A stretch of 64,000 nucleotides of DNA from Micromonospora arida. Lineage in GTDB: Bacteria > Actinomycetota > Actinomycetes > Mycobacteriales > Micromonosporaceae. The position numbers and the translations under genes were made by a program. The notes under the pieces are model-generated. The model ran no database searches. It was not told the DNA's origin and saw nothing but the letters and a program-made list of their open reading frames with translations. The DNA lies in contig NZ_QGSY01000087.1 of assembly GCF_003857035.1 (NCBI RefSeq), positions 1-64,000 of the forward strand. Reading direction: 5' to 3'. Position 1 is the first letter of the stretch; each line of letters starts with the position of its first letter. This document shows positions 1 through 64,000 of this stretch, piece by piece.

Positions 1-1
1 G

Positions 2-883
2 GCCAACGCCGGACCCACCCCCCGGCTCTACTTCTTCCTCGAGTCACCCGCCGGCCGGACCCTCACCGACTCCGTGCGGGTGATCAACCGCACCGACACC
101 GAGCGCACCTTCACCGTGTACGGCGCGGATGCCTACAACACCGCCCGCGACGGCGGGTTCGCGCTGCGCCAGCTCACCGAGAAGCAGTCGGACATCGGGG
201 TGTGGACGGTGGTCGGCGCCGGCACCGTGGTGCTCCCGCCCAAGGCGCAGGCCGACATCCCGTTCACCATCACCATCCCGACGAACGCCAGCCCCGGCGA
301 CCACATCGGCGGCATCGTCGCGATGGAGTCCGTTCCGGGCGGTCGGAGCGAGCAGAACGGCGTCGCCGTCGCGGTGCAGCGGGCCGTCGGCGCCCGCATC
401 TACCTGCGGGTGGCCGGGCCGGAGACGCCCGGCCTCAACCTCGCCGACCTGGATCTGGACCACCCGACGCCCTGGCTGCCCACGCCGGTCGACGGTGCCC
501 TGGAATACACCCTGGCCAACACCGGCAACCTGCGCCTCGCCCCCACCATCACGGTCACCGCCTCCGGCATGTTCGGACACCGGATCCACCAGCGTGGCGC
601 CACCCCACAACTCGACCTGGTTCCGGGCGCCGAGTCGCGGATGCGTACCCGGTTCACCGGGCTGTGGCCGGTCGACCTCGTCACCGCCACCGTGACGGCG
701 AAGGCCGACGGTGGCGTGCTCACGGTGCGGACCACCCGTACCGTCGTCGTCTCCTGGACCGGCGTCGCCGCACTCGCCGCGCTGATCGCCGCCGCAGTCG
801 TGGCCTGGCGCAGGCGCCGCCGCGCCCAGGTGGCCCGGCCCCGGGGCGTCCGACGCGTCCGCGCGCACGCGGAGGTCGGATGA
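2..883 (+). CDS. DUF916-like (WxL-interacting type) membrane-anchored surface protein, 5' truncated
   Basis: The reading frame is already open at base 2, so the gene begins before the window; 293 residues are visible. The visible part has the beta-sandwich pattern of the DUF916/WxL-interacting-protein family: an early GPTPRLYFFLES stretch, then N-R-T-D at the start of the first strands and a SPGDHIGGIVAMES segment. Near the C-terminus a hydrophobic span (about residues 255-275 of the visible part) is followed by a run of arginines, which fits a single membrane anchor with an outward-facing ectodomain. In Firmicutes such proteins hold peptidoglycan or WxL proteins at the cell surface. The stop overlaps the ATG of the next gene. 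A role beside the ABC importer is inferred from the operon only. Confidence 0.75.
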   Translation, partial: ANAGPTPRLYFFLESPAGRTLTDSVRVINRTDTERTFTVYGADAYNTARDGGFALRQLTEKQSDIGVWTVVGAGTVVLPPKAQADIPFTITIPTNASPGDHIGGIVAMESVPGGRSEQNGVAVAVQRAVGARIYLRVAGPETPGLNLADLDLDHPTPWLPTPVDGALEYTLANTGNLRLAPTITVTASGMFGHRIHQRGATPQLDLVPGAESRMRTRFTGLWPVDLVTATVTAKADGGVLTVRTTRTVVVSWTGVAALAALIAAAVVAWRRRRRAQVARPRGVRRVRAHAEVG

Positions 884-2073
884 CGAGGATCGGACGCACC
901 CTGACCGCCGTCGTGTGCGGGTTGGTCATCGGGCTGGCACTGCCCACCGGGCCGGCGTGGGCAGCCGAGGGACTGACCCTCGACGCCCCGGCGGCGGCAC
1001 CGGGCGACCGGCTCGGGGTGAACGGCACCGGCTGGCCCGGCGGCGCACTGGTCCAGCTCGTCACCTGCGGGCAACTCGCCGTCGGCGGTTCGGCCTCCTG
1101 CGACACACGGGCCGCCCTGGCCGTTCCGGTGCGCCCGGACGGCACCTTCGCGGTGCAACTCGTGCTCGGCACCCCGCCGGTGCCCTGCCCGTGCGTCGTG
1201 CACGCCACGCTCGTCGGCGGCACCGCGCGCGGCCAGGTCGACGCGCCGCTGGAACTCACCGGGCACACCATGGGGGAGACCCCCACCGTCTCGACCGCCC
1301 CGGTCCGCCTCGACCTGGTCGAGGCGAGGATCGCCGGCCGACCGGGCTGGCGGAGCCTCTTCGGCGCCGCCGCGACCCGGACCCTCGTCTACACCGTGCA
1401 CAACCCCGGGCCGCACCCGCTGCCCAACCCGCCCCTCAACGTCCGGATCGGCCGCGACGGCGGCGGCGACCGGATCAGCACGCCCGGCACCGGCGGCATC
1501 CGGCCGGGCGAGACACGCACCTACCGGATACCCGTCACCACCCCGTTCGCCGCGTTCGGCCGGTACACCGTGCAGGCCGACCTGGGCGGGTTCGGACCGG
1601 CCGAGGCGACGCTCCGGACGTACCCATGGGGCCTGTTCCTGGTGCACCTGCTCGGCGGGACGCTGATCATCGTGGGCGTCGCCCGCCGCATCGCCAACCG
1701 CCGCGACCGCCCGCCGCTGCCCGCGATGGCCGCCGCCCCGACCGGCACGCTGCTGCCGTCCGTCGTGCGGGTCGGCTCACTCGGGGCGTACCTCGTCTTC
1801 GACGACGCTCCCGGCGCCGGCCGGCTACGTCGACGGGCCAACGCCCACCTGAGCGTTGCCGCGCTGCGGGACCTGCTCGGCGACGCCGGACTGCCGAACA
1901 GATCCGGCACCGAGGCCGCCGGCACCGCGGTCATCGACCTCACCGCCCTCGACGCGGTGCTCGCCGCCCGCCCAGGCGCGGCCACGCCGGCCGGAGCACG
2001 CGCCGGCAACCAGAGCGCCGCCGCCGTGATCGATCTGGCCGCGCTCGACACCTACCTCGGGAGCCCTCGATGA
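880..2073 (+). CDS. Secreted single-pass membrane protein with extracellular Ig-like domains
   Basis: The 397-residue protein starts at an ATG overlapping the previous stop (ATGA) behind the ribosome site GGAGGT at 871. It has a clear signal peptide ending near AWA-AEG (about residue 28). The ectodomain has cysteine pairs (VTCGQ, SCDTR, VPCPC) resembling the neocarzinostatin-like fold of the gene at 8405. A second beta domain ends at one membrane span (about residues 250-268, WGLFLVHLLGGTLIIVGVA). A cytoplasmic tail of about 125 residues follows and carries two copies of the motif AVIDLxALDxxL near its end. The function is unknown; the operon suggests a surface component that works with the ABC importer downstream. 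Confidence 0.7.
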   Translation: MTRIGRTLTAVVCGLVIGLALPTGPAWAAEGLTLDAPAAAPGDRLGVNGTGWPGGALVQLVTCGQLAVGGSASCDTRAALAVPVRPDGTFAVQLVLGTPPVPCPCVVHATLVGGTARGQVDAPLELTGHTMGETPTVSTAPVRLDLVEARIAGRPGWRSLFGAAATRTLVYTVHNPGPHPLPNPPLNVRIGRDGGGDRISTPGTGGIRPGETRTYRIPVTTPFAAFGRYTVQADLGGFGPAEATLRTYPWGLFLVHLLGGTLIIVGVARRIANRRDRPPLPAMAAAPTGTLLPSVVRVGSLGAYLVFDDAPGAGRLRRRANAHLSVAALRDLLGDAGLPNRSGTEAAGTAVIDLTALDAVLAARPGAATPAGARAGNQSAAAVIDLAALDTYLGSPR

Positions 2074-3428
2074 GCCGCGATCCTGGCACCCACACCACCG
2101 GCTGGGACCGGGCCCTGACGGTACGGGCGGCCGTCGCCACCGTCGCCGCGCTGCTCGCCTTCGTCGGCTGCGGCGCGGTGCTGCCCGGAGTGGGCGGCGC
2201 CGACGGCACCGGCGTCGGGCCCGGCGTCACCGCCGACGCGGTCACCGTCGTGTTCGTCGGCACCGACCTGACCAGGACAGCGAACCTGACCGGGTTCAAC
2301 ACCGCCTCAACCGGCGACCCGGTACGCCAGATGCGGGCGCTGGAAAGCCACGTCAACGCCAACGGCGGCATCGCCGGCCGGCGGATGCGAGCGATCTTCC
2401 GCAACTACGAGGCGAGCGACGACTCACCGGCCGCCGAGGAGAAGCTCTGCAACCAGATCACCCAGGACGACCGCGCGTTCGCGGTCGTGCTCACCGGCCA
2501 GTTGCAGGCCAACGCCCGCCCCTGCTACGCACAGCGGCACACCCTGGTGCTCGACGCCACCCTGATCACCATCGACCAGGCGACGAACGAGCGCCTCGCG
2601 CCATACCTGTTCGCCCCGGCCTATCCCGCGTACGACGACTTCGTACGCGCGTACCTGCCGGCGCTGGCCGCGCAGGGCTTCTTCGACGGTGCCCGGCAGG
2701 CGGGCATCGTCGCGGTCGACGCACCGGCCAACCGGGCGATGTACGAGCAGCACGTGGTGCCGTACCTGAAGCAGCGGGAAATCACCCCGACCGTGGCCTG
2801 GATCGACTCCACCGACCTGGGCACCCTCAACACGGGGCTCAACCAGGCCGCCGTCGACCTGCGGGCCAAGCGTGTCGAGCGGGTCTTCTTCCTCGGCGGG
2901 ACCCGGCTGGCCTCCTTCTTCCTCACCTCCGCCTCCGCCCAGGGCTTCACCGCCCGGTACGGCATCTCCAGCTACGACAATCCCAGCTTCCTGATCGGCA
3001 ACCCGGACATCATTCCGCGCGAGGCACTGACCGGGGCGGTGGGAATCGGCTTCAACCCCAGCCAGGACGTCGCCGACCGGGAGTACGCCTTCCCCGCCAC
3101 CGACCCCGAACGAGCCTGCCTGGGCATCTTCGCCGCAGCGGGGGAGTCGTTCGGCACCCGCGAGAACGCCCGCGTGGCCTTCCCGTACTGCGACGCGGTT
3201 CTGCTGCTGCAGACCGGCGCGAAGGACCTCGGCGCGGACCTCAACGCGCACCGGTGGCTGGCGGCCGTGGGCAGGCTCGACACGCAGTTCCAGCCGGCCA
3301 CCGGATTCTCCGGGCGGCTCGGCCCGGGCCGGTTCGCCGCCTCGAACGGCTACCGGGCGTTCGGCTACGACAGCGGCTGCGCCTGCTTCACCTACCGCGG
3401 GGAGGACGTGTCCTTTGCGACCCGATGA
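2070..3428 (+). CDS. ABC transporter substrate-binding lipoprotein, Leu/Ile/Val-binding (type 1 periplasmic) family
   Basis: The product is 452 residues, with its ATG overlapping the previous stop. The N-terminus has a hydrophobic segment ending in FVGC (Cys34), a slightly atypical lipobox. The mature part begins with the family pattern V-T-V-V-F-V-G-T-D-L and contains HVNANGGIAGRRM, the turn typical of LivK/Peripla_BP_6 proteins. It would bind the substrate outside the membrane and hand it to the LivH/LivM domains encoded at 5529. LivK-type proteins bind many things besides branched-chain amino acids, including aromatic acids, urea and amides, so the ligand cannot be read from the sequence. 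Confidence 0.85.
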   Translation: MSRDPGTHTTGWDRALTVRAAVATVAALLAFVGCGAVLPGVGGADGTGVGPGVTADAVTVVFVGTDLTRTANLTGFNTASTGDPVRQMRALESHVNANGGIAGRRMRAIFRNYEASDDSPAAEEKLCNQITQDDRAFAVVLTGQLQANARPCYAQRHTLVLDATLITIDQATNERLAPYLFAPAYPAYDDFVRAYLPALAAQGFFDGARQAGIVAVDAPANRAMYEQHVVPYLKQREITPTVAWIDSTDLGTLNTGLNQAAVDLRAKRVERVFFLGGTRLASFFLTSASAQGFTARYGISSYDNPSFLIGNPDIIPREALTGAVGIGFNPSQDVADREYAFPATDPERACLGIFAAAGESFGTRENARVAFPYCDAVLLLQTGAKDLGADLNAHRWLAAVGRLDTQFQPATGFSGRLGPGRFAASNGYRAFGYDSGCACFTYRGEDVSFATR

Positions 3429-5532
3429 CAACACCGGCCCCGGTGTCGCGCCGGGCACCGCCCGCGACGGTTCGAGGGCATGGCGTTCCCGTAGCGCGGG
3501 CTGGGGAGCGGGTACGGCCGGCGGCTTGCTGACCGGGGTGCCGCTGCTCGGCGCCGCGGGACTCGCCCGGAGTCTCGATGTCGACCTGACCAGCGTGCTG
3601 ACCGCGGTGATCGCCTCCGCGGTGGTCGGCGCGGCCGCGACCGTCGCGGTCGTGCAGCGGGTACCGCACCGCCATTCGGTACGCGCCGCGCTGCTCGCCG
3701 GCGCCGGGCTGGGCGCCGCGCTGCTGCTGGTGGTCAACGTAGCCGCCCCGCTGCCGGGGCTGCTCGCGCTCACCGCGCTCGGACTGCCCTGGGCGGTCCT
3801 GGTGGTGTCCGGCCGCGCGATCGCCGCCGCGACGGCCGCCCTGCGCTACTGGCACGTGGGCCTGCTGAACGGGCTCGGCCTGGCCGCACTGCTCGCCAGC
3901 GGCACCGCGGGCGGATCCGGGTACCACTGGGCGGCAGCGGGCGTCCTCGCGGCGCTCGGCGTGCTGGCCGGGGCGACCGCCGCGGAACTGCCGGGCGATG
4001 CCGGCTGGCCACCGGCGCTCCGCACCCTGTTCGACAACGCCACCCGCCCACCCACCGCGCGTACCGCCGTGCTGGCCCAGGCCGGCCTCGGCATGATCGT
4101 GCCCGGCGCGCTGATCTTCGCCGCCGACGTGCTGCGCACCGGGTTCGGCCTCGGTCCGCGCGGCGCCGTCGGAGTCGTCGGCGACGCGCTGCTCGCCGGG
4201 GCCGCGCTTGCGGTGCTCCTGCGCGGCGAGCGGGCGCTGCGCCTCGCCGTCGCCGCAGCCCCGGCCGGGTTGCTCGTCGCCGCCGGTGCCCTGTTCGTCG
4301 AGGCCACCCCCGCCACGGTCGGCGTCGTGCTGTTCGCATCCGGCCTGGCCGTCGCCGTCGGTGCGCTGGTCGCGCTTGCCGTCTCGGGCGAACGCATCGC
4401 CGCCGAGGTGCTCCACCCCGACGCCCGCCCCGCGTTCGTGGCGGCGACATCGGTGTTGTCCCTGGCCGGTGGCCTGGGCGGCGCCGGCCTGCTCACCCTG
4501 CTCAATTCCCGGTACGGCGCAGGTCCGGCGTTGGCGGTGGCCGCGGCGGCGGTGCTGGTCGGCGCCGGCTACGCCCGACGGGTCCGGCGCACCGCCGCCG
4601 CCGACGCCGAACGGTTGGCCCGGGTGCTCGCCGACGAGGCGGAGGTCGCCCGGCTACGGCACAGCGGCGCACGTCCGGCCGCTCTCTCCTGCTCCGGCAT
4701 CGACGCGGCGTACGGTCCGGTCCAGGTGCTCTACGACGCGGCCGTACGCGTCGGCGACGGCGAGATGGTGGCGATCTGCGGCCCGAACGGGGTCGGCAAG
4801 ACCACGTTCCTGCGGGTGCTCTCCGGCCTGCACCGCCCCGGCGCCGGGGTGGTCCGGCTCGGCGGGGTCGACGTGACCGCGTTGACCGCGCCCCGCCGGA
4901 TCGAGCTCGGATTGTCCACGGTGGTCGGCCAGGCGGTGTTCGGCTCGCTCACCGTCACCGAGAACCTGCGCATGCACGGCTACGCGCTGGGCCGGCGCAG
5001 CGACGCGGTGCACCGGGGGGTCGACGCGTCGTTCGCCGTCTTCCCCCGCCTCTACGAGCGGCGCGACCAGGTCGCCGCCACCCTGTCGGGCGGTGAGCGG
5101 CAACTGCTCGTGCTCGCCAAGACGCTGATCCAGCGCCCCCGGATGCTGCTGGTCGACGAGTTGTCGCTCGGCCTGGCCCCGGTCGTCGTCGGCGGCCTGC
5201 TGGAGATGCTGCGCCGACTCAACGCGTTGGGCACCTCGGTGCTGGTGGTGGAGCAGTCCGTCAATGTGGCGCTGTCGCTGGCCGACCGGATCTACTTCAT
5301 GGAGAAGGGTGCGATGGTCGCCGAGCACACCGCGGGCGAACTGGCCGGTCAACCGGACCTGGTCCGGGCCCTGATGCTCGGCGGCCACGCGCCAGCCGAG
5401 GACACCGAGCCCGCGCCCCAGGCGCAGGCCGCAGAGCCCGCGCCCCAGGCGCAGGCCGCCGAGCCCGCGCCCCAGGCGCAGGACGCGCCCGCGTCGGAGG
5501 TCACCCCGGTGGACGGGGCGGTGATCCGATGA
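3415..5532 (+). CDS. Fusion of an MFS-like polytopic membrane domain with a LivF-type ABC ATPase
   Basis: The 705-residue product starts at TTG 3415, inside the end of the preceding gene, with GGGGAGGA at 3400 as ribosome site; no better start is visible. Residues about 25-400 form a long series of hydrophobic helices resembling a major-facilitator-type bundle. Residues about 420-660 are a LivF-type ATPase with Walker A GPNGVGKT (456-463), signature LSGGERQLL and Walker B MLLVDE. The C-terminus carries an acidic, Pro/Gln/Ala-rich tail of three 9-residue repeats. LivF is normally a free 230-240 residue subunit, so an N-terminal membrane domain is unusual. It should pair with the LivG domain of the next gene. 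Confidence 0.8.
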   Translation: MRPDDNTGPGVAPGTARDGSRAWRSRSAGWGAGTAGGLLTGVPLLGAAGLARSLDVDLTSVLTAVIASAVVGAAATVAVVQRVPHRHSVRAALLAGAGLGAALLLVVNVAAPLPGLLALTALGLPWAVLVVSGRAIAAATAALRYWHVGLLNGLGLAALLASGTAGGSGYHWAAAGVLAALGVLAGATAAELPGDAGWPPALRTLFDNATRPPTARTAVLAQAGLGMIVPGALIFAADVLRTGFGLGPRGAVGVVGDALLAGAALAVLLRGERALRLAVAAAPAGLLVAAGALFVEATPATVGVVLFASGLAVAVGALVALAVSGERIAAEVLHPDARPAFVAATSVLSLAGGLGGAGLLTLLNSRYGAGPALAVAAAAVLVGAGYARRVRRTAAADAERLARVLADEAEVARLRHSGARPAALSCSGIDAAYGPVQVLYDAAVRVGDGEMVAICGPNGVGKTTFLRVLSGLHRPGAGVVRLGGVDVTALTAPRRIELGLSTVVGQAVFGSLTVTENLRMHGYALGRRSDAVHRGVDASFAVFPRLYERRDQVAATLSGGERQLLVLAKTLIQRPRMLLVDELSLGLAPVVVGGLLEMLRRLNALGTSVLVVEQSVNVALSLADRIYFMEKGAMVAEHTAGELAGQPDLVRALMLGGHAPAEDTEPAPQAQAAEPAPQAQAAEPAPQAQDAPASEVTPVDGAVIR
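5407..5487 (+). repeat. Three tandem 27-bp repeats inside the LivF fusion gene
   Basis: Three consecutive 27-base units (5407-5433, 5434-5460, 5461-5487), nearly identical, each encode the nonapeptide EPAPQAQAA or EPAPQAQDA. The unit length is a multiple of three, so gain or loss of units keeps the frame. They encode a flexible Pro/Gln/Ala linker at the C-terminus of the ATPase. Confidence 0.95.
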
Positions 5533-8339
5533 TCGGCGGTTTCGACGTCGGCCCGGACCGCATCGTGCTGGGCCTGTTCACCGGCCTCACGTACGGGCTG
5601 CTGGCGGTCGGGCTGGTGCTGGTCTACCGGTCCAGCCGGTTCGTCAACTTCGCACACGGCGCGGTCGGGGTGTTCGGCGCCGCCGTGCTCGGCCGGCTGG
5701 TCGGTGACGGGGTGCTGCCGTACTGGCTCGCCCTGCCGGTCGGGATGCTCGCCGCCGCCGCGGTCTCCGGCGCGATCGAGCTGAGCGTGGTGCGCCGGCT
5801 GCGGCACCGGCCCCGGGTGATCGGCATGATCGCCACCCTCGGGCTGTCCCAGTTCGTGCTCGTGCTCGCCCTGCTGGTGAACAGCTCGGGGGCCAGCGGC
5901 CCGGCGTTCCCGGCGCCGCCCGGCATGCCGTCGTTCACCATCGGCAACACCCCGGTCGGCCCGGCGTTCACCGCGATGCTGCTGCTCACTCCGGTGCTGC
6001 TGGTCGGGCTCGCCATGTTTCTCAAGCGCAGCCGGTTCGGGCTGGCGATCCGGGCCGCCGCCGACGCCCCCGACGCGGCCACCCTCAACGGCGTCACCGC
6101 GGCCCGGATGGCGACCCTGGCCTGGTCGATCGCCGGTGCTGTGGCCGCCTTCTCGGCGATCCTCATGGCGCCAACCCAGGGCACCCAGTCGATTGAGTCG
6201 CTCGGCCCGGCCCTGCTGGTGCGGGGCCTCGCTGGCGCGGTGATCGCCCGGTTCTCCTCCGTCCCGATCGCGTTCGGCGCCTCGCTGGGCATCGGGGTGG
6301 GGGAGCAGATCCTGCTGTCCGGTCAGTCCAGCGGGGGCCTCGTCGAGCTGGCCCTGGTCGCGGTCATCCTGGTCGCGCTGCTGGCCCAGCCGGCCCGCGC
6401 GCGCCGCGACGGCGAGGACGGCGGCTGGGGCCGGATCGGCGCGCCGCCACTGCCCGCCGCGCACCAGCGGGTCTGGCTGCTGCGCAACCTGGGCCGGGTC
6501 GTCGCCGGGGTGGGCTTCGCCGTCGCCGCCGTGCTGGCCTTCGTGATCAGCAATGAGACCGCCTCGGTGCTCATCGCGATCATCGGCTTCACCCTGGTCG
6601 GCCTGTCGATCGGGCTGGTCACCGGCGTGGCCGGCGAGCTGTCCCTGGGCCAGTTCGCGTTCGCCGGCATCGGCGCCGCGGTGTCGGTGCAGGTCTCCGT
6701 GCGGACCGGCAACCTGTTCCTGGGGATCCTCGCCGGCTGCGCGGCGGCGGCGCTGGCCGCAGTCGCGGTCGGCGTGCCGGCGCTGCGCCTGCGCGGGCTC
6801 GCCCTCGCCGTCACCACGCTCGCCTTCGCGCTGGCCACCAGCACGTTCCTGCTGCGGCAGGGCTGGCTGCTCGGCGATGGCGCGCAGGTGCCCAAGCCGC
6901 GCATCCTCGGCCACACCTTCGACCTGGCCACCGACTACTACCTGTTCGCGCTGGTGGCGCTGCTGCTCGGCCTGTGGGTCACCGCCAACCTGCGCGCCGG
7001 TGCCTTCGGGCGGATCCTGGTGGCGCTGCGCGACAACGCCGACGCCGCCCGCGCGTTCACCGTCGCGGTGCCGGTGCGGGTCCTGCAGGCGTACGCGGTC
7101 GCGGGCGCGCTCGCCGGTCTCGGCGGGGCGGTGATCGGCCACGGGCAGACCCAGCTCACAGTGAACACGTTCCCGGCCTCGGCCAGCATCGACGTCGTCG
7201 CCACCGTGGTGGTCGGCGGGATCACGCTGCTGGGCGGCCCGCTGCTCGGGGCGTTCCTGATCGTCGGCGTACCCGGATTCCTGGAACTGGACATCATCGG
7301 CCAGGCCGCGCTGACCCTGGTCTGGCTGGTCGTGGTGATCGCGTTGCCGGCCGGACTCGGCGGGCCGGTGCTGTGGCTGCGTGACCGGATCGCCGCGCTG
7401 ATCGCCCGCGGCCGCGACGCACCGGTACCGTCCGCCACCGATGAGATGGCCGGGCCGACGCAGGCCGCCAGCTCCGGTGGCCCGATCACGCTGCCGCCGC
7501 GCACCGTCCCGCTGCGGCCGGCGGCGACCGGCGAGCCGCTGCTCTCGGTACGGGAGGTGGCCCGCTCCTTCGGCGGCGTGCGGGCCGTCGCCGGGGCCAG
7601 CCTGGACGTCGCCGCCGGCGAGGTGGTCGGCATCATCGGCCCGAACGGCGCCGGCAAGACCACCCTGTTCGAAATCATTGCCGGCTTCACCCGCCCGGAC
7701 CGGGGCGCGGTCCTGTTCGCCGGCCGCCCGGTCACCGGGCTGTCGCCGCAGCGGCGGGCCGGTCTCGGGCTGGTGCGCTCGTTCCAGGACGCCCGGCTCT
7801 TCGCCACCATGACGGTGCTGGAGACCGTCATGGTGGCCGGTGAACGGACCGCGCCGACCAGCCTCGTCGCCGCAGCTCTTGGTGCCACCGCCCCGGACCA
7901 GGCCAAACGCCGCCGGGCCGAGGAACTCGTCACGCTGATGGGCCTGGCCCCGCTCGCCGATCGGTTGGTCGGGGAACTGTCCACCGGTACCCGCCGGATC
8001 GTCGAGATCACCTGCCTGTTGGCGCTGGAGCCGGCGCTGCTGCTGCTCGACGAGCCCTCGTCGGGAGTGTCCCAGACCGACGGCGTCGCGCTGGGCGAGG
8101 TGCTGCGCCGGATCCACGACGAACTCGGGGTCACCATGGTCATCATCGAGCACGACCTGCCGCTGCTCGCCCGGCTCGCCGACCGGCTGGTCGCGATGGA
8201 CGGCGGCCGGGTCATCGCCGACGGCACCCCGCAGGAGGTCCGCACCCACCCCGACGTGGTCCGCTCCTACCTCGGTACCGACCACGCCGCCGTCAACCGC
8301 TCCGGCGTGCCCGCTCAACGTACGACGGTGCCGTCGTGA
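5529..8339 (+). CDS. Fused Liv-type ABC importer: LivH permease, LivM permease and LivG ATPase in one chain
   Basis: The 936-residue product starts at an ATG overlapping the previous stop. Residues about 1-290 match LivH (SSRFVNFAHGAVGVFGA near the start), residues about 310-620 match LivM (VAGELSLGQFAFAGIGAA), and residues about 670-925 match a LivG ATPase with Walker A GPNGAGKT (704-711), a weak signature LSTGTRRIVEI instead of the usual LSGGxQ, and Walker B LLLLDEPSSG. In most bacteria these are three separate proteins. With the gene at 3415 supplying the second ATPase and the gene at 2070 the binding protein, a complete importer is present. Confidence 0.88.
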   Translation: MIGGFDVGPDRIVLGLFTGLTYGLLAVGLVLVYRSSRFVNFAHGAVGVFGAAVLGRLVGDGVLPYWLALPVGMLAAAAVSGAIELSVVRRLRHRPRVIGMIATLGLSQFVLVLALLVNSSGASGPAFPAPPGMPSFTIGNTPVGPAFTAMLLLTPVLLVGLAMFLKRSRFGLAIRAAADAPDAATLNGVTAARMATLAWSIAGAVAAFSAILMAPTQGTQSIESLGPALLVRGLAGAVIARFSSVPIAFGASLGIGVGEQILLSGQSSGGLVELALVAVILVALLAQPARARRDGEDGGWGRIGAPPLPAAHQRVWLLRNLGRVVAGVGFAVAAVLAFVISNETASVLIAIIGFTLVGLSIGLVTGVAGELSLGQFAFAGIGAAVSVQVSVRTGNLFLGILAGCAAAALAAVAVGVPALRLRGLALAVTTLAFALATSTFLLRQGWLLGDGAQVPKPRILGHTFDLATDYYLFALVALLLGLWVTANLRAGAFGRILVALRDNADAARAFTVAVPVRVLQAYAVAGALAGLGGAVIGHGQTQLTVNTFPASASIDVVATVVVGGITLLGGPLLGAFLIVGVPGFLELDIIGQAALTLVWLVVVIALPAGLGGPVLWLRDRIAALIARGRDAPVPSATDEMAGPTQAASSGGPITLPPRTVPLRPAATGEPLLSVREVARSFGGVRAVAGASLDVAAGEVVGIIGPNGAGKTTLFEIIAGFTRPDRGAVLFAGRPVTGLSPQRRAGLGLVRSFQDARLFATMTVLETVMVAGERTAPTSLVAAALGATAPDQAKRRRAEELVTLMGLAPLADRLVGELSTGTRRIVEITCLLALEPALLLLDEPSSGVSQTDGVALGEVLRRIHDELGVTMVIIEHDLPLLARLADRLVAMDGGRVIADGTPQEVRTHPDVVRSYLGTDHAAVNRSGVPAQRTTVPS

Positions 8340-8404
8340 GCCCGCTCCGCGTCGCCCCGCCACTTGCCCGTGCCGGCCTGCGCCGAACCTGTCAGGAGAT
8401 CGCC

Positions 8405-9109
8405 GTGCGAACCTTCCGCCGCCGGGCGCTCACGCTCGCCGCCCTGCTCGCCACCAGCAGCGGCCTTGCCGTCGTGGCGGCACCCCCGGCCGCGTTCGCC
8501 GCGCCGACCCTCACCGTCAGCGCGACCACCGGGCTGACGGACAAGCAGCAGGTCATCGTCAACGGTTCGGGTTTCACCCCGAACCTGAAGCAGATCGCAG
8601 TCGGTCAGTGCGTCGCCGGTTTCAAGGGACCGACCGACTGCAACCTGTCCGGCGGGGCCGCGTTCGTCAACGCCGACGGCAGCGGGAAGCTGCCCACGGT
8701 CACCCTGAAGCTGGCCCAGAAGTTCGGCGCGTTCGACTGCACCAAGCGCGAGTGCGTGGTCGCGGCGCAGATCCTGCCCACGAGCGGCAACGCCGACCAG
8801 GTCGAGGCCAACAAGGTCTCGGTGTCGTTGACGTTCGGCAAGAAGCCCGCGCAGAAGCCCGCACCGGCAACCCCGTCCGCGACCCCACCCGCGCCGGCGG
8901 CACCCTCGGCCACGCCGGCCGCCACCACCTCACCCTCGACCGGGCCGGCGGGCGCCGCCGGCACGTCGGCCCCGACGCTGGTCAACGCCAACCCGGTGAA
9001 CGCCGGTCCGGACCGGTACGCGGTCACCGTGCTGGTCGGCTCCGGCCTGCTGTTGCTCTGCATCGGCCTGCTCGTGCTGATGCCCTACCGGAACCGGAGG
9101 TCCTCATGA
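8405..9109 (+). CDS. Secreted neocarzinostatin-like domain protein with C-terminal membrane anchor
   Basis: The start was set at GTG 8405 because AGGAGA lies at 8394 and a clean signal peptide (RTFRRRALTLAALL to AFA-AP) follows directly; an upstream GTG at 8336 overlaps the previous stop but has no ribosome site. The 234-residue protein has a domain of about 110 residues beginning PTLTVSATTGLTDKQ with two cysteine pairs (GQCVAG/TDCNL and FDCTK/RECVV). This is the layout of the neocarzinostatin fold, which in antibiotic apoproteins cradles a hydrophobic chromophore. A Pro/Ala/Thr-rich linker, one membrane helix and a basic tail (YRNRRSS) follow. Ligand binding is an inference from the fold. 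Confidence 0.75.
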   Translation: MRTFRRRALTLAALLATSSGLAVVAAPPAAFAAPTLTVSATTGLTDKQQVIVNGSGFTPNLKQIAVGQCVAGFKGPTDCNLSGGAAFVNADGSGKLPTVTLKLAQKFGAFDCTKRECVVAAQILPTSGNADQVEANKVSVSLTFGKKPAQKPAPATPSATPPAPAAPSATPAATTSPSTGPAGAAGTSAPTLVNANPVNAGPDRYAVTVLVGSGLLLLCIGLLVLMPYRNRRSS

Positions 9110-10479
9110 CCCGACGTCGTTTCCCCGTCCGGATGGCAGCGCCCGCGCTCGTCCTGGCCCCGCTGCTGCTGACGATCCCGGCGGCGGTCCCCGCCCGGGC
9201 GGCACCACCGGCCGCGGCGATCGGTCCCACGGCCGCGACGCTGGGCTGCCGGCTGTACTTCAACGACGCCGGTACCGGCAGCTCGCCGACGGTCTGGCAG
9301 GACACCTTCACCCTGACCCAGTCCCCGGCTGAGCCGAAGGTCGGCGACACGGTGACCGTCACGCTCACCGCGCCCACCGGCCCCGACAACGGGCCGGTGG
9401 GGCTGAACGCCGGTGACGTTCCGGTGAACGTCACGCTGGCCCTGGGCGGCTCGCTCTCCGGCAGCGCGACGCTGCGGATGTCCTCGTACCCCGCGCGGGC
9501 CGTCGCCCCGGCGGAACCGCTCGGCCCGATCACCGCGACCGGCACCTACTTCGCCGCCGCCGCCGGAGCGGCGACGCTCACCGTCGGGCGGGTCACCTTC
9601 GCCAACGCCTCGGCCACGACGCACTGCTCGGCTGCCGGCGACCGCGACCACAAGGCCGCACCGGTGCCGACCTCCATCGTGGAGGACTTCACCGTCGGCG
9701 GTACCGGCACCGCGACCCCACCGCCGAGCCCGTCCGCCTCCGCAACGCCGTCGCCCTCCGCAAAACCGTCGCCGTCGCTCCCGCCGCCGGCGACGGACGA
9801 CCCGCCGACGGCAACCGACGAGGTCGACACGCCGGCGCAACCGTTCGGCCCGAAGAGCGTGAAGCTGAACTGCAAGACGCTGAGCAGCCTCTCGGCGTGG
9901 ACCGCCACGCACACGCTGAGCATGTCGCCCAGCAACCCCGGGCGGGGCGCCAAGGTGACGGTGAGCCTGAAGTTCTCGGCCGGCCCGAAGAGCGGACCGG
10001 TGCCCGTCGGCGCCGGTGATCTGGTGCCCAAGGCGACCGTCAAGGTCGGCGGGGTGGGCAGCGGCACGGTGAACCTGAGGGGCCCGGCGTACGGCGCGAT
10101 CGACGCCTACGCCGCCCTGCCCGGCGCGACGCTGACCGGGACCTACACCACCGCGCGGGCGGGCCTGGTCAGTCTGACGGTCAGCAACATCGTCTTCGAT
10201 CACCCGCAGGTCGACACCGAGTGCAACGCCGGCGCCGACCCGGTCACCGGCCCGAAGGAGACGTCGATCGTCGCCAAGTTCACGGTGAAGTCGCGGGCCG
10301 CGACCGACGACGAGGGCGAAGGCGGTGGCGGTGGCAACGGCGACGGTGGTGGGTCGTTGCCGACCACGGGCGAGGGGGGCGTGACGACGCTGATGCTGCT
10401 CTGGTCGAGCGCGGCGCTCCTGCTCGGTGTCGGTCTGGTCGTGGTGCTGCCGAGGCGACGCGGCATTCTGCGCAGCTGA
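9106..10479 (+). CDS. LPxTG sortase-anchored surface protein with two repeated domains
   Basis: The 457-residue protein starts at an ATG overlapping the previous stop and has a signal peptide ending near ARA-APP. Two homologous domains (about residues 45-205 and 245-400) share the order: an early Cys, W-x-x-T/H-T, xVTVxL, a PVGAGD/GLNAGDV turn, T-G-T-Y and a late Cys before a basic turn. A Pro/Ser-rich linker separates them. The C-terminus carries LPTTG at 418-422, a hydrophobic helix and the basic end RRRGILRS, the classic sortase signal. The repeated domain is not one I recognise. The gene ends the surface/transport operon and is followed by a strong terminator. Confidence 0.82.
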   Translation: MTRRRFPVRMAAPALVLAPLLLTIPAAVPARAAPPAAAIGPTAATLGCRLYFNDAGTGSSPTVWQDTFTLTQSPAEPKVGDTVTVTLTAPTGPDNGPVGLNAGDVPVNVTLALGGSLSGSATLRMSSYPARAVAPAEPLGPITATGTYFAAAAGAATLTVGRVTFANASATTHCSAAGDRDHKAAPVPTSIVEDFTVGGTGTATPPPSPSASATPSPSAKPSPSLPPPATDDPPTATDEVDTPAQPFGPKSVKLNCKTLSSLSAWTATHTLSMSPSNPGRGAKVTVSLKFSAGPKSGPVPVGAGDLVPKATVKVGGVGSGTVNLRGPAYGAIDAYAALPGATLTGTYTTARAGLVSLTVSNIVFDHPQVDTECNAGADPVTGPKETSIVAKFTVKSRAATDDEGEGGGGGNGDGGGSLPTTGEGGVTTLMLLWSSAALLLGVGLVVVLPRRRGILRS

Positions 10480-10489
10480 GCCCGCAAAT

Positions 10490-10523
10490 GGCGTGGGCCG
10501 GGGAGGTATTTCCGGCCCACGCC
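10490..10523 (+). terminator. Stem-loop terminator after the surface/transport operon
   Basis: A perfect 12-bp inverted repeat (10490-10501 with 10512-10523, GGCGTGGGCCGG/CCGGCCCACGCC) surrounds a 10-base loop, eleven bases after the last stop of the operon. There is no long T run, as is common in actinomycetes. Confidence 0.8.
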
Positions 10524-10617
10524 GTTGCGTATCGCCCGACAGCGCCGGTGTCTCTCCGCACGTCTGATTGGCGACTTCCCGCTGACGCATCGCAACAGTC
10601 ATGCCTAGCGTTACGGA

Positions 10618-11517
10618 GTGCAGCCGAACGAGCCATCCCCCGCACAGGCCCTGACCGCGCGCCTGGCGCACAGGTACGCAGCCGACCAGGTGGTCGCCGA
10701 TGTGGTGAAGGCCCTCAACACCGCGCACGGCACGCCGCTGACCGTGGCACTTCTCGACACGCCCGTCGGCAGCGACCACCTGCGGGAAACCAACACGATC
10801 GTCCTGTCCACGAAGTACGCCGAGCCAGGGCTCGCCACCGTCGCCGACAAGCTGATCCTGTACCGGTTGGCCACGGCATTCGCGCACCTCACTGTGGACA
10901 CGCGCGATGCGGAGGCACTCCAGACATACAACGTGCGCCAGCTACGGCTGTGGCGGTTGGCGAACCCGCCCCAGGGCCCGCCGCCCGCGGAGGTGTACCG
11001 GTTCTACCACGGCACAAACCGTTGCAATTTCTACGGCGGCGGCATCCAGCTCACGGGCCTGACGCCGGGTAAGGCCGGCAGCGGCATCGGCTGCAAACGC
11101 TGGGAGAGACACGACATTGGCAGCGAGAGCAAGGACCAGGGCTGGAACACTGTCACCCGCGACTTCGACATGGCGCTCTCCTACGCCCGGCAGCACACCG
11201 AATGGGCCATGGGGAGAAAACGCAACGAGCCGACCCTGCGCGACGTTGCCGGAGAGGGCGGGCTCGTCCTCGCCTTCGACATGCCGAAGAAGGCCGTCGA
11301 CGGCAACGACCGGTGGCGCCAGGACAAGAGCGGAGACCCGAACAACTTCCAGACCGAGGAAGCGATACCAGCGGAGTGGATTCGGGTGGTAGAGGAGCTG
11401 GGCATCCCAGGGCCCTTGACGGCTGTGGCGCCACCCCCGGAAACCACCGAGGCCCCGGCCAAGGCGAACCCGACGCCGAGCAACAGGCGACGTGTCTACC
11501 CGACATCGACACCTTGA
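10618..11517 (+). CDS. Putative ADP-ribosyltransferase-fold protein (H-Y-E pattern), unassigned family
   Basis: The 299-residue product has no recognisable named domain, but the middle reads like an ADP-ribosyltransferase core: FYHGTN (His131), DMALSYARQ (Tyr189) on a following strand/helix, LVLAFDMP as a core strand, and FQTEEAIPAEWI (Glu247/248 or Glu253) where the catalytic Glu would sit. The C-terminal 35 residues are Pro/Thr-rich. GTG 10618 has no properly spaced ribosome site; TAGCGT at 10606 could be a -10 box for a leaderless mRNA. The gene stands alone between two convergent operons. The NAD-transfer activity is inference from motif order and could be wrong. Confidence 0.5.
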   Translation: MQPNEPSPAQALTARLAHRYAADQVVADVVKALNTAHGTPLTVALLDTPVGSDHLRETNTIVLSTKYAEPGLATVADKLILYRLATAFAHLTVDTRDAEALQTYNVRQLRLWRLANPPQGPPPAEVYRFYHGTNRCNFYGGGIQLTGLTPGKAGSGIGCKRWERHDIGSESKDQGWNTVTRDFDMALSYARQHTEWAMGRKRNEPTLRDVAGEGGLVLAFDMPKKAVDGNDRWRQDKSGDPNNFQTEEAIPAEWIRVVEELGIPGPLTAVAPPPETTEAPAKANPTPSNRRRVYPTSTP

Positions 11518-11534
11518 GGATCGTGACCTCCTTC

Positions 11535-12278
11535 TCAGTGTTCGCGCAGCAGGGAACCGGCGCCGTACACCTTGTCGGTGATCCCGTTCTCGCGCAGCGC
11601 CATCCACCAGGTCGCCGCGTTGATGGCGATCACCGGCTTGCCGAGCCAGCGTTCGGCCTCGTCGGCCAGCCCGACCATCGACAGGTTGGTGCCGCACTGG
11701 ACCAGGGCGTCCACGTCCGGGCCGTCCACGGCCAGCAGCGCCCGGCGCAACTCGTCCTCCGGAACGTGGGCGATGGAGACCGCGGTCGGGCACTTGAGCC
11801 CCTCGATCGCGGCCACCTCGAAGCCGATCTCGGAGAAGAACTGCACGACGTTCGTGTCGCCGATCGGTTGGTACGGCGTCACCACGCCGATCCGGCGCGC
11901 GCCGTGGAGGCGCAGTGCCCGCTCGCACGCCTCCGCCCCGGTCGCCACCTCCAGCCCGGTGGCCGCCCTGATCTGGGCGACAAATTCCCGGTTGCCCTCG
12001 ACACCGCCCCAGAACGTCTCGGCGGACATCCCCATCACCATGTAGTCGGGCTCGCAGGTCAGCACCCGCTCGCAGGCCGCGCCGATCTCACCGCGGATCT
12101 GCGTCAGGAGGTTCTCGAAGTTGCTGTCGCTGGACAGGTCCTGGTTACGGATGTGGATGCGGGAGAAGTGCGCGGTCACCCCGGGCACCGTCATCCGGTA
12201 GAAGTCCGGCTCCACGATGGTGTTGGTCGACGGGGCGATGACGCCGAACTTGCGGCGCCAGCCGAGCGCGTCGGTCAT
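11535..12278 (-). CDS. Maleate cis-trans isomerase / Asp-Glu racemase superfamily protein
   Basis: The 247-residue product shows the hallmarks of the maleate isomerase/arylmalonate decarboxylase family: IAPSTNTIVEPD near the start (residues about 14-25), the TPYQPIGD loop and the LVQCGTNLS stretch holding the second catalytic cysteine. The first cysteine position of the best-studied enzymes is less clear here (SAETFWGG). Maleate isomerase turns maleate into fumarate, and family members also turn methylmaleate (citraconate) into mesaconate. The start ATG overlaps the upstream stop and has AGGAAGGAG before it. It is the last gene of the RCCR operon and would link maleamate-type products to central metabolism. 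Confidence 0.78.
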   Translation of the reverse strand: MTDALGWRRKFGVIAPSTNTIVEPDFYRMTVPGVTAHFSRIHIRNQDLSSDSNFENLLTQIRGEIGAACERVLTCEPDYMVMGMSAETFWGGVEGNREFVAQIRAATGLEVATGAEACERALRLHGARRIGVVTPYQPIGDTNVVQFFSEIGFEVAAIEGLKCPTAVSIAHVPEDELRRALLAVDGPDVDALVQCGTNLSMVGLADEAERWLGKPVIAINAATWWMALRENGITDKVYGAGSLLREH

Positions 12279-12958
12279 GACCTCACGGCTCCTTCCTGGG
12301 CGGGGGTCGGGTGGGGACTGGCCGGGGCCAGCGTGCGGGCGCGCGCGGTCAGCCACGCCGCGGCCAGCAGCGCCGCCTGACCGAGGGTGTTGGTGCCCTG
12401 TTCCACCCACTGCATGACCAGCGTCTCGTGATCGGGATGGTTGCGCAGCGGCACCAGCAGCAGTACGCAGGCCAGCCCGGAGACGTAGAGCGCCACTGCG
12501 CCCCAGGCGCGCCGTCGGCCGGCGATGACCGCGGCCAGAACGCTGATGGCGGTCACGCCCGTGGTGGCGAGGGCGAAGATGGGGGCGAAGATGGCGTACG
12601 CGGCGGCCACGCCGGCGGTCACGGCCAGCACGGCGGCGAACGGCCACCACGGCACGCTGCGCCCGCGCAGCGCGCTTGCCAGGCCCCAGACCAGACCGAC
12701 CGCGCCGACCGCCATCAGCGGGAACAGCGCCGCCTCCAGCCAGGGCAGGTCGATCGAGAACCCGGCCAGCAGCAGCTTCCAGGTCGACTTGGCCAGGCCG
12801 CCGAGGCCGATCAGGACGGCGCTGACGCGGGCGACCGGGCCCACTCGCGGCACGACCCGGGCGGTCACGCCGGCCAGGATCCAGAACCCGACCAGCGCCA
12901 GACCGGTCGGCACGAAGTCCTCCAGCGCGAGGACGACTGTGTAGTCGCTGCCGTTCAC
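12275..12958 (-). CDS. Polytopic membrane protein of unknown function in the RCCR operon
   Basis: The 227-residue protein starts at a GTG that overlaps the stop of the reductase gene upstream (GTGA). It has about six hydrophobic helices, for example DFVPTGLALVGFWILAGV and AVGLVWGLASAL, with short charged loops and a Pro-rich C-terminus. No transporter or enzyme motif is visible. The tight overlaps on both sides show it is translated with the tetrapyrrole-type genes. A membrane anchor, a pigment transport aid or an electron-transfer partner are possible, but nothing in the sequence decides between them. Confidence 0.7.
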   Translation of the reverse strand: MNGSDYTVVLALEDFVPTGLALVGFWILAGVTARVVPRVGPVARVSAVLIGLGGLAKSTWKLLLAGFSIDLPWLEAALFPLMAVGAVGLVWGLASALRGRSVPWWPFAAVLAVTAGVAAAYAIFAPIFALATTGVTAISVLAAVIAGRRRAWGAVALYVSGLACVLLLVPLRNHPDHETLVMQWVEQGTNTLGQAALLAAAWLTARARTLAPASPHPTPAQEGAVRS

Positions 12959-13803
12959 GACAGGTGCTCGCGCCCGGTCACGGCGGGGCCGCCGACGGAC
13001 TCGCCGAAGAGGTCGCGCTTGCGGAAGCCGGCGACGGCGAACCGAGCGGCGGCCTTGCGGCTGGTCAGCCAGGCGGCCCGGCTGCCGTTGCGGCCCCCGG
13101 CGAGGACCCGGTCGGCCAGCCACGGGGTGACCGTCTCGACCCGGTCACCGAGGATGTTGAAGACCTTCTTGGCCTTCGCCAGCTCGTCCGGCGGGTAGTC
13201 GTGGGTGAGCAGGTCGGTCACGACGATGCCGGGGGAGAGGTGGTGCACGGTGACCCTGTCGGCGACCCCGGCTGCGGCGAGCTCCTTGGCCAGCCCGTCG
13301 GTCAGGTAGGTGACCGCGCGCTTGGATGCCCCGTACCCGGTAAGCCCCGGCCGGGCCTGCCCGTTGGAGCCGAAGCCCTCCATGTTCCACAGCGCGCCGC
13401 GACCCTGCTCGATCATCGCGGCGAGCACCACCGCGCTGGCCCGGGCCACCCCGCCGAGGTTCGCCGCGAGCACTCCGTCCAGCTCTGCCGGCGGCAGCTC
13501 CCACAGTGGGCGGCGGGCATGGTTCGTGCCCGCGTTGTTGATCCAGATGTCGACCCCGCCGAACGCCTCGGCGGCCGTCGACCAGAGCACGGACACGTCG
13601 TCGCGGTCGGTGACGTCCGCACGTACCCCGAGCACCTCGGCTCCGGCCGGCACCGAGGCTTCGGAACGCAGTGTGGCAAGCGCCGTTGCCACCGACTCCG
13701 CGCTGCGTCCGCAGAACGCGACCCGGGCGCCGCGGGCCAGCAGCGCGCGTACCAGGCCGGCACCGATCCCGCGGGTGCCGCCGGTCACCACCACCGCGGT
13801 CAT
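12955..13803 (-). CDS. NYC1/NOL-like short-chain reductase (chlorophyll(ide) b reductase relative)
   Basis: The 282-residue protein is a classical SDR: TGGTRGIG (7-14) for NADPH binding, NNAG (89-92), catalytic Ser146, Tyr157 and Lys161. Beyond the generic SDR core, it shares with plant NYC1/NOL the stretches WINNAGTN, RPLxE, NMEGFGS (plants NMDGAGS), YGxSK, SPGIVVTDLL (plants SPGMVLTELL), FNIL (plants FNII), ETV and a late A-x-x-x-LT. NYC1/NOL reduce the C7 formyl of chlorophyll b. The comparison was made from memory, not by alignment search. A paralogue lies at 37593. A plain SDR for another carbonyl remains possible. Confidence 0.75.
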   Translation of the reverse strand: MTAVVVTGGTRGIGAGLVRALLARGARVAFCGRSAESVATALATLRSEASVPAGAEVLGVRADVTDRDDVSVLWSTAAEAFGGVDIWINNAGTNHARRPLWELPPAELDGVLAANLGGVARASAVVLAAMIEQGRGALWNMEGFGSNGQARPGLTGYGASKRAVTYLTDGLAKELAAAGVADRVTVHHLSPGIVVTDLLTHDYPPDELAKAKKVFNILGDRVETVTPWLADRVLAGGRNGSRAAWLTSRKAAARFAVAGFRKRDLFGESVGGPAVTGREHLS

Positions 13804-14801
13804 CCGGCCGGCTCCCAGGCGAGCAGCCCGTGCAGGACGCTGTCCAGTACGTTGCCCCGGAACAGCTCGTACACCACGGCGAGGCGCCCGCCGGCGGACA
13901 TGCCCGGTTCGGCGTCGATGGCGAACTCGCGGCCCTTGACCTTCCACACGTCGCCGCCGTCGGCGTGAAAGTGCCAGGACGGGTAGCTGGCCCGGCCGAA
14001 GCCCTGTGCGTTGCCCCAGGCGTCGGGGCCCTCGAAGAACAGCCGGTCACCGTCGCGGCGCTGCTCGACCACGTACCGCCGGTCCAGGCCAGCACCGGCC
14101 CAGCTGACCACCCGCCGGGTGCGCAGCAGGTCGATCGGCTCCAGGCCGAGGCGCACCGCGACCTCGCCGCGCAGCTGCTGGTCGGCGCCCCACAGCGCGC
14201 AGCTACCGGTGAACGCGCCGGCCTGCTTGGTCGGCAGGATGTACGGCACCGGACCGCGCCGCTCCTCGGCGGACAGGAACCGCGCCACCCGCTCGCGGGT
14301 GGCCGGGTTGGTGTCGTAGTCGAAGCTTCGGGTGTAGACGCCGTTGAAGCAGCCCACCACCGTCCAGCCCTGGTAGAGCATCGACGAGTAGACCTGGGTC
14401 TCGCCGTCGGGCAGCACCTGATTCCAGGTGTTCAGGTCGACCTGCCAGCCGGGGCCGTAGTAGTGCGAGTCCACGAAGGAGCCGTACGGCTGGCCGGTGC
14501 CGAAGAAGTCGGGGCCGGTGTAGACCCGGTCGGCGTCGGAGTCGATGACGCCGAAGGCGAACGGCGCGCCCAGCCGGTAGCGCCCGGCCAGCTCGCCCCC
14601 GCCGACCAGCCCGCCGTCCATGAAGTACGTGGTGACGCCGTCGGCGAAGACCGACGAGCGGCGGATCTTCTCGAAGCCCTGCCAGACGCCGGTGGCGGTG
14701 AACAGCGACGGCCGGCCGTGCCACTCGCCGGCGATCCGCTGCTGCCACTCGCTCGGTTCGGCGGCCGCCGGTGCGGGGGCCGGTGCGGTCGGTTCACCCA
14801 T
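13800..14801 (-). CDS. Conserved-looking protein of unknown function, possibly lipocalin-like beta-barrel
   Basis: This 333-residue soluble protein has no signal peptide and many short strands rich in Trp, Tyr, Phe and Gly, as in beta-barrel lipid- or pigment-binding proteins. Its opening (EWQQRIAGEWHG, then a G-x-W-x-G-F strand) recalls DUF3598/calycin proteins of cyanobacteria, but the resemblance is weak. It overlaps the NYC1-like gene by 4 bases and the RCCR-like gene by 8. Within a set that lacks an obvious magnesium dechelatase or pigment carrier, it is a candidate for such a missing job, which is speculation. Confidence 0.65.
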   Translation of the reverse strand: MGEPTAPAPAPAAAEPSEWQQRIAGEWHGRPSLFTATGVWQGFEKIRRSSVFADGVTTYFMDGGLVGGGELAGRYRLGAPFAFGVIDSDADRVYTGPDFFGTGQPYGSFVDSHYYGPGWQVDLNTWNQVLPDGETQVYSSMLYQGWTVVGCFNGVYTRSFDYDTNPATRERVARFLSAEERRGPVPYILPTKQAGAFTGSCALWGADQQLRGEVAVRLGLEPIDLLRTRRVVSWAGAGLDRRYVVEQRRDGDRLFFEGPDAWGNAQGFGRASYPSWHFHADGGDVWKVKGREFAIDAEPGMSAGGRLAVVYELFRGNVLDSVLHGLLAWEPAG

Positions 14802-15516
14802 TGCCGATCAGCTCCGCCCGGATCCGGTCGGTCGCCGGCTCGCCGATCAGCCGGGTGACCCGGGCCCAGACCGGGTCGACGTCGGGACTGAACAGGTTGA
14901 CCCGCACGGCGGCGTCCCGGGCGGCCAAATCGGTGTCGGCCAGGCCGGCCACGACGTCGGCCGGTAGGCCGTCGGTGACCAGCGCGGACCAGTGCTCGGC
15001 GTACGCGGAGACGGCGGCTCCGATCTTCCGGAACGCCTCCTCGGTGGCCCGGCCGACCAGCATCCACGGCGACATCAGCGCGCACTGGCGGGGCCCGATG
15101 TCGGCCCGGCTCAGCCCGTCCATCGCGCTGGCCTCGGTGAAGACCGGGGTGAGCGGCTGGTACGCCGCGTCCAGGTAGGGCAGGTGGCTGCTCAGCTCGG
15201 CCCGGGGAATCAGGTCGAGGTGGTAGGCGTAGTAGTCGCCGCCGTACACCGAGTCCAGGGTGAAGTGCGGGACCGCGCTGTCGGCGGCGGTGAAGGCGAA
15301 GACCATGTGGCTGTCGAGGCGGATCATCGGAACGACCAGCCCGACGTAGACCACCTTGGCCACCGGCTGGCCGGGTGCGCCCTGCCAGACCCGCAGCGCA
15401 CCCACCGGGTCGGGCGACATCGGGCTGCTCAGCGGCTCGTCGATGACCGCGGTGAGCGGGTGCCGGGCGGTCAGGTGGGCCACCGCGTTCTCGCAGAGTT
15501 CCAGCGGGAGACTCAT
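14794..15516 (-). CDS. Divergent RCCR/ferredoxin-dependent bilin reductase superfamily protein
   Basis: The 240-residue protein carries HLDLIPRAELSSHLPYLDAAY at 99-119, the counterpart of the LDLPxRxDLxxxPDYLxxYY segment of plant red chlorophyll catabolite reductase. It continues with a C-terminal helix pattern (AARDAAVRVNLF, then LIGEPATDRIRAEL) parallel to the RRxxI...FGEE...VxxA ending of RCCR. It is shorter and more divergent than its neighbour at 17771, so the two may act on different intermediates or form a heteromer. The ATG overlaps the Rieske stop. Confidence is moderate because only two blocks match well. Confidence 0.6.
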   Translation of the reverse strand: MSLPLELCENAVAHLTARHPLTAVIDEPLSSPMSPDPVGALRVWQGAPGQPVAKVVYVGLVVPMIRLDSHMVFAFTAADSAVPHFTLDSVYGGDYYAYHLDLIPRAELSSHLPYLDAAYQPLTPVFTEASAMDGLSRADIGPRQCALMSPWMLVGRATEEAFRKIGAAVSAYAEHWSALVTDGLPADVVAGLADTDLAARDAAVRVNLFSPDVDPVWARVTRLIGEPATDRIRAELIGNG

Positions 15517-16778
15517 GCCTGCTCCTTCGTATTCGCGCTGCTGGTGGGCCCCGCCTGCGCCTCGGCTCCTGCGGCGGCGTCGGCGCCCTCTTCCTCGGTG
15601 ATGCGCTTGAGCCCGATCCGCTGCGACTCCACCACGGTCGGGTGGTCGCCCTTGGCCTTGTGCACCCAGGCGCGGGCCAGCTCCGGGTTCTCCCGGCGGG
15701 CCGGCGAGGGGATGACGGTCGCCTCCCGGCGCGGCACGTCGCCCGTGATCCGGTCGGCGTCGGAGAGCATCCAGCCTCGTTCGGCCAGCTCCTGGCGGCG
15801 TCGCCGGTAGTGCACCGCGATGAGGTCGCTCTTGACGTGCAGTTCCGCGCCGAGGTCGAACGGGAGCAGCTCGGGGCGGACGTTGTTCACCACCTCGGCG
15901 TCCTGATAGAAGATCTTGAGGACGCGCTGTACGGCGTTGCGGTTGGCCCACGTCCCGGTGAAGAAGGTGCGTAGCGCGACCCACTTGACCAGCGTGGTCG
16001 TCTCGTCCACCGGGATGTTGGTGTCGTAGATGATCAGCTCACCGATCGGCAGCCGGACGTGCAGCTTGATCATGTTGGGCAGCATCCAACCGGCCGAGGT
16101 GACCACCGGCGGGCGGTTGGCCAGGTCCGCGTTGTTGCGGTTGACCAGCGACCAGAGGCCCTTGGAGCGCGGCGGGTGCAGGCTGACCGTGGCGAACGCC
16201 GACCACTCGTCGGGCATTTCAAGCTCGTACTCGGGAACCTCGGGCTTCTGCGGGTTGCCGAATGCGCCGCCGTGCACGAAGGGCGCGTGCGCGATGTCGC
16301 AGCCGTTCTCCAGGATCCGCTCGTAGTTGGCCTTCCACAGGAACTCGCCGGTCACCGCGCGGAACTTGCCACCGTTCTCCACAAGGTTGTCGAACTCCGG
16401 CCAGACCGGGATCGGCGGTCGCTCGGCCTCGGGCAGGTCGCCCATGAAGACCCAGACGAAGCCATAGCGCTCCTGCACGGGGTACGAGTCGACCCGGGCC
16501 TTGTTCGGGATGCCCCGGCCGGGCTGGTTCGCCGGGATCTTCGTGCACGCCCCACCCGGCTCGAACTCCCAGCCGTGATACGGGCAGACGATGTTCTCGC
16601 CGGCCGTCGAGCCGCCGGAGAGCGCCGCGCCCCGGTGCACGCACAGGTCGGACAGAGCCACCACGCGCCCGCGCGGGGTGCGGTAGAGGGCCAGGTACTG
16701 GCCGAGCACGGTGATCCGGGCTGGCTTGGTGGTGACCCGGTCGGAGAACTCGACCGCGTACCAGAAGTTCTTGAGCAT
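15513..16778 (-). CDS. Rieske non-heme iron oxygenase, pheophorbide a oxygenase/vanillate demethylase-like
   Basis: The 421-residue protein has the N-terminal Rieske ligands C46-V-H48 and C65-P-Y-H68, and the mononuclear-iron site DIAHAPFVH (Asp161, His164, His169) within ENGCDIAHAPFVHGG. The arrangement of D, two histidines and the following aromatic strand fits the single-chain group that includes pheophorbide a oxygenase, Tic55/Ptc52 and VanA. The C-terminal CxxC of the plant enzymes is not seen. Reductase and ferredoxin genes are not adjacent, so electrons must come from elsewhere. GGAGGT precedes the ATG. Neighbouring RCCR-like genes favour opening of a tetrapyrrole ring over O-demethylation, but that is context inference. 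Confidence 0.8.
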   Translation of the reverse strand: MLKNFWYAVEFSDRVTTKPARITVLGQYLALYRTPRGRVVALSDLCVHRGAALSGGSTAGENIVCPYHGWEFEPGGACTKIPANQPGRGIPNKARVDSYPVQERYGFVWVFMGDLPEAERPPIPVWPEFDNLVENGGKFRAVTGEFLWKANYERILENGCDIAHAPFVHGGAFGNPQKPEVPEYELEMPDEWSAFATVSLHPPRSKGLWSLVNRNNADLANRPPVVTSAGWMLPNMIKLHVRLPIGELIIYDTNIPVDETTTLVKWVALRTFFTGTWANRNAVQRVLKIFYQDAEVVNNVRPELLPFDLGAELHVKSDLIAVHYRRRRQELAERGWMLSDADRITGDVPRREATVIPSPARRENPELARAWVHKAKGDHPTVVESQRIGLKRITEEEGADAAAGAEAQAGPTSSANTKEQA

Positions 16779-16784
16779 GGTGGC

Positions 16785-17774
16785 TTACCTCCGACGGAAC
16801 GAGGCGATCGAAGAGGTGGTGGCGAGCTGTGCCAGCAATCGGTCGAAGCCGTCGACCGGTTCGCCGCGAAGGTGGACGGCGAGGAACCCGGACAGCAGGT
16901 CGACCAGGAGCGCGCGGGTGGCTTCCGGCTCGGCGGTCGCCTCCTCGTCGAGGAAGGCGCGCGCCGAGGTGGGATCGAGCGGGTGCACGATGCCGAAGTG
17001 GTTGGCGCCGGCCAGCCGCACCAGCAGGTTGGCGCCGCCCGCGTCGGGCAGCGCCTCGTCGAAGGTGCGGGTGATCGGGTCGGCGCGGGTGGCCGCGTCC
17101 TCGCCGTACCGGTCGGCCGAGCCGTTGATCACGCCGTCGTGGGTGCCGGCGAGCAGCATGACCGGGCAGTCCACCTGGGCCGGCAGCACGGTGCCTGCCG
17201 GCCAACCGAGCATGGTCGCCACCATGGTGTGCGCCCCGTAGCTGGCCACCGCACGGACCTCGGGCAGGAACCGCGCCGACTGCAGGGCGACCGTACCTCC
17301 GGCCGAGTGACCCACCAGCGCCACCCGGTCGAGGTCGAGCAACCCGTCGAGCGGCCCGGTGAGCTGTGCCAGCGCGTCGAGCACCGGGCGCAGCGACGGG
17401 CTGGTCGGTCGGCTGCCGTAGCCGTCCGGCCGGGCCGCGTCCAGGTCGACGCCAGGAGTGATCCCGTGCAGGCCGGCGAAGAGCACTCCGACCCAGTCGT
17501 AGGTCACCGCGACGACGCCCCGGGCGGCCAGTTCCACCGCCAGCCAGCGGTAGGCGTCCTGCCCGACGTTGACGCCGGAGACCAGCAGGACCACCGGGTA
17601 CGGGGCACCGGCCGGGTCGGCCGCCAGCACCCCGCTGAGCCGCTCGGCGTCCGAGCCGGTGGGCCGGGCCGGGTAGTAGACCCGCAGGTGCGCGGTGTCG
17701 AACGGTGCCGGCGCGCCGGGGACGCGTACGGCCGACCAGACCGACCGGACACCGCCTTCCTGCCCACCGCTCAT
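16785..17774 (-). CDS. Alpha/beta hydrolase, chlorophyllase/dienelactone hydrolase-like
   Basis: The 329-residue protein has the serine-hydrolase elbow GHSAGG (Ser157), a preceding strand YPVVLLVSGVN and a late His in AGANHFGIVHP. The order, with the PVVLLxxGxN strand, a VALVGHSAGG elbow and a PVMLLAGTHDG acid strand, matches the chlorophyllase and PET-hydrolase/dienelactone group. Chlorophyllases remove phytol from chlorophyll with a GHSRGG elbow. The gene overlaps the RCCR gene stop by 4 bases and lies 6 bases from the Rieske gene. The ester or thioester it cleaves cannot be read from the sequence. Confidence 0.72.
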   Translation of the reverse strand: MSGGQEGGVRSVWSAVRVPGAPAPFDTAHLRVYYPARPTGSDAERLSGVLAADPAGAPYPVVLLVSGVNVGQDAYRWLAVELAARGVVAVTYDWVGVLFAGLHGITPGVDLDAARPDGYGSRPTSPSLRPVLDALAQLTGPLDGLLDLDRVALVGHSAGGTVALQSARFLPEVRAVASYGAHTMVATMLGWPAGTVLPAQVDCPVMLLAGTHDGVINGSADRYGEDAATRADPITRTFDEALPDAGGANLLVRLAGANHFGIVHPLDPTSARAFLDEEATAEPEATRALLVDLLSGFLAVHLRGEPVDGFDRLLAQLATTSSIASFRRR

Positions 17775-18577
17775 ACCGACGGCCGGGGGAGTTCGCGGTC
17801 GCCGCCCCAGAGTGCGCGGACGAGCTGATTGGTGGTCTCCTCGCCGAAGTAGCGCACGCCCATCACGTTCGCCGGGTCGCGGTCGGCGATGTTGCGGCGG
17901 ATCCGCAGATCGGTCTCGGCGAGCGCGGCCCGCTCCTCGGCCGGCACCGGCTCGGCCTCGTCGACCCAGCGCAGCCAGCGGTCGACGTGGGCGTGGGTCA
18001 CCTGGCTGACCTTCTCGATGTTCTCCGGGCTGCGGTCGAAGGAGTAGCAGTACGCCGTCGGCGACAGGCTGGCCCGGATGAACCCGGCCCGGCTGACGAA
18101 GTAGTCGAACGCCGGGTCGTTGCGCAGTTGCAGCCACTCTTCGTTGGCCGGCTCGTAGTACCGGTCGTAGTAGTCGCCGTGCTCGACCATGTTGACCCGG
18201 GGCACCGAGTCGACGTAGAACCAGCCGCCGGGCCAGACCAGCAGGGCCAACCCCAGGTGCGGCACCCTGACCTGCGGGCCCAGCCAGCACGTCAGGTGCA
18301 GGTTGGCGAAGCTGGCACCCGGGTTGCCCAGCCAGGAGTGCACGAGCCAGTCGACCTCGGGCCCGGTGTACGCGGCGAGCGAACCGCCCGGTCCGTTCGG
18401 GTAGTCCCCGTAGTTCTCCAGCGGCTCGGTGGACGGGTCGCGGGTCAGCGCGAACCGTGCGGTGATCTTGGCCTTCAGCTCACCCAGGAGTGCCTGGTAC
18501 CGGTGGAACGTCTCGTGGACGTCGACAGTGGGGGAGTCGTCGAGCATCTCCTCGACGTGTTTCAAGGTGTCGGCCAC
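17771..18577 (-). CDS. Red chlorophyll catabolite reductase (RCCR) family protein
   Basis: The 268-residue protein, recalled against plant RCCR, lines up over most of its length: DWLVHSWLG (76-84; plant DFVIGSWIH), YVDSVPRVNMVEHGDYYDRY (121-140; plant LDLPHRKDLVLNPDYLKEYY), FVSRAGFIRASLSPTA (160-175; plant YVSPSLFVRSAFSPTA) and RRN...VRYFGEE (228-247; plant RRKSIE...FPRMFGEE). Plant RCCR uses ferredoxin to reduce the ring-opened product of pheophorbide a oxygenase. A Glu of the plant PNFVVE strand is Ala here (LALL), so specificity or mechanism may differ. The start is GTG 18577 with a weak AAAGG ribosome site. Confidence 0.82.
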   Translation of the reverse strand: MADTLKHVEEMLDDSPTVDVHETFHRYQALLGELKAKITARFALTRDPSTEPLENYGDYPNGPGGSLAAYTGPEVDWLVHSWLGNPGASFANLHLTCWLGPQVRVPHLGLALLVWPGGWFYVDSVPRVNMVEHGDYYDRYYEPANEEWLQLRNDPAFDYFVSRAGFIRASLSPTAYCYSFDRSPENIEKVSQVTHAHVDRWLRWVDEAEPVPAEERAALAETDLRIRRNIADRDPANVMGVRYFGEETTNQLVRALWGGDRELPRPSV

Positions 18578-18580
18578 GGG

Positions 18581-20221
18581 TCAGCGCCTTTCGGTAAGGG
18601 CCTGGACGAGCCGCCACGGGCGGCCGTCGACGAGGTCGGTTCGGCGGGAGACGAGCCGGTTCGCCGCCTGCGCCGGGGCCACGACGGCATGCGTGACGGA
18701 CCGGTCGGCGGCGATGTCGGTGCGCAGCGGGCTGCTGATCCGGCCGGTGAACGGCCCGGCCCAGGTGGTCCAGAGGGTGAAGTCGGCGCTGAGGGCGAAG
18801 ACCGCTGCGCCTGTGCCGAGGGGCCCGGCGGCGATCACGTTGAGCCGGTTCTCCGCGGCCCGCTCCGGCAGGCCCAGCGCCAGCTCCCAGGGCTCGCGCG
18901 GGGTGAACGGCACGGCGACCACATCGGCGTCGGCGAGCGCGGCGAGCCGGAACGTCTCCGGGAAGATCGCGTCGTCGCCGACCACGATCGCCAGCCGCCC
19001 CCAGGGCAGGTCGAAGGTGCGCAGCGCCCCGCCGGGCCGCGCGGCGTCGCGGGCCGCGCCGGCCCGATGCAGTTGTGGCTGCTCGCCGACCACGCCGTCG
19101 GGGCCGATGAGCAGCCCGACCGGGCCGTCGGCGCTGCGAGCGGTGGCCACGGCGTACCCGTCGGTGCCGCGCAGCGCCGGTGCCAGCGTCGCGGCCACCT
19201 CGGCCGGCCCGACGTGGGCGCCGAGGGCGTCCTCGGCGAGCACGGCGAGCAGAGCGCCTTCGGTGACCGACGTGCCGAGCAGGTCGGCCGCCTGGCCCGG
19301 GTCCCGCGGACGGACCACGGCGACCGGCAGGCTCGGCGCGCTGGGCGGCCGGCGGCGGCCGGTCGGCACGTCCCCGAGCGGGCCGTAGAGTTCCGGCCGG
19401 CGGGCCGCGAGGATGTCGGTGCCGTCCGGGCGGTGCTTGTCGTCGGCGCGCTCCGGAGCGATGTCGGCGATGACGACGGCCTCACCGGTACGCGGCCCCT
19501 TGGCCAGCACCGTGCCGTCCGGTGCGACGATCTGCGACTCGCCGGCCCCGTGCAGCCACTGCTCCGGCACGCCCAGACCGCGGCTCATGGCCGGCAGATG
19601 CTCGGCGGGCAGGAGCGGGCCGACCTTGTTGGCGGCGATCACCCAGGCCCGGTTCTCCGCGGCCCGCACCGGAATGTGCAGCGCGGCCTCATCGGTGGCG
19701 AACGAGTTCAGGCTGTTGAGCAGCACCTGCGCGCCGCGCAGCGTGAGCCCGCGGGTGGTCTCGGGAATGACGCCCTCCATGCAGGCGTACATGCCGAGCC
19801 GGCCGATCGGGGTGTCGAGCACCGGTCCGACCTCGGTCGCCGGGTCGAGGTGGTCGTTCTCGGCGCCCATCAGGACCTGCTTGTCGCAGCTGCCGAGCAG
19901 CGCCCCGTCCGGGCCGAAGAGGAAGTTGGTGCCGCCGGTGCGGCCATCGGGATAGGCGTGCGTGACATTGATCTTGAGGTACACCCGATGCTCGGCGGCG
20001 CTCGCGGAGATCGCGGTGAGGAAATCGTCGCCCGGCCGGGTGGCCAGGGCGTGCGCCTGGGCGCGGTCGGTGTACCAGGCCAGATGGTTGCAGAACTCGG
20101 GTAGCACCACGAGCTGTGCGCCCTGTCGGGCGGCGTCGGTGACCAGGCGCAGGCAGGTGGCCAGATTGGCCCCGATGTCCTGGCCGGCCTCGAACTGTAC
20201 GGCGGCAACCCTTATGGTCAT
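18581..20221 (-). CDS. Tandem nitrilase-superfamily protein: one intact and one degenerate domain
   Basis: In this 546-residue protein, residues 1-290 are a complete C-N hydrolase domain with the triad Glu42 (LPEF), Lys114 (CDKQV) and Cys147 (YACMEG). Residues about 310-546 repeat the fold, but the Cys segment TPIGRLGMYACMEGVIPET is replaced by LPWGRLAIVVGDDAIFPET, so the nucleophile is lost. Such enzymes hydrolyse amides or nitriles or transfer amide groups. The second half may be structural or regulatory. It is the first gene of the RCCR operon, with GGAG before the ATG, and it reads away from the operator at 20239. Confidence 0.85.
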   Translation of the reverse strand: MTIRVAAVQFEAGQDIGANLATCLRLVTDAARQGAQLVVLPEFCNHLAWYTDRAQAHALATRPGDDFLTAISASAAEHRVYLKINVTHAYPDGRTGGTNFLFGPDGALLGSCDKQVLMGAENDHLDPATEVGPVLDTPIGRLGMYACMEGVIPETTRGLTLRGAQVLLNSLNSFATDEAALHIPVRAAENRAWVIAANKVGPLLPAEHLPAMSRGLGVPEQWLHGAGESQIVAPDGTVLAKGPRTGEAVVIADIAPERADDKHRPDGTDILAARRPELYGPLGDVPTGRRRPPSAPSLPVAVVRPRDPGQAADLLGTSVTEGALLAVLAEDALGAHVGPAEVAATLAPALRGTDGYAVATARSADGPVGLLIGPDGVVGEQPQLHRAGAARDAARPGGALRTFDLPWGRLAIVVGDDAIFPETFRLAALADADVVAVPFTPREPWELALGLPERAAENRLNVIAAGPLGTGAAVFALSADFTLWTTWAGPFTGRISSPLRTDIAADRSVTHAVVAPAQAANRLVSRRTDLVDGRPWRLVQALTERR

Positions 20222-20238
20222 TCCCGCTCCGGTTCCCC

Positions 20239-20268
20239 TGGCGAAACGCTGTTTCCAGAACATACACT
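20239..20268. promoter_or_regulatory. Putative IclR operator and divergent promoter (site a)
   Basis: CGAAAC-GCT-GTTTCC (20242-20256) is an imperfect palindrome between the RCCR operon and the Dabb gene. Bases 20241-20265 match 21 of 25 positions of the element at 36844-36868. TACACT at 20263-20268 could be the -10 box of the rightward promoter, so a protein bound here would cover the promoter. Confidence 0.6.
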
Positions 20269-20300
20269 CGGGCGACGCCGGGGAACAGGGGGAAGAACAG

Positions 20301-20576
20301 GTGTTTACGCACGTGGTACTCATGAAGTTCGACGATGCGGCCGATGCTGCCAAGGCGAGGTCGCTGCTGGAAGGCCTGGCCAGCACAATTGATGAGATCG
20401 CGACGCTGACCGTCGCCCTGGACACGCTGCGGACCCCGGTCTCCTACGACCTGTGCATGATCAGCACACACACCGATGTGGACGCGTTGCGCGCCTACCA
20501 GTCCCACCCCGCCCACCTGGAGGTGGCGGGCTGGCTCAAGCCGCGCCTCGCGGCCCGCGTCGTCGTCGACTACTGA
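20301..20576 (+). CDS. Stress-responsive A/B barrel (Dabb) domain protein
   Basis: The 91-residue protein starts at GTG with GGGGGAAG upstream. It opens FTHVVLMKFDD and closes with SHPAHLEVAGWLKP and VVDY, the signature of Dabb proteins, which form small dimeric ferredoxin-like barrels. Members act as plant stress proteins, polyketide cyclases or helpers that bind unstable hydrophobic products. It diverges from the RCCR operon and shares its operator, so it is probably co-induced. A role in handling reactive ring-opened intermediates is possible but only inferred. Confidence 0.8.
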   Translation: MFTHVVLMKFDDAADAAKARSLLEGLASTIDEIATLTVALDTLRTPVSYDLCMISTHTDVDALRAYQSHPAHLEVAGWLKPRLAARVVVDY

Positions 20577-20605
20577 CGGCAGCGCTCGACCGACGCGGCC
20601 CGGCC

Positions 20606-22075
20606 TCAGCCCGGGTACGCGTTGGCGGGCAGCCCGGCGCCACCGGGCCGGAACGGGCCGGGCGCGTGCACGACGCAGGTCTGCGCGTACTCGGCCAGCC
20701 CCTCCTCGGCGTACTCACGGCCGTAGCCGGAGCGCTTCACCCCACCGAACGGCGCCCGCAGCGACAGCCCGGTGCGGTTGTGCGTGTTGACGAAGACGAA
20801 GCCCGCCTCGACCCGACGGGCCAGCGCGAACGCCCGCTCCTCGTCGGCCGACCAGACCGAGCCGCCAAGGCCCAGCTCGTCGGCGTTGACCCGGGCCAGC
20901 AGTTCCTCCTCGTCGTCGTAGAGCAGCAGCGGCACCGTCGGCCCGAACTGCTCCCCGGTGATGACCTCGGCATCGTCCGGTGCGTTCAGCACGAGCGTCG
21001 GGGCCACGAAGTACCCGCCGGCCAGGTCGGTGCCACCGTCGACAGTGCCCAGCGGCAGCGCCGTGGCACCCCGGGCGACGGCTGCCGCGACGATCCGCTC
21101 GATCCGGGCGACGGCACCGGCCGAGATGACCGGGCCCATGCTCACCCCCGGCGTGAGCGCGTCACCGACGCGCAGCACCTCCGCCGCGGCGGCCCGGTAC
21201 GCCGCCACGAACTCGTCGCGGCGGCTGCGGTGCACGTACAGGCGCTTGGCAGCCATGCACACCTGGCCGCTGGTGGCGAAACTCGCCAGGACCAGCCGGC
21301 GCATCGGCTCGGTGCCCAGGTCGGCGTCCGGAAGGAAGATCGCCGCGTCGTTGCCGCCCAGCTCCAGCACGACCGGTGTGGTCTGGGTGGCAGCGGTCGC
21401 CGCCACCTGCCGGGCCGCCACGCCGCCGCCGGTGAACGCCACCTTGCGCACCAGCGGGTGCCCGACCAACGCCGCACCGGCGGCGGCGTCGCCGTGGACG
21501 ACCGCCAGCGTCCCGTCGGGCAGCGCCCCGGCGAGCAGGCGCAGCACCTCCGAGACCGCCAGCGGGGCCAGCGGCGAGGGCTTGACCACCATCGCGTTGC
21601 CAGCGGCGAGGGCCGGGGCCACCTTGAGCAGGGTGAGGATGATCGGCGCGTTCCACGGCGTGATCGCAGCAACCACACCGTACGGCCGGGGCAGCCGCAG
21701 CAGCCGACCGGCCGCGTCGTCGATCTCCCGATCCGCGTACGCCGCCGGGGCGTGCTCGACGACCCAGCGCAGGTACGTGCCGGCGAACCCGACCTCACCA
21801 CGGCAGTCGGCGAGCACCTTGCCCGACTCCCGGGCCAGCAGCTCGGCCAACGGTTCGAGTCGCCCGGCGATTGCGTCGGCGCCAGCGGCCAGCGCCGCGA
21901 GCCGCCGCGCGATGCCGGTGGCCGCCCAGCTCCGCTGCGCGGCGTCGGCCCGCCGGACCAGGGCGTCCACCCGCTCAGGCCCGTCGACCCCGACCGTGCC
22001 GACCAGCTCGCTGGTCCTGGACGGGTTCTCCCGCTCGATCACCGTGCCGTGCCGGCCCACGCCAGGTGTCGTCAT
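20606..22075 (-). CDS. Aldehyde dehydrogenase family protein
   Basis: The 489-residue NAD(P)-dependent aldehyde dehydrogenase has the active-site sequence VVLELGGND (Glu base) and the nucleophile Cys in SGQVCMAAKR, preceded by the ITPWNAP cofactor loop. Length and order are standard for the superfamily. The ATG overlaps the stop of the FAD monooxygenase (ATGA). It is the last gene of the 20.6-27.9 kb operon and ends 29 bases from the convergent Dabb gene, with no obvious terminator between. It resembles the semialdehyde/benzaldehyde group by motif, but the substrate is not readable. Confidence 0.88.
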   Translation of the reverse strand: MTTPGVGRHGTVIERENPSRTSELVGTVGVDGPERVDALVRRADAAQRSWAATGIARRLAALAAGADAIAGRLEPLAELLARESGKVLADCRGEVGFAGTYLRWVVEHAPAAYADREIDDAAGRLLRLPRPYGVVAAITPWNAPIILTLLKVAPALAAGNAMVVKPSPLAPLAVSEVLRLLAGALPDGTLAVVHGDAAAGAALVGHPLVRKVAFTGGGVAARQVAATAATQTTPVVLELGGNDAAIFLPDADLGTEPMRRLVLASFATSGQVCMAAKRLYVHRSRRDEFVAAYRAAAAEVLRVGDALTPGVSMGPVISAGAVARIERIVAAAVARGATALPLGTVDGGTDLAGGYFVAPTLVLNAPDDAEVITGEQFGPTVPLLLYDDEEELLARVNADELGLGGSVWSADEERAFALARRVEAGFVFVNTHNRTGLSLRAPFGGVKRSGYGREYAEEGLAEYAQTCVVHAPGPFRPGGAGLPANAYPG

Positions 22076-23277
22076 GCCCGTGCCACCGACTGCCCGGCGT
22101 CGGGCCGCAGGGCTGCGATCATCGAGCTGCGCAGCAGATACGCGCGGGCCGCCTTCGGATCCTCGGTCATCGCGCGCAGGCCGGCCAGATGCGCGGACCG
22201 CAACTGCGGATCGGTGGCCCGCATCCGGCGGTAGTTCTGGTCGGAGACCTCCTGCACGTAGGTCAGTGCGATCCGGCGCCGCTCGTCGGCCACCGCCGTC
22301 ACCGCCCGGTCCAGCTCCCCGCCGTCCGGTGCCGGGCGGCCCGAGGCCAGCACCTGCGCGTAGGCGACCGCGTCGTGGATGCCCGAGTTCATGCCCAGCC
22401 CACCGAGCGGGTTGTTGACGTGCGCGGCGTCGCCGGCCAGCAGCACCCGCCCCTGCCGGAACGTCGCGGCGACCCGCTGGTGCACCCGGTACAAACTGGC
22501 GTGCGCCACCCGCCACGGCCGGCCCGGGTCGGCGATCGCCCGCAGCCGCCCGTCGAGCCGGCCCAGCTCGTGCGCGTCAGGGGTGCCCTCGGGGGTGGGC
22601 AGCAGCACCCGCCAGTGGTCCGGCGTGCGCAGCAGCACCGACCACTCGACCGGGTCGAAGACATAGTTGACGTACGCCAACGGGCCGAGCAACGCGGGCA
22701 GGTCCTCGTCGGTGGAAGCCACCAGGAACCGTTCCGGATAGGTGATCCCGTCGAACGGCAACTCCAGCGCCCGCCGTACGGCCGAACTGGCGCCGTCGGC
22801 CGCGATCAACCAGTCCCCGATCACTTCCCGGCCGTCCTCGGCGACCGCGACCACGCCGCCGTCGACCCGGTCCCCGGCCTGCCGTACCGAATCGACCGGC
22901 CAGCCAAAGTGGACCCGCGCCGCCGGATGCCGCGCCAGGTGGGCCAGCAGGATCACGCACAGCTTGGACTGCTCGCACTGCACCCGGTACGGGTACGGGG
23001 TGTCCTCGGCGAGCACCGAGAGGTCCAGCTCCGCGATCAGTCCCTCCCGGCGATCCCGGTAGGCGAACGTCGGCGCCACCAGCCCGCGCGCCAACAGGTC
23101 CGCGCCGACCCCCAACGCGTCGAGCATCTCCAGCGTCGGCGGGTGGAACGTGGAGGCACGGGACTCGGCGGCGAGGTCGTCACCGGCCTCCAGCACGGTC
23201 ACCTCGCAGCCCCGGCGGGCCAGCGCGAGCGCCGCGGTCAGCCCGACCGGCCCCGCTCCGGCGATCAGCACGTGCAT
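22072..23277 (-). CDS. FAD-dependent aromatic-ring monooxygenase (PHBH fold)
   Basis: In this 401-residue protein, GAGPVGLTAALAL (7-19) binds the ADP part of FAD; DWLIAADGASSAVR is the DG motif and VLLAGDAAHVNNPLGGLGMN is the GD motif contacting the FAD ribityl chain. This set defines group A flavin monooxygenases that hydroxylate or epoxidise electron-rich rings, including pyrroles and phenols. It has no extra C-terminal thioredoxin-like domain. The start ATG overlaps the upstream stop by one base... the stop of the lyase gene downstream overlaps in turn. Operon position suggests it oxidises a ring-type intermediate. Confidence 0.88.
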   Translation of the reverse strand: MHVLIAGAGPVGLTAALALARRGCEVTVLEAGDDLAAESRASTFHPPTLEMLDALGVGADLLARGLVAPTFAYRDRREGLIAELDLSVLAEDTPYPYRVQCEQSKLCVILLAHLARHPAARVHFGWPVDSVRQAGDRVDGGVVAVAEDGREVIGDWLIAADGASSAVRRALELPFDGITYPERFLVASTDEDLPALLGPLAYVNYVFDPVEWSVLLRTPDHWRVLLPTPEGTPDAHELGRLDGRLRAIADPGRPWRVAHASLYRVHQRVAATFRQGRVLLAGDAAHVNNPLGGLGMNSGIHDAVAYAQVLASGRPAPDGGELDRAVTAVADERRRIALTYVQEVSDQNYRRMRATDPQLRSAHLAGLRAMTEDPKAARAYLLRSSMIAALRPDAGQSVARA

Positions 23278-24200
23278 CAGGCGTATCTCCGATCGAGAGT
23301 CAGCGCATCGTCCTGGCCGACCAACGCGGTGAACGACGACCAGGCGAGCCGGGGCACCGCGTCGGCGTGACCGTCCCGGCCGATCGCGGCGTAGGCGGCG
23401 GCAGCCGCGCGCAGCGCGGCCAGCATCGGCGCGACCGGGTGCAGCACGACCCGGACCCCGAGCGCGCCGAGCGCGTCGTCGGGCGGGAAGGCGCGCACAC
23501 CAGCCGCCTCCGAGCGATTCACCACCAGGGGTACGCCGGGCAGCGCGGTACGCACCGCCGCCAACTCCTCGGCGGTGTCCACACCCTCCAGGAAGACCGC
23601 GTCGGCACCGGCGTCGGCGAACCGGCCGGCCCGCTCGATCGCCTCGTCGAGGCCGGCCACCGAGTAGGCGTCGGTGCGGGCGATCAGCACCAGGCCGGTG
23701 CCCGCCTCGGCGATCGCCCGGATCTTCGCCGTCGCACCCGCGATGTCCAACAGCTCCTTGCCGGCCAGGTGGCCGCAGCGCTTCGGGCTGACCTGGTCCT
23801 CCAGGTGCAGCCCGGCGACTCCGGCCGCCGCGTACCGCTGGGCGGTCCAGACCGCGTGCAGCGGATTGCCGTAGCCGGTGTCCGCGTCGGCGATCAGCGG
23901 CACGCCGCCCAGTGCGGGGACCAGCCGCGCGGCCCGCTCCGCGACGTGTGTGCCGTGCAGGTATCCCAGGTCGGGAAGGCCCAGCTCGACCGCGGCGCAG
24001 ACCGCGCCGGACAGGTGCACGACGCGGTGCCCGGCCCCGGCGGCCAGCGCGGCGGTGAGCGGGTCGTGTACGCCGGGGGCGTGCACCGGCGATGCGCCGC
24101 CCAGCAGCGCCCGCAGCACGTCGGCCGGGCGTGCGGTCACCGCGCCGCCGGCCGTGTTCGGGGGCGAAGCCTGCGCCGGGGCGGTCTCACCCGGGGTCAT
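23277..24200 (-). CDS. Isocitrate lyase/PEP mutase family protein (2-methylisocitrate lyase-like)
   Basis: The 307-residue TIM-barrel protein has the magnesium site DADTGYGN and the catalytic loop EDQVSPKRCGH, which contains the K-x-CGH active-site cysteine typical of isocitrate and methylisocitrate lyases and oxaloacetate hydrolases, as opposed to PEP mutases. It would cleave a C-C bond in a 2-hydroxy- or branched dicarboxylate. Its ATG overlaps the aldehyde dehydrogenase stop (ATGA). Together with the two MmgE/PrpD proteins of the window it recalls a methylcitrate-type branch, although no methylcitrate synthase is present. Confidence 0.83.
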   Translation of the reverse strand: MTPGETAPAQASPPNTAGGAVTARPADVLRALLGGASPVHAPGVHDPLTAALAAGAGHRVVHLSGAVCAAVELGLPDLGYLHGTHVAERAARLVPALGGVPLIADADTGYGNPLHAVWTAQRYAAAGVAGLHLEDQVSPKRCGHLAGKELLDIAGATAKIRAIAEAGTGLVLIARTDAYSVAGLDEAIERAGRFADAGADAVFLEGVDTAEELAAVRTALPGVPLVVNRSEAAGVRAFPPDDALGALGVRVVLHPVAPMLAALRAAAAAYAAIGRDGHADAVPRLAWSSFTALVGQDDALTLDRRYA

Positions 24201-25690
24201 GACCGGCCGTGCAGCGCGAAGCCGCCCTCGACGCCGACGACCCGCGGGTTGGTGAAGAACCGCAGGGTCTCGGCGGTGCCCTCCTCGCCGTACCCGGACA
24301 GCCCGAACGCCGGGCGCGGGCTGAACAGGTGCAGGCTGAGCACCGAGGAGCCGTTGACCTTGACCTCACCGGCCCGGATCCGGCGGGCCACGGCCAGCGC
24401 GGCCTCCTCGTCCGCGCCGAGCACGTACGCCTCCAGCCCGTACGACGTGCCGTTGGCCAGCGCCACCGCCTCGTCGACGGTGGCGTACGGGTGCACCGCT
24501 GCCACGGGCCCGAAGATCTCGTCGCCGGTGTGCGCGGCGGCGACGCCGGTGACCAGCGTCGGGGCGAGGAAGTTCCCGCCGGCCAGCGGCCCGGCCGCCG
24601 GCAGCGTGGTGCCGGTGACCGCGGTTCCGCCGTGGGCCAGCAGGTCGTCGCGGGCGGCCACCACCCGGGCCAGGTGCCGGGAGTGCACCAGCGGACCGAG
24701 GTCGGTCGCGGGGTCCAACGGCGCGCCGGCGACCAGGCCGGCGAGCCGGTCGGCGATCGCTGCGACGATCTCGTCGTGCCGGTCGGCGGGCACGATCAGC
24801 CGACCGAGCGCCCGGCACCACTGCCCGTTGAGGGTGCTGAGCAGGTCGACCGCGGCCCGGGCGACATCGGCGACGTCGGCGTCGGGGAGCACGACCAGCG
24901 GGTTGTTGCCGCCGAGCTCGAGCTGCACCGGCTTGATGTCGTAGGCGCAGGCCGCCGCGACCGCCCGACCGGCGGCGAGCCCGCCGGTGAAGGAGACCGC
25001 CCGGATGCGGGGATCGCCGACCAGGGCCGCACCGGCCTCGGCCCCGCCGTGCACGAGCTGGAACACCCCGGCCGGCACGCCGGAGGCGGCGAGCGTGGCC
25101 CCGACGACGGCGGCGAGCCGTTGGCTGCCGTGCGGGGCGTACTCGCTGGGCTTGAGGATCGTGGGGCAGCCCGCGGCGAGCGCGTTCGCGACCTTGTGCG
25201 CGGCCATCGGCGCGGGCGCGTTCCACGGCACCACACAGGCGGCCGGACCCCAGGGCAGTCGTTCGGCGTACGCGATCCGGCCGTCCTCGCGCTGGAACTC
25301 CTGGCTCTGCGGGCCCTGCCGTAGCTGAGCGGCGGCCAGCCGGAACGAGCCGCCGAGGATCACGCCCAGCGGTGTGGTCTGCCGGATCGGCACGCCGGTG
25401 GTCGCCGACTCCAGCGCGCAGATCTCGGCCGCGACGCCCTCGACCGCCTCGGCGACGGCGTCCAGTACGTCGGCACGATCAGGGGCCGGTAGCGCGGCCC
25501 AGCTCCCGGCCTCGTGCGCCGCCGACGCGGCGGCGACGGCGGCCTCGATCCGGTGCGGCGGCGTGCCGGCAGCGGGTCGCCGCACCGCCCCGGTCGCCGG
25601 ATCCTCCAGGTCGAACCCGAGCGGTGTGTCGCTGGGCGTCCAGACCCCGTCGACCAGGTCGGCGAGATCGGGCAGGTCCGGCTGGGTCAC
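24197..25690 (-). CDS. Aldehyde dehydrogenase family protein
   Basis: The 497-residue protein starts at a GTG that overlaps the stop of the flavoprotein gene (GTGA). The oxyanion Asn loop VVPWNAPAPM, base Glu in LQLELGGNN style (QLELGGNNP) and the nucleophile in LNGQWCRALGR are all present. It differs clearly from the other aldehyde dehydrogenase at 20606, so the operon probably makes two different aldehydes. No N-terminal targeting signal. Confidence 0.87.
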   Translation of the reverse strand: MTQPDLPDLADLVDGVWTPSDTPLGFDLEDPATGAVRRPAAGTPPHRIEAAVAAASAAHEAGSWAALPAPDRADVLDAVAEAVEGVAAEICALESATTGVPIRQTTPLGVILGGSFRLAAAQLRQGPQSQEFQREDGRIAYAERLPWGPAACVVPWNAPAPMAAHKVANALAAGCPTILKPSEYAPHGSQRLAAVVGATLAASGVPAGVFQLVHGGAEAGAALVGDPRIRAVSFTGGLAAGRAVAAACAYDIKPVQLELGGNNPLVVLPDADVADVARAAVDLLSTLNGQWCRALGRLIVPADRHDEIVAAIADRLAGLVAGAPLDPATDLGPLVHSRHLARVVAARDDLLAHGGTAVTGTTLPAAGPLAGGNFLAPTLVTGVAAAHTGDEIFGPVAAVHPYATVDEAVALANGTSYGLEAYVLGADEEAALAVARRIRAGEVKVNGSSVLSLHLFSPRPAFGLSGYGEEGTAETLRFFTNPRVVGVEGGFALHGRS

Positions 25691-26964
25691 CCGGCCACCG
25701 CCGCGAACAGGTTGTTGGACCGGTCGCTGGTCACCGAACCGGCCGCCTCCAACCGGCCGCGCTCCGGCGGGAACGTCATCACCAGTCCCATCGCCAGATC
25801 GCGCAGCGCCCGGCCGACGGACCCGTTCATGGTGGCACCGGACGTGCCGGACGCCTTGAGCGCGCCGACCGCCACGTCGAAGCACGCCTCGCAGATCGAG
25901 CCCTTGGCCAACCGCCACTGCCGGTAGACCTCGGCGTGCGGGCGCAGCGGCGGCTCACTGGTCTCCAGCAGCAACTGGCGGCGCAGCCAGAGGTACGCCG
26001 TCTCCAACCGTTCCGTCATGTCGCCGATGATCACCTGGTGCATGGGGCTCTCCGCAATCGGCCGACCGGTGTCGGCGAAGGTCTTCCGGGTGAGACTGGT
26101 GAGCGTGTCGTCGTAGACACTCTGCGCCGCACCGACGTAGACCGCGGTGATGGCCAGCTGGTTGCCGACGAAGCTGCCCCGACTGCACTGCAACATCTTC
26201 ACGAACGCGCCGGGCACGGTGAGCGCCTCGTCGGCCGGAATGAAGACGTCGTCGAGCCGGATGCCGTGGTTGGCCGAGCCGCGCATGCCGATGCCGTCCC
26301 AGGCCGGTCGTGAGGCGACCCCGGCGGCATCGCGGGGGACCAGGAACAGGGCCAGCCCGTCCGCCGTCTCGTGCCCGGCGAGCCGGGCGGTGACCAGGTA
26401 GGTGTCGGCGACGCCGGTGGCGCAGCCGAACGACTTCTCGCCGGTGAGCGACCAGCCGTCGACGCCGTCGCGGCTCGCCGGCGTGGCGGTGGTGGAGATG
26501 GCGATGTTGGCCGAAGAACTCTTCACCGCCTCGCTGGCGAAGTTGGCCAGCCACACCCCACCAGCCATCCGGGTCAGCACCTTCTCGGCGAAGGCCCGCA
26601 CGGCGGGGACGTCGGCGTCGTCGAAGAGGCCGCGCTCGATCGCCTCCAGCGGCAGCAGGCCCCGGGAGGCACTGGTGTTGTGGAAGAAGAAGGCCAACGC
26701 CGTCGACGGGCACGCGCTGCCCATGGCGAAGGTGGCGGCGGCGAGGTCACGCAGGCCGCCGCCGAGGCCGCCGTACTCCTGCGGAACCACCAGGCCGAGC
26801 AGCCCGGCATCGCGCAGCAGCGCGACGTGCGCGGCGGGGAACACCCCGTCGGCGTCGGCCTGCGCGGCGGCGGCCCGCAGCGCGGGCAGCACCTTCTCCA
26901 CCCGGGCCGCGCGATCCTGCTCGGCCGGGGTGAGGTCGTCGATGAGCCGTCCGCCGGTGGACAT
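25687..26964 (-). CDS. Acyl-CoA dehydrogenase-fold flavoprotein, likely two-component monooxygenase (HsaA/DszC type)
   Basis: The 425-residue protein has the acyl-CoA dehydrogenase fold (VPQEYGGLGGG near residue 60; WSLTGEKSFGCATGVAD in the beta domain). The usual catalytic E-G-T/S loop near the C-terminus is absent and replaced by TSDRSNNLF. Fold members without that base and next to a flavin reductase, such as HsaA or DszC, use reduced flavin to hydroxylate substrates. The reductase gene lies 5 bases upstream. GAGGAG precedes the ATG. I therefore infer the oxygenase half of a two-component monooxygenase. Confidence 0.78.
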   Translation of the reverse strand: MSTGGRLIDDLTPAEQDRAARVEKVLPALRAAAAQADADGVFPAAHVALLRDAGLLGLVVPQEYGGLGGGLRDLAAATFAMGSACPSTALAFFFHNTSASRGLLPLEAIERGLFDDADVPAVRAFAEKVLTRMAGGVWLANFASEAVKSSSANIAISTTATPASRDGVDGWSLTGEKSFGCATGVADTYLVTARLAGHETADGLALFLVPRDAAGVASRPAWDGIGMRGSANHGIRLDDVFIPADEALTVPGAFVKMLQCSRGSFVGNQLAITAVYVGAAQSVYDDTLTSLTRKTFADTGRPIAESPMHQVIIGDMTERLETAYLWLRRQLLLETSEPPLRPHAEVYRQWRLAKGSICEACFDVAVGALKASGTSGATMNGSVGRALRDLAMGLVMTFPPERGRLEAAGSVTSDRSNNLFAAVAG

Positions 26965-26969
26965 GTGGG

Positions 26970-27923
26970 TCACTCCTCTGGTTTGGTGGCGGGGAGCCGG
27001 GGACAGGACACCCCGAGTTGCCGGGCGAGAAAGACCAGGTCGCGGGTGCGCAGGGCGCTCGCTCGACCGCTGAGGGTGGTGTCGAAGCCGGTGACGCCGC
27101 TCTTCATCGCGACCATGGCGTTGACCAGGCCGAGCCCGCGCTGCGGCCGCAGCCGCACCCGGAGTGAGGCGCGGCGGGCGCGGACCGTGGCGTCGGCGAG
27201 CACGGCCCGCACCTGCACCGGGCTGGCGTCGGCCTTCTCGACCAGGGTGACGGCGGTGTGCCCGGCACGCAGCAACTGGTCCAGCTCGGCGAGGGTTGCA
27301 TCCTCGCCGCCGGGCCGGAAGGCGTCGGCGATCATCGGGCCGGGGGTTGCCCGCACCGTGAAGCCGGCCGTCACCAGGGTGTTCGCGCGCAGGCGGGAGA
27401 GTCGGCCCCCGATCGCGATGTCGATCTTCTCCGGCAGCGGGTCGGCGAGCTGACTCCACGCGCTGGAGTGGAACAGCAGCGGGGCACCGACCCGGGGGGT
27501 GCTGGCCGCGAGCACCTCGCCGACGAAGATCGTGTGGTCGCCGCCGGGATAGGCGTGCACGACCCGGCAGTCCAGCCAGGCGGTCGCGTTGGCCAGGACC
27601 GGGCAGCCGGTCTCGGCGTGCGCCCAGTCCAGCCCGGCGAAGCGGTCGGTGACCTCGGGACGCATGCCGGCGAAGCGCTGGCCGATGCCGGCCTGGCCCT
27701 TGCCGAGAAAGCTGATCGCGAAGACGCCGGCCCGCTCCACCAGGGCGTGGCTGGGAAGGTGGACGCCCAGGCAGACGGAGACCAGCGGCGGGTTGAGGCT
27801 GACCGACGAGAACGAGCTTGCGGTCATGCCGTGCCGCTGGCCGTCGATGACCGTGGTCACGACACCGACGCCACTGGGCCACTGGGCGAGAGCCGAGCGG
27901 AACGTGATGCTGTCGACCGACAC
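26970..27923 (-). CDS. Flavin reductase fused to a degenerate HMG-CoA-lyase-like C-terminal half
   Basis: In this 317-residue protein, residues 1-165 are a flavin reductase-like domain (FRSALAQWPSGVGVVTT, GMTASSFSSVSLNPPLVSV, AISFLGKGQ). Residues about 218-306 read like the second half of an HMG-CoA lyase barrel: VNAMVAMKSGVTGFDTTLSG and TRDLVFLARQLGV correspond to ANxLAAxxxGVTxFDxSxGG and TEDLVYLxxxxGV. The lyase H-x-H metal ligands are replaced (RVRLRP) and the GGCPF cysteine loop is missing, so no lyase activity is expected. GTG 27923 is preceded by GGAG. First gene of its operon, supplying reduced flavin to the next protein. Confidence 0.8.
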   Translation of the reverse strand: MSVDSITFRSALAQWPSGVGVVTTVIDGQRHGMTASSFSSVSLNPPLVSVCLGVHLPSHALVERAGVFAISFLGKGQAGIGQRFAGMRPEVTDRFAGLDWAHAETGCPVLANATAWLDCRVVHAYPGGDHTIFVGEVLAASTPRVGAPLLFHSSAWSQLADPLPEKIDIAIGGRLSRLRANTLVTAGFTVRATPGPMIADAFRPGGEDATLAELDQLLRAGHTAVTLVEKADASPVQVRAVLADATVRARRASLRVRLRPQRGLGLVNAMVAMKSGVTGFDTTLSGRASALRTRDLVFLARQLGVSCPRLPATKPEE

Positions 27924-27947
27924 TGGCAGGGTCTCCGTTTCGCATGA

Positions 27948-27968
27948 GGAAACGTCGTTACCAGAAAC
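27948..27968. promoter_or_regulatory. Putative IclR operator upstream of the monooxygenase operon (site f)
   Basis: GGAAAC-GTC-GTTACC (27948-27962) is a near-palindrome of the shared type, followed by a second GAAAC half-site at 27964-27968. It lies 25 bases before the flavin reductase start. Confidence 0.55.
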
Positions 27969-28043
27969 GTAACGAGGGGTGGTGGCCCGTGTCAACCGCC
28001 GATCGGTCCGGGCGCCTCGCCGCCGAAAATCGGTGACCCGCCC

Positions 28044-28085
28044 AGGACACGGTGTTTCGCTAGGTGGAATCGAGCGCCCTACACT
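28044..28085 (+). promoter_or_regulatory. IclR gene promoter with self-operator (site g)
   Basis: Bases 28044-28063 read, on the reverse strand, CCTAGCGAAACACCGTGTCC, close to the element at 36842 (CTAGCGAAAC...). TACACT at 28080-28085 is a good -10 box, 44 bases before the IclR ATG. The arrangement suggests autoregulation. Confidence 0.55.
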
Positions 28086-28128
28086 GCTCTGGAGACGGAC
28101 GGACGAACAGCACTGTGGAGGCCCAACC

Positions 28129-28947
28129 ATGCCCAGTCGGACATCGGAGGCGACGGCGCCGGCCGCGGAGGACGGCGACGGCCAGTCCCGCTCGATCGCG
28201 GCGGTCGAGAGGGCGATGGACGTGCTGCTCTACTTCGGGCGCAGCGGGCGCCCGGACCTGGGCGTCACCGAGATCGCGACCGCGCTGGGCCTGACCAAGG
28301 CCGCCGTGCACCGTATCCTCACGGCGCTGCGCAGTCGGGAGCTGATCACCGTCGACCCGAGCACCCGTCGCTACGCACTGGGCCACGCGGCCGTCACGCT
28401 CGGCCGGGCCTACCTGGCCCGCACCGACCTGCGCGCGATGGCCGGCCCGGAGCTGCGCGCGCTGGCGGCCGAGACGGGCGAGACCGCCACGCTGTCGCTG
28501 CGCCGGGGCGACACCCGGCTGTACGTCGACCAGGTGGTGCCTGAGCACGAGCTGCGGCTGGACGTCAACATCGGCATCCCGTACCCGCTGCATGCCGGCA
28601 GCTCGTCCAAGGCGTTCCTGGCCTTCGTCGACGACGACGAGCTCGACGTCTACCTGGAACGGCACCGGCTCGACGAGATCACCGACCGCACCATCACCGA
28701 CCCGGCGAAGCTGCGCAAGGAGTTGGCCGCCATCCGTAAGCGCGGCTACGCCACCTCGCGCGGCGAACGCCAGCCCGGCGCGACGTCGATCGCCGCACCG
28801 GTCTACGACCACGACGGGCACGTGGTGGCGGTCGTCAGCGTGGCCGGGCCGGTGGGGCGGTTCAAGCCGGACTCGCCTGAGCTGGCGAAGTCGCTGCTGA
28901 AGGCGACCGGCCGAATCTCCGCTCAGCTTGGCTACAGCGGCGCCTGA
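28129..28947 (+). CDS. IclR-family transcriptional regulator
   Basis: The 272-residue regulator has a winged helix at about 25-90 (SIAAVERAMDVLLYF, TEIATALGLTKAAVHRILTAL) and an IclR effector domain (PLHAGSSSKAFLAF at about 158-171, KRGYATSRGER, SIAAPVYDHDG). The start is ATG 28129 with GGAGG in front. Family members bind small aromatic or organic acids and act as repressors or activators on palindromic sites. It lies in the centre of the catabolic region, and GAAAC-N3-GT elements occur at all divergent promoters around it, so it is the likely regulator of regions 11.5-49 kb. Confidence 0.93.
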   Translation: MPSRTSEATAPAAEDGDGQSRSIAAVERAMDVLLYFGRSGRPDLGVTEIATALGLTKAAVHRILTALRSRELITVDPSTRRYALGHAAVTLGRAYLARTDLRAMAGPELRALAAETGETATLSLRRGDTRLYVDQVVPEHELRLDVNIGIPYPLHAGSSSKAFLAFVDDDELDVYLERHRLDEITDRTITDPAKLRKELAAIRKRGYATSRGERQPGATSIAAPVYDHDGHVVAVVSVAGPVGRFKPDSPELAKSLLKATGRISAQLGYSGA

Positions 28948-28961
28948 CCGACCTGTCCGGG

Positions 28962-29669
28962 TCACAGCGCCGCGAGCGGCTTCAGCACGCCGAGCGCCGC
29001 GGCCGCCAGCACGCTGCCCCAGATGCCCCACACGTAGGGTAGGCAGCCGTCGATCGCCCGCCGCATCGCGCGCTCCACCTCCGGCGTGGAGCCGGTCGTC
29101 ATCAGCGCGCCGAAGGCCGGCCCGAACGGGCGCAGGGTGAGCCGGATGCCCAGTCCGCAGGCGATCGCGATGCTGTACAGCAGGATCTTGCCGCCCAGCC
29201 ACCTCGGGTTGGTGTCCACGCCGAACGGTGCGGCGGCGAAGAGCGTGTAGAGCGCGGTCCCGGCCAGGCCGGCGATCAGCACGATCCGGACCGTCCAGTC
29301 CCCCCGGCGTACCCACCGACGGTGGCCCGGGCGGTGGTGGTCGGAGATCGTGGCGGCCAGCCACGCCGCCGCGAACACCCAGACCAGTGCGACGATCGGC
29401 CAGCCGAACGGGTTGATCCCGAAGACCCGCGCGCCGTGCGGGTCCAGCGCCATCAGCGTGACGCCGCTGGGCAGGAAGAGCACCAGGCAGATCTTGGGCC
29501 CCAGGTCGAGCCCGCCCATGATCTTCAGCGCGGTGGCTCGGGCGGCCGGAGTGAGGTCGGGCTTGAGGACGAACCGGCTCGACCAGAAGACCCCGAGATC
29601 TCCGCCCAGCCAGAAGACGAAGAGCACGATGTGCAGCAGAATCCACCAGCCGTGCGGGTGCGGTCCCAT
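28962..29669 (-). CDS. Polytopic membrane protein of unknown function
   Basis: The 235-residue protein has about five to six hydrophobic helices. The first (WILLHIVLFVFWLGGDLGVFW) carries a His and an Asp facing the membrane, and further helices hold FLPSGVTLMAL and IVALVWVFAAAWLAA. The pattern resembles small heme- or copper-type membrane proteins (DUF2269/CopD-like), but the match is loose. It is convergent with the IclR gene (14-base gap) and starts from the operator region at 29698, so it belongs to the regulon by position. GGAGG precedes the ATG. Confidence 0.72.
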   Translation of the reverse strand: MGPHPHGWWILLHIVLFVFWLGGDLGVFWSSRFVLKPDLTPAARATALKIMGGLDLGPKICLVLFLPSGVTLMALDPHGARVFGINPFGWPIVALVWVFAAAWLAATISDHHRPGHRRWVRRGDWTVRIVLIAGLAGTALYTLFAAAPFGVDTNPRWLGGKILLYSIAIACGLGIRLTLRPFGPAFGALMTTGSTPEVERAMRRAIDGCLPYVWGIWGSVLAAAALGVLKPLAAL

Positions 29670-29697
29670 GGGGCCTCCTTGACGTCTCGACCACTAA

Positions 29698-29724
29698 TGG
29701 AAACACTGTATTCGTAGTCGAAAC
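29698..29724. promoter_or_regulatory. Putative IclR operator between membrane protein and CitE-like gene (site d)
   Basis: TGGAAACACTGTATTCG (29698-29714) shares its left half exactly with the palindrome at 36788; a second GAAAC half-site follows at 29720-29724, exactly 20 bases after the first. Confidence 0.55.
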
Positions 29725-29771
29725 AATGGCCGCATCGCCGGAGCATTGTCGAGCGGAAGGGCCCGAAGCCG

Positions 29772-30614
29772 TTGAGGTCGTACCTGTACGTGCCCGGGGA
29801 CGCGCCCGACAAGCTGGCCAAGGCGGCGGGGCGCGGCGCGGACGCGGTGATCGTCGACCTGGAGGACGCGGTGCCACAGGCCGGCAAGGACGCCGCCCGC
29901 TCGGCGGTCGCCGCCTTCCTGCGCTCCGCACCACCCGGGGTCGCCTGGTGGGTGCGGATCAACCCGGGCCGGTTGGGCCACGTCGACGCGGCGACCGTCG
30001 TGGGGCCGGGGCTCGCCGGGCTCTGTGTGGCGAAGGCTGAGTCCGCCGCCGAACTGGTCGCCCTGGACGAGGTGCTCGGCGCGGCCGAGTCGGCGGCCGG
30101 GTCGCCGGTGGGTACGACCCCCGTGGTGCCGCTGCTGGAGTCGGCGGCGGCCGTGGTCGCGGTCCTCGACATCGCCCGCGCACCCCGGGTACGGCGGCTG
30201 CAACTCGGCGAGGCGGACCTGCGCGCCGACCTCGGTGTCACGCTCGGGCCGGACGAGCGGGAACTGCTCTTCGTCCGCTCGCAGGTGGTGCTGGCCAGCG
30301 CGGCGGTCGGCATCGAGCCTCCGGTGGGGCCGGTCAGCACCGACTTCCGGGACCTGGTCGCGCTGCGCGAGTCGACGACGGCGCTGCGGCGGCTCGGCTT
30401 CGTCGGCCGGGCCTGTATCCACCCGGCGCAGGTCGCGGTGGTGAACGAGGTGTTCACCCCCGCACCCGACGAGGTGGCGACGGCGGCGGACCTGGTGGCC
30501 CGCTTCGACGCGGCGGTCCGCGACGGCGTGGGAGTCTGCCTCGACGCACAGGGCCGGCTGGTGGACGAGGCGGTGGTCCGCTCCGCCCGACGCCTGCTCG
30601 CCCTGGCCGTGTAG
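29772..30614 (+). CDS. HpcH/HpaI aldolase, CitE-like (malyl-CoA/methylmalyl-CoA lyase type)
   Basis: The 280-residue protein starts at TTG 29772 with GGAAGGG about 10 bases upstream. RSYLYVPGDAPDKLAKA, DAVIVDLEDAV, LESAAAV and RRLQLGEADLRADLG are the standard CitE/malyl-CoA lyase blocks; Asp and Glu of LEDAV and GEADL would hold magnesium. CHIHPxQ is present as CIHPAQVAVVNEVF. Such enzymes cleave malyl-CoA or beta-methylmalyl-CoA to glyoxylate plus acetyl- or propionyl-CoA. With the MaoC hydratase at 39978 and CoA-transferases, it would finish breakdown of a mesaconate-type acid. Confidence 0.85.
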   Translation: MRSYLYVPGDAPDKLAKAAGRGADAVIVDLEDAVPQAGKDAARSAVAAFLRSAPPGVAWWVRINPGRLGHVDAATVVGPGLAGLCVAKAESAAELVALDEVLGAAESAAGSPVGTTPVVPLLESAAAVVAVLDIARAPRVRRLQLGEADLRADLGVTLGPDERELLFVRSQVVLASAAVGIEPPVGPVSTDFRDLVALRESTTALRRLGFVGRACIHPAQVAVVNEVFTPAPDEVATAADLVARFDAAVRDGVGVCLDAQGRLVDEAVVRSARRLLALAV

Positions 30615-30687
30615 ACGCCCGCCCAGGACCCGGGCATTTGCCGGCACGCGCGGCGGCTGCGGTGGGCACGGCTGCCCGGGGCCGCCC

Positions 30688-32157
30688 TCAGCGAGCCGGG
30701 GCGGTCAGCGCGAGTAGCGCCGATGGCGTCACCCCGGCACCGGTGGCGCCGAGCACGGCGTCGCGCAGCGCGGCGATCTGCGCCGGTGGAACCGCCCGCT
30801 CGGCGTTGAGCTGGAACTTCGTCGCCAGATCGGCCGCGCTCAACGGATGCTGCGGCCCGCCGCGCGACGAGTCGACCCGGTGCTCCAGGAGGGCGCCGCC
30901 GCGGGTGCGCACCCGCAGCACCGCCGCGAACGCACGCGGGAACAGCTCCGACGCCCGGGGGTCGGCCACGCACCGGACCCGGGCCGCCAGCGCCAGCCGG
31001 TCGGCCGGCAGTTCGCCGGCGAAGTCGTCGAGCGACAACCCCAGGCCACCACCGCCGAGCAGCGCCGCCGCGATCGTGTACGGGCCGGAGAACTTCGCGT
31101 GGTACGCGCTGCGCGGGCGGGTCTTCTCGGCAGTGGGTTCGGCGATGGTGCGCAGCACCGGGGCGGCCACCCCCAGCTCGATCTCGGCGACGTCGGCCGG
31201 GTCGAGCCCGCCAGCCCGCAGCGCGAGGGCGCAGTCGACGCCGGGGTGGGTGAAGTGGTTCGACGGGTACGGCTTGTAGACCGTGCGCAGCACCTCCCAG
31301 TCGGTGCCCAGCCCGCGCAGCAGCGCGTCGGCGGTGAAGTCGCCGGTGTGCGCGGTGAAGAAGCCGAACCGCCCCTCCAGCACGGTCGGCGGGCCGGTCA
31401 GCCCGTCGGCCGCCAGCACCGCCGCGCTCACCCCGGCGTGGGCGGCCCAGCCGCAGTGGGCCTGTTTGACCGAGCCGCCGGTGCGGTTGGCCTCCAGGAT
31501 GCCGGCGCCCATGCTCGCGGCGATCCCGATGGCATGGCCGATGCCCACGTCGTCCAGGCCGTAGAGCAGGCCGGCCGCGACGGCCGCGCCGATCGTGCCG
31601 CAGATCGAGGTGGCGTGCTGGCCCCGCTCGAAGAAGACGTTGACCCCTGTCGCGGGCAGGTAGCCGGCCATGCCGAGCCGGTTGGTGATCTCGATCCCGG
31701 CGGCCACCGCCGCGACCAGGGCCGCGCCGCCGGCGGCCGCACCGGTCTCGACCGCCTCCGCGGCGGCGAGCGCGGCCGGCACGACACTGGCGCTCGGGTG
31801 CAGCACCGAGGGCAGGTGCGTGTCGTCGAAGTCCAGCGAGTGGGCCAGTACCCCGTTGACCAGAGCGGCGGCCGGGGCGGGCAGCCGATCGCCGGAGCCG
31901 ATGACGGTGGCCTCGCCGATGCCGCCCCAGCGCCGCACGGAGCGCAGCGCGGCCGCCGCGGCGTCGGCCCCCGGGTCGGCGTGCGCGGCCAGGGCCAGCC
32001 CCAGGATGTCCAGCACCCGGCCGGGGATGTCGGCGCGGACGGCGTCCGGTACTCCGTGGTCACGACAGTCGACCGCGAAGCGCGCCAGCCGGGCGCTGAG
32101 CGTGGGCTGGTCGCCCGGCGCGGCCGTGGTCCCGTCCGTACCTCCGCCCGCCGTCAC
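30688..32157 (-). CDS. MmgE/PrpD family protein
   Basis: The 489-residue protein starts at GTG 32157 overlapping the cyclase gene stop. It has LVNGVLAHSLDFDDTHLPSV and KPYPSNHFTHP, the blocks that form the substrate pocket of 2-methylcitrate dehydratase and related cis-aconitate decarboxylases. The family dehydrates, decarboxylates or isomerises polycarboxylates. A second member lies at 42810 in the forward operon and has the same LDFDDTH block, so the window holds two paralogues. The true substrate is unknown. Confidence 0.88.
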   Translation of the reverse strand: MTAGGGTDGTTAAPGDQPTLSARLARFAVDCRDHGVPDAVRADIPGRVLDILGLALAAHADPGADAAAAALRSVRRWGGIGEATVIGSGDRLPAPAAALVNGVLAHSLDFDDTHLPSVLHPSASVVPAALAAAEAVETGAAAGGAALVAAVAAGIEITNRLGMAGYLPATGVNVFFERGQHATSICGTIGAAVAAGLLYGLDDVGIGHAIGIAASMGAGILEANRTGGSVKQAHCGWAAHAGVSAAVLAADGLTGPPTVLEGRFGFFTAHTGDFTADALLRGLGTDWEVLRTVYKPYPSNHFTHPGVDCALALRAGGLDPADVAEIELGVAAPVLRTIAEPTAEKTRPRSAYHAKFSGPYTIAAALLGGGGLGLSLDDFAGELPADRLALAARVRCVADPRASELFPRAFAAVLRVRTRGGALLEHRVDSSRGGPQHPLSAADLATKFQLNAERAVPPAQIAALRDAVLGATGAGVTPSALLALTAPAR

Positions 32158-32996
32158 GGCAGAACCGCCAGCGGGCGGACCGGGGCGCCGGTGGCTCCGA
32201 CGATGGGCAGCGGGTTGAGCACGAACAGGAACTCCCGGACCCCGGTGTCCAGCAGCGCGGCCAGGTTCATCGTCTCCACGATGTTGATCCCGTGCTCCAC
32301 CAGCAGGATCCGGTGCACCGGCAGGGTGGCGTGCCCGCGTCCGGGCGCGAGGTGCTCGAAGGCGATGGTCTCGCCACCGACCACCCTGGGCGCGCGCTCG
32401 GCGAGCCAGCGCGCGGCGGCCACCCCGGGGCCGGGTACGCCGTCGGCGAGCCCGACGAACGCCGCTCCGTCGCCCCACCGCCGTGACCAGCCGGTGCCGA
32501 TCAGGACCGCGTCGCCCGGTGCGATCCGGGTGTTCCCGGCGGCCCGCTCCAGGTCGTCCGGAGTGATCTCGTAACCCGCCGGCAGCACGGCGGTGGAGTG
32601 CACGGCGGCGACGTCGAGCAGCACGGCCCGTCCGACGTACGGGTCGAACGTCTCGATGCCCAGCTCCGCGAAGCCTTCGTGGGACTGCGCTGCCGCGGCC
32701 GGCCGGCCGGAGTGCACGAGTCCGTCCTGCGAGACGTGGGCCAGCGCGTCGACGTGGGTCCCGACGTGCCCGCCGGTGATGATGACCTCGTTGGCGGCGC
32801 TGCCGCCGTCGGCGCGCACCAGGTCGCCGTGGCGGCGCTCGATCACCATCCGGAACGGCGGGTGGTTCGGTGACTGGGGCATTCCCTGGCGCATCGGCTG
32901 GGCCAGGTCGATGACCCGGGCCCCGACCAGCGCCGGCCACAGCGCGGTGACGCCGGGGTCGAGGTCGGGTTGCGGTGCACCGGTGCGTGGGCCCAC
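32154..32996 (-). CDS. Cyclase family (kynurenine formamidase-like) metal hydrolase
   Basis: The 280-residue protein has the cyclase-family metal motif GGHVGTHVDALAHV (His77, His81, Asp83, His87), followed by the strand RAVLLDVAAV and a late FEHLAPG/HRILLVEHGINIVE part with further ligands. Family members (PF04199) hydrolyse N-formyl amides, cyclic imides or lactones. GTG 32996 abuts the CoA-transferase stop directly and its own stop overlaps the PrpD start, so the three genes are one unit. An amide or lactone bond of a ring-derived intermediate is a reasonable target. Confidence 0.83.
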   Translation of the reverse strand: MGPRTGAPQPDLDPGVTALWPALVGARVIDLAQPMRQGMPQSPNHPPFRMVIERRHGDLVRADGGSAANEVIITGGHVGTHVDALAHVSQDGLVHSGRPAAAAQSHEGFAELGIETFDPYVGRAVLLDVAAVHSTAVLPAGYEITPDDLERAAGNTRIAPGDAVLIGTGWSRRWGDGAAFVGLADGVPGPGVAAARWLAERAPRVVGGETIAFEHLAPGRGHATLPVHRILLVEHGINIVETMNLAALLDTGVREFLFVLNPLPIVGATGAPVRPLAVLP

Positions 32997-34202
32997 TCAG
33001 ATCACGCCTCTCGACTGCAGGTCGGCGAGCTCGTCGGCGCTGAGGCCGAGCCGGTCGCCGTACACGGACTGGTTGTCGGCGCCGCGTGGACGCCCGGTCC
33101 ACGCGATGGCACCGGGTGTCGCGGACATTCGGTACAGCACATTGGGCATCCGTAGCGGACCGAGCACCGGATCCTCCACCGTGGTCACGGTGTCCAGGGC
33201 CTGGTACTGCGGGTCGGCGAAGACGTCGGCGATGTCGTAGATCGGGGCCACCGCAGCCTGGGCCGCCTCGAACTCGGCGACCACCTCGGCGAGATCCCGC
33301 TCGGCGACCCAGCCCCCGACGTAGCCGTCGAGCTCGTCGGCGTGCTGTGCTCGGGTGACGCCGTTGGCGAACCACGGTTCGTCGATCACCTCGGGGTGCC
33401 CGACGAGCCGCAGCACCCGTTCGGCGATGGCTTGGGCGCTGGTGGAGATCGCCACCCAGCGGCCGTCGCGGGTGCGGTAGGTGTTGCGCGGGGCGTTGTT
33501 GACCGACCGGTTGCCGCTGCGCTGCTGCACAGTGCCGAGCTGGTCGTACGCCATCGCCTGCATGCCGAGCACGGTGACCAGCGGCTCGATGATCGCCAGG
33601 TCGATGACCTGTCCGGGGCCGGTACCGGCGGGTCGCCCGGCGTCGCGGTGGTAGAGCGCTGTCATGACGGCCTGGGCGCAGGTGAGCGCGGCGATGCCGT
33701 CGGCGAGCCCGAACGGCGGCAGTGTGGGTGGAGCGTCCGGTTGACCGGTGATGGCCGCGAAGCCACTCATCGCCTCGGCCAGGGTGCCGAAGCCGGGCCG
33801 GTCACGGTACGGCCCGTGCTGGCCGAACGCGGTGACCCGGGCGACGACCAGCCCGGGGTTGTGCTCCTGCAGCGAATCCGGGGCCAGGCCCCAGCGCTCC
33901 AACGTGCCGGGCCGGAAGTTCTCGATCAGCACGTCGGCCTCGGCGAGCAACCGGCGGGCCAGCGCGGCGCCCGCGGGCCGGCCGAGGTCGAGCGTGACCG
34001 TCTGCTTGTTGCGGCCGAGCATGGTCCACCACAGCGGCACGCCGTCCTTGGCCGGGCCGTGGCCCCGCGCGGGGTCACCCTTGACCGGATGCTCGATCTT
34101 GATGACCTCGGCGCCGTAGTCGCCGAGGATGGTGGCGGCCAGGGGACCGGCGAAGAGCGTCGAGGCGTCCACCACCGTGATGCCGTTCAGTGCACCGGGC
34201 AC
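32997..34202 (-). CDS. CaiB/BaiF (class III) CoA-transferase
   Basis: The 401-residue protein begins with VVDASTLFAGPLAATILGDYGAEVIKIE in family style (DxxxxxAGPxxxxxLxDxGAEVIKIE). It has ENFRPGTLERWGL and the catalytic Asp in GPGQVIDLAIIEP. These enzymes move CoA between carboxylic acids. GTG 34202 has GGAGGT upstream. It is the first gene of a three-gene operon (CoA-transferase, cyclase, PrpD) that leaves the operator at 34263. Two more CoA-transferases occur at 41545 and 54535. Confidence 0.9.
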   Translation of the reverse strand: MPGALNGITVVDASTLFAGPLAATILGDYGAEVIKIEHPVKGDPARGHGPAKDGVPLWWTMLGRNKQTVTLDLGRPAGAALARRLLAEADVLIENFRPGTLERWGLAPDSLQEHNPGLVVARVTAFGQHGPYRDRPGFGTLAEAMSGFAAITGQPDAPPTLPPFGLADGIAALTCAQAVMTALYHRDAGRPAGTGPGQVIDLAIIEPLVTVLGMQAMAYDQLGTVQQRSGNRSVNNAPRNTYRTRDGRWVAISTSAQAIAERVLRLVGHPEVIDEPWFANGVTRAQHADELDGYVGGWVAERDLAEVVAEFEAAQAAVAPIYDIADVFADPQYQALDTVTTVEDPVLGPLRMPNVLYRMSATPGAIAWTGRPRGADNQSVYGDRLGLSADELADLQSRGVI

Positions 34203-34262
34203 GGGACCTCCACTGGGACCGACCGAGGTTGGGACGTCAATCTAACCGCCCTTTCTCAGCAA

Positions 34263-34289
34263 TGGAAACCCCGTTACATTGTCCGAAAC
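34263..34289. promoter_or_regulatory. Putative IclR operator between CoA-transferase and hydantoinase genes (site e)
   Basis: TGGAAACCCCGTTACA (34263-34278) matches the shared element; a second GAAAC lies at 34285-34289, again 20 bases downstream of the first, as at site d. Confidence 0.55.
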
Positions 34290-34312
34290 GCAGACGATGA
34301 AGGGGGTACGCG

Positions 34313-35734
34313 GTGGCGCGTTACGACCTGCTGGTCAAGGGCGGCATGCTGGTGCTGCCGTACGTGGGAACGGTCCGGGCTGATCTCGCCACCCGTGACG
34401 GCCGGATCGCCGCCATCGGGGCCGACCTCGACCCGGCCGACGCCGCCGAGGTGCTCGACGCCAACGCCAGGCTGGTCTTCCCCGGCGCGGTGGACGCGCA
34501 CTACCACCTGGGCATCTACCGGTCGCTCGCCGAGGACGCCGCCGAGGAGACCCGATCCTCCCTGGTCGGCGGGGCGACCACGGTGCTGTCCTACTTCCGG
34601 ACCGGGCAGCACTACCTCAACCGCACCGGCGCGTACGCCGACATCTTCCCGGAGGTGCTCGCGGCCGTGGGTGGGCGCGCCTACACCGACTACGGGTTCC
34701 ACCTCGCGCCGATGGACACCGCACAGGTCGGCGAGGTGCCCACACTGGTCGATGAGCATGGGGTGTCGTCGTTCAAGTACTACATGTTCTACAAGGGCTT
34801 CAACCTCAGCGCGGACTCCCGCGACGCCAAGTCCTTCACGATGAGCGACGAATACGACCTGGGGCACCTCTACCAGATCATGGAGGCGGTCGCGGCGGCC
34901 AACGGCCCGGACCGGCGCGTGTCGCTGTCGCTGCACTGCGAGCAGTCCGAGCTGATGCGGCTGTTCATCGACCGGGTCCGGGCGGCCGGTGACCCGCAGA
35001 CCCTCAAGGCATACTCCGACGCCCGCCCGCCGCTCACCGAGCGGGTCGCCATCGGCGAGGCCACCACCCTGGCTGGCGCCACCGGCTGCCCGGTCAACCT
35101 GCTGCACCTGTCGTCGGCCGACGCGCTGGACGCGGCCCGGGCGGCCCGCGCCGCGCTGCCCGGCGCCGACATCCGGGCCGAGGTCACACTGCACCATCTC
35201 TGCCTGTCCTACGACGCGCTGACCGGGCTGGGCGGCAAGGTGAACCCCCCGATCCGCACGGTGGCCGACACCGAGGCGCTGTGGGCCGGCGTGCTCGACG
35301 GTTCGGTCGACTGGGTGGCCTCCGACCACGCGTGCTGCACCGAGGAGCACAAGGGCGACGCGCTCTGGCCGGCCCTGCCCGGCTTCGGCGGCACCGCGCT
35401 GCTCTACCCGCTGCTGATCAGCGAGGGGATGCACAAGCGTGGGCTGTCGCCGGCCCGGATCGCGGAGCTTGCCTCGGCGAACCCCGCGCGGGCGTACGGC
35501 CTGTGGGGGCGCAAGGGCAACCTCGTGGTGGGCGCGGACGCCGACCTGGCGATCGTCGACCCTGACCTGGAGCGGGAGGTGACGACCGACCTGCTGCTGT
35601 CCGGGCAGGACCACTGTCCGTTCGAGGGGCGCAAGGTCCGCGGCTGGCCGGTCGCGACGGTGGTCCGCGGGCACGTCGCATACCGCGACGGCGCGGTCAC
35701 CGGAGTGCCGCAGGGAATGTACGTCACCCGCTAG
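34313..35734 (+). CDS. Dihydropyrimidinase/D-hydantoinase-like cyclic amidohydrolase
   Basis: The 473-residue zinc amidohydrolase has GAVDAHYHLG (His63, His65), the likely carboxylated lysine in SSFKYYMFYKG (Lys155), HC at His208, LHLSS (His265) and ASDHACC (Asp338): the full two-metal site. It resembles hydantoinase, allantoinase and cyclic imide hydrolases. Ring opening of a cyclic imide such as a maleimide gives a half-amide, which the amidase at 36879 could then hydrolyse. GTG 34313 follows AAGGGGG at 34299. It is a single-gene unit ended by a strong bidirectional terminator. Confidence 0.88.
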   Translation: MARYDLLVKGGMLVLPYVGTVRADLATRDGRIAAIGADLDPADAAEVLDANARLVFPGAVDAHYHLGIYRSLAEDAAEETRSSLVGGATTVLSYFRTGQHYLNRTGAYADIFPEVLAAVGGRAYTDYGFHLAPMDTAQVGEVPTLVDEHGVSSFKYYMFYKGFNLSADSRDAKSFTMSDEYDLGHLYQIMEAVAAANGPDRRVSLSLHCEQSELMRLFIDRVRAAGDPQTLKAYSDARPPLTERVAIGEATTLAGATGCPVNLLHLSSADALDAARAARAALPGADIRAEVTLHHLCLSYDALTGLGGKVNPPIRTVADTEALWAGVLDGSVDWVASDHACCTEEHKGDALWPALPGFGGTALLYPLLISEGMHKRGLSPARIAELASANPARAYGLWGRKGNLVVGADADLAIVDPDLEREVTTDLLLSGQDHCPFEGRKVRGWPVATVVRGHVAYRDGAVTGVPQGMYVTR

Positions 35735-35743
35735 GTGTGACCG

Positions 35744-35781
35744 GGGTGTGACGCGGCGGCGGTCGTGGCCGCGTCACACCC
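35744..35781. terminator. Bidirectional terminator between convergent hydantoinase and cupin genes
   Basis: A perfect 13-bp inverted repeat (35744-35756 with 35769-35781, GGGTGTGACGCGG and its complement) has a 12-base loop and lies between the two stop codons. Confidence 0.8.
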
Positions 35782-35788
35782 GTCGCCA

Positions 35789-36655
35789 TCACATCCCGTC
35801 GCCGGACCAGGGGCCGCGCGAACGGGACCGCACCGGCAGGGTGGAGATGACCGGCGCCTCGTCGTGCTCGTGGTAGTTGGTCGCCGTGCCGCCCCACTTG
35901 ACCCACTCATCGGTGGTGTACCAGTTGATCAGCTCGCCGTCCGATCGGATGATCCAGTCGATGTCGGTCTCGGCGACGAAGTGGCCGTGCTTCACCCCGG
36001 CCGGCCGGAAGCAGTAGGTGCCCTCGTCGATGTCGCCGAAGTTGTACGCCATCTTCCCGCCGAGCGTGTAGAACTCCTCGTAGCAGGGGTGGTGGGCCAG
36101 CCGGTGGTCGCTCCAGCCCTTGTGGGCCCGGATCAGGCGGGTGTAGAAGTTGGTCACCGGGTCGCGGTGCAGCAGCTTGATGTAGAGCGGGGTGATCGGC
36201 CCGACCGTCGGGGCGGCGGTCCACTCCATGTCGTTGGAATCCACCACCGTCACCTCGCCGACGGCGGTCTCCCACCGCGCTGACGCCGGGCTCCACTGTG
36301 CCTTCTCGACGTCGAAACCGCAGTCGCCGTACTCGCGCCAGTGCAGCACCGACGAGCCCTCGCGGATCTTGATCCAGTCCATCGGTACGCCCCTGGGCAC
36401 CTGAAGATAGCCGCCCGGGCCGATCTCCTGACCGCCGTAGATCAGCGAGCCGGACCGTACGAAGAACTCGGTGTCGGCGTGCGGCACGCCCGGCCCGCGC
36501 CCCCAGTCGCTGTCGAACCGCAACGCCAGGGAGGACGATCCGTCCTCCTCGTCTGTGGAGAGCCGGCGTTCGTGGACCCCGCCCTCGCCGTGCGGCAGCT
36601 CCCCGACGTGCCAGATGTAGTCATTCTCGTGAATCAGTTCCACGTGCGCTCGCAC
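35789..36655 (-). CDS. Two-cupin domain protein
   Basis: The 288-residue start was set at GTG 36655 because GAGGAG lies just upstream; longer readings run through the operator at 36788. Two cupin-like halves are visible: FFVRSGSLIYGGQEIGPGGY (about 60-80) and EEFYTLGGKMAYNFGDIDEG plus RPAGVKHGHFVAETD (about 185-225). The second half keeps an H-x-H pair that could bind metal. Cupins of this size act as dioxygenases, isomerases or ligand-binding proteins. It is transcribed away from the isochorismatase operon and shares its control region. Confidence 0.78.
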   Translation of the reverse strand: MRAHVELIHENDYIWHVGELPHGEGGVHERRLSTDEEDGSSSLALRFDSDWGRGPGVPHADTEFFVRSGSLIYGGQEIGPGGYLQVPRGVPMDWIKIREGSSVLHWREYGDCGFDVEKAQWSPASARWETAVGEVTVVDSNDMEWTAAPTVGPITPLYIKLLHRDPVTNFYTRLIRAHKGWSDHRLAHHPCYEEFYTLGGKMAYNFGDIDEGTYCFRPAGVKHGHFVAETDIDWIIRSDGELINWYTTDEWVKWGGTATNYHEHDEAPVISTLPVRSRSRGPWSGDGM

Positions 36656-36787
36656 CCGCTGCTCCTCACTTCGCGTTTCAGGGTCTTCCCGGCGGCGTTT
36701 GCGGGCGGCGCCCCCAGCCGGAGGTGCAGGGCGCCCGGCAGTCGGCGATGGTGAGATCGGCGCCGTCCGGGACCAGCATGGCTGCAA

Positions 36788-36804
36788 TGGAAACACTGTT
36801 TCCA
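36788..36804. promoter_or_regulatory. Best palindromic copy of the putative IclR operator (site b)
   Basis: TGGAAACACTGTTTCCA has perfect 8-base arms around one central base. It lies 133 bases before the cupin start and about 40 bases left of site c. Confidence 0.65.
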
Positions 36805-36843
36805 CGGGCACGGCAAGCCCGTCGTCCCGCAATGTTCCCCCTA

Positions 36844-36870
36844 GCGAAACGATGTATCCAGCGCATACGA
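36844..36870 (+). promoter_or_regulatory. Putative IclR operator overlapping the forward catabolic promoter (site c)
   Basis: CGAAAC-GAT-GTATCC lies at 36845-36859 within a 25-base match to site a. TACGAT at 36865-36870 would be the -10 box; the ATG at 36879 is then at or next to the transcription start, which suggests a leaderless mRNA. Confidence 0.6.
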
Positions 36871-36878
36871 TGCGTCGA

Positions 36879-37553
36879 ATGAATGGTGCCGAGTTGTCCG
36901 CCACCCCCGGCGGTACCGCGCGCGCTGGCAGGCTCGATGCCGACTACGCCGGTGCCGGGTTCGCCCGCCGGCTCGGCTGGGGCACCCGGCCCGCGCTCGT
37001 GCTGGTCGACCCCGTCGCCGCGTACGCCGTACCCTCGTCGCCGCTGTTCCTGGCCACCGCGGAGGCCGCGATGGCCGCGATGGCCGCGCTGGCTGCGGCG
37101 GCCCGCGCGGCCCGGGTTCCGGTGGCTTTCACCGCGGTGCGGTACGCCGACGAGTCCTGCGCCGAAGCGCCGCTGTTCGCCGCGAAGGTGCCGGCGCTGA
37201 CCGCGTTCGCCGCCGGCAACCCACTCGGCGACTTCCCGACCCAGGTCACGCCTGCCCCGGGCGATCACATCGTGTACAAGCACTACGCCAGCGCCTTCGC
37301 CGGAACCGCCCTGGCCGCCTGGCTCACCGCGGCCGGCGTCGACACGGTGGTGCTCGGCGGCTTCTCCACCAGCGGCTGCGTCCGCGCGTCGGCGGTGGAC
37401 GCTCTGCAACACGGGTTCCGCCCGATGGTGGTGCGCGAGGCGTGCGCCGACCGCGATCCCGGCCCGCACGAGGCCAACCTCTTCGACCTCGACGCCAAGT
37501 ATGCCGACGTGGTGCCGCTGGCCGACGCGGTCGCCCGGTTGGCCGACCACTGA
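36879..37553 (+). CDS. Isochorismatase-family cysteine amidase (maleamate/N-carbamoylsarcosine amidase-like)
   Basis: The 224-residue amidase has the triad Asp44 (LVDPV), Lys134 (VYKHYAS) and Cys167 (STSGCVRA). The ATG at 36879 was chosen over 36870 because the latter lies in the -10 box. The STSGCVRASAVDA block and the GPHEANLFDLDAKYADV ending place it with maleamate and N-carbamoylsarcosine amidases, not true isochorismatases. A close paralogue is at 49953. It starts the 12-gene forward operon and would turn a half-amide into a dicarboxylate plus ammonia. Confidence 0.87.
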   Translation: MNGAELSATPGGTARAGRLDADYAGAGFARRLGWGTRPALVLVDPVAAYAVPSSPLFLATAEAAMAAMAALAAAARAARVPVAFTAVRYADESCAEAPLFAAKVPALTAFAAGNPLGDFPTQVTPAPGDHIVYKHYASAFAGTALAAWLTAAGVDTVVLGGFSTSGCVRASAVDALQHGFRPMVVREACADRDPGPHEANLFDLDAKYADVVPLADAVARLADH

Positions 37554-37592
37554 CCGGACCCGTTCTCCCGACTTGAGTGGGCAGGAGCAGTC

Positions 37593-38390
37593 ATGCGTAA
37601 GGCAGTCATCACCGGCAGCACCAGGGGGATCGGCTTCGCGCTCGCCCGCGAGCTGCTCTCGCGGGGCCACTCCGTCGTCGTCTCGGGGCGCTCGCGGACG
37701 GCCGTGGACGACGCCGTCGCACGGCTGCGCCCACAGGCCGCCGCAGGTGCCGCCGTCCACGGGTTCGCCGTGGACGTCACCGACGTCGAGCAGGTCGAGC
37801 GGATGTGGAGCGCCGCGGTCGACGCGCTGGGCGGCGTCGACCTGTGGATCAACAACGCCGGTGTCGCCAACACCACCCGGCCGATCGTCGACACCACGCC
37901 GGAGGACGTCCGGACGATGGTCACCACGAACATGCTCGGCACCGTGTACGGGTCGCAGGTCGCCGTCCGCGGCATGCTCACCGCAGGCGGCGGCCAAGTC
38001 TTCAACGTGCTCGGCGGCGGCAGCGACGGCCGGATCCGCCCCGGGATGGGGGTCTACGCGGCCACCAAGCGCGGTCTGGACTCCTTCACCCGGGCACTGG
38101 CCAAGGAGGTCACCGGTACCGGCGTGCGGATCGGCCAGATCCGCCCCGGCATCCTCATCACCGAGGGGTGGCTGCGCGAGGCCGCCGTCGCGCCGGAGCA
38201 GGTGGCGCGGCAGCGCCGGCAGCTGAACATCCTCTGCGACCACGTCGACGACGTCGCGCCGTACCTGGTCGAGCGGATGCTGGCGAGCACCAGGAACGGC
38301 GACGCGATCGCGTGGCTCACCACCGGCCGGATGACCCGCAAGTTTCTCATTCCCGGCAAGCGGGACGTGCTCGCCCGCTACGGGCTCTGA
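37593..38390 (+). CDS. Short-chain reductase, NYC1/NOL-like paralogue
   Basis: The 265-residue SDR has TGSTRGIG (7-14), INNAG (86-90), GGGSDG with Ser144, Tyr155 and Lys159. It shares with the reductase at 12955 and with plant NYC1 the layout LWINNAG, RPI, QVFNVLGGGSDG, YAATKRGL and a C-terminal LNIL...NGDAIAWLTT segment. AGGAG precedes the ATG. It follows the amidase by 39 bases in the same direction and should be co-transcribed. Which of the two paralogues works on the pigment, if either does, cannot be told. Confidence 0.78.
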   Translation: MRKAVITGSTRGIGFALARELLSRGHSVVVSGRSRTAVDDAVARLRPQAAAGAAVHGFAVDVTDVEQVERMWSAAVDALGGVDLWINNAGVANTTRPIVDTTPEDVRTMVTTNMLGTVYGSQVAVRGMLTAGGGQVFNVLGGGSDGRIRPGMGVYAATKRGLDSFTRALAKEVTGTGVRIGQIRPGILITEGWLREAAVAPEQVARQRRQLNILCDHVDDVAPYLVERMLASTRNGDAIAWLTTGRMTRKFLIPGKRDVLARYGL

Positions 38391-38436
38391 CCGGGGCCGT
38401 CATGCACATCAATGACTCAGGGAAGGACGGCACCGG

Positions 38437-39978
38437 GTGAAGGGTGTGCAGCTCAACATGGCCGCCGGGATCCGCGAGTTCGGCCGGGCCACGCCGGGCC
38501 GGGTCGCGGTCGTCGACGGCGACCACACCGTGACGTTCGGCGCGCTCGACGAGCGCTCCAACCGGCTCGCGTCCGCGACGCTCGCGCACGGCGTCGCCCC
38601 CGGTGAGCGGATCGCGGTGCTGAGCAACAACCGCTACGAGTACTTCGAGATATCGGCGGCGATGGCCAAGGCCGGCATCCCGACCGTGCCGCTGAACACG
38701 AAGAACAACAGCTCGGACAACGCCTACATCCTCGCCCACTCCCGGGCGAGGGGGATCATCCTGGCCGACGAACTGGCCGGCAACGTCGACGGCCTGCTCG
38801 ACGACCTGCCGCTCGTGCTCAGCTTCGCCGGCGAGGTCGGCCAGCGGTACGAGACGTTCCTGGGACAGGGCCGCGCGGTCGATCCGCAGGTCCCCGTCGA
38901 CGAACTCGACCCGTTCTGCGTCACCTACACCTCCGGCACGACCGGGCGGCCCAAGGGCGTCCTGCTGACCCACCGGGGGCGGGTCCTCACCGCGTTCGGA
39001 GTCGGGCTGGACTACGGGCTCGGCCCCAACCGCAGCACGATCGCCGTCGCACCGATGTACCACGGCGCGGGGTTCGCGTTCGCCTACACCGCCCCGATGC
39101 TCGGCGGCTCGTGCAGCGTGCTGCCGACCTGGGATCCGGAGCGGCTGTTGGACCTGATGGCCTCCAGTCGCGCCTCCACGGTGTTCCTGGTGCCCACGCA
39201 CGCCCAGCACCTCCGCCGGTTCTGCGAGGAGCCGGCCGCCCGGTACGACCTGTCGGCGCTGCGGACGCTCTACTTCAACGCCGCCGCGTTGCCGGTCGCG
39301 CTGAAGGAGTGGGTGATCGCCGCGTTCCCCGGCGTCGACGTGCACGAGCTGTACGGCTCGACCGAGTGCTCCATCGTCACCAACCTGCGCCCCGAGTTCG
39401 CCCTGGAACGGGCCGGCAGTGTCGGGCATCCCTGGTTCTGGAACGAGATCCGGCTCAAGGACGACGACGGCAACGAGGTCTCCCCGGGTGAGCCCGGCGA
39501 GCTGTTCGCCCGCTCGCCTCTGCTGCTGGCCGGGTACCTCGACGACGAGGAGGCCACCCGGGCCGGATACGACGCCGACGGGTTCTTCTCCGTCGGCGAC
39601 GTGGCCGTGCGCGATGAGGAGGGCTTCATCACCATCTTCGACCGGAAGAACGACATGATCATCGCGGGCGGGGTCAACATCTTTCCGCGCGAGATCGAGG
39701 AGGTCATCGCCCGCCACCAGCCGGTCGACGAGGTCGCCGTCATCGGCGTGCCCGACGAGGTGTACGGCGAGCGCATCGCCGCGTTCGTGGTGGGCCGCCC
39801 GGGGACGCTGATCGACGTCGGAGCCCTGGAGGGCCACGTCCGGCAGCACGTGGCGCGCTACAAGGTGCCCCGCGAGTGGCACGTCGTCGACGCGTTGCCG
39901 CGCAACCCGAGCGGCAAGATCCTCAAGCGGATGATCCGCGACGGGTACCTCGCGCGTGGTCAGAAGGAGAGTGGCTGA
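38437..39978 (+). CDS. AMP-forming acyl-CoA synthetase
   Basis: The 513-residue ligase has the phosphate-binding loop TYTSGTTGRPKGV (about 165-177), ELYGSTECS, the D-G-F-F-S-V-G-D hinge region and the late lysine in NPSGKILKRM. The full ANL layout is present with no carrier or extra domains. It would activate a free carboxylate, for example a side-chain propionate, as the CoA ester for the beta-oxidation-type enzymes downstream. Start GTG 38437; its stop overlaps the next ATG (TGATG). Confidence 0.9.
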   Translation: MKGVQLNMAAGIREFGRATPGRVAVVDGDHTVTFGALDERSNRLASATLAHGVAPGERIAVLSNNRYEYFEISAAMAKAGIPTVPLNTKNNSSDNAYILAHSRARGIILADELAGNVDGLLDDLPLVLSFAGEVGQRYETFLGQGRAVDPQVPVDELDPFCVTYTSGTTGRPKGVLLTHRGRVLTAFGVGLDYGLGPNRSTIAVAPMYHGAGFAFAYTAPMLGGSCSVLPTWDPERLLDLMASSRASTVFLVPTHAQHLRRFCEEPAARYDLSALRTLYFNAAALPVALKEWVIAAFPGVDVHELYGSTECSIVTNLRPEFALERAGSVGHPWFWNEIRLKDDDGNEVSPGEPGELFARSPLLLAGYLDDEEATRAGYDADGFFSVGDVAVRDEEGFITIFDRKNDMIIAGGVNIFPREIEEVIARHQPVDEVAVIGVPDEVYGERIAAFVVGRPGTLIDVGALEGHVRQHVARYKVPREWHVVDALPRNPSGKILKRMIRDGYLARGQKESG

Positions 39979-40517
39979 TGGGGCTCAAGCAAGGCTGGAC
40001 CGGGCGGTTCTTCGAGGACTTCGAAATCGGAGATGTCTACCAGCACCCGCTGGGACGCACCGTCACGGAGACCGACAACACCTGGTTCACGCTGCTGACC
40101 ATGAATACCAACGAGATGCACTTCAACGCCGAGTACGCCGCACGGTCGGAGTTCGGCAAGCCGCTCGTGGTGTCGACGCTCACGGTGGCCATCGCGGTCG
40201 GGCAGAGCGTCACCGACCTGACCCAGAACGCGTTCGCGAACCTCGGCTGGGACGAGATCCGGATGACCCACCCGGTGTTCGCCGGTGACACGCTCTACAG
40301 CGAGTCACTCGTGCTGGAGAAGCGCGAGTCTGCGTCCCGCCCGCATGCCGGCATCGTCACGGTGCGCACCCGCACGCTGAACCAGCACGGCGACGAGGTC
40401 TGCTCCTTCAAGCGCACGTTCTATGTGTACCGCCGGGGTGCCGAACAGCTGCAAAACCTCTTCCCGGTGGGGAAGTCCCCACTCTCCCTCGACGGCGACA
40501 GCAAGGAAACGGCATGA
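39978..40517 (+). CDS. MaoC-like hydratase
   Basis: The 179-residue hot-dog protein opens RFFEDFEIGDVYQHPLGR. It has MNTNEMHFNAEYA, where an N-x-x-H replaces the common D-x-N-x-x-H hydratase motif, and SEFGKPLVVS. This form occurs in mesaconyl-CoA and related hydratases. With the CitE-like lyase at 29772 it would complete mesaconyl-CoA to methylmalyl-CoA to glyoxylate and propionyl-CoA. It is distinct from the MaoC pair at 45424/45921. Confidence 0.82.
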   Translation: MGLKQGWTGRFFEDFEIGDVYQHPLGRTVTETDNTWFTLLTMNTNEMHFNAEYAARSEFGKPLVVSTLTVAIAVGQSVTDLTQNAFANLGWDEIRMTHPVFAGDTLYSESLVLEKRESASRPHAGIVTVRTRTLNQHGDEVCSFKRTFYVYRRGAEQLQNLFPVGKSPLSLDGDSKETA

Positions 40518-41548
40518 GGCTCACGTACCAGCCGTGGGGGGAGACGCTCGCGGAGCTGGCCGACGCCGGGCGCCGGGCGGAACGCGCGGGCGCCGAGGTG
40601 CTGTGGGCCTCGGAGCTGCACCGGAGCGCGACCGGCACCGCCGCGGCCCTGGCCGGGGCGACGTCGACCGCACGGATCGGCACCTCGATCGTCCTGGCGT
40701 TCACCCGCAGCCCGATGATCACCGCGCTGGAAGCGCTCGACCTGGACGAGCTGTCCGGTGGCCGGTTCGTGATCGGCCTCGGCTCCGGGGTGCGCCGGCT
40801 CAACGAGCAATGGCACAACGTGCCGTTCGGCAAGCCGGTCGGTCACCTGCGCGAGACGGTCCACAACATCCGGCTGTTCTGGGACGCCTGCACCACCGGC
40901 GCCGAGATCCGTGCCGACGGCGAGTTCGAGCCGATGCACATCCGCGGTTACGAGCGGCCGTACCCCGTTCCGGAGCGGCCGATCCCGGTGTACCTGGCCG
41001 CGATGGGCCCGCTGATGACCCGGTTGGCCGGCGAGATCGGCGACGGCTGGATCAGCCACGAGCTGTGCTCACCGGGGTACCTGCGGGAGCACATCCTGCC
41101 CGACCTCACCCTCGGCATCGACCGCGCGGACGGCAAGACCCGCCACGACGTCGACGTCGTCGTCTCCGCGTGCTGCTCGGTGGCCGCCGACCCCGCGCTC
41201 GCCCGCCGCCGCGCCGCCGGTGTGGTCGGCTTCTACGCCACGGTCCGCACCTACGCCGACTTCTTCGCGTTCCACGGCCTCGCCGAGGACCAGCAGGCCG
41301 TCATCGACGCGTTCCGGGCCGGTGCCGGCGCGGACCACCTCGCGGGCAGCGTCAGCGACCGGATGGTCGACGCGCTCACCATGGCCGGCACCCGCGACGA
41401 CGTCGCCGCCCGGATCGCGGCCTATGACGGCATCGCCGACACCGTGAAGCTGAGCCCGCCGACCCACGGGCTGCCTGCCGTCGAGATCCGCGCGGCCCAG
41501 GACGAGATCATCGCGCTGATCGGCGAGCTGACGGGAGCGACCACGTGA
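40514..41548 (+). CDS. Luciferase-like (LLM) F420-dependent oxidoreductase
   Basis: The 344-residue protein starts at an ATG overlapping the previous stop. GAEVLWASELHRSATGTAAALAG in the first barrel strands, IGTSIVLAFTRSPMITALEALDLDELSGGRFVIGLGSGV and PIPVYLAAMGPLMTRLAGEIGDGW are the LLM blocks; GLGSGV is the flavin/F420 phosphate loop. F420 use is usual for such proteins in actinomycetes but FMN is possible. It could reduce an enoyl or imine intermediate. Confidence 0.87.
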   Translation: MRLTYQPWGETLAELADAGRRAERAGAEVLWASELHRSATGTAAALAGATSTARIGTSIVLAFTRSPMITALEALDLDELSGGRFVIGLGSGVRRLNEQWHNVPFGKPVGHLRETVHNIRLFWDACTTGAEIRADGEFEPMHIRGYERPYPVPERPIPVYLAAMGPLMTRLAGEIGDGWISHELCSPGYLREHILPDLTLGIDRADGKTRHDVDVVVSACCSVAADPALARRRAAGVVGFYATVRTYADFFAFHGLAEDQQAVIDAFRAGAGADHLAGSVSDRMVDALTMAGTRDDVAARIAAYDGIADTVKLSPPTHGLPAVEIRAAQDEIIALIGELTGATT

Positions 41549-42813
41549 GACCGCTGGAGGACCTGCGCATCATCGCGGTCGAGCAGTACGGCGCCGGGCC
41601 GTTCGGCAGCGTGCACCTGGCCGACCTCGGCGCCCAGGTCATCAAGATCGAGGACCCGCGGGCCGGCGGCGACGTCGGCCGGTACGTGCCGCCGTACGCC
41701 GAGGACGAGGACTCGCTCTTCTTCGAGACGTTCAACCGCAACAAGCGCAGCGTCTCTCTCGATCTGGGTACCGCCGCCGGGCGCGGCGTCTTCGAACAAC
41801 TCGTCGCGGTCTCCGACGTCGTCTACTCCAACCTGCGCGGGGACGTGCCGGAGAAGCTGCGCATCCGGTACGACGACCTCAAGCACCTCAACCCGCGCAT
41901 CGTGTGCGTGTCGCTGACCGGGTTCGGGATGACCGGGCCGCGCAAGCAGGAACCCGGCTACGACTACGTGTTGCAGGGTCTCGCCGGCTGGATGGAGCTG
42001 ACCGGTGAGCCGGACGGACCGCCCACCAAGTCCGGACTGTCACTGGTGGACTACTCGGGCGGCTTCGTGGCCGCGATCTCGCTGCTGGCCGGGGTGCACG
42101 CCGCCCGCCGCGACGGCGTCGGGATGGACTGCGACGTCAGCCTCTACGACACCGCGGTGTCGATGCTGACCTATCCCGCGACGTGGCACCTGAACACCGG
42201 GTTCCAGCCGGGCCGCACACACCACTCGGCCCACCCGTCGCTCGTGCCGTTCCAGGCGTTCGAGGCCAAGGACGGCTGGATGGTCGTCGGCTGCGCGAAG
42301 GAGAAGTTCTGGGCCCGGCTGTGCCAGATCGTCGGCCACCCGGAGTGGGCCGAGGCCGGCTCGCCGTACGCGACCTTCGCCAGCCGGCGGGAGCACAGCG
42401 CCGACCTGGTGCCCCGGTTGGAGGCGATCTTCCGGCAGAAGACCGTCGACGACTGGCTCACGCAGCTCTACGCCGGGTCGATCCCGTGCGGCCCGATCAA
42501 CGACGTCGGCGCGGCCCTGGTGGACGAGCACACCGCCGCCCGGAACCTCGTGGTCACCACCGACCACCCCCGCTACGGCGAGGTACGGCAGCTCGCGTCC
42601 CCGGTGCGGGTCGGCGACGAGACGCCCACCTACCGCCGGGCACCGCAGCGCAACGAGGACCTCGCACTCGTCACCGAGGAGATCCTGGGCCTGGACGCGC
42701 AGCAGGTGGTGGCGCTGCGGGCGGCCGGCGCGTTCGGCGATGCCGAGCCGGCACACGGCGCGAACACCCCCGACACCCCTGACGGCCTCGACACCACAGC
42801 CATGTCACGATGA
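41545..42813 (+). CDS. CaiB/BaiF CoA-transferase
   Basis: The 422-residue protein starts at GTG overlapping the previous stop (GTGA). It carries EQYGAGPFGSVHLADLGAQ, VIKIEDP and the catalytic Asp in GMDCDVSLYDTA. The C-terminus has an extra low-complexity tail (NTPDTPDGLDTT). It belongs to the same family as the genes at 32997 and 54535 but the sequence differs, which suggests different acid substrates. Confidence 0.9.
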   Translation: MRPLEDLRIIAVEQYGAGPFGSVHLADLGAQVIKIEDPRAGGDVGRYVPPYAEDEDSLFFETFNRNKRSVSLDLGTAAGRGVFEQLVAVSDVVYSNLRGDVPEKLRIRYDDLKHLNPRIVCVSLTGFGMTGPRKQEPGYDYVLQGLAGWMELTGEPDGPPTKSGLSLVDYSGGFVAAISLLAGVHAARRDGVGMDCDVSLYDTAVSMLTYPATWHLNTGFQPGRTHHSAHPSLVPFQAFEAKDGWMVVGCAKEKFWARLCQIVGHPEWAEAGSPYATFASRREHSADLVPRLEAIFRQKTVDDWLTQLYAGSIPCGPINDVGAALVDEHTAARNLVVTTDHPRYGEVRQLASPVRVGDETPTYRRAPQRNEDLALVTEEILGLDAQQVVALRAAGAFGDAEPAHGANTPDTPDGLDTTAMSR

Positions 42814-44204
42814 TCGCCGAGGAGCTTGCCGAGTGGGGCACGGGCCACGTCGAAGTGCCGGCCGCGGTCCGGGTCGCAGCGCTGCGGCACCTGCTCGACG
42901 GGGTCGGAACGGCGTTGGGTGGGCTGCGCGCCAGCCCGACCACGGGGGAGCCCGGTGGGCCGTCGTCGATACCGGCCGTCGTCGTCGCCCGGGGACTCGG
43001 CGGGCCGCCGGAGGCGACGATCATCGGGTCGCGGGGCCGCGTCGGTGCGCCCGCCGCCGCGCTCGCCAACGGCACCCTCGTGCACGCACTGGACTTCGAC
43101 GACACCCACGCCGGCGGCCTCGTGCACGCCACAGCCGTGGTGCTGCCGGCCGCGTTCGCCGTCGGCGAGCAGGTCGGCGCGCCCGGCCGGGCCGTGCTCG
43201 AGGCCGCCGTCGTCGGCTACGAAACCGTGTGCCGGGTCGCCGCCGCCGCGTCGCACGGCTTCCACGCCCGCGGGCTGCACGCCACGATGGTGGCCGGCGT
43301 GTTCTCCTCGGCGATCGTCGCGTCCCGGCTGCTCGGCCTCGACGCCGCGCGGACGACCGACGCGCTCGGCATCGCAGGCAGCCAGGCCGGCGGGCTCCTC
43401 GCGTTCCTGCACAGTGGAGCCTCGACGAAGCAGCTGCACCCGGGATTCGCCGCGCACGCCGGCATCCTCGCCGCCCGGCTGGCCGCGGCCGGGGCCGGCG
43501 GCCCGGCGAACGTCCTCGACGGCCCGCACGGTGTCTACGACGCACTGGCCAGCGGCGCGGTCGACCTCGCGTCCATCACCGCCGAGCTCGGCACACGCTG
43601 GGAGACCACCCGGATCGGCATCAAGCCGTACCCGGCGTGCCAGCTCTCCCACGCCGCGATCGACGCGGTCCGCGACGCGGTGCGCCGCGGCGGTGTCCGT
43701 TCCGGCGACGTCGCCGCGATCGACGTCGACGTGCACCCCGACTCGGTGCCCACGGTCTGCGACACCCGGCGGGACCTGGCGCGGCCGGTGTCGCCGTACG
43801 CGGCGAAGTTCTCGCTGCCGTGGAGCATCGCCGCCGCCGTCGTCGACGGTGACCTGACCACCGCAACGTACGAGCCGGACTCGCTCGCCCGACCCGAGGT
43901 GGAACGCGTTGCCCGGCTGGTGCGTTGGCACCTTGCCCCCACCGGCGGCCCCGCAGCCGACGCGCCCGGCACCGCCCGCATCACGCTCGTCGACGGCTCG
44001 GCCGTTCCCGGCAGCGTGCCACGCAGCGCCGGCGGCCCGGACAACCCGCTGACCGACGAGCAGCTCGTCGCGAAGTTCCACGGCAACGCCGGTGGCGACA
44101 CCACAGACGTCGTCGACCTGCTGTCCCGTCTCGACGAGCTGGACACCATCGAACCGCTCATGGCGGCGCTGGCCGCCGCCGGTACAGGCAGGGACCGCCC
44201 GTGA
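42810..44204 (+). CDS. MmgE/PrpD family protein
   Basis: The 464-residue protein starts at an ATG overlapping the CoA-transferase stop. ANGTLVHALDFDDTHAGGL and KPYPACQLSHAAIDA are the pocket-forming blocks, and the layout parallels the paralogue at 30688. It may dehydrate or isomerise a branched di- or tricarboxylate or its derivative. Its stop overlaps the triple RidA gene. Confidence 0.88.
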   Translation: MIAEELAEWGTGHVEVPAAVRVAALRHLLDGVGTALGGLRASPTTGEPGGPSSIPAVVVARGLGGPPEATIIGSRGRVGAPAAALANGTLVHALDFDDTHAGGLVHATAVVLPAAFAVGEQVGAPGRAVLEAAVVGYETVCRVAAAASHGFHARGLHATMVAGVFSSAIVASRLLGLDAARTTDALGIAGSQAGGLLAFLHSGASTKQLHPGFAAHAGILAARLAAAGAGGPANVLDGPHGVYDALASGAVDLASITAELGTRWETTRIGIKPYPACQLSHAAIDAVRDAVRRGGVRSGDVAAIDVDVHPDSVPTVCDTRRDLARPVSPYAAKFSLPWSIAAAVVDGDLTTATYEPDSLARPEVERVARLVRWHLAPTGGPAADAPGTARITLVDGSAVPGSVPRSAGGPDNPLTDEQLVAKFHGNAGGDTTDVVDLLSRLDELDTIEPLMAALAAAGTGRDRP

Positions 44205-45427
44205 CGCCACACGCCATCAAACCGCCCTCCTTCCGCTGGTTCCCGTACGACGGCTTCACGTTCTGCCTCGGCCTCGCCGAGGGCGACGCGGCCTGGACCT
44301 CCGGCCACACCTCGGCCGCTTTCGACGAGGCCGTCGGCAGGATGACGGTCACCGGGGAGATGGCGGCGCAGGCGCGCACCGCGTACGAGAAGGTGCTGAC
44401 GATCCTGGCGGCCGCCGAGTTCGGGCCGCAGGACGTCACCCGGGTCACCGAGAACGTGACGGTCGCCGGGCTCGCCGAGTACGAGGCGGCCGCGGCGGTC
44501 CGACGGGAGGTCTTCGGCGACCACGAGCCCGTGCTGCGGACGGTCGTCGTCGAGCGGCTCGTGCGGCGTACCGCGCTGCTGGAGGTCGAGCTGCACGCGG
44601 TCCGCGGCGGCGGCGAGGTGCTGGCCGCCAGCGAGCCCCGGCCGGCCGGCGCGTGGCAGGCCTCCACCGTGCGGACCGGCCACGACGGCGCGGTGTACCT
44701 ACCGACGATGCTCCCGGTCGACGCCACCGGCGCCGTGGTCCACCCGGGGGATTTCGCCGCGCAGTACGCCTACTGCCTGGACCGGGCGGGCGACCTGCTC
44801 ACGGCGGTCGGGCTGTCCCTCGACGCGGTCGTCACGACCTACGACTACTCGACGCCGGAGACCCGCGACGTGTACCGCCGGACGCACCGCGTGCGGCGGG
44901 AACGCCTCGGCGGCGCCGGCGTGTACCCGGGCGCGGGCGGCATCCTGATGAGCCGGCTGCACCACCCGGACGCGCTCGTCGCGATCGACGTCACCGCCTC
45001 CCGGCACCGGTTGGAACTGGTCAACCCCGGCTGGTCCCGCTACGACACGCTCACCTACGCCCCCGGGGTCAGGGCCGGCCGGACCCTGTACATGTCCGGG
45101 TTCGCGGCGCTGGACATGCAGACGCAGCAGGCCCTGCACCCCGACGACATCGTGGCGCAGGCCGAGGCGACGTACGGCGCGATCCTGCACCTGCTGCGCC
45201 ACGCCGGCCTCGGACCGGAACACCTGCTGGAGACGACCGAATACTGCGTCGAGTCCGCGCTGTCGGCGTACCGGGGCGTGGCCGGCGTGCGGGAACGGCT
45301 GCTCAGCCCGCCCTGGCCGGCGTCGACCGGAGCGATCTGCAAGGCCCTGCTGCGCCCCGAGTTCCTGCTCGAGGTGTTCCCGACGGCGGTGTATCCGAAT
45401 ATCAGCGGAGCGGAGGAGACGGCGTGA
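44201..45427 (+). CDS. Three-domain RidA (YjgF/UK114) protein
   Basis: The 408-residue protein starts at GTG 44201 (GTGA overlap). Three consecutive RidA-like domains are visible: about 25-140 (WTSGHTS ... QARTAYEKVLTILAAAEFG ... RRTALLEVEL), 150-275 (QYAYCLDRAGDLLTAVGLS ... PDALVAIDV) and 280-405 (LYMSGFAAL ... AEATYGAILHLLRHAGLG ... RPEFLLEVF). RidA proteins hydrolyse enamines and imines and normally form trimers of about 130-residue chains with three active sites at the interfaces; one chain with three domains may form the trimer alone. Useful where ring opening frees enamines. Confidence 0.82.
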   Translation: MTPHAIKPPSFRWFPYDGFTFCLGLAEGDAAWTSGHTSAAFDEAVGRMTVTGEMAAQARTAYEKVLTILAAAEFGPQDVTRVTENVTVAGLAEYEAAAAVRREVFGDHEPVLRTVVVERLVRRTALLEVELHAVRGGGEVLAASEPRPAGAWQASTVRTGHDGAVYLPTMLPVDATGAVVHPGDFAAQYAYCLDRAGDLLTAVGLSLDAVVTTYDYSTPETRDVYRRTHRVRRERLGGAGVYPGAGGILMSRLHHPDALVAIDVTASRHRLELVNPGWSRYDTLTYAPGVRAGRTLYMSGFAALDMQTQQALHPDDIVAQAEATYGAILHLLRHAGLGPEHLLETTEYCVESALSAYRGVAGVRERLLSPPWPASTGAICKALLRPEFLLEVFPTAVYPNISGAEETA

Positions 45428-45924
45428 GCCTGCTGACCGACGACCTGCGCGCACTGCTGGGCACGAGGAAGGTCTACACCGCGCCCGAACCGCTCGGCGC
45501 CGCGGCCGGCCGGTACTTCGGCATGGCCGTCGGCGACGACAACCCGCTCTACTCCGACTCCGAGTTCGCCCGCGCGCAGGGCCTGCCGGGCGTGACCGCC
45601 CCACCGACGCTCATCTGCGAAACCAACCAGTACGCGAACCTCCCGATGGACAGCGACGGCTATGCCGGGCACTCCTGGCACCTCGACCTCCCCGGTACCC
45701 GCCAGGTTCGCGGCGGCAACAGCTACACCTTCCACCGCCGGGTACGCCCCGACGACGTCATCACCGCGACCTGGGAGATCCACGACCTGACCGAGAAGCA
45801 GACCCGCACCGGCGCGGACATGCTCGTGGTCTCCTCGCGCGCGACGTACACCAACCAGGACGGGGAACTGCTCGCCGTCAACGAGGAGACGATCATCCTG
45901 GTCAGCCTGGACGGTGCCGCATGA
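45424..45924 (+). CDS. FAS1-like/MaoC N-terminal hot-dog dehydratase subunit
   Basis: The 166-residue protein starts at GTG overlapping the previous stop. The N-terminus (AAAGRYFGMAVGDDNPLYSDSEFAR) and VTAPPTLICET match the non-catalytic FAS1-like dehydratase half seen in ChsH2 and related heteromeric hydratases. The next gene gives the second hot-dog half, so the pair probably forms one enoyl-CoA hydratase. No DUF35 domain is fused, unlike ChsH2; that domain is encoded at 47500. Confidence 0.82.
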   Translation: MSLLTDDLRALLGTRKVYTAPEPLGAAAGRYFGMAVGDDNPLYSDSEFARAQGLPGVTAPPTLICETNQYANLPMDSDGYAGHSWHLDLPGTRQVRGGNSYTFHRRVRPDDVITATWEIHDLTEKQTRTGADMLVVSSRATYTNQDGELLAVNEETIILVSLDGAA

Positions 45925-46364
45925 CACCTCGGATGCCACCGAACGTCGGGGCTGCGCTGCCCACGCTGGAACGCACCATCACGCTCACCGACATGGTCGC
46001 CTACGCCGGCGCGACCTGGGACTGGTACCGCCTGCACTTCGACCCCGAGTTCGCGGCCGCCGCGCGGGTCCCGGGCCCGGTCGTGGACGGGCAGGTGTTC
46101 GGGGCGCTCTTCGTCGAGCTGCTGCAGGACGCGCTCGGCCCGCGCTGCTTCGTGCACGAGTTGTCGTTCACGTTCCGGAACCTGATGTTCGCCGGCGAGA
46201 CCGTGCGGTGCGAGGCGACCGTGGTCGAGGTCGGCGCCGACCGCGTCCGGGTCGAGCTCTCCGCCACGATCCTGGCCAGCGAGTACGGCCCGCAACGGCC
46301 CGCCGCCAGCCCTGCCCACGCGACGGTTCTGCTCGGCGCGGCCGACGGGCCGGCCGCGCGGTGA
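45921..46364 (+). CDS. MaoC-like hydratase subunit
   Basis: The 147-residue protein starts at an ATG overlapping the previous stop. It has the hot-dog core with AGATWDWYRLHFDPEFA, where an aspartate/His pair (W-D-W-x-x-L-H) stands in for the hydratase motif, and VPGPVVDGQVFGA. It resembles ChsH1, the catalytic partner of ChsH2, by size and position. Its stop overlaps the thiolase-like gene. Confidence 0.82.
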   Translation: MTPRMPPNVGAALPTLERTITLTDMVAYAGATWDWYRLHFDPEFAAAARVPGPVVDGQVFGALFVELLQDALGPRCFVHELSFTFRNLMFAGETVRCEATVVEVGADRVRVELSATILASEYGPQRPAASPAHATVLLGAADGPAAR

Positions 46365-47503
46365 CCGGCGTCGCGATCGTCGGTGCGGCCGAGTGCGATC
46401 TCGGCAACACCGGGAAGTCCACGCTCACCCTGCAGACCCAGGCCGTCACCCGGGCGCTCGCCGACGCCGGGCTGACCCTCGCCGACGTCGACGGACTGGC
46501 CACCACCGGAGTGTCCCGCTTCTCCACCACACAGCTCGCCGAGTATCTCGGGCAGCAGCCCCGCTGGGTCGACTCGACGTTCGTCGGCGGGTCGGCGGCC
46601 GAGATGATGGTCGCCCGCGCCACGCAGGCGATCGACGCCGGCCAGGCGTCCACCGTGGTCATCAGCTTCGCGTCGAACCAGCGCTCCGCGCGCTCGCGCA
46701 GCCTCGGCGGCATCGTCGAGGAGCACACCCCGGAGGCCCAGTTCGAGGCGCCGTACGGCCCGTTGTACCCGCTGTCGTACTACGCGATGGCGGCACAGCA
46801 GTACTTCCACCGGTACGGCGGCACGCGGGAGAAGCTGGCCGAGATCGCGGTCGCCGCCAGGGAGTGGGCGCTGCTCAACCCGGCCGCGTTCCGCTACGGC
46901 GCCGGGCCGCTGACCGTCGACGACGTGCTCGCCGCGCCGATGGTCTCCAGCCCGCTGACCGTCGCCGACTGCTGCCTGGTGACCGACGGCGGCGGAGCGG
47001 TCGTGCTCACCACGCTCGACCGGGCCCGCGACCTGCGGCACCCGCCGGTACGGGTCCTCGGGTACGGCGAACGGTCGACGAACACGTCGATGACCGCGGT
47101 CGAGGACCTGACGGTCACCGGCGCGCGCGAGTCCGGCCGGGAGGCGTTCGCCCGGGCCGGCATCACACCGGCTGACGTGGACGTGCTGGAGGTGTACGAC
47201 TCGTTCACCATCACCGCCGCGCTCAGCATCGAGGCGCTGGGCTTCTGCGGCCCGGGGGAGGTGCTCGACTTCATCCAGGACGGCCGGATCCGTCCCGGCG
47301 GTGAGCTGGCGCTGGACACCTCCGGCGGTGGCCTGTCGTACTGCCATCCCGGTCAGTACGGGGTGCTGCTGCTGGTGGAGGCGGTCCGCCAACTGCGCGG
47401 CGAGGCGGGAGCCCGGCAGGTGCCCGACGCCCGGGTGGCCGTGGCGCACGGCACCGGCGGGATCCTGTCCACGCACGCGACGGTCGTGCTGGGGGTGCGG
47501 TGA
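46361..47503 (+). CDS. Thiolase-fold protein, Ltp2-like (probable retro-aldolase)
   Basis: The 380-residue protein starts at GTG overlapping the previous stop. It has the thiolase fold of the SCP2/lipid-transfer type: VAIVGAAECDLG, SFVGGSAAEMMVARA-like block (TFVGGSAAEMMV) and HGTGGILSTHATVVL at the end. The usual nucleophile cysteine position is not evident (TFVGG). A DUF35 protein follows directly. The same pairing in steroid degradation (Ltp2 with the ChsH2 DUF35 domain) is an aldolase that removes a side chain, so retro-aldol cleavage is my preferred reading. Confidence 0.8.
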   Translation: MTGVAIVGAAECDLGNTGKSTLTLQTQAVTRALADAGLTLADVDGLATTGVSRFSTTQLAEYLGQQPRWVDSTFVGGSAAEMMVARATQAIDAGQASTVVISFASNQRSARSRSLGGIVEEHTPEAQFEAPYGPLYPLSYYAMAAQQYFHRYGGTREKLAEIAVAAREWALLNPAAFRYGAGPLTVDDVLAAPMVSSPLTVADCCLVTDGGGAVVLTTLDRARDLRHPPVRVLGYGERSTNTSMTAVEDLTVTGARESGREAFARAGITPADVDVLEVYDSFTITAALSIEALGFCGPGEVLDFIQDGRIRPGGELALDTSGGGLSYCHPGQYGVLLLVEAVRQLRGEAGARQVPDARVAVAHGTGGILSTHATVVLGVR

Positions 47504-47880
47504 TGCATGTGCCGCCACCCGACGACGTGACGGCCGGCTGGTGGGACGCCACCCGGGAGCACCGCTACACGCTGCAGACCTGCGGGTCCTGCGGGCACGT
47601 CCAGCATCCGCCGCGTGCGCTGTGCACCGCCTGCTCGTCGATGGTGGATCTCGGGCTCGTCGAGGCGTCCGGCCACGGCGTCGTGGACACGTTCACCGAG
47701 GTGCATCGGGCGCCCGTGCCGGGGGCTGCCGTGCCGTACACGATCGCCCGGATCCGGCTCGCCGAGGGACCGTTCGTGCTGTCCACCCTCGACGGGCAGG
47801 ACTGGCGGATCGGCGACCCGGTCCGTGTCGGTTGGCTCGACCTCGACGACGGCCGGGCGCTGCCGGTCTTCCACCGCTGA
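47500..47880 (+). CDS. DUF35 zinc-ribbon/OB-fold protein
   Basis: The 126-residue protein has a four-cysteine zinc ribbon CGSCGHVQHPPRALCTAC, then an OB-like strand set (VEASGHGVVDTFTEVHR). GTG 47500 gives the usual GTGA overlap; ATG 47503, the next codon, is equally possible. DUF35 proteins are partners of thiolase-fold enzymes, here the gene just upstream. Confidence 0.85.
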   Translation: MMHVPPPDDVTAGWWDATREHRYTLQTCGSCGHVQHPPRALCTACSSMVDLGLVEASGHGVVDTFTEVHRAPVPGAAVPYTIARIRLAEGPFVLSTLDGQDWRIGDPVRVGWLDLDDGRALPVFHR

Positions 47881-47892
47881 CGGAGGCTACCC

Positions 47893-49050
47893 ATGGACTT
47901 CACGCTCACCGAGGAGCAGCAGGACTTCCGCGCCCTGCTCCGCACGTTCGTCGACCGGGAGATCATCCCGGTCGCGCGGGAGTGGGAGCAAACCGGGCGG
48001 TACCCGACGGAGATCGTGCGGGGGATGGCCGAGATGGGGCTGTTCGGCATCACCGTGCCGGAACAGTACGGCGGCCTCGACCTCGACCCGGTCTCGTTCG
48101 CGCTGGTGTTCGAGGAACTCGCCCGCGGCTGGATGGGCATCGCCGGCATCCTCGGCAGCCACTCCCTGGCCTGCCGGATGATCGCCATACACGGCACCGA
48201 GGAGCAGAAGCAGGCCTACCTGCCCGACCTCGCCACCGGCGCCCGGCGGACCGGCATCGGCCTCACCGAGCCGGACGCCGGTACCGACCTGCAGGGCATC
48301 CGCACCACCGCCCGCCTCGACGGCGACCACTACGTCGTCAACGGCACCAAGATGTGGATCACCAACGCGCGGTACGCCGACCCGCTGCCGGTGCTGGTCA
48401 AGACCGACCCGCAAGCCACGCCCGCGCACACCGGCATGAGCGTGCTGCTCGTCGACGCGACGCTGGACGGCTTCCAGGTCCTGCGGGACATCCCGAAGCT
48501 CGGCTACAAGGGCACCGAGTCCTGCGAGATCCTTCTCGACAACGTGCGGGTACCGAAGGACCGGTTGCTCGGTGGCGTCGAGGGCGTCGGCCTCAAGCAG
48601 GCGTTGTCCGCCCTGGAGTGGGGCCGGGTCAACATCGCCGCGCGGTCGGTCGGCATCGCGCAGCGCGCCCACGACGAGGCGCTGGCCTACGCCCGGCAGC
48701 GTAAGGCGTTCGGCAAGCACATCGCCGAGTTCCAGGCGATCCAGCTCAAGCTCGCCACCATCGCGATCCAGCTCCAGGCCGCCCGCCTGATGGCGTACTG
48801 GGCGGCCGACGCGGTCCGGCGCGGTCGCGCCGACGGGCAGACCGGGATGGCCAAGGTGTTCTGCTCGGAGGTGGCCCTCGAAGCCGCGATCGACGCGATG
48901 AAGGTGCACGGCGGCTACGGCTACTCCACCGAGTTCGAGGTCGAGCGCCTCTACCGGGACTCGATCCTGATGAGCATCGGCGAGGGCACGAACGACATCC
49001 TGCGGACCGTCGTCGCGAAGGCGCTCGTACGCGGCGACGTGACGGTCTGA
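47893..49050 (+). CDS. Acyl-CoA dehydrogenase
   Basis: The 385-residue enzyme has TVPEQYGGLDLDP, the FAD-binding TEPDAGTDLQGIRTTA and WITNARYAD strands, and the late GGYGYSTEFEVERLYRD ... IGEGTNDILR with the catalytic Glu of EGT. This is a true acyl-CoA dehydrogenase, unlike the protein at 25687. GGAGG precedes the ATG. It ends the forward operon and would introduce the double bond that the MaoC pair hydrates. Only 6 bases separate it from the stop of the convergent lyase gene. Confidence 0.92.
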   Translation: MDFTLTEEQQDFRALLRTFVDREIIPVAREWEQTGRYPTEIVRGMAEMGLFGITVPEQYGGLDLDPVSFALVFEELARGWMGIAGILGSHSLACRMIAIHGTEEQKQAYLPDLATGARRTGIGLTEPDAGTDLQGIRTTARLDGDHYVVNGTKMWITNARYADPLPVLVKTDPQATPAHTGMSVLLVDATLDGFQVLRDIPKLGYKGTESCEILLDNVRVPKDRLLGGVEGVGLKQALSALEWGRVNIAARSVGIAQRAHDEALAYARQRKAFGKHIAEFQAIQLKLATIAIQLQAARLMAYWAADAVRRGRADGQTGMAKVFCSEVALEAAIDAMKVHGGYGYSTEFEVERLYRDSILMSIGEGTNDILRTVVAKALVRGDVTV

Positions 49051-49056
49051 CACTGC

Positions 49057-49956
49057 TCAGGCGGGAAAACCGCCCGCCCGGAGCAGAGCGCCGGGAAGTT
49101 GCTTGCCGAGTCTCCGTTCCAACCAGGAGACGGCCGAGGTCAGTTCCTCCACATTCAGGCCGGTGGACCGCCCCATCCGGTCGAAGAGGTAGACGAGATC
49201 CTCGGTGGCGACGTTTCCGGTCGCCGCCGGTGCGAACGGGCAACCGCCTGTTCCACCGATGCTGGCGTCGAGGGTGGTGACGCCCGCCTGGACTGCCGCG
49301 ACCGCGTTGGCCACGCCGGTGTGCCGGGTGTCGTGCAGGTGCAGCCGCAGCGGTGTGCGGGACTGCGTGACCTCCCGGGCGAGCGTCAGCCGATCGGTGA
49401 CGTCGGAGGGTACGGCCACTCCGATGGTGTCGGCGAGGGCCAGTTCGTCCGGACCCGCGTCCCGCACCCGGGTGAGTACCTCCCGCAGCCGATTCGGCGG
49501 GACCTCGCCTTCGAACGGGCATCCGAACGAGGCGCCCACGGTCACCGTCGTGAACACCCCTGCCTCGCGAGCCGCCCGCACCAGTACTGCGGCTGTGTCA
49601 CAGGCTTGGGCGGTGGTCATGCCCTGGTTGCGGCCGCAGAAGGTGTCCGTGGCCACGACGACGACGTTGATCTCGTCGACGCCCGCGGCCAGAGCTCGGT
49701 CCAGGCCGCGGCGGTTCATCACCAGGCCCGCGTATCGGACGCCGTCGCGGCGGGGGAGCGCGGCCATCAGCTCGTCCGCGTCCGCCATCTGCGGAACGCG
49801 GGCGGGGTTGACGAAGCTGGTCACCTCCACTCGCCGGGCTCCCGCGCGTACCGACCGCTCGATGAGCTCGATCTTGTCGGCGGTGGTGAGGAGCGTCGCC
49901 TCGTTCTGCAAACCGTCGCGGGGCGAAACCTCCACGATGTCGACCATGATTGTCAT
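49057..49956 (-). CDS. Hydroxymethylglutaryl-CoA lyase family protein
   Basis: The 299-residue DRE-TIM barrel has VEVSPRDGLQNE (Arg13, Asp14), the metal ligands in LHLHDTRHTG, DASIGGTGGCPFAPAATGN with the catalytic loop Cys, and a TEDLVYLFDRMG ending. All HMG-CoA lyase active-site elements are present, in contrast to the decayed copy fused to the flavin reductase at 26970. It cleaves HMG-CoA-like thioesters. The ATG overlaps the amidase stop; it is the last gene of the HyuAB operon. Confidence 0.9.
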   Translation of the reverse strand: MTIMVDIVEVSPRDGLQNEATLLTTADKIELIERSVRAGARRVEVTSFVNPARVPQMADADELMAALPRRDGVRYAGLVMNRRGLDRALAAGVDEINVVVVATDTFCGRNQGMTTAQACDTAAVLVRAAREAGVFTTVTVGASFGCPFEGEVPPNRLREVLTRVRDAGPDELALADTIGVAVPSDVTDRLTLAREVTQSRTPLRLHLHDTRHTGVANAVAAVQAGVTTLDASIGGTGGCPFAPAATGNVATEDLVYLFDRMGRSTGLNVEELTSAVSWLERRLGKQLPGALLRAGGFPA

Positions 49957-50579
49957 CGCTCCTCCGACAGGTACGCGACGGCCCTGGCCTCGCTGATCAC
50001 CTCGGCGTACTTGGCTTGCAGGTCGTACAGGCTCGCCTCGTGCGGGCCGGGGGCGCGGTCCGCCACCGCTTCGGAGACCACCAGCGGGACGAAACCGTGC
50101 TGGATCGCGTCCACCGCCGTGGCACGGACACAACCGCTCGTGCTCACGCCGATCAGCACGACGGTGTCGATGCGCTCCGCCCGCAGGGTGGAGGCCAGCG
50201 ACGTGCCGAAGAAGGCGCTGGCGTACTGCTTGACCAGCACCAGTTCATTCTCGGCGGGGGAGACCTGCGGCATCAGCTCACCCATCGCGCCACCGCCGGA
50301 GAAGAGCTGCCGAAGGGCGGTGACCTTCCGGACGAAGAGGCCTCCGTCGACACCGCCGGGCCCGTACGCGACGCGGGTGTGCAGCACGGGAACCCGGTGG
50401 TCGCGGGCTGCGGCGATGACCCGGCCAGCCGAGGGCAGGCAGTCCGCGGACGGCAGGCACAGGGGGCTGGCCGGGTCGAAGTAGGCCCGCATCAGGTCGA
50501 TGACAAGCACCGCGGGACGGGCGCCGGGCAGGAGTGCGCCCCCGAATCCGTCGTCGCTGCTGTCCGGCACGGGGCTCAT
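49953..50579 (-). CDS. Isochorismatase-family cysteine amidase, paralogue of the gene at 36879
   Basis: The 208-residue amidase has the triad Asp28 (LVIDLM), Lys117 (LVKQYAS) and Cys150 (STSGCVRA). It shares STSGCVRATAVDAIQHGF and DRAPGPHEASLYDLQAKYAE with the gene at 36879, so the two are recent relatives. Next to HyuA/HyuB it could act as an N-carbamoyl-amino-acid or half-amide amidase. ATGA overlaps on both sides. Confidence 0.87.
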   Translation of the reverse strand: MSPVPDSSDDGFGGALLPGARPAVLVIDLMRAYFDPASPLCLPSADCLPSAGRVIAAARDHRVPVLHTRVAYGPGGVDGGLFVRKVTALRQLFSGGGAMGELMPQVSPAENELVLVKQYASAFFGTSLASTLRAERIDTVVLIGVSTSGCVRATAVDAIQHGFVPLVVSEAVADRAPGPHEASLYDLQAKYAEVISEARAVAYLSEER

Positions 50580-52447
50580 CGGGCGACAGGCGGCCGAGGA
50601 GCAGGAAGACCGGTCTCCTCCAGGCACCGGTCCAGGATGGTTTCCATCGGCGGTCCCATGTCGAACGTGGGCAGTGGGTCCGGACGTCCGTGACGCAGCT
50701 CGGCCCGTACCTCCTCGGTGGCCGCGACGTCGACGGCGCCGGCCTCGTCGCAGACCACGCCGTAGCGGCGAGCCCCCGTGGGGCTGACCAGACCCCGGCG
50801 GACCTCGAGGCCGACGAGTTCCGGGTCGCGGGCGAGCGGGTCGCCCCAACCGCCGCCACCCCAGGTGACGAAGTGCAGCACGTCCCCGGGAGCTACGGGC
50901 ACGTCGTGCACCTTGCTGCCCAGGATCTCGGTGCCGCCGTCGGCGCGTTCGAGCCACTTGCGGCCGCGCGCACCGGGCTCGCCACCGTTGACCCCCCACG
51001 GATAGGTGAGCCAGCGGTCGTCGTGGATCGCGATCGTGCCGGCCTCCAGGAACCGGTAGGCCACGTCGACGCCGTTCCCGCCGCGATGAAGCCCGGCGCC
51101 ACCGGTGTCCGCGATGGTCTCCCAGCGTTCGATCCGGAGCGGGTAGTAGGACTCCAGGTACTCGCACGGGATGTTGACGAACGACGGCCACAGCGAGTGG
51201 CCGTCCGGGCCGTCCCCCAGCGGTCGGCCGGGAATCCCGCCGAATCCGATCGAGTACAGCTGGAACCACTCGCCCTTGCGCTCGCCGGGCCCGTAGGTGC
51301 CCGAATACATGAAGTGCGGCGATGACGAGAAGCCGGCGGCGTTGAGCAGCCCGGGGTTCGTCTGACCGAGCAGGCCGCCGAACAGGTCGAAGACGCGACC
51401 GATGCCGTGGTTACGCGCGTTGAGGGCGGCGGGGTACGTGGGCTTCCAGAACGAATCGTCGGGGATCGTGACGTCGACCAGCGGGTAGAAGCCGTCGTTC
51501 CAGAGGATCTGCGGGTCGGCGACGGTGATCATGTAGATGCCGAAGAACATCCGGACGAGGTTCTCGTTGATGTAGTAGTTGATCGGGCCCTGCGCCTGCG
51601 GGCTGCTGCCGGTGAAGTCCAGCAGCACCTTGTCACCGGTACGGGTCAGGCTGAGCTTGAGCTCGTAGGGGCCGTAGCCGAGGCCGTCGTCGCAGATGTA
51701 GTCGGTGAACGACAGCGTCTCGCCCTCCTTGAAGACCGCGTGGAGCAGGATCTTCATGGCCCGGTAGTTGCGGTCCAGGAGCTGGTCGAGCGCAGAGTTG
51801 TACGTGTCCACCCCGAACCGGGCGCACATCTCCTGGACCCGACGGGAAGCGGTCCGGCACGCCGCGACGATGCCGTTGAGGTCGGCGCGGTTCCAGTCGG
51901 GCTTCCGCACCTGGTTGAGGATGATCCGCAGGGCGTCCTCGGCGAGCACGCCCTTGCGGTACAGCTTGAAGGGCGGGATCACCACGCCCTCCTCGAAGAT
52001 GGTGCGGGCATCGGTCGGCATCGACGCCGGTGTCTTGCCGCCGACGTCGGACATGTGCCCGAACATCGCCGCCCAGCCCACGATGCGGCCCTCGAAGAAG
52101 ATGGGCAGCACCACGAGCCAGTCGTTCGCATGGCTGATCGCCGCACCGCAGGAGTAGGGGTCGGACGTCAGCAGGACGTCGCCCTCCTCGATGTCGCCGT
52201 CGAAGTTCTCCAAAAAGTCGGGGATGGACAGCCCGAACTGTCCCACCATCATTTTGCCGTCAGGGTTGGCGATCAGCGGAAACTCGTCGTGCTGTTCACG
52301 GATCCCCGGCGACAGCGCGGTCCGGAAGAGCACCTCGTCCATCTCGTAGCGGGCGTTGCGCAGCCCGTTCTCGATCAGGTCGATGGTGACCAGGTCGACA
52401 TCCACGGAGCGAAGTGGTCCGGTAGCGGTCTCGATGAGGCGTGCCAT
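50576..52447 (-). CDS. hyuB: Hydantoinase B / oxoprolinase beta-type subunit
   Basis: The 623-residue protein has the HyuB blocks: TIDLIENGLRNARYEMDEV near the start, ISHANDWLVVLPIF, LDFTGSSPQAQGPINY and the C-terminal GGGNGVDVAYRFLEAG and WGGGGWGDPL. With HyuA it forms an ATP-dependent cyclic-amide hydrolase (N-methylhydantoin, 5-oxoproline, acetone or acetophenone carboxylase relatives). The ATG lies 2 bases after the HyuA stop. Confidence 0.9.
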   Translation of the reverse strand: MARLIETATGPLRSVDVDLVTIDLIENGLRNARYEMDEVLFRTALSPGIREQHDEFPLIANPDGKMMVGQFGLSIPDFLENFDGDIEEGDVLLTSDPYSCGAAISHANDWLVVLPIFFEGRIVGWAAMFGHMSDVGGKTPASMPTDARTIFEEGVVIPPFKLYRKGVLAEDALRIILNQVRKPDWNRADLNGIVAACRTASRRVQEMCARFGVDTYNSALDQLLDRNYRAMKILLHAVFKEGETLSFTDYICDDGLGYGPYELKLSLTRTGDKVLLDFTGSSPQAQGPINYYINENLVRMFFGIYMITVADPQILWNDGFYPLVDVTIPDDSFWKPTYPAALNARNHGIGRVFDLFGGLLGQTNPGLLNAAGFSSSPHFMYSGTYGPGERKGEWFQLYSIGFGGIPGRPLGDGPDGHSLWPSFVNIPCEYLESYYPLRIERWETIADTGGAGLHRGGNGVDVAYRFLEAGTIAIHDDRWLTYPWGVNGGEPGARGRKWLERADGGTEILGSKVHDVPVAPGDVLHFVTWGGGGWGDPLARDPELVGLEVRRGLVSPTGARRYGVVCDEAGAVDVAATEEVRAELRHGRPDPLPTFDMGPPMETILDRCLEETGLPAPRPPVAR

Positions 52448-52449
52448 GG

Positions 52450-54525
52450 TCAGTTCTCCCGGTGGGTGTCGACGGGGCGGATGAGGAGGCTGCCGCTGGG
52501 ATGCACCGCCGCCGTGTGTCCGGGCAGCACGAGGGTCGTGGAGTCCATTTCGGTGATGATCGCCGGACCGGGCACGACGTTGCCCGCCCGCAGCAGGGTC
52601 CGGTCGTAGATGCCGGCTTCCACTTCGGCGCCCTCGACCCAGATGCGGTGGTGGGCCCGCAGTGCGGGGCTCGGGTCCTCGTCACCATGCTCCAGCTCGG
52701 GCGCGGCGACCTGGGGCCGGGGACCGTGAGCGGTGGCCCGGACGGTCACCAGCTCGTGTTCGGCATCGAGAACGAAGGAGAACAGTCGTTGGTGATCGGC
52801 GTCGAACGCCGACCGCAGGGCCGCGAGCCCACCGCCGTTCCCGTCGAAGGTGTCGATGTCGACGGCTACCGGGATCTCGAAGCCCTGTCCGTGGTAGCGC
52901 AGGTCGGCGGAGTAGACGACGTGCTGCTCATCCTCGGGGACGCCCTGCTCGCTGAGCGTGGAGCACGCCTTGCTCGCGAGTTCGGTGAGTACCGCGCGAA
53001 GGCTCTCGTCGGTCATTTCGTTGAAGCGGCGCACCAACGTCCGCACCGACTCGTCGCGCAGGTTGGTCGTCGCGTCGCCGTAGGCGCACAGCACTCCCGG
53101 CGACGGCGGAATGATCACGGGCCAGGCCCCGGTCAGTCTGCCGAGAGCGTTGGCGTGCAAAGGGCCGGCGCCACCGAAGGCCACCAGCGCGTAGTCGCGC
53201 GGGTCGAAGCCCTGCTGCACCGACACCAGCCGCAACGCCCCGAACATGTTCTCGTTGACGATGTCGATGATGCCCGCGGCGGCGGCCTCGACCGACTCCA
53301 GCCCAGTGGCGTCGGCGATCGACTTCACCGCCGCTCGTGCCGCCGCACGGTCCAGCGTGATCTCGCCACCGGCCAGGTCGGTGGGCAGGTAGCCGAGCAC
53401 CACGTTCGCGTCGGTCACCGTCGGTTGCTCACCGCCCGCCGCGTACGCGGCAGGACCGGGTGCGGCACCGGCTGACTGCGGCCCTACCCGGAGCGCCTGG
53501 GTCAGCGGCGGTACGTGGGCGATGGATCCGCCGCCGGCACCCACGGTTCGTACGTCGACGGAGGTGGCGCGGACCTTGAGGTCCCCGACCGTGGTTTCCC
53601 GACCCACCCGCGGGGTGAGCCCCTGAACCAGGGCGACGTCGGTGGAGGTGCCGCCCATGTCGAAGGTCAGGAAGTCCGGGTAGCCGGCCTGCTCCGCCAC
53701 CCAGGTCGCGCCGGTAACCCCGCCGGCGGGGCCGGACAGCAGCAGGTTCACCGGGTTGTCCGCGGCGACGGCCGCGGAGACCAGACCACCGTCGCTGCGC
53801 AGGATGCACAGCCGGCCGTCCACCCCGGACTCGCGCAGCTGCGCCTCAAGGTTGGCCACGTAGCGCGCCACCTGCGGCTGCACGGCCGCGTTCGCGACGG
53901 TGGTGATGGTCCGCTCGTACTCGCGAAGCTCCGGCAACACCGAGGACGACAGCGACACCGGTACGCCCGGAAGCTCCTCGGCGGACAACTCGGCCACCCG
54001 GCGCTCGTGCTGCGGGTTGGCGTAGGAGTTGATCAGGCTGACGCTCAACGCCTCGATGCCCTGCGCCCGGAGTTTGCGCAGCTTCGTACGGACGTCAGCC
54101 TCGTCGAGTTCGGTCACCACCGCGCCGTCGGCACCGATCCTGCCGACGACCTCCACGGTGTCCTCCAGCGCCGCCAGCGGCTCCGGCTTCGGCCAGATGA
54201 TCCAGCCGGCCAGGCCACCTGGCACGAAGGAACGGGCGATCTGGAGCACCTGCCGGAAGCCGTCGGTGGTGACCAGCCCAACCCGGGCGCCCTTGCCCTC
54301 GAGGATCGCGTTCGTGGCGACCGTGGTGCCGTGGAACACGTCGGTGATCTCCGACATGGGCACGCCGGCGGCCTCGCAGGCCCGCTCGATGCCACGCAGC
54401 ACCCCGATGGACTGGTCCTCGGGCGTGGAGGAGGTCTTGGCCCGGTAGGTCTCTCCGGTCGCCTCGTCTATCAGCAGGATGTCGGTGAACGTTCCGCCGA
54501 CGTCCACGCCGAGTCGGTAGGTCAT
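52450..54525 (-). CDS. hyuA: Hydantoinase A / N-methylhydantoinase A-type subunit
   Basis: The 691-residue protein of the actin-like ATPase fold has YRLGVDVGGTFTDILLID at the N-terminus, HGTTVATNAILEGKGARVGL, TFDMGGTSTDVALVQG and GAGGGSIAHV. The length and order match HyuA of the hydantoinase/oxoprolinase family. AGGAGGA precedes the ATG. The CoA-transferase gene ends 9 bases upstream, so both are in one operon. Confidence 0.9.
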   Translation of the reverse strand: MTYRLGVDVGGTFTDILLIDEATGETYRAKTSSTPEDQSIGVLRGIERACEAAGVPMSEITDVFHGTTVATNAILEGKGARVGLVTTDGFRQVLQIARSFVPGGLAGWIIWPKPEPLAALEDTVEVVGRIGADGAVVTELDEADVRTKLRKLRAQGIEALSVSLINSYANPQHERRVAELSAEELPGVPVSLSSSVLPELREYERTITTVANAAVQPQVARYVANLEAQLRESGVDGRLCILRSDGGLVSAAVAADNPVNLLLSGPAGGVTGATWVAEQAGYPDFLTFDMGGTSTDVALVQGLTPRVGRETTVGDLKVRATSVDVRTVGAGGGSIAHVPPLTQALRVGPQSAGAAPGPAAYAAGGEQPTVTDANVVLGYLPTDLAGGEITLDRAAARAAVKSIADATGLESVEAAAAGIIDIVNENMFGALRLVSVQQGFDPRDYALVAFGGAGPLHANALGRLTGAWPVIIPPSPGVLCAYGDATTNLRDESVRTLVRRFNEMTDESLRAVLTELASKACSTLSEQGVPEDEQHVVYSADLRYHGQGFEIPVAVDIDTFDGNGGGLAALRSAFDADHQRLFSFVLDAEHELVTVRATAHGPRPQVAAPELEHGDEDPSPALRAHHRIWVEGAEVEAGIYDRTLLRAGNVVPGPAIITEMDSTTLVLPGHTAAVHPSGSLLIRPVDTHREN

Positions 54526-54534
54526 GGTTCCTCC

Positions 54535-55734
54535 TCAGATGACGCCGGCAGAACGCAGCGACGCCATCGCGTCGTCGCCGAGCCCCAGCAGGTCGCGATA
54601 GATGTCCTCGTTGTGTTCACCGAGCTCGGGACCGACGTGCCGGACCCGGCCCGGGCTGTCAGAGAGCTTGGGTACGACGTTGTGCATGGCGAACTCCCCG
54701 AGACCGGGGTGGGTCAGCCGGACTATCGCCTCCCGCGAGGCGAAGTGCGGGTCCTCGAGCATGTCCCGGGCCCGGAAGATGCGGCCTGCCGGAACGCCGT
54801 GGGCGTGCAACCGTTCGAGCAGATCGTCGGCCGCGAGCGTCGAGCTCCATTCGGCGACCAGGCCGTCCAGCTGCTCCATCCACCGGCCTCGGGCGCCGTG
54901 GGTGGCGTACTTCTCGTCGGTGGCCAGCTCCACCCGCCCCATCGCCTCGGCGAGCCGGCGGAAGACCGTGTCCTGGTTCGCCGCGATCAGCACCATCTCG
55001 CCGTCGGCCGTCGGGTAGACGTTGCTCGGGGACACGTTCGGAAGTGTCGTTCCGGTCCGCTCCCGCTGGTAGCCGGCGATCTGGTACTCGGGGATGAGCG
55101 ACTCCATCATCGCCAGCACGGCCTCGTAGATGGCCGAGTCCACCACCTGGCCTCGACCGGTACGTCCGCGCTGGTGCAGTGCCACCAGGGTGCCCAGGCA
55201 GGCGAACGTCGCCGCCAGCGAATCGCCCAGAGAGACGCCGGCCCGGGCCGGAGGGCGATCGGGGTCGCCGGTCACGTACCGAATTCCGCCCATCGCCTCG
55301 CCGATCGATCCGTATCCGGCACGTGACGAGTACGGGCCGGTCTGCCCGAAGCCGGTCACGCGGGTGACGATCAGGCCGGGGTTGATCTCCCACAGCCGCT
55401 CCGGGGCCAAGCCCCAGCGCTCCAACGTGCCGGGCCGGAAGTTCTCGATCAACACGTCCGCCCGCGCGATGAGCTCGCGAACCAGATCCTGACCCTGCTC
55501 GGTCCGCAGGTTCACGGTCACGGACTTCTTGTTCCGCGCCACCACCGGCCACCAGAGCGACTTGCCGTACGGCTTCTCGCGCCCCCACTGTCGCATGGGG
55601 TCGCCCCGACCCGGATCCTCGACCTTGATCACCTCGGCGCCGAAGTCACCCAGGAGTTGACCGCAGAACGGCCCCGCCAGCAGCTGGCCGAGCTCGATCA
55701 CCCGGATGTCGTCAAGCGGCAGTGGAGTGCTCAT
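54535..55734 (-). CDS. CaiB/BaiF CoA-transferase
   Basis: The 399-residue protein has RVIELGQLLAGPFCGQLLGD, EVIKVEDPGRGDPMRQWG, ENFRPGTLERWGL and the catalytic Asp in GRGQVVDSAIYEA. The start was set at ATG 55734; an in-frame TTG at 55749 is possible. First gene of the 49-55.7 kb operon, controlled from the region with the GntR-type sites. By its blocks it is closest to the CoA-transferase at 32997. Confidence 0.9.
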   Translation of the reverse strand: MSTPLPLDDIRVIELGQLLAGPFCGQLLGDFGAEVIKVEDPGRGDPMRQWGREKPYGKSLWWPVVARNKKSVTVNLRTEQGQDLVRELIARADVLIENFRPGTLERWGLAPERLWEINPGLIVTRVTGFGQTGPYSSRAGYGSIGEAMGGIRYVTGDPDRPPARAGVSLGDSLAATFACLGTLVALHQRGRTGRGQVVDSAIYEAVLAMMESLIPEYQIAGYQRERTGTTLPNVSPSNVYPTADGEMVLIAANQDTVFRRLAEAMGRVELATDEKYATHGARGRWMEQLDGLVAEWSSTLAADDLLERLHAHGVPAGRIFRARDMLEDPHFASREAIVRLTHPGLGEFAMHNVVPKLSDSPGRVRHVGPELGEHNEDIYRDLLGLGDDAMASLRSAGVI

Positions 55735-55756
55735 GAGCCTCTCAATCAACGTCTCT

Positions 55757-55766
55757 TTGCATGCAA
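55757..55766. promoter_or_regulatory. Putative GntR operator 1
   Basis: TTGCATGCAA is a perfect palindrome 23 bases before the CoA-transferase ATG. It resembles the T-x-G-T/C-A-x-x-C-A-A sites of FadR-type regulators. Confidence 0.55.
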
Positions 55767-55851
55767 TTCACAGGTCTGTGACTCTCGTTACAGCAGCTTG
55801 TGCAGGGAAAGTAGGCCTCTGCTCCTCGGGTGTCAATGCCCCGTAGAGAGA

Positions 55852-55861
55852 TTGCATACAA
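55852..55861. promoter_or_regulatory. Putative GntR operator 2
   Basis: TTGCATACAA differs from operator 1 at one base and lies 30 bases before the GntR ATG, so the regulator could control both directions including itself. Confidence 0.55.
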
Positions 55862-55890
55862 CCTGCCGTGTTGCTACGGTGCCGAGCATC

Positions 55891-56628
55891 ATGAGCGACC
55901 ACACGCCACCGCGGGAGGCCGACAACGGCCACGCCGCCGACGACGCCTATCGGCTGATCCGGGACCAGATCCTGTCCGGGCAACGGTCGGCCGGCGCGTG
56001 GCTCCGCGAGGGCGAGTTGGCCGAGTCGATCGGGGTGAGTCGGACGCCCGTCCGGGAGGCGCTCAGACGGCTGACCGCGGAGGGACTGGTCCGCCACGAA
56101 CGCAACCGTGGCGTGCAGGTCCAGGCCTGGAGCATCCACGACCTCGACGAAATCTTCAGCCTGCGGGCCGTGCTCGAGCCGTGGGGCTGCCGACTGGCGG
56201 CGACCACGGGCACCATCGACGTGGACGCGCTCGACGCGCTGGCCCACCGGATGGACGAGGTGGCACCGGACGGACGACCGACCGATGTGGACGAGCTCAC
56301 CGAGCTGAACAATCGGTTCCACCGGATGATCCTTGAGGCGTCCGACAACAGCCGACTGGCCGGCGTCGTCTCATCGGTGATCCAGATGCCGCTCGTCTGG
56401 CGAACCTTCTCCCGCTACAGCCCGGACGCGCTGCGCCGTAGCCTGGTTCACCATCACGAACTGGTGGCAGCCCTGGCCGCGCCCGACCCCGACTGGGCGG
56501 AGTCGGTCATGCGCAGCCACGTACGCGCGGCATGGCATTCCATCCGGCTGCGAGACGGCGGCGACCGGGCGTCTGGCCCGGACCTGCCGGACCAGGTCAG
56601 CGCAACCACAGGTCAACCGCCACTCTGA
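55891..56628 (+). CDS. GntR-family regulator, FadR/FCD subgroup
   Basis: The 245-residue regulator has a winged helix at about 17-85 (AYRLIRDQILSG, LREGELAESIGVSRTPVREALRRL, EGLVRHERNRGVQV) and an all-helical FCD domain with metal ligands (ELNNRFHRMILEASDN, HHHELVAALAA, RSHVRAAW). Start ATG 55891 has no strong ribosome site. Divergent from the HyuAB operon, which it most likely controls. Confidence 0.92.
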   Translation: MSDHTPPREADNGHAADDAYRLIRDQILSGQRSAGAWLREGELAESIGVSRTPVREALRRLTAEGLVRHERNRGVQVQAWSIHDLDEIFSLRAVLEPWGCRLAATTGTIDVDALDALAHRMDEVAPDGRPTDVDELTELNNRFHRMILEASDNSRLAGVVSSVIQMPLVWRTFSRYSPDALRRSLVHHHELVAALAAPDPDWAESVMRSHVRAAWHSIRLRDGGDRASGPDLPDQVSATTGQPPL

Positions 56629-56721
56629 TCATGTGGGCGGGTTCAGCGATCGCCATTGCACGTACGCGGTCGGGGCGCTCGGCTCGGCCCGAGCCGGTCA
56701 CACCTGCTGGGATCGGGCGCG

Positions 56722-56886
56722 GTGACGCACTGGGCGCCCGGTCGCTGCGGCGGTGAGCTGGTCCGCGACGGGCATCGGCTCGCGGTGCGCCTCCCTGGCC
56801 GGCCGGGCGGGCCGATCCGCGTTGACGTCACCGGCGAGTTGGCCGAGCTGGATATGGTGCGCTCATCGCCTGCTTCGCGCTGCTGA
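56722..56886 (+). CDS. Possible small ORF or gene remnant
   Basis: This is a 54-codon frame from a GTG with codon-type third-position bias and a sensible sequence (THWAPGRCGGELVRDGHRL ... GELAELDM). It lacks a ribosome site and overlaps the end of the convergent gene at 56863. It may be a fragment of a larger lost gene. Confidence 0.25.
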   Translation: MTHWAPGRCGGELVRDGHRLAVRLPGRPGGPIRVDVTGELAELDMVRSSPASRC

Positions 56887-57372
56887 CCCGAGAAGCTCTA
56901 CCGCATCAATCCGCTGCCCGCACCGGGCCGCCAACACGGCGGGGACATCATCGCGCCACCGCAGCTGGAAGCCGTCCGATGTCGGCCACTCTGGCCTCCG
57001 GGTCACGTCGATCGAGTTCCACGTGATCGACAGATCGTCGAACTTCTGGTGGTTGACTTCCAGGCGTTCCCCTGCGAAGTCGAGCACTACCGGGCAGTCA
57101 GCGAACCAGTCGTCGCGGTCGTCATCCCACACCAGCCAGGTAGAAGTCAGTCGGCGGCCGACAAGGCTCTGCAGCCGGTGACCGTGACGGTCGGCGATCT
57201 CGTCGACCCCGTTGAGCCAACCCGGCTGGTAACCAGCGATACCAAAGTCGAACACCACCGGGAGATTGTGCCCAATGCCGGCGCCTTCGCGTGACCCACA
57301 CGGCCATAGTGCGACGGCACAACCGACCTGCTCCCCGTGTTGGTTGCCTGGGGGCAAGGGGCGCCGTTCCAA
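56863..57372 (-). CDS. Hypothetical protein, start uncertain
   Basis: The frame gives up to 169 residues from TTG 57372; no good start or ribosome site is visible, so the N-terminus may be lost. The body reads as a real soluble acidic protein (HNLPVVFDFGIAGYQPGW, TSTWLVWDDDRDDWFADCPV, LDFAGERLEVNHQKFDDLS, DGFQLRWRDDVPAVLAA). I do not recognise the family. Small acidic Trp-rich proteins like this are often immunity proteins, but there is no toxin gene nearby. Confidence 0.5.
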   Translation of the reverse strand: MERRPLPPGNQHGEQVGCAVALWPCGSREGAGIGHNLPVVFDFGIAGYQPGWLNGVDEIADRHGHRLQSLVGRRLTSTWLVWDDDRDDWFADCPVVLDFAGERLEVNHQKFDDLSITWNSIDVTRRPEWPTSDGFQLRWRDDVPAVLAARCGQRIDAVELLGSAARSRR

Positions 57373-57386
57373 AGCTCCGGTGCCTG

Positions 57387-57581
57387 CTACTGGGCGTCCC
57401 CTTCGTCGTCTCGCATCAGAGAGTCGAGGTCCTCAGGGCGTAGCCGCTTGATCTGGGTTTCCAGTTTGCGGCTGTACTGGCGATCGTTGGGATCCATCCC
57501 GTTACGGGATCGAGAACTGCGGCCGTACTGCTTGAGGAAGCCGCCCAGCTCTCGACGTATGCGTTCCCGTCGGCCCGACAT
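57387..57581 (-). CDS. Small conserved-looking basic protein
   Basis: The 64-residue product opens SGRRERIRRELGGFLKQYG and ends in an acidic helix (RPEDLDSLMRDDEGDAQ), a charged, likely helical protein. TAGAGT on the reverse strand lies 7 bases before the ATG and there is no ribosome site, which suggests a leaderless mRNA. The function is unknown. Confidence 0.6.
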   Translation of the reverse strand: MSGRRERIRRELGGFLKQYGRSSRSRNGMDPNDRQYSRKLETQIKRLRPEDLDSLMRDDEGDAQ

Positions 57582-57622
57582 GGATCGCACTCTAGGACCA
57601 AAGGGCGAGCGTCGCCCTCCCA

Positions 57623-57712
57623 TTACCGCCGTCGACAGCAGGCCCAGATCGGCCGTCCGGCGGCGTCGGCGAGGACTTGGACGTTCGCGCCGTGGCGTCC
57701 TCGCCGGAGCAT
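57623..57712 (-). pseudogene. Remnant of an IS5-type DDE transposase
   Basis: On the reverse strand a 29-codon frame encodes RHGANVQVLADAAGRPIWA, the core strand of IS5/IS427-type transposases (usually RHGxNVQVLADPxGRxxW). Nothing of the rest of the enzyme and no terminal inverted repeats are visible, so it is a scar. Confidence 0.6.
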
Positions 57713-57813
57713 TCCAGCCTCACCCTGGCGACGCAGATTCGTCGGGCAGCCATCAGTTATCGTCGGACAACGACCTGAGAAGGAATCGACATGCCTCCGT
57801 CTCCAACGCTGCG

Positions 57814-59838
57814 ATGACCCGGTCCCGACGACAACAGATACTGCGTTGGACGGCCGCTGTGCTCACAGTGCTCGTCGGCGTAGTTCTCGTGGTCACCGTT
57901 ATCCGGTTCATCCCGGCCTACCGGGCCGAGCCGACGCCTTCCGGCCAGTCCGGCTACCTGGGCACGATCCTTGGCGCGGTGGCCCTGCTTGTCGTGATGG
58001 TGCAGTGCCTGCGCTGGCTGGCCCGTCGAGAGGAGCCACTCGGGCTGCTCGCGCGACTGCAACTGAAGGTCGCCAGCGACGTCGCCGCCCGGGCCGCGCA
58101 GATGCGCCGGACCGCGGAGGACATCGACCTGGCGTATGGGGCAGGCGGCGAACCCGATACGACGCTGCGGGCTCTCGCCGACGGGCTGCGGCACCGGCAG
58201 ACACGGGCGGTCCTGGTCGCCCACCCCGGTCGCGGGAAGTCGTACAGCACGCTGCGGATCGCGCTGGAGTTGGTCAACGACGATCCGCGGGTACTTCCAC
58301 TGGTCGTGCCGTTGAGCCGCTGGACCGGTCAGAACGACATCACGACCTGGCTAGCCGGCTTCGTCGCGGTCGAACTCAACGTATCCCGCCGATCCGCCCG
58401 AGAGCTGATCGAGTCGGGCGACGTGCTGCCCCTGCTCGACGGACTCGACGAACTCTGCAGCACGGAGGAGGCCGTGGAGCCGGCCGAGTGGTTTCTCCAG
58501 CGGCTCGTCGAGTGGCGGCTGCGCGGCAAGCGGCCACCGTTCCTACTCACCTGTCGCCAGACCACCTGGCGGGCGATCCGAGTGGACCTGCGCGAACATC
58601 ACACGTTGACCGCGTACACGGTTCGGCCGGTCGGCTACGCCGACGCCACAACCTACCTGTCGCGCTCCATCGGAGGCACCGACCGCTTCCCGGTGGCGGA
58701 AAGCCTGGCCGAGTCGTTGCGGGATGCCGGCCAGGTGAAGGCGCTGAGAAGCCCGTGGCAGCTCAGCATGGTGGCGGAGCTAGCCCGCAACCGGCGGGAG
58801 GTTGGCGGTTCCTCCGGGCAACTGGTCACCGGCGCGGAGGCGGCTGATGTCAGGTCGCTGGTGGCGCGCTACGTGGAATCAGTGGTCCTGACAGGCCCAA
58901 TGTGGCGCCGCCTCCGCAACGTCGCAGACCTGTACTGGCTGTCGCGGTACGCGCGCCACTTGGAACACAATCGCGTGACCCAGGCCAGCTTCGCAGGACG
59001 GACCTTGCCGTCCCGCGACATCGTGCTGCACCGACTTTGGCCGATCGCAGGCCGCCGGGCACCACGCATCGTGGACTTCGCCATGTGCGTACTGTTGTCA
59101 GCGCCCGGCTTCGTCTGGCTGGCTCTGTTCCTGTGGCCACGGGGGTGGCTCGGCCGCGGTGTCCTGCTTGTCGGCGCTCTGACCTGGGCGGCGATGCTGG
59201 CGCGGACGAGCACGAAGCCGTGGGTGCCAGCGGCCACCCCAGACTGGTCCCGGCTAGGCAATCCGCGGTTCTTCCTACCGCAGGCAGCAACGGCCCTGCT
59301 CATCGGCGTGGCCGCCTGGTTGCTCCTTGGCCCGTTGGTCGGGCTGATCGGATTCGCCACGTCGTGGCTCGCGATCGGGCTGACCGTCGGGTTTGGACAG
59401 ACTTTGGCTACCGATGCCCGCCCGGAGATCGTCGGTCCGCTCGGCGTCCTGCGCCACGAGCGCACGGTGTCCCGGCTCTCCGCGGCAGTCGCCTGCCCGG
59501 CAGTGGTGTGGGCCTTCAGTTACACCTGGGGTCTGTGGCCCGGCGCCGTGCTGGGTCTCGGCTATTGCGTAATCGTCGGCGAGACGGTCGCCTGCGCGCT
59601 CTGGCGGCGCTACCTCGCAATGATCGTCGCCTCGGCGTTCCGGATGCCTCCGGCACCGGCCCGCTGCCTGCAGCGAATGTGCGCGTTCGGCTTCTTGCGC
59701 CCAGCTGGCATCTCGTATCAGTTCCGCCACGACGACCTGCTGTCGCACTTCGCCCACCGGCACGACGCCCGTGAACACCTGCGCCGCGTGAGAGCCCGGA
59801 CGGGCGCTCGTCAACAGGCCAGATCGCCAGTCGAGTGA
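57814..59838 (+). CDS. Membrane-associated NACHT NTPase
   Basis: The 674-residue protein has two predicted N-terminal helices (about 13-33 and 49-69), then a P-loop NTPase with Walker A AHPGRGKS (136-143) and the NACHT Walker B LPLLDGLDEL (205-214) with the extra acidic residues typical of NACHT. A sensor-type stretch LLTCRQTTWRAI follows. The last 270 residues hold several more hydrophobic helices and a basic end. Bacterial NACHT proteins are often anti-phage or stress NTPases. Effector and sensor parts are not recognisable. The ATG at 57814 precedes the first helix. It lies next to an IS scar. Confidence 0.8.
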   Translation: MTRSRRQQILRWTAAVLTVLVGVVLVVTVIRFIPAYRAEPTPSGQSGYLGTILGAVALLVVMVQCLRWLARREEPLGLLARLQLKVASDVAARAAQMRRTAEDIDLAYGAGGEPDTTLRALADGLRHRQTRAVLVAHPGRGKSYSTLRIALELVNDDPRVLPLVVPLSRWTGQNDITTWLAGFVAVELNVSRRSARELIESGDVLPLLDGLDELCSTEEAVEPAEWFLQRLVEWRLRGKRPPFLLTCRQTTWRAIRVDLREHHTLTAYTVRPVGYADATTYLSRSIGGTDRFPVAESLAESLRDAGQVKALRSPWQLSMVAELARNRREVGGSSGQLVTGAEAADVRSLVARYVESVVLTGPMWRRLRNVADLYWLSRYARHLEHNRVTQASFAGRTLPSRDIVLHRLWPIAGRRAPRIVDFAMCVLLSAPGFVWLALFLWPRGWLGRGVLLVGALTWAAMLARTSTKPWVPAATPDWSRLGNPRFFLPQAATALLIGVAAWLLLGPLVGLIGFATSWLAIGLTVGFGQTLATDARPEIVGPLGVLRHERTVSRLSAAVACPAVVWAFSYTWGLWPGAVLGLGYCVIVGETVACALWRRYLAMIVASAFRMPPAPARCLQRMCAFGFLRPAGISYQFRHDDLLSHFAHRHDAREHLRRVRARTGARQQARSPVE

Positions 59839-59974
59839 GCCAGCGAAAATATTAGGAGTTGGTCCCAGGTGTGCCACAACGCCCACCCCTGGGGCGCGCC
59901 TCAACGCCCAGCCGCGCGCAGATGTCGGCTCTTACGGTCTGGGCTTCTTCCCCATCACGTGAACAGACGCAGTG

Positions 59975-60559
59975 TCACGCCGGGCGAACGATGCTCAGCA
60001 CCTCGGAGACCAGCGGGCGCAGCTCTGGTGGGTTGTCGTCTGCGCGAAGGTTCAGCAGGGTGATGAAACGGGCGCGGACTCCCGGGTGGTCGTTGGCCAG
60101 GAATATGCGCAGGCCGGTTGCCTGGAAGGCATGCCGCAGGTCGGTGCACGGATCGTTCTCGGCGTCGCTGCCCGTGACGCGCGTGTAACTGCAGTACCAG
60201 GCGTCGGCAGCGCCGATGATCTCGTAATCGGTTCCCGTTCGAAGATATTCGAGCAGCCGGGTCTGGACGCGTCGGCGGCCGAAAGCAGCGAGTGCTGGTC
60301 TGATGAGTCGTAGGGTGTGACTTGGGTCAGGTTCGTAGACGCCCGCGAGCATCAGCGGTTCGAACAACTCCTCGGGCTGCGGCGGTACCGCCTCCTGCAT
60401 GATCATCCAGGCCACGGTGCATTGCCAGCTCCGTCGGGCCTGCGGGTCGTTCCGCTCGTCGCCGGAAGGTGCGAGCGGCGCTGCGAGGTTGAGAAGGTTG
60501 AGTACGTCAACAAGAGACCGTTCGTACCGGTCATAGCGCTCGAAACGACTCTCACCCAC
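59975..60559 (-). CDS. Hypothetical protein
   Basis: The 194-residue protein starts at GTG 60559; TAGATT on the reverse strand lies 7 bases before it and no ribosome site is seen, so it may be leaderless. The sequence is helical (SLVDVLNLLNLAAPL, FEPLMLAGVYEPD, RARFITLLNLRAD) and soluble. I do not recognise the family; HEAT-like helical packing is possible. Confidence 0.55.
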   Translation of the reverse strand: MGESRFERYDRYERSLVDVLNLLNLAAPLAPSGDERNDPQARRSWQCTVAWMIMQEAVPPQPEELFEPLMLAGVYEPDPSHTLRLIRPALAAFGRRRVQTRLLEYLRTGTDYEIIGAADAWYCSYTRVTGSDAENDPCTDLRHAFQATGLRIFLANDHPGVRARFITLLNLRADDNPPELRPLVSEVLSIVRPA

Positions 60560-60675
60560 GGCCGAGAATCTACATCGGTGTACGTGGCGACCGCAGCCCT
60601 GCGCAAGCAAGCAGTGGGCGCCCGAGACTGTCAGAATCGTGTTGACGGAGCTGGTGCGCGGGGCGAGGAGAAGGC

Positions 60676-61083
60676 ATGAGCGACTGGAACGACAAGATCA
60701 TCGCAGAGTTTCGCGCCAACGGTGGGCAGGTCGGCGGTCAGTTCGCCGGCGCCCCGCTGCTGTTGTTGCACACGGTCGGTGCCAAGAGCGGCCAGCCTCG
60801 CGTGAACCCGATGATGTACCAGAAGGTGGACGGCGGCTATGCCGTGTTCGCGTCCAAGGGCGGTGCGCCCACCAACCCCGACTGGTACTACAACCTGCTC
60901 GCTAACCCGAAGGCCCAAGCCGAGATCGGTACGGACAAGGTCGAGTTGGTCGCCAGAGTTGCCGCCGGGGACGAACGGGAACGGATCTGGAGCGCGCAGA
61001 AGGCCGCGTATCCAGGCTTCGCCGACTACGAGCGGAAGACCACCCGTCAGATCCCAGTCGTCGTATTGGAACCCGGGCAGTAG
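60676..61083 (+). CDS. Deazaflavin (F420)-dependent nitroreductase family protein
   Basis: The 135-residue protein has the split-barrel pattern of the Ddn family: NDKIIAEFRANGG, LLLLHTVGAKSGQPRVNPM, YAVFASKGGAPTNPDWYYNLLANP and a VVLEP end. Family members use F420 for reduction of quinones or nitro compounds and occur in many copies in actinomycetes. GAGGAGAAGG precedes the ATG. Confidence 0.9.
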   Translation: MSDWNDKIIAEFRANGGQVGGQFAGAPLLLLHTVGAKSGQPRVNPMMYQKVDGGYAVFASKGGAPTNPDWYYNLLANPKAQAEIGTDKVELVARVAAGDERERIWSAQKAAYPGFADYERKTTRQIPVVVLEPGQ

Positions 61084-61090
61084 GGGGACT

Positions 61091-61585
61091 TCAGGCAGTC
61101 GTCGTCGGGGCGGACCTTTGTGCTGTTCCCGCTCGGGGGCCCATCGCTGATCTGTAGCGACCGGGTGGTTCAGCCCTGCCTCGGATGGGCATCAGCAGGT
61201 CGATCCGGTCGTGGCGGCGGTAGTACTCGATACTGGGGCGAGTGTCGTCTCGATCGCCGAAGCCCGACAACTGTTCAAAGGTCGGGGTGAGCAGGGCATA
61301 GGCGGCGGGTTGGGGACCCCGCACGGTTGCGCTCAGGTAGTGGCCTCCTGGAACGACGCCGGACTGCAGCCCGAGTTGGTCAGGTTCGTCGCCGACGCGG
61401 ACCTGCACGCAGCAGCGGTAGATGCCGGAGTCGTCGAACACCCCGAGGAACTTGCGCCCACGCAGCGATCCGAGCACGGTCTCCAGGTGGTCCCAGGCTG
61501 GCCCGATCTCGGCGGACCCGTCCGTGGCGGCCACGAACATGACCGGCGTCTCGGTGCGCTCGACTCGCCTGACCGGTAGTCGCAT
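61091..61585 (-). CDS. GyrI-like/effector-binding domain protein
   Basis: The 164-residue protein starts at ATG 61585 and has the SOUL/GyrI-type repeat of two beta-alpha-beta halves (MFVAATDGSAEIGPAWDHLETVL, GHYLSATVRGP, EYYRRHDRIDLLMPI). Such domains bind small cationic or hydrophobic molecules. It is convergent with the nitroreductase, separated by 7 bases. Confidence 0.75.
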   Translation of the reverse strand: MRLPVRRVERTETPVMFVAATDGSAEIGPAWDHLETVLGSLRGRKFLGVFDDSGIYRCCVQVRVGDEPDQLGLQSGVVPGGHYLSATVRGPQPAAYALLTPTFEQLSGFGDRDDTRPSIEYYRRHDRIDLLMPIRGRAEPPGRYRSAMGPRAGTAQRSAPTTTA

Positions 61586-62012
61586 CTTTGGCCGTCCTTC
61601 GGCGTGTGGTCCGCGTTGCATAGAAGCTACTCAAGGCCTATGACAAAGCGTGACCCGCAGGATCAGGTTCCTACGGTCCGGCCGCCGCGTGTCGATGGGC
61701 CAGGTCGACGTACGAGGTGGGCGGCTCACGCCGTACTCGTGCTGGCAGGTTGAATGGGCGACCAGCCGGCAGGCACGGGCGATCACTACCTGTTGCTTCT
61801 TGGCGGGTGTGCGGTGACCGTCCACGGGCGGTCATGCCGATCTGGAGCTGTGGTGGCTGCGGCCTGCCCTGGCCCTGCCAGACCCGGAAGCGCGAGCTGC
61901 GGGCCGGGTTTGCGGATCCTCCAAGATCGAGCACCAGCGGAGGGGCCATCCTCCCGGGGCGACCGCAAGTTGGTCGCCCCGGGGTTTCGCTCGGCGGATG
62001 GCCGGCGTATTC
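61586..62012. other. Gap without a convincing gene
   Basis: Open frames here are short, overlap each other on both strands and have no ribosome sites or familiar motifs. The right end holds the terminator at 61953-61983; the left end would carry the promoter of the GyrI-like gene. Confidence 0.6.
61953..61983 (-). terminator. Stem-loop terminator after the Gfo/Idh/MocA gene
   Basis: A perfect 12-bp inverted repeat (61953-61964 with 61972-61983, CCCGGGGCGACC and its complement) has a 7-base loop and lies 30 bases past the oxidoreductase stop. Confidence 0.78.
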
Positions 62013-63275
62013 CTAGATCGACGTGGCCGGAGTCAGCTCGACGACGTTGCCGGTAGCGCGGGACCGTTCCGCCGCCCAGACGACTCGGTGTGAGGAGATG
62101 CTTTCCTCGGGTCCGGAGGTGACCAGTGAGCGGTCTCCGGTGGCGACCGCCGCGATGAACGCCTCGATGAGCGCCCCGTCGGCGCCGCCGTGTCCGTCGG
62201 CGGCTGAGGCGTCGCCGTCGGGATCGAGGTCGATGGTCTCGACCGTGTCGGTGAGGAAGTCGTGGACGCGCAGGGTGCGGCCATCTCCCTCGATGCTGCC
62301 GAGCGTGCCGAAGATTCGCGTCTTGCGGAAGTCGAGCGCGGTGAAGGCCGTCACCGTGAAGGCGACCGTGACGCCACCCTCATATTCGAGGTTGACCACC
62401 TGGTGGTCGACGACGTCGTTGCGGCCTGTGTAGACGCAGACGCCGTACGGCCCGTCCTCCAGGGCTTTGCGGACGCCCTCCGCGCTGACGTCGTCGGTGA
62501 GCACGCCCAGCGGCCATGCCTCGTGGACGGGGTCACCGAGGAATCGTTCGTAGATCCGGATCGCCGAGTAGGCACACGATCGTTCGACCGGGCAGTCGAC
62601 GCAGCGCCCGGTCGCTCCGGCCGGACGGTTCTCCGGCCGGAAGTGGGCGAGGCCGCCGAAGGAGGAGACCCGTCGGACCGGTCGGCCGATGAGGTGGCCG
62701 AGCCAGTCGACGTCGTGGCAGGCCTTGGCGAGCAGCATCGAGGAGGATTCGGCCTCCACCGCCCAGTTGCCGCGCACGTAGCTGTGGGCGTGGTGCCACC
62801 AGCCGACAGGCTCCAGGTGGTCGATGCTGACGATCGCGCCGATCCGCCCGGAGTCGATGAGCCGCTTGAGTGTCTGGGAATAGGGCGTGTATCGGAGTAC
62901 GTGACAGACGGCGAGGAGGACGTCGTTGTCGACGGCTGCGGCGACGATGCGTTCCGCCTGCTCGGGCAGCGGCGCCATCGGCTTCTCCAGCAGGATCGCG
63001 TAGCCGCGCTCGGCGAAGGCCACCACCGGCTCGACGTGCGCGCGATCGGGGGTCGCGACGATCACCGCGTCGGCGAGCCGGGGCTGTGCGGCGAGGTCTT
63101 CCCACGAGGCGAACCGGCGCTCCGCGGGTACGTCGAACTCGTCGGCCAGGGCGATGCGACGGGCGGGATCGGGATCGGCGACAGCTGCGATCGTGGCTCT
63201 GGTGGTGGCGGCGGCGAGCCGCGCGTAGGCCGCACCGCGCGCTCCGGCACCGGCGATCGCCAGTGTGATGGACAT
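62013..63275 (-). CDS. Gfo/Idh/MocA family NAD(P)-dependent oxidoreductase
   Basis: The 420-residue protein has GAGARGAAYARLAA as a Rossmann loop, the EKPMAP motif, and a mid-protein DxxxH (CHDVDWLGHL). A cysteine set CVDCPVERSCAYS occurs in the C-terminal half and is typical of a subgroup acting on sugars and inositols. It sits 10 bases from the permease gene, so it belongs to a sugar-uptake operon entering from the right, separate from the catabolic island. Confidence 0.88.
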   Translation of the reverse strand: MSITLAIAGAGARGAAYARLAAATTRATIAAVADPDPARRIALADEFDVPAERRFASWEDLAAQPRLADAVIVATPDRAHVEPVVAFAERGYAILLEKPMAPLPEQAERIVAAAVDNDVLLAVCHVLRYTPYSQTLKRLIDSGRIGAIVSIDHLEPVGWWHHAHSYVRGNWAVEAESSSMLLAKACHDVDWLGHLIGRPVRRVSSFGGLAHFRPENRPAGATGRCVDCPVERSCAYSAIRIYERFLGDPVHEAWPLGVLTDDVSAEGVRKALEDGPYGVCVYTGRNDVVDHQVVNLEYEGGVTVAFTVTAFTALDFRKTRIFGTLGSIEGDGRTLRVHDFLTDTVETIDLDPDGDASAADGHGGADGALIEAFIAAVATGDRSLVTSGPEESISSHRVVWAAERSRATGNVVELTPATSI

Positions 63276-63285
63276 CAGGTGTCTC

Positions 63286-64000
63286 CTATTTGATGGCGCC
63301 GGAAAGGATGCCTTTGACGAAGTGGCGCTGGAAGAAGAGGTAGAGGATGACCACGGGCACGATGACGATGATCGTTCCGGCGCTGAGCAGCGGGATGTTG
63401 CGGCCGTAGGCCTGGATGAACTTGCCGAGCCCGGACGGCGCCGTACGCATCGCCGGGTCCTGGATGAGGATCAGCGCGAGCAGGAACTGGTTCCACGCCC
63501 ACATGAAGTAGAGGAGGCCGAGGGTGGTGAGCGCCGGCCGTGCGGTGGGCAGCAGGACCTCGCGCAGGATCTGCCTGCTGGACGCGCCGTCCATCTCGGC
63601 GGCCTCGGTGAGTTCCGGCGGCAGCGACTCGAAGTGGCTCCGCATCCAGAACACCCCGAACGGCATGAATGCCCCGATGAGCGGCAGGATGACGGCCCAG
63701 TAGGTGTTGAGGAGACCGATCGACTTGAGGTCGTAGTAGAGCGGGATGACGATCGACTCGTACGGCAGGGCCAGACCCAGCATGAGCAATGCGAAGATCG
63801 GCCCCCGGACGGCGAGCCGCATCATCGCCAGCCCGTATCCGGCGAGCGTAGCGAGCACCAGTGCGAGGGGTACGACGCCGAGCGCGATGATCAGACTGGA
63901 CCGCATGAGGTCCGCGAAACCGCCGGTCGACCAGGCGTCGACGTAGTTGTGCCACTGCGGGTCCGACGGCCAGGCCAGGCCCGGGCTGAGATTGTCCTGT
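63286..64000 (-). CDS. Sugar ABC transporter permease, MalG-like, 5' truncated
   Basis: The frame runs to the edge of the window, so the start is missing. Several membrane helices and the EAA loop ELTEAAEMDGASSRQILREVLLP ... P, seen as EAAEMDGAS then a conserved LP, define a binding-protein-dependent permease of the carbohydrate (CUT1) type. The C-terminal KGILSGAIK matches MalG proteins. Confidence 0.9.
   Translation of the reverse strand, partial: QDNLSPGLAWPSDPQWHNYVDAWSTGGFADLMRSSLIIALGVVPLALVLATLAGYGLAMMRLAVRGPIFALLMLGLALPYESIVIPLYYDLKSIGLLNTYWAVILPLIGAFMPFGVFWMRSHFESLPPELTEAAEMDGASSRQILREVLLPTARPALTTLGLLYFMWAWNQFLLALILIQDPAMRTAPSGLGKFIQAYGRNIPLLSAGTIIVIVPVVILYLFFQRHFVKGILSGAIK

Follow-up and report, generated by a model that had tools for sequence, protein, structure and literature searches.

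The pocket of a RidA-type trimer is formed where two subunits meet, with Arg105 on one side, and Asn88 bonds this arginine and helps to orient it (excerpts of PMC1884159). The subfamilies Rid4 to Rid7, which do not have Arg105, were termed mysterious in 2015 (excerpts of PMC4433059), and by 2021 deaminase activity had been shown for none of them (excerpts of PMC8113886). The fusion of Rid units into a single-chain trimer is not new as an idea. The 3x-RidA protein of Enterococcus faecalis (EF_0115) has tandem Rid domains presumed to be covalently linked trimer units and is described as belonging to a subset of RidA proteins (2015; excerpts of PMC4433059), and AtzD was traced in 2013 to concatenated YjgF monomers with one active-site Arg per repeat (excerpts of PMC3758960). 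The 2015 3x-RidA paper and a DUF71 paper were the relevant ones on fused Rid proteins among the matches listed in our literature searches, one of which listed 30 of its 44 matches. For the Hyg5-type chorismatases, excerpts of PMC7170507 identify the acid as Glu325 (Nat-hyg5) or Glu334 (Hyg5) and list Gly164, Gly231 and Cys318 as residues of the Hyg5 subfamily.

Here we analyzed a gene in a 64,000-nucleotide stretch of Micromonospora arida DNA (the window) that an earlier note, made from the sequence alone, had read as encoding a triple RidA protein that may form a single-chain trimer. The reading we favor, to which we give an even chance, is a covalent Rid pseudotrimer with diverged pockets, of which one, site alpha, is catalytic, serving an acyl-CoA operon. 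The family would then consist of three fused domains without Arg105 whose half-sites evolved separately, and it would be well suited to testing cleanly how asymmetric enzymes such as chorismatase and AtzD arise from a symmetric trimer. More interesting than the fusion is that a single symmetric ring has split into pockets that are not alike.

Three Rid domains in one polypeptide

The triple Rid gene occupies positions 44201–45427 of the forward strand, starts with GTG and encodes 408 residues before its TGA stop (45425–45427). The GTG at 44201 overlaps the TGA of the preceding gene; four-base overlaps tie it to the stop of the MmgE/PrpD gene upstream and to the start of a MaoC-type gene downstream. 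Its nearest named relative, from Micromonospora sp. HK10, is 98% identical. PF01042 was the sole Pfam family to match at E up to 0.1, in three stretches and with 99.5 bits for the whole protein. Domain 1 (residues 1–138, 44201–44614, + strand), which adopts a Rid fold in the model, and domain 3 (residues 272–400, 45014–45400, +) reached 39.5 and 40.8 bits, respectively. Domain 2 (residues 150–271, 44648–45013, +) is weak by sequence, with 26.5 bits against a cut-off of 27.3, and was therefore modelled separately. Alone it yielded a Rid fold (pLDDT 91.3, pTM 0.86) that best matched AmnE (Z 17.0 over 110 residues) and RutC (Z 16.9 over 111).

The three domains in 408 residues that the earlier note had described were thus confirmed by the open reading frame, by the PF01042 stretches and by three predicted folds, and the outcome it had named as fatal, that only two domains fold as RidA, did not occur in the models. 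By profile and by fold the protein belongs to the Rid (YjgF/YER057c/UK114) superfamily. Profile comparison among the domains gave E values of 8e-24 (domains 1 and 3), 2e-17 (2 and 3) and 1e-13 (1 and 2). The triple architecture was retained in 28/28 relatives of alignment A1, which comprises the window's protein and 28 of 35 extracted relatives, down to 47% identity. Three tandem Rid domains are also what is described for 3x-RidA, a likeness at the level of that description. RutC, RidA and AmnE share the fold of the single domains (Z about 15–19), but their trimers or hexamers are assembled from individual chains, and RutC and RidA carry an Arg105-type residue.

A chorismatase-like closure is predicted for the whole chain

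Prediction of the monomer structure, a check that the earlier note had proposed, gave a confident AlphaFold2 model of the whole chain (pLDDT 92.0, pTM 0.91; alignment of 29 sequences). Seven chorismatase chains took the top Foldseek ranks. In VIA-align the model matched 5ag3 with Z 25.4 over 288/332 residues at 3.2 A (model residues 28–397), and the three chorismatases of the FkbO/Hyg5 type, 5ag3, 5a3k and 4bps, gave Z 24.9–25.4 with 288–289 residues aligned. Single Rid chains came next, at Z about 19 over about 122 residues, their aligned lengths running from about 108 to 135. Like the triple Rid protein, these chorismatases are single chains of Rid-type fold, and we read chorismatase, too, as a probable pseudotrimer. 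The whole-chain match therefore predicts that the triple Rid chain closes in the same way, which makes a single-chain trimer its likely structure. That part of the original proposal holds as a model; its novelty does not, the idea being already in print. We infer the geometry of the pockets and the order of the domains round the axis. AtzD was absent from the best 50 structural matches listed, which alone excludes nothing.

The sequences themselves connect the protein to chorismatase weakly. In profile comparison, domain 3 matched chorismatase domain 3 (87% probability, E 3.7e-6), whereas domain 2 against chorismatase domain 2 gave a probability of 1.7%. The N-terminal part of chorismatases is covered by PF21168, which the triple Rid protein did not match at E up to 0.1 and which had no match in its own genome; the C-terminal part falls under the PF01042 cut-off (22.2 bits in the homologue from genome G173). 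Given the predicted fold, the unequal pockets and the lack of RidA catalytic arginines described below, the triple Rid protein is probably a chorismatase-like enzyme of a breakdown pathway.

The gene sits in a conserved acyl-CoA operon

The triple Rid gene is flanked on the same strand by a conserved set of genes. Upstream lie a MaoC-like hydratase that also matches the mesaconyl-CoA hydratase family (39978–40517), a luciferase-like oxidoreductase that is F420-type by kinship (40514–41548), a family III CoA-transferase (41545–42813) and an MmgE/PrpD-family protein (42810–44204). Downstream follow a FAS1_DH/MaoC-type hydratase (45424–45924), a second MaoC-type hydratase (45921–46364), a thiolase-like protein (46361–47503), an OB-fold/zinc-ribbon partner of the ChsH2 type (47500–47880) and an acyl-CoA dehydrogenase (47893–49050). 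Neighbors were counted with tblastn (E 1e-15) at the 33 of 40 loci with flanks of 4.8 kb or more in both directions; the other 7 were excluded for their short flanks. The CoA-transferase, the MmgE/PrpD protein, both downstream MaoC-type genes, the thiolase and the OB protein were present in 32/33 loci, the oxidoreductase in 31/33 (it is missing from L055 and L057), the acyl-CoA dehydrogenase and the first MaoC gene in 30/33 each, and an HpcH-type lyase lay near the triple Rid gene in 27/33. When the loci were thinned to triple Rid proteins less than 90% identical, the oxidoreductase was found in 23/25 and the MmgE/PrpD gene in 24/25. Two isochorismatase genes of the window have counterparts in 3/33 and 4/33 loci. 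Locus L069 kept the oxidoreductase alone nearby, with an AMP ligase 8 kb off, and L071, a shorter stretch, kept the oxidoreductase and a DUF4437 cupin.

This conserved operon is one of actinobacterial acyl-CoA catabolism, and its chemistry carries no more than a hint of C5 dicarboxylyl-CoA. The first MaoC gene scored 83.9 bits against the mesaconyl-CoA hydratase family (cut-off 26.5). The best NCBIfam entry for the CoA-transferase was succinyl-CoA:mesaconate CoA-transferase, at 258 of 700 and so far under the cut-off. For the MmgE/PrpD protein the closest match is iminodisuccinate epimerase. The nearest solved protein to the oxidoreductase is the F420-dependent methylenetetrahydromethanopterin reductase (Mer), and against the best F420 family it scored 187 of 278, under the cut-off. 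The earlier note spoke of co-transcription with ring-degradation genes; the genes of the conserved operon are of the acyl-CoA type, and no ring-cleaving step could be assigned to them. The window does contain a Rieske oxygenase, at 15516–16778, about 27 kb from the triple Rid gene. Since the triple Rid gene is fixed in a ten-gene operon, its substrate can be sought by pathway logic. A literature search for the operon brought up a single paper, on steroid transcriptomes, and the one passage in it on a Rid gene did not connect to this family.

The three pockets are unequal

Residues were compared across 48 unique family sequences, window included, after removal of fragment L093 and three duplicates. 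Loci L027–L029 (two partial, one remote) and L061 (98% identical) were kept out of the alignments, and the residue table does not contain L065 (poor frame) or L057 (re-extracted as L092). The active-site strand differs from domain to domain (PVLRT, PGAGG and PASTG in order), as the earlier note had observed. On the opposite side of the pocket, where we place RidA Tyr17 and Gly31 together with Glu120, domain 1 (F21, G35, E128) and domain 3 (Y286, G300, E391) each have a complete set. In domain 2 the Glu120 position (residue 261) is A, S, V, Q or W in 48/48 sequences and never Glu, and the Gly31 position (residue 169) is T or S in 44/48. The pocket residues rank among the invariant or nearly invariant columns of A1.

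To pair the half-sites, we took two chorismatase homologues matched by PF21168 and located the chorismatase residues in them by their distance ahead of the Glu. Gly231 fell on the Gly of the last-domain Ser-Gly in both (G300 here) and Cys318 on a Cys seven before the Glu in both, a position that is Leu in the triple Rid protein. Gly164 fell within the middle-domain PAA(T) stretch (244–246 here), at places two apart between the homologues. In chorismatases, too, the RidA-120 position of the last domain is Glu (E391 here), and the middle-domain strand carries small residues. On this placement the chorismatase active site lies where the Glu side of domain 3 meets the domain 2 strand (site alpha); by rotation, the Glu side of domain 1 would then face domain 3 (site beta), and the Glu side of domain 2 would face domain 1 (site gamma).

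The distribution of losses is consistent with this arrangement. The domain 1 Glu side and the domain 3 strand were both kept in 39 of the 48 sequences, both lost in 9 and mixed in none, and for the domain 3 Glu side and the domain 2 strand the figures were 47, 1 and 0. The alternative pairings, domain 1 Glu side with domain 2 strand and domain 3 Glu side with its own strand, were mixed in 10 sequences each. Thinning at 90% identity (35 sequences) left 27/8/0 and 34/1/0 for the two preferred pairings. These criteria were fixed after the table had been inspected, and the joint losses amount to about two evolutionary events (the f19 clade and L055), not 48. In the nine proteins, all from family f19, the start of domain 1 is unaligned, E128 is absent and the Ser-Thr-Gly of domain 3 is lost, with site alpha kept. 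Three of them (L089, L090 and L092) have a short start, with a stop codon 13–15 codons upstream of the aligned start; in the other six the frame stays open further upstream, and truncation was judged from the missing alignment. L055 shows the reverse: Y286, E391 and the domain 2 strand were lost together and site beta was kept. No link between site alpha and the oxidoreductase follows from L055, because L057 keeps site alpha and is likewise without the oxidoreductase.

Site alpha would thus comprise the domain 2 strand P243-G-A-G-G247 (44927–44941, RidA positions 103–107) and, from domain 3, Y286 (45056–45058, Tyr17 position), S299-G300 (45095–45100, Gly31 position) and E391 (45371–45373, Glu120 position, matching the catalytic Glu of chorismatase). 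Site beta would be formed by F21 (44261–44263, Tyr17 position), S34-G35-H36 (44300–44308) and E128 (44582–44584, Glu120 position) of domain 1 with P373-A-S375-T376-G377 (45317–45331) of domain 3, all on the + strand; it looks usable as a second pocket, and a second intact pocket is one of the features that set this protein apart from chorismatase. Site gamma, the Glu side of domain 2 with the strand side of domain 1, appears to be degenerate. The non-equivalent interface sites suggested by the earlier note fit these observations, with alpha intact, beta different and the third without Glu in 48/48, if the pairing is as proposed.

We built a mechanism on what was computed, namely the domains, the confidence of the model, the conservation, the operon and the joint loss of half-sites. 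The protein would be a covalent Rid pseudotrimer, equivalent within one chain to the RidA homotrimer; its construction would be that of chorismatase, except that all three Rid domains are recognizable. Its main catalytic site would be site alpha, with Tyr286, Gly300, Glu391, the Pro-Gly-Ala-Gly-Gly strand of domain 2 and probably Arg232. Glu391 could serve as the general acid/base, its target being an enol- or enamine-type carbon in an intermediate that is a carboxylate or an acyl-CoA. Site beta, with Phe21, Gly35, His36, Glu128 and the Ala-Ser-Thr-Gly of domain 3, would be second, different and dispensable, and site gamma degenerate. The enzyme would serve one step of the conserved actinobacterial acyl-CoA catabolic operon. 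The choice of the catalytic site follows the pairing and is as conditional as the pairing itself; the chemistry, the role of Arg232 and the substrate class are extrapolated from these features, and the reaction and the substrate are guesses from context. A tentative variant, which we would not put higher than possible, is a bifunctional pseudotrimer in which two active sites are separately losable, one is dead and the Arg has moved, working in an F420-linked acyl-CoA pathway of Actinomycetota.

Arg105 is absent and a helix arginine is invariant

In an alignment with E. coli RidA, the Arg105 position of the triple Rid protein is taken by L112, A245 and S375. Across the family it holds V/L/I, A/S/N and S/L/V in domains 1, 2 and 3, and Arg in 0 of the 48 unique sequences, so that no domain has the signature residue of the RidA subfamily. 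The protein accordingly differs from 3x-RidA, described as part of that subfamily. The NCBIfam models for RidA (TIGR00004, 58.5 of 106.25 bits) and RutC (TIGR03610, 57.3 of 169.1 bits; its catalytic Arg is also absent) both fell far short of their cut-offs. The check for a conserved Arg in each domain that the earlier note had suggested therefore came out negative, and its proposal of imine or enamine handling is weakened as far as the RidA mechanism is concerned.

All three domains instead carry an Arg at the RidA Tyr91 position in 48/48 sequences: R101 (44501–44503), R232 (44894–44896) and R364 (45290–45292), all +. This helix position is one helical turn from that of RidA Asn88. Two of two chorismatase homologues have Arg there in the middle domain; unlike the triple Rid protein, both have Cys in the last domain. 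In a set of 30 single-domain Rid proteins, counted by eye, position 91 is basic in 10 of the 21 without Arg105 (5 Arg/Lys, 5 His) and in none of the 9 with it (Fisher p 0.013). L106 was scored as lacking Arg105, its Arg sitting one place off. We treat this association as a lead only, because the sequences are related. The helix Arg may replace Arg105 as carboxylate anchor; in the proposed mechanism, substrate anchoring would pass from the lost strand Arg105 to the Arg of helix 2.

A plain RidA deaminase was demoted to a rival for want of Arg105, and deaminase function in its textbook form is unlikely from the sequence. Also unlikely, in our view, is the reading that the earlier note had sketched, a deaminase of enamines or imines of the RidA or RutC kind, here with the relocated helix Arg doing the work of Arg105. 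The Rid fold and the Glu120 position, which domains 1 and 3 retain, suit such an enzyme, as does the occurrence of Rid proteins in catabolic operons (excerpts of PMC8113886), but according to the excerpts of PMC4433059 and PMC8113886 the tested Rid proteins without Arg105 gave no deaminase activity. Loci L069 and L071 resemble the Rut pathway in layout: among the operon genes at E 1e-15 only the oxidoreductase is directly beside the triple Rid gene. Weak MaoC-like matches (E about 1e-8) come after it, and no more than 6 kb away are a carbon-nitrogen hydrolase and an aldehyde dehydrogenase. Against this, the oxidoreductase is nearest to Mer, and RutA was not among its eight hits at E 1e-10. These neighbors led us to weigh a Rut-like pathway; the kinship of the oxidoreductase with F420-type enzymes and the presence of the window's two isochorismatase genes in few loci weaken the case for it.

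A non-catalytic role as scaffold, chaperone or ligand-binding subunit for the operon enzymes would agree with the loss of all three Arg105 positions, with the third pocket that has no Glu and with the loss of each of the other two pockets somewhere in the family; we consider it improbable, given that the pocket residues are invariant or nearly so and that site alpha is kept in 47/48 sequences. A Toblerone-type hydrolase like AtzD, with its active site in the central barrel and the threefold Arg as binding residues, is highly improbable: AtzD is likewise a concatenated Rid-like, pseudo-threefold trimer with one active-site Arg per repeat (excerpts of PMC3758960), and three equivalent Arg are invariant here, but AtzD belongs to a different family by sequence, the AtzD/TrzD/barbiturase profile was not among the Pfam matches at E up to 0.1 (PF01042 alone was), the threefold Ser-Lys set is absent, with no Ser-Lys pair kept per repeat and Lys64 the only invariant Lys in A1, and by homology the helix Arg would sit on an outer helix, not in the barrel.

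Distribution of the family and origin of its domains

The triple Rid protein is not confined to the window. A search for the same fusion elsewhere, also proposed in the earlier note, found it in relatives within Actinomycetota. One genome scan with peptide patterns returned 22 loci (two partial, one remote), and the named long relatives among them were all Actinomycetota. A search of the class at E 1e-10 found hits in 20/394 genomes (12 long, 8 single-domain), and searches of the order and the phylum found 7/397 (one partial) and 4/396. The family of genome G241 gave 17/200, one with domain 3 only, and two further genome samples gave 2/119 and 1/66. These counts include the window's genome or the centre genome, and the samples overlap and all lie within the phylum by design. 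Beyond the phylum the coverage consists of one pattern scan and a plasmid search, which at E 1e-8 gave no triple Rid match.

In a domain tree from which 19 of 85 domain rows were left out, each of the three domains formed its own clade (support 99/99, 98/94 and 100/100), the deeper order not being resolved there. One fusion therefore precedes the sampled family. Single-domain Rid proteins were sampled at 32 loci, 5 of them without a hit. On the origin of the three domains, by triplication or from separate Rid genes, the profile scores point both ways. Against small single-domain groups, domains 1 and 3 were each other's best pair (135–140 versus at most 110). A profile of all single-domain proteins scored higher still, with 156 for domain 3 and 111 for domain 2, against 100 for domains 2 and 3 with each other.

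Genes flanking the operon

In the window, the operon that holds the triple Rid gene is flanked by two isochorismatase-family hydrolases (36753-37550 and 49956-50570) and a hydantoinase B/A pair (50579-54525). Recurrence of these genes was scored by tblastn (E 1e-15) in the 33 of 40 examined loci that have at least 4.8 kb on both sides, flanks that are short for genes at such distances; the two isochorismatase-family genes were found in 3/33 and 4/33 of these loci, and the hydantoinase genes recurred solely in L008. A DUF4437 cupin gene was found repeatedly around the triple Rid gene, namely in the window (35789-36601) and in the relatives' loci L008, L013, L021, L051, L071, L074 and L133. It is present in 5 of the 33 loci, in none of which it lies within 6 kb of the triple Rid gene. 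Eight of the 33 loci (L021, L051, L052, L055, L057, L130, L133 and L135) carry a second MmgE/PrpD gene together with a PF04199 cyclase, at distances of 3.6-9.5 kb from the triple Rid gene.

The luciferase-like oxidoreductase gene and the triple Rid gene are adjacent in two genomes of other classes (L069, locus positions 7240-12320, and L071, 3046-8996), and near both pairs are genes whose products belong to PF00795 (carbon-nitrogen hydrolase) and PF00171 (aldehyde dehydrogenase).

Variation in Rid sequences

In L084, L085, L087-L092 and L056, relatives from the family f19, the initial stretch of domain 1 is missing; a stop codon is located 13-15 codons 5' of the aligned start of the triple Rid protein in L089, L090 and L092. 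Among 30 single-domain Rid proteins, which are related in sequence and were counted by eye, a basic residue at position 91 (E. coli RidA numbering) was confined to those without Arg105 (10/21, versus 0/9 of those with Arg105).
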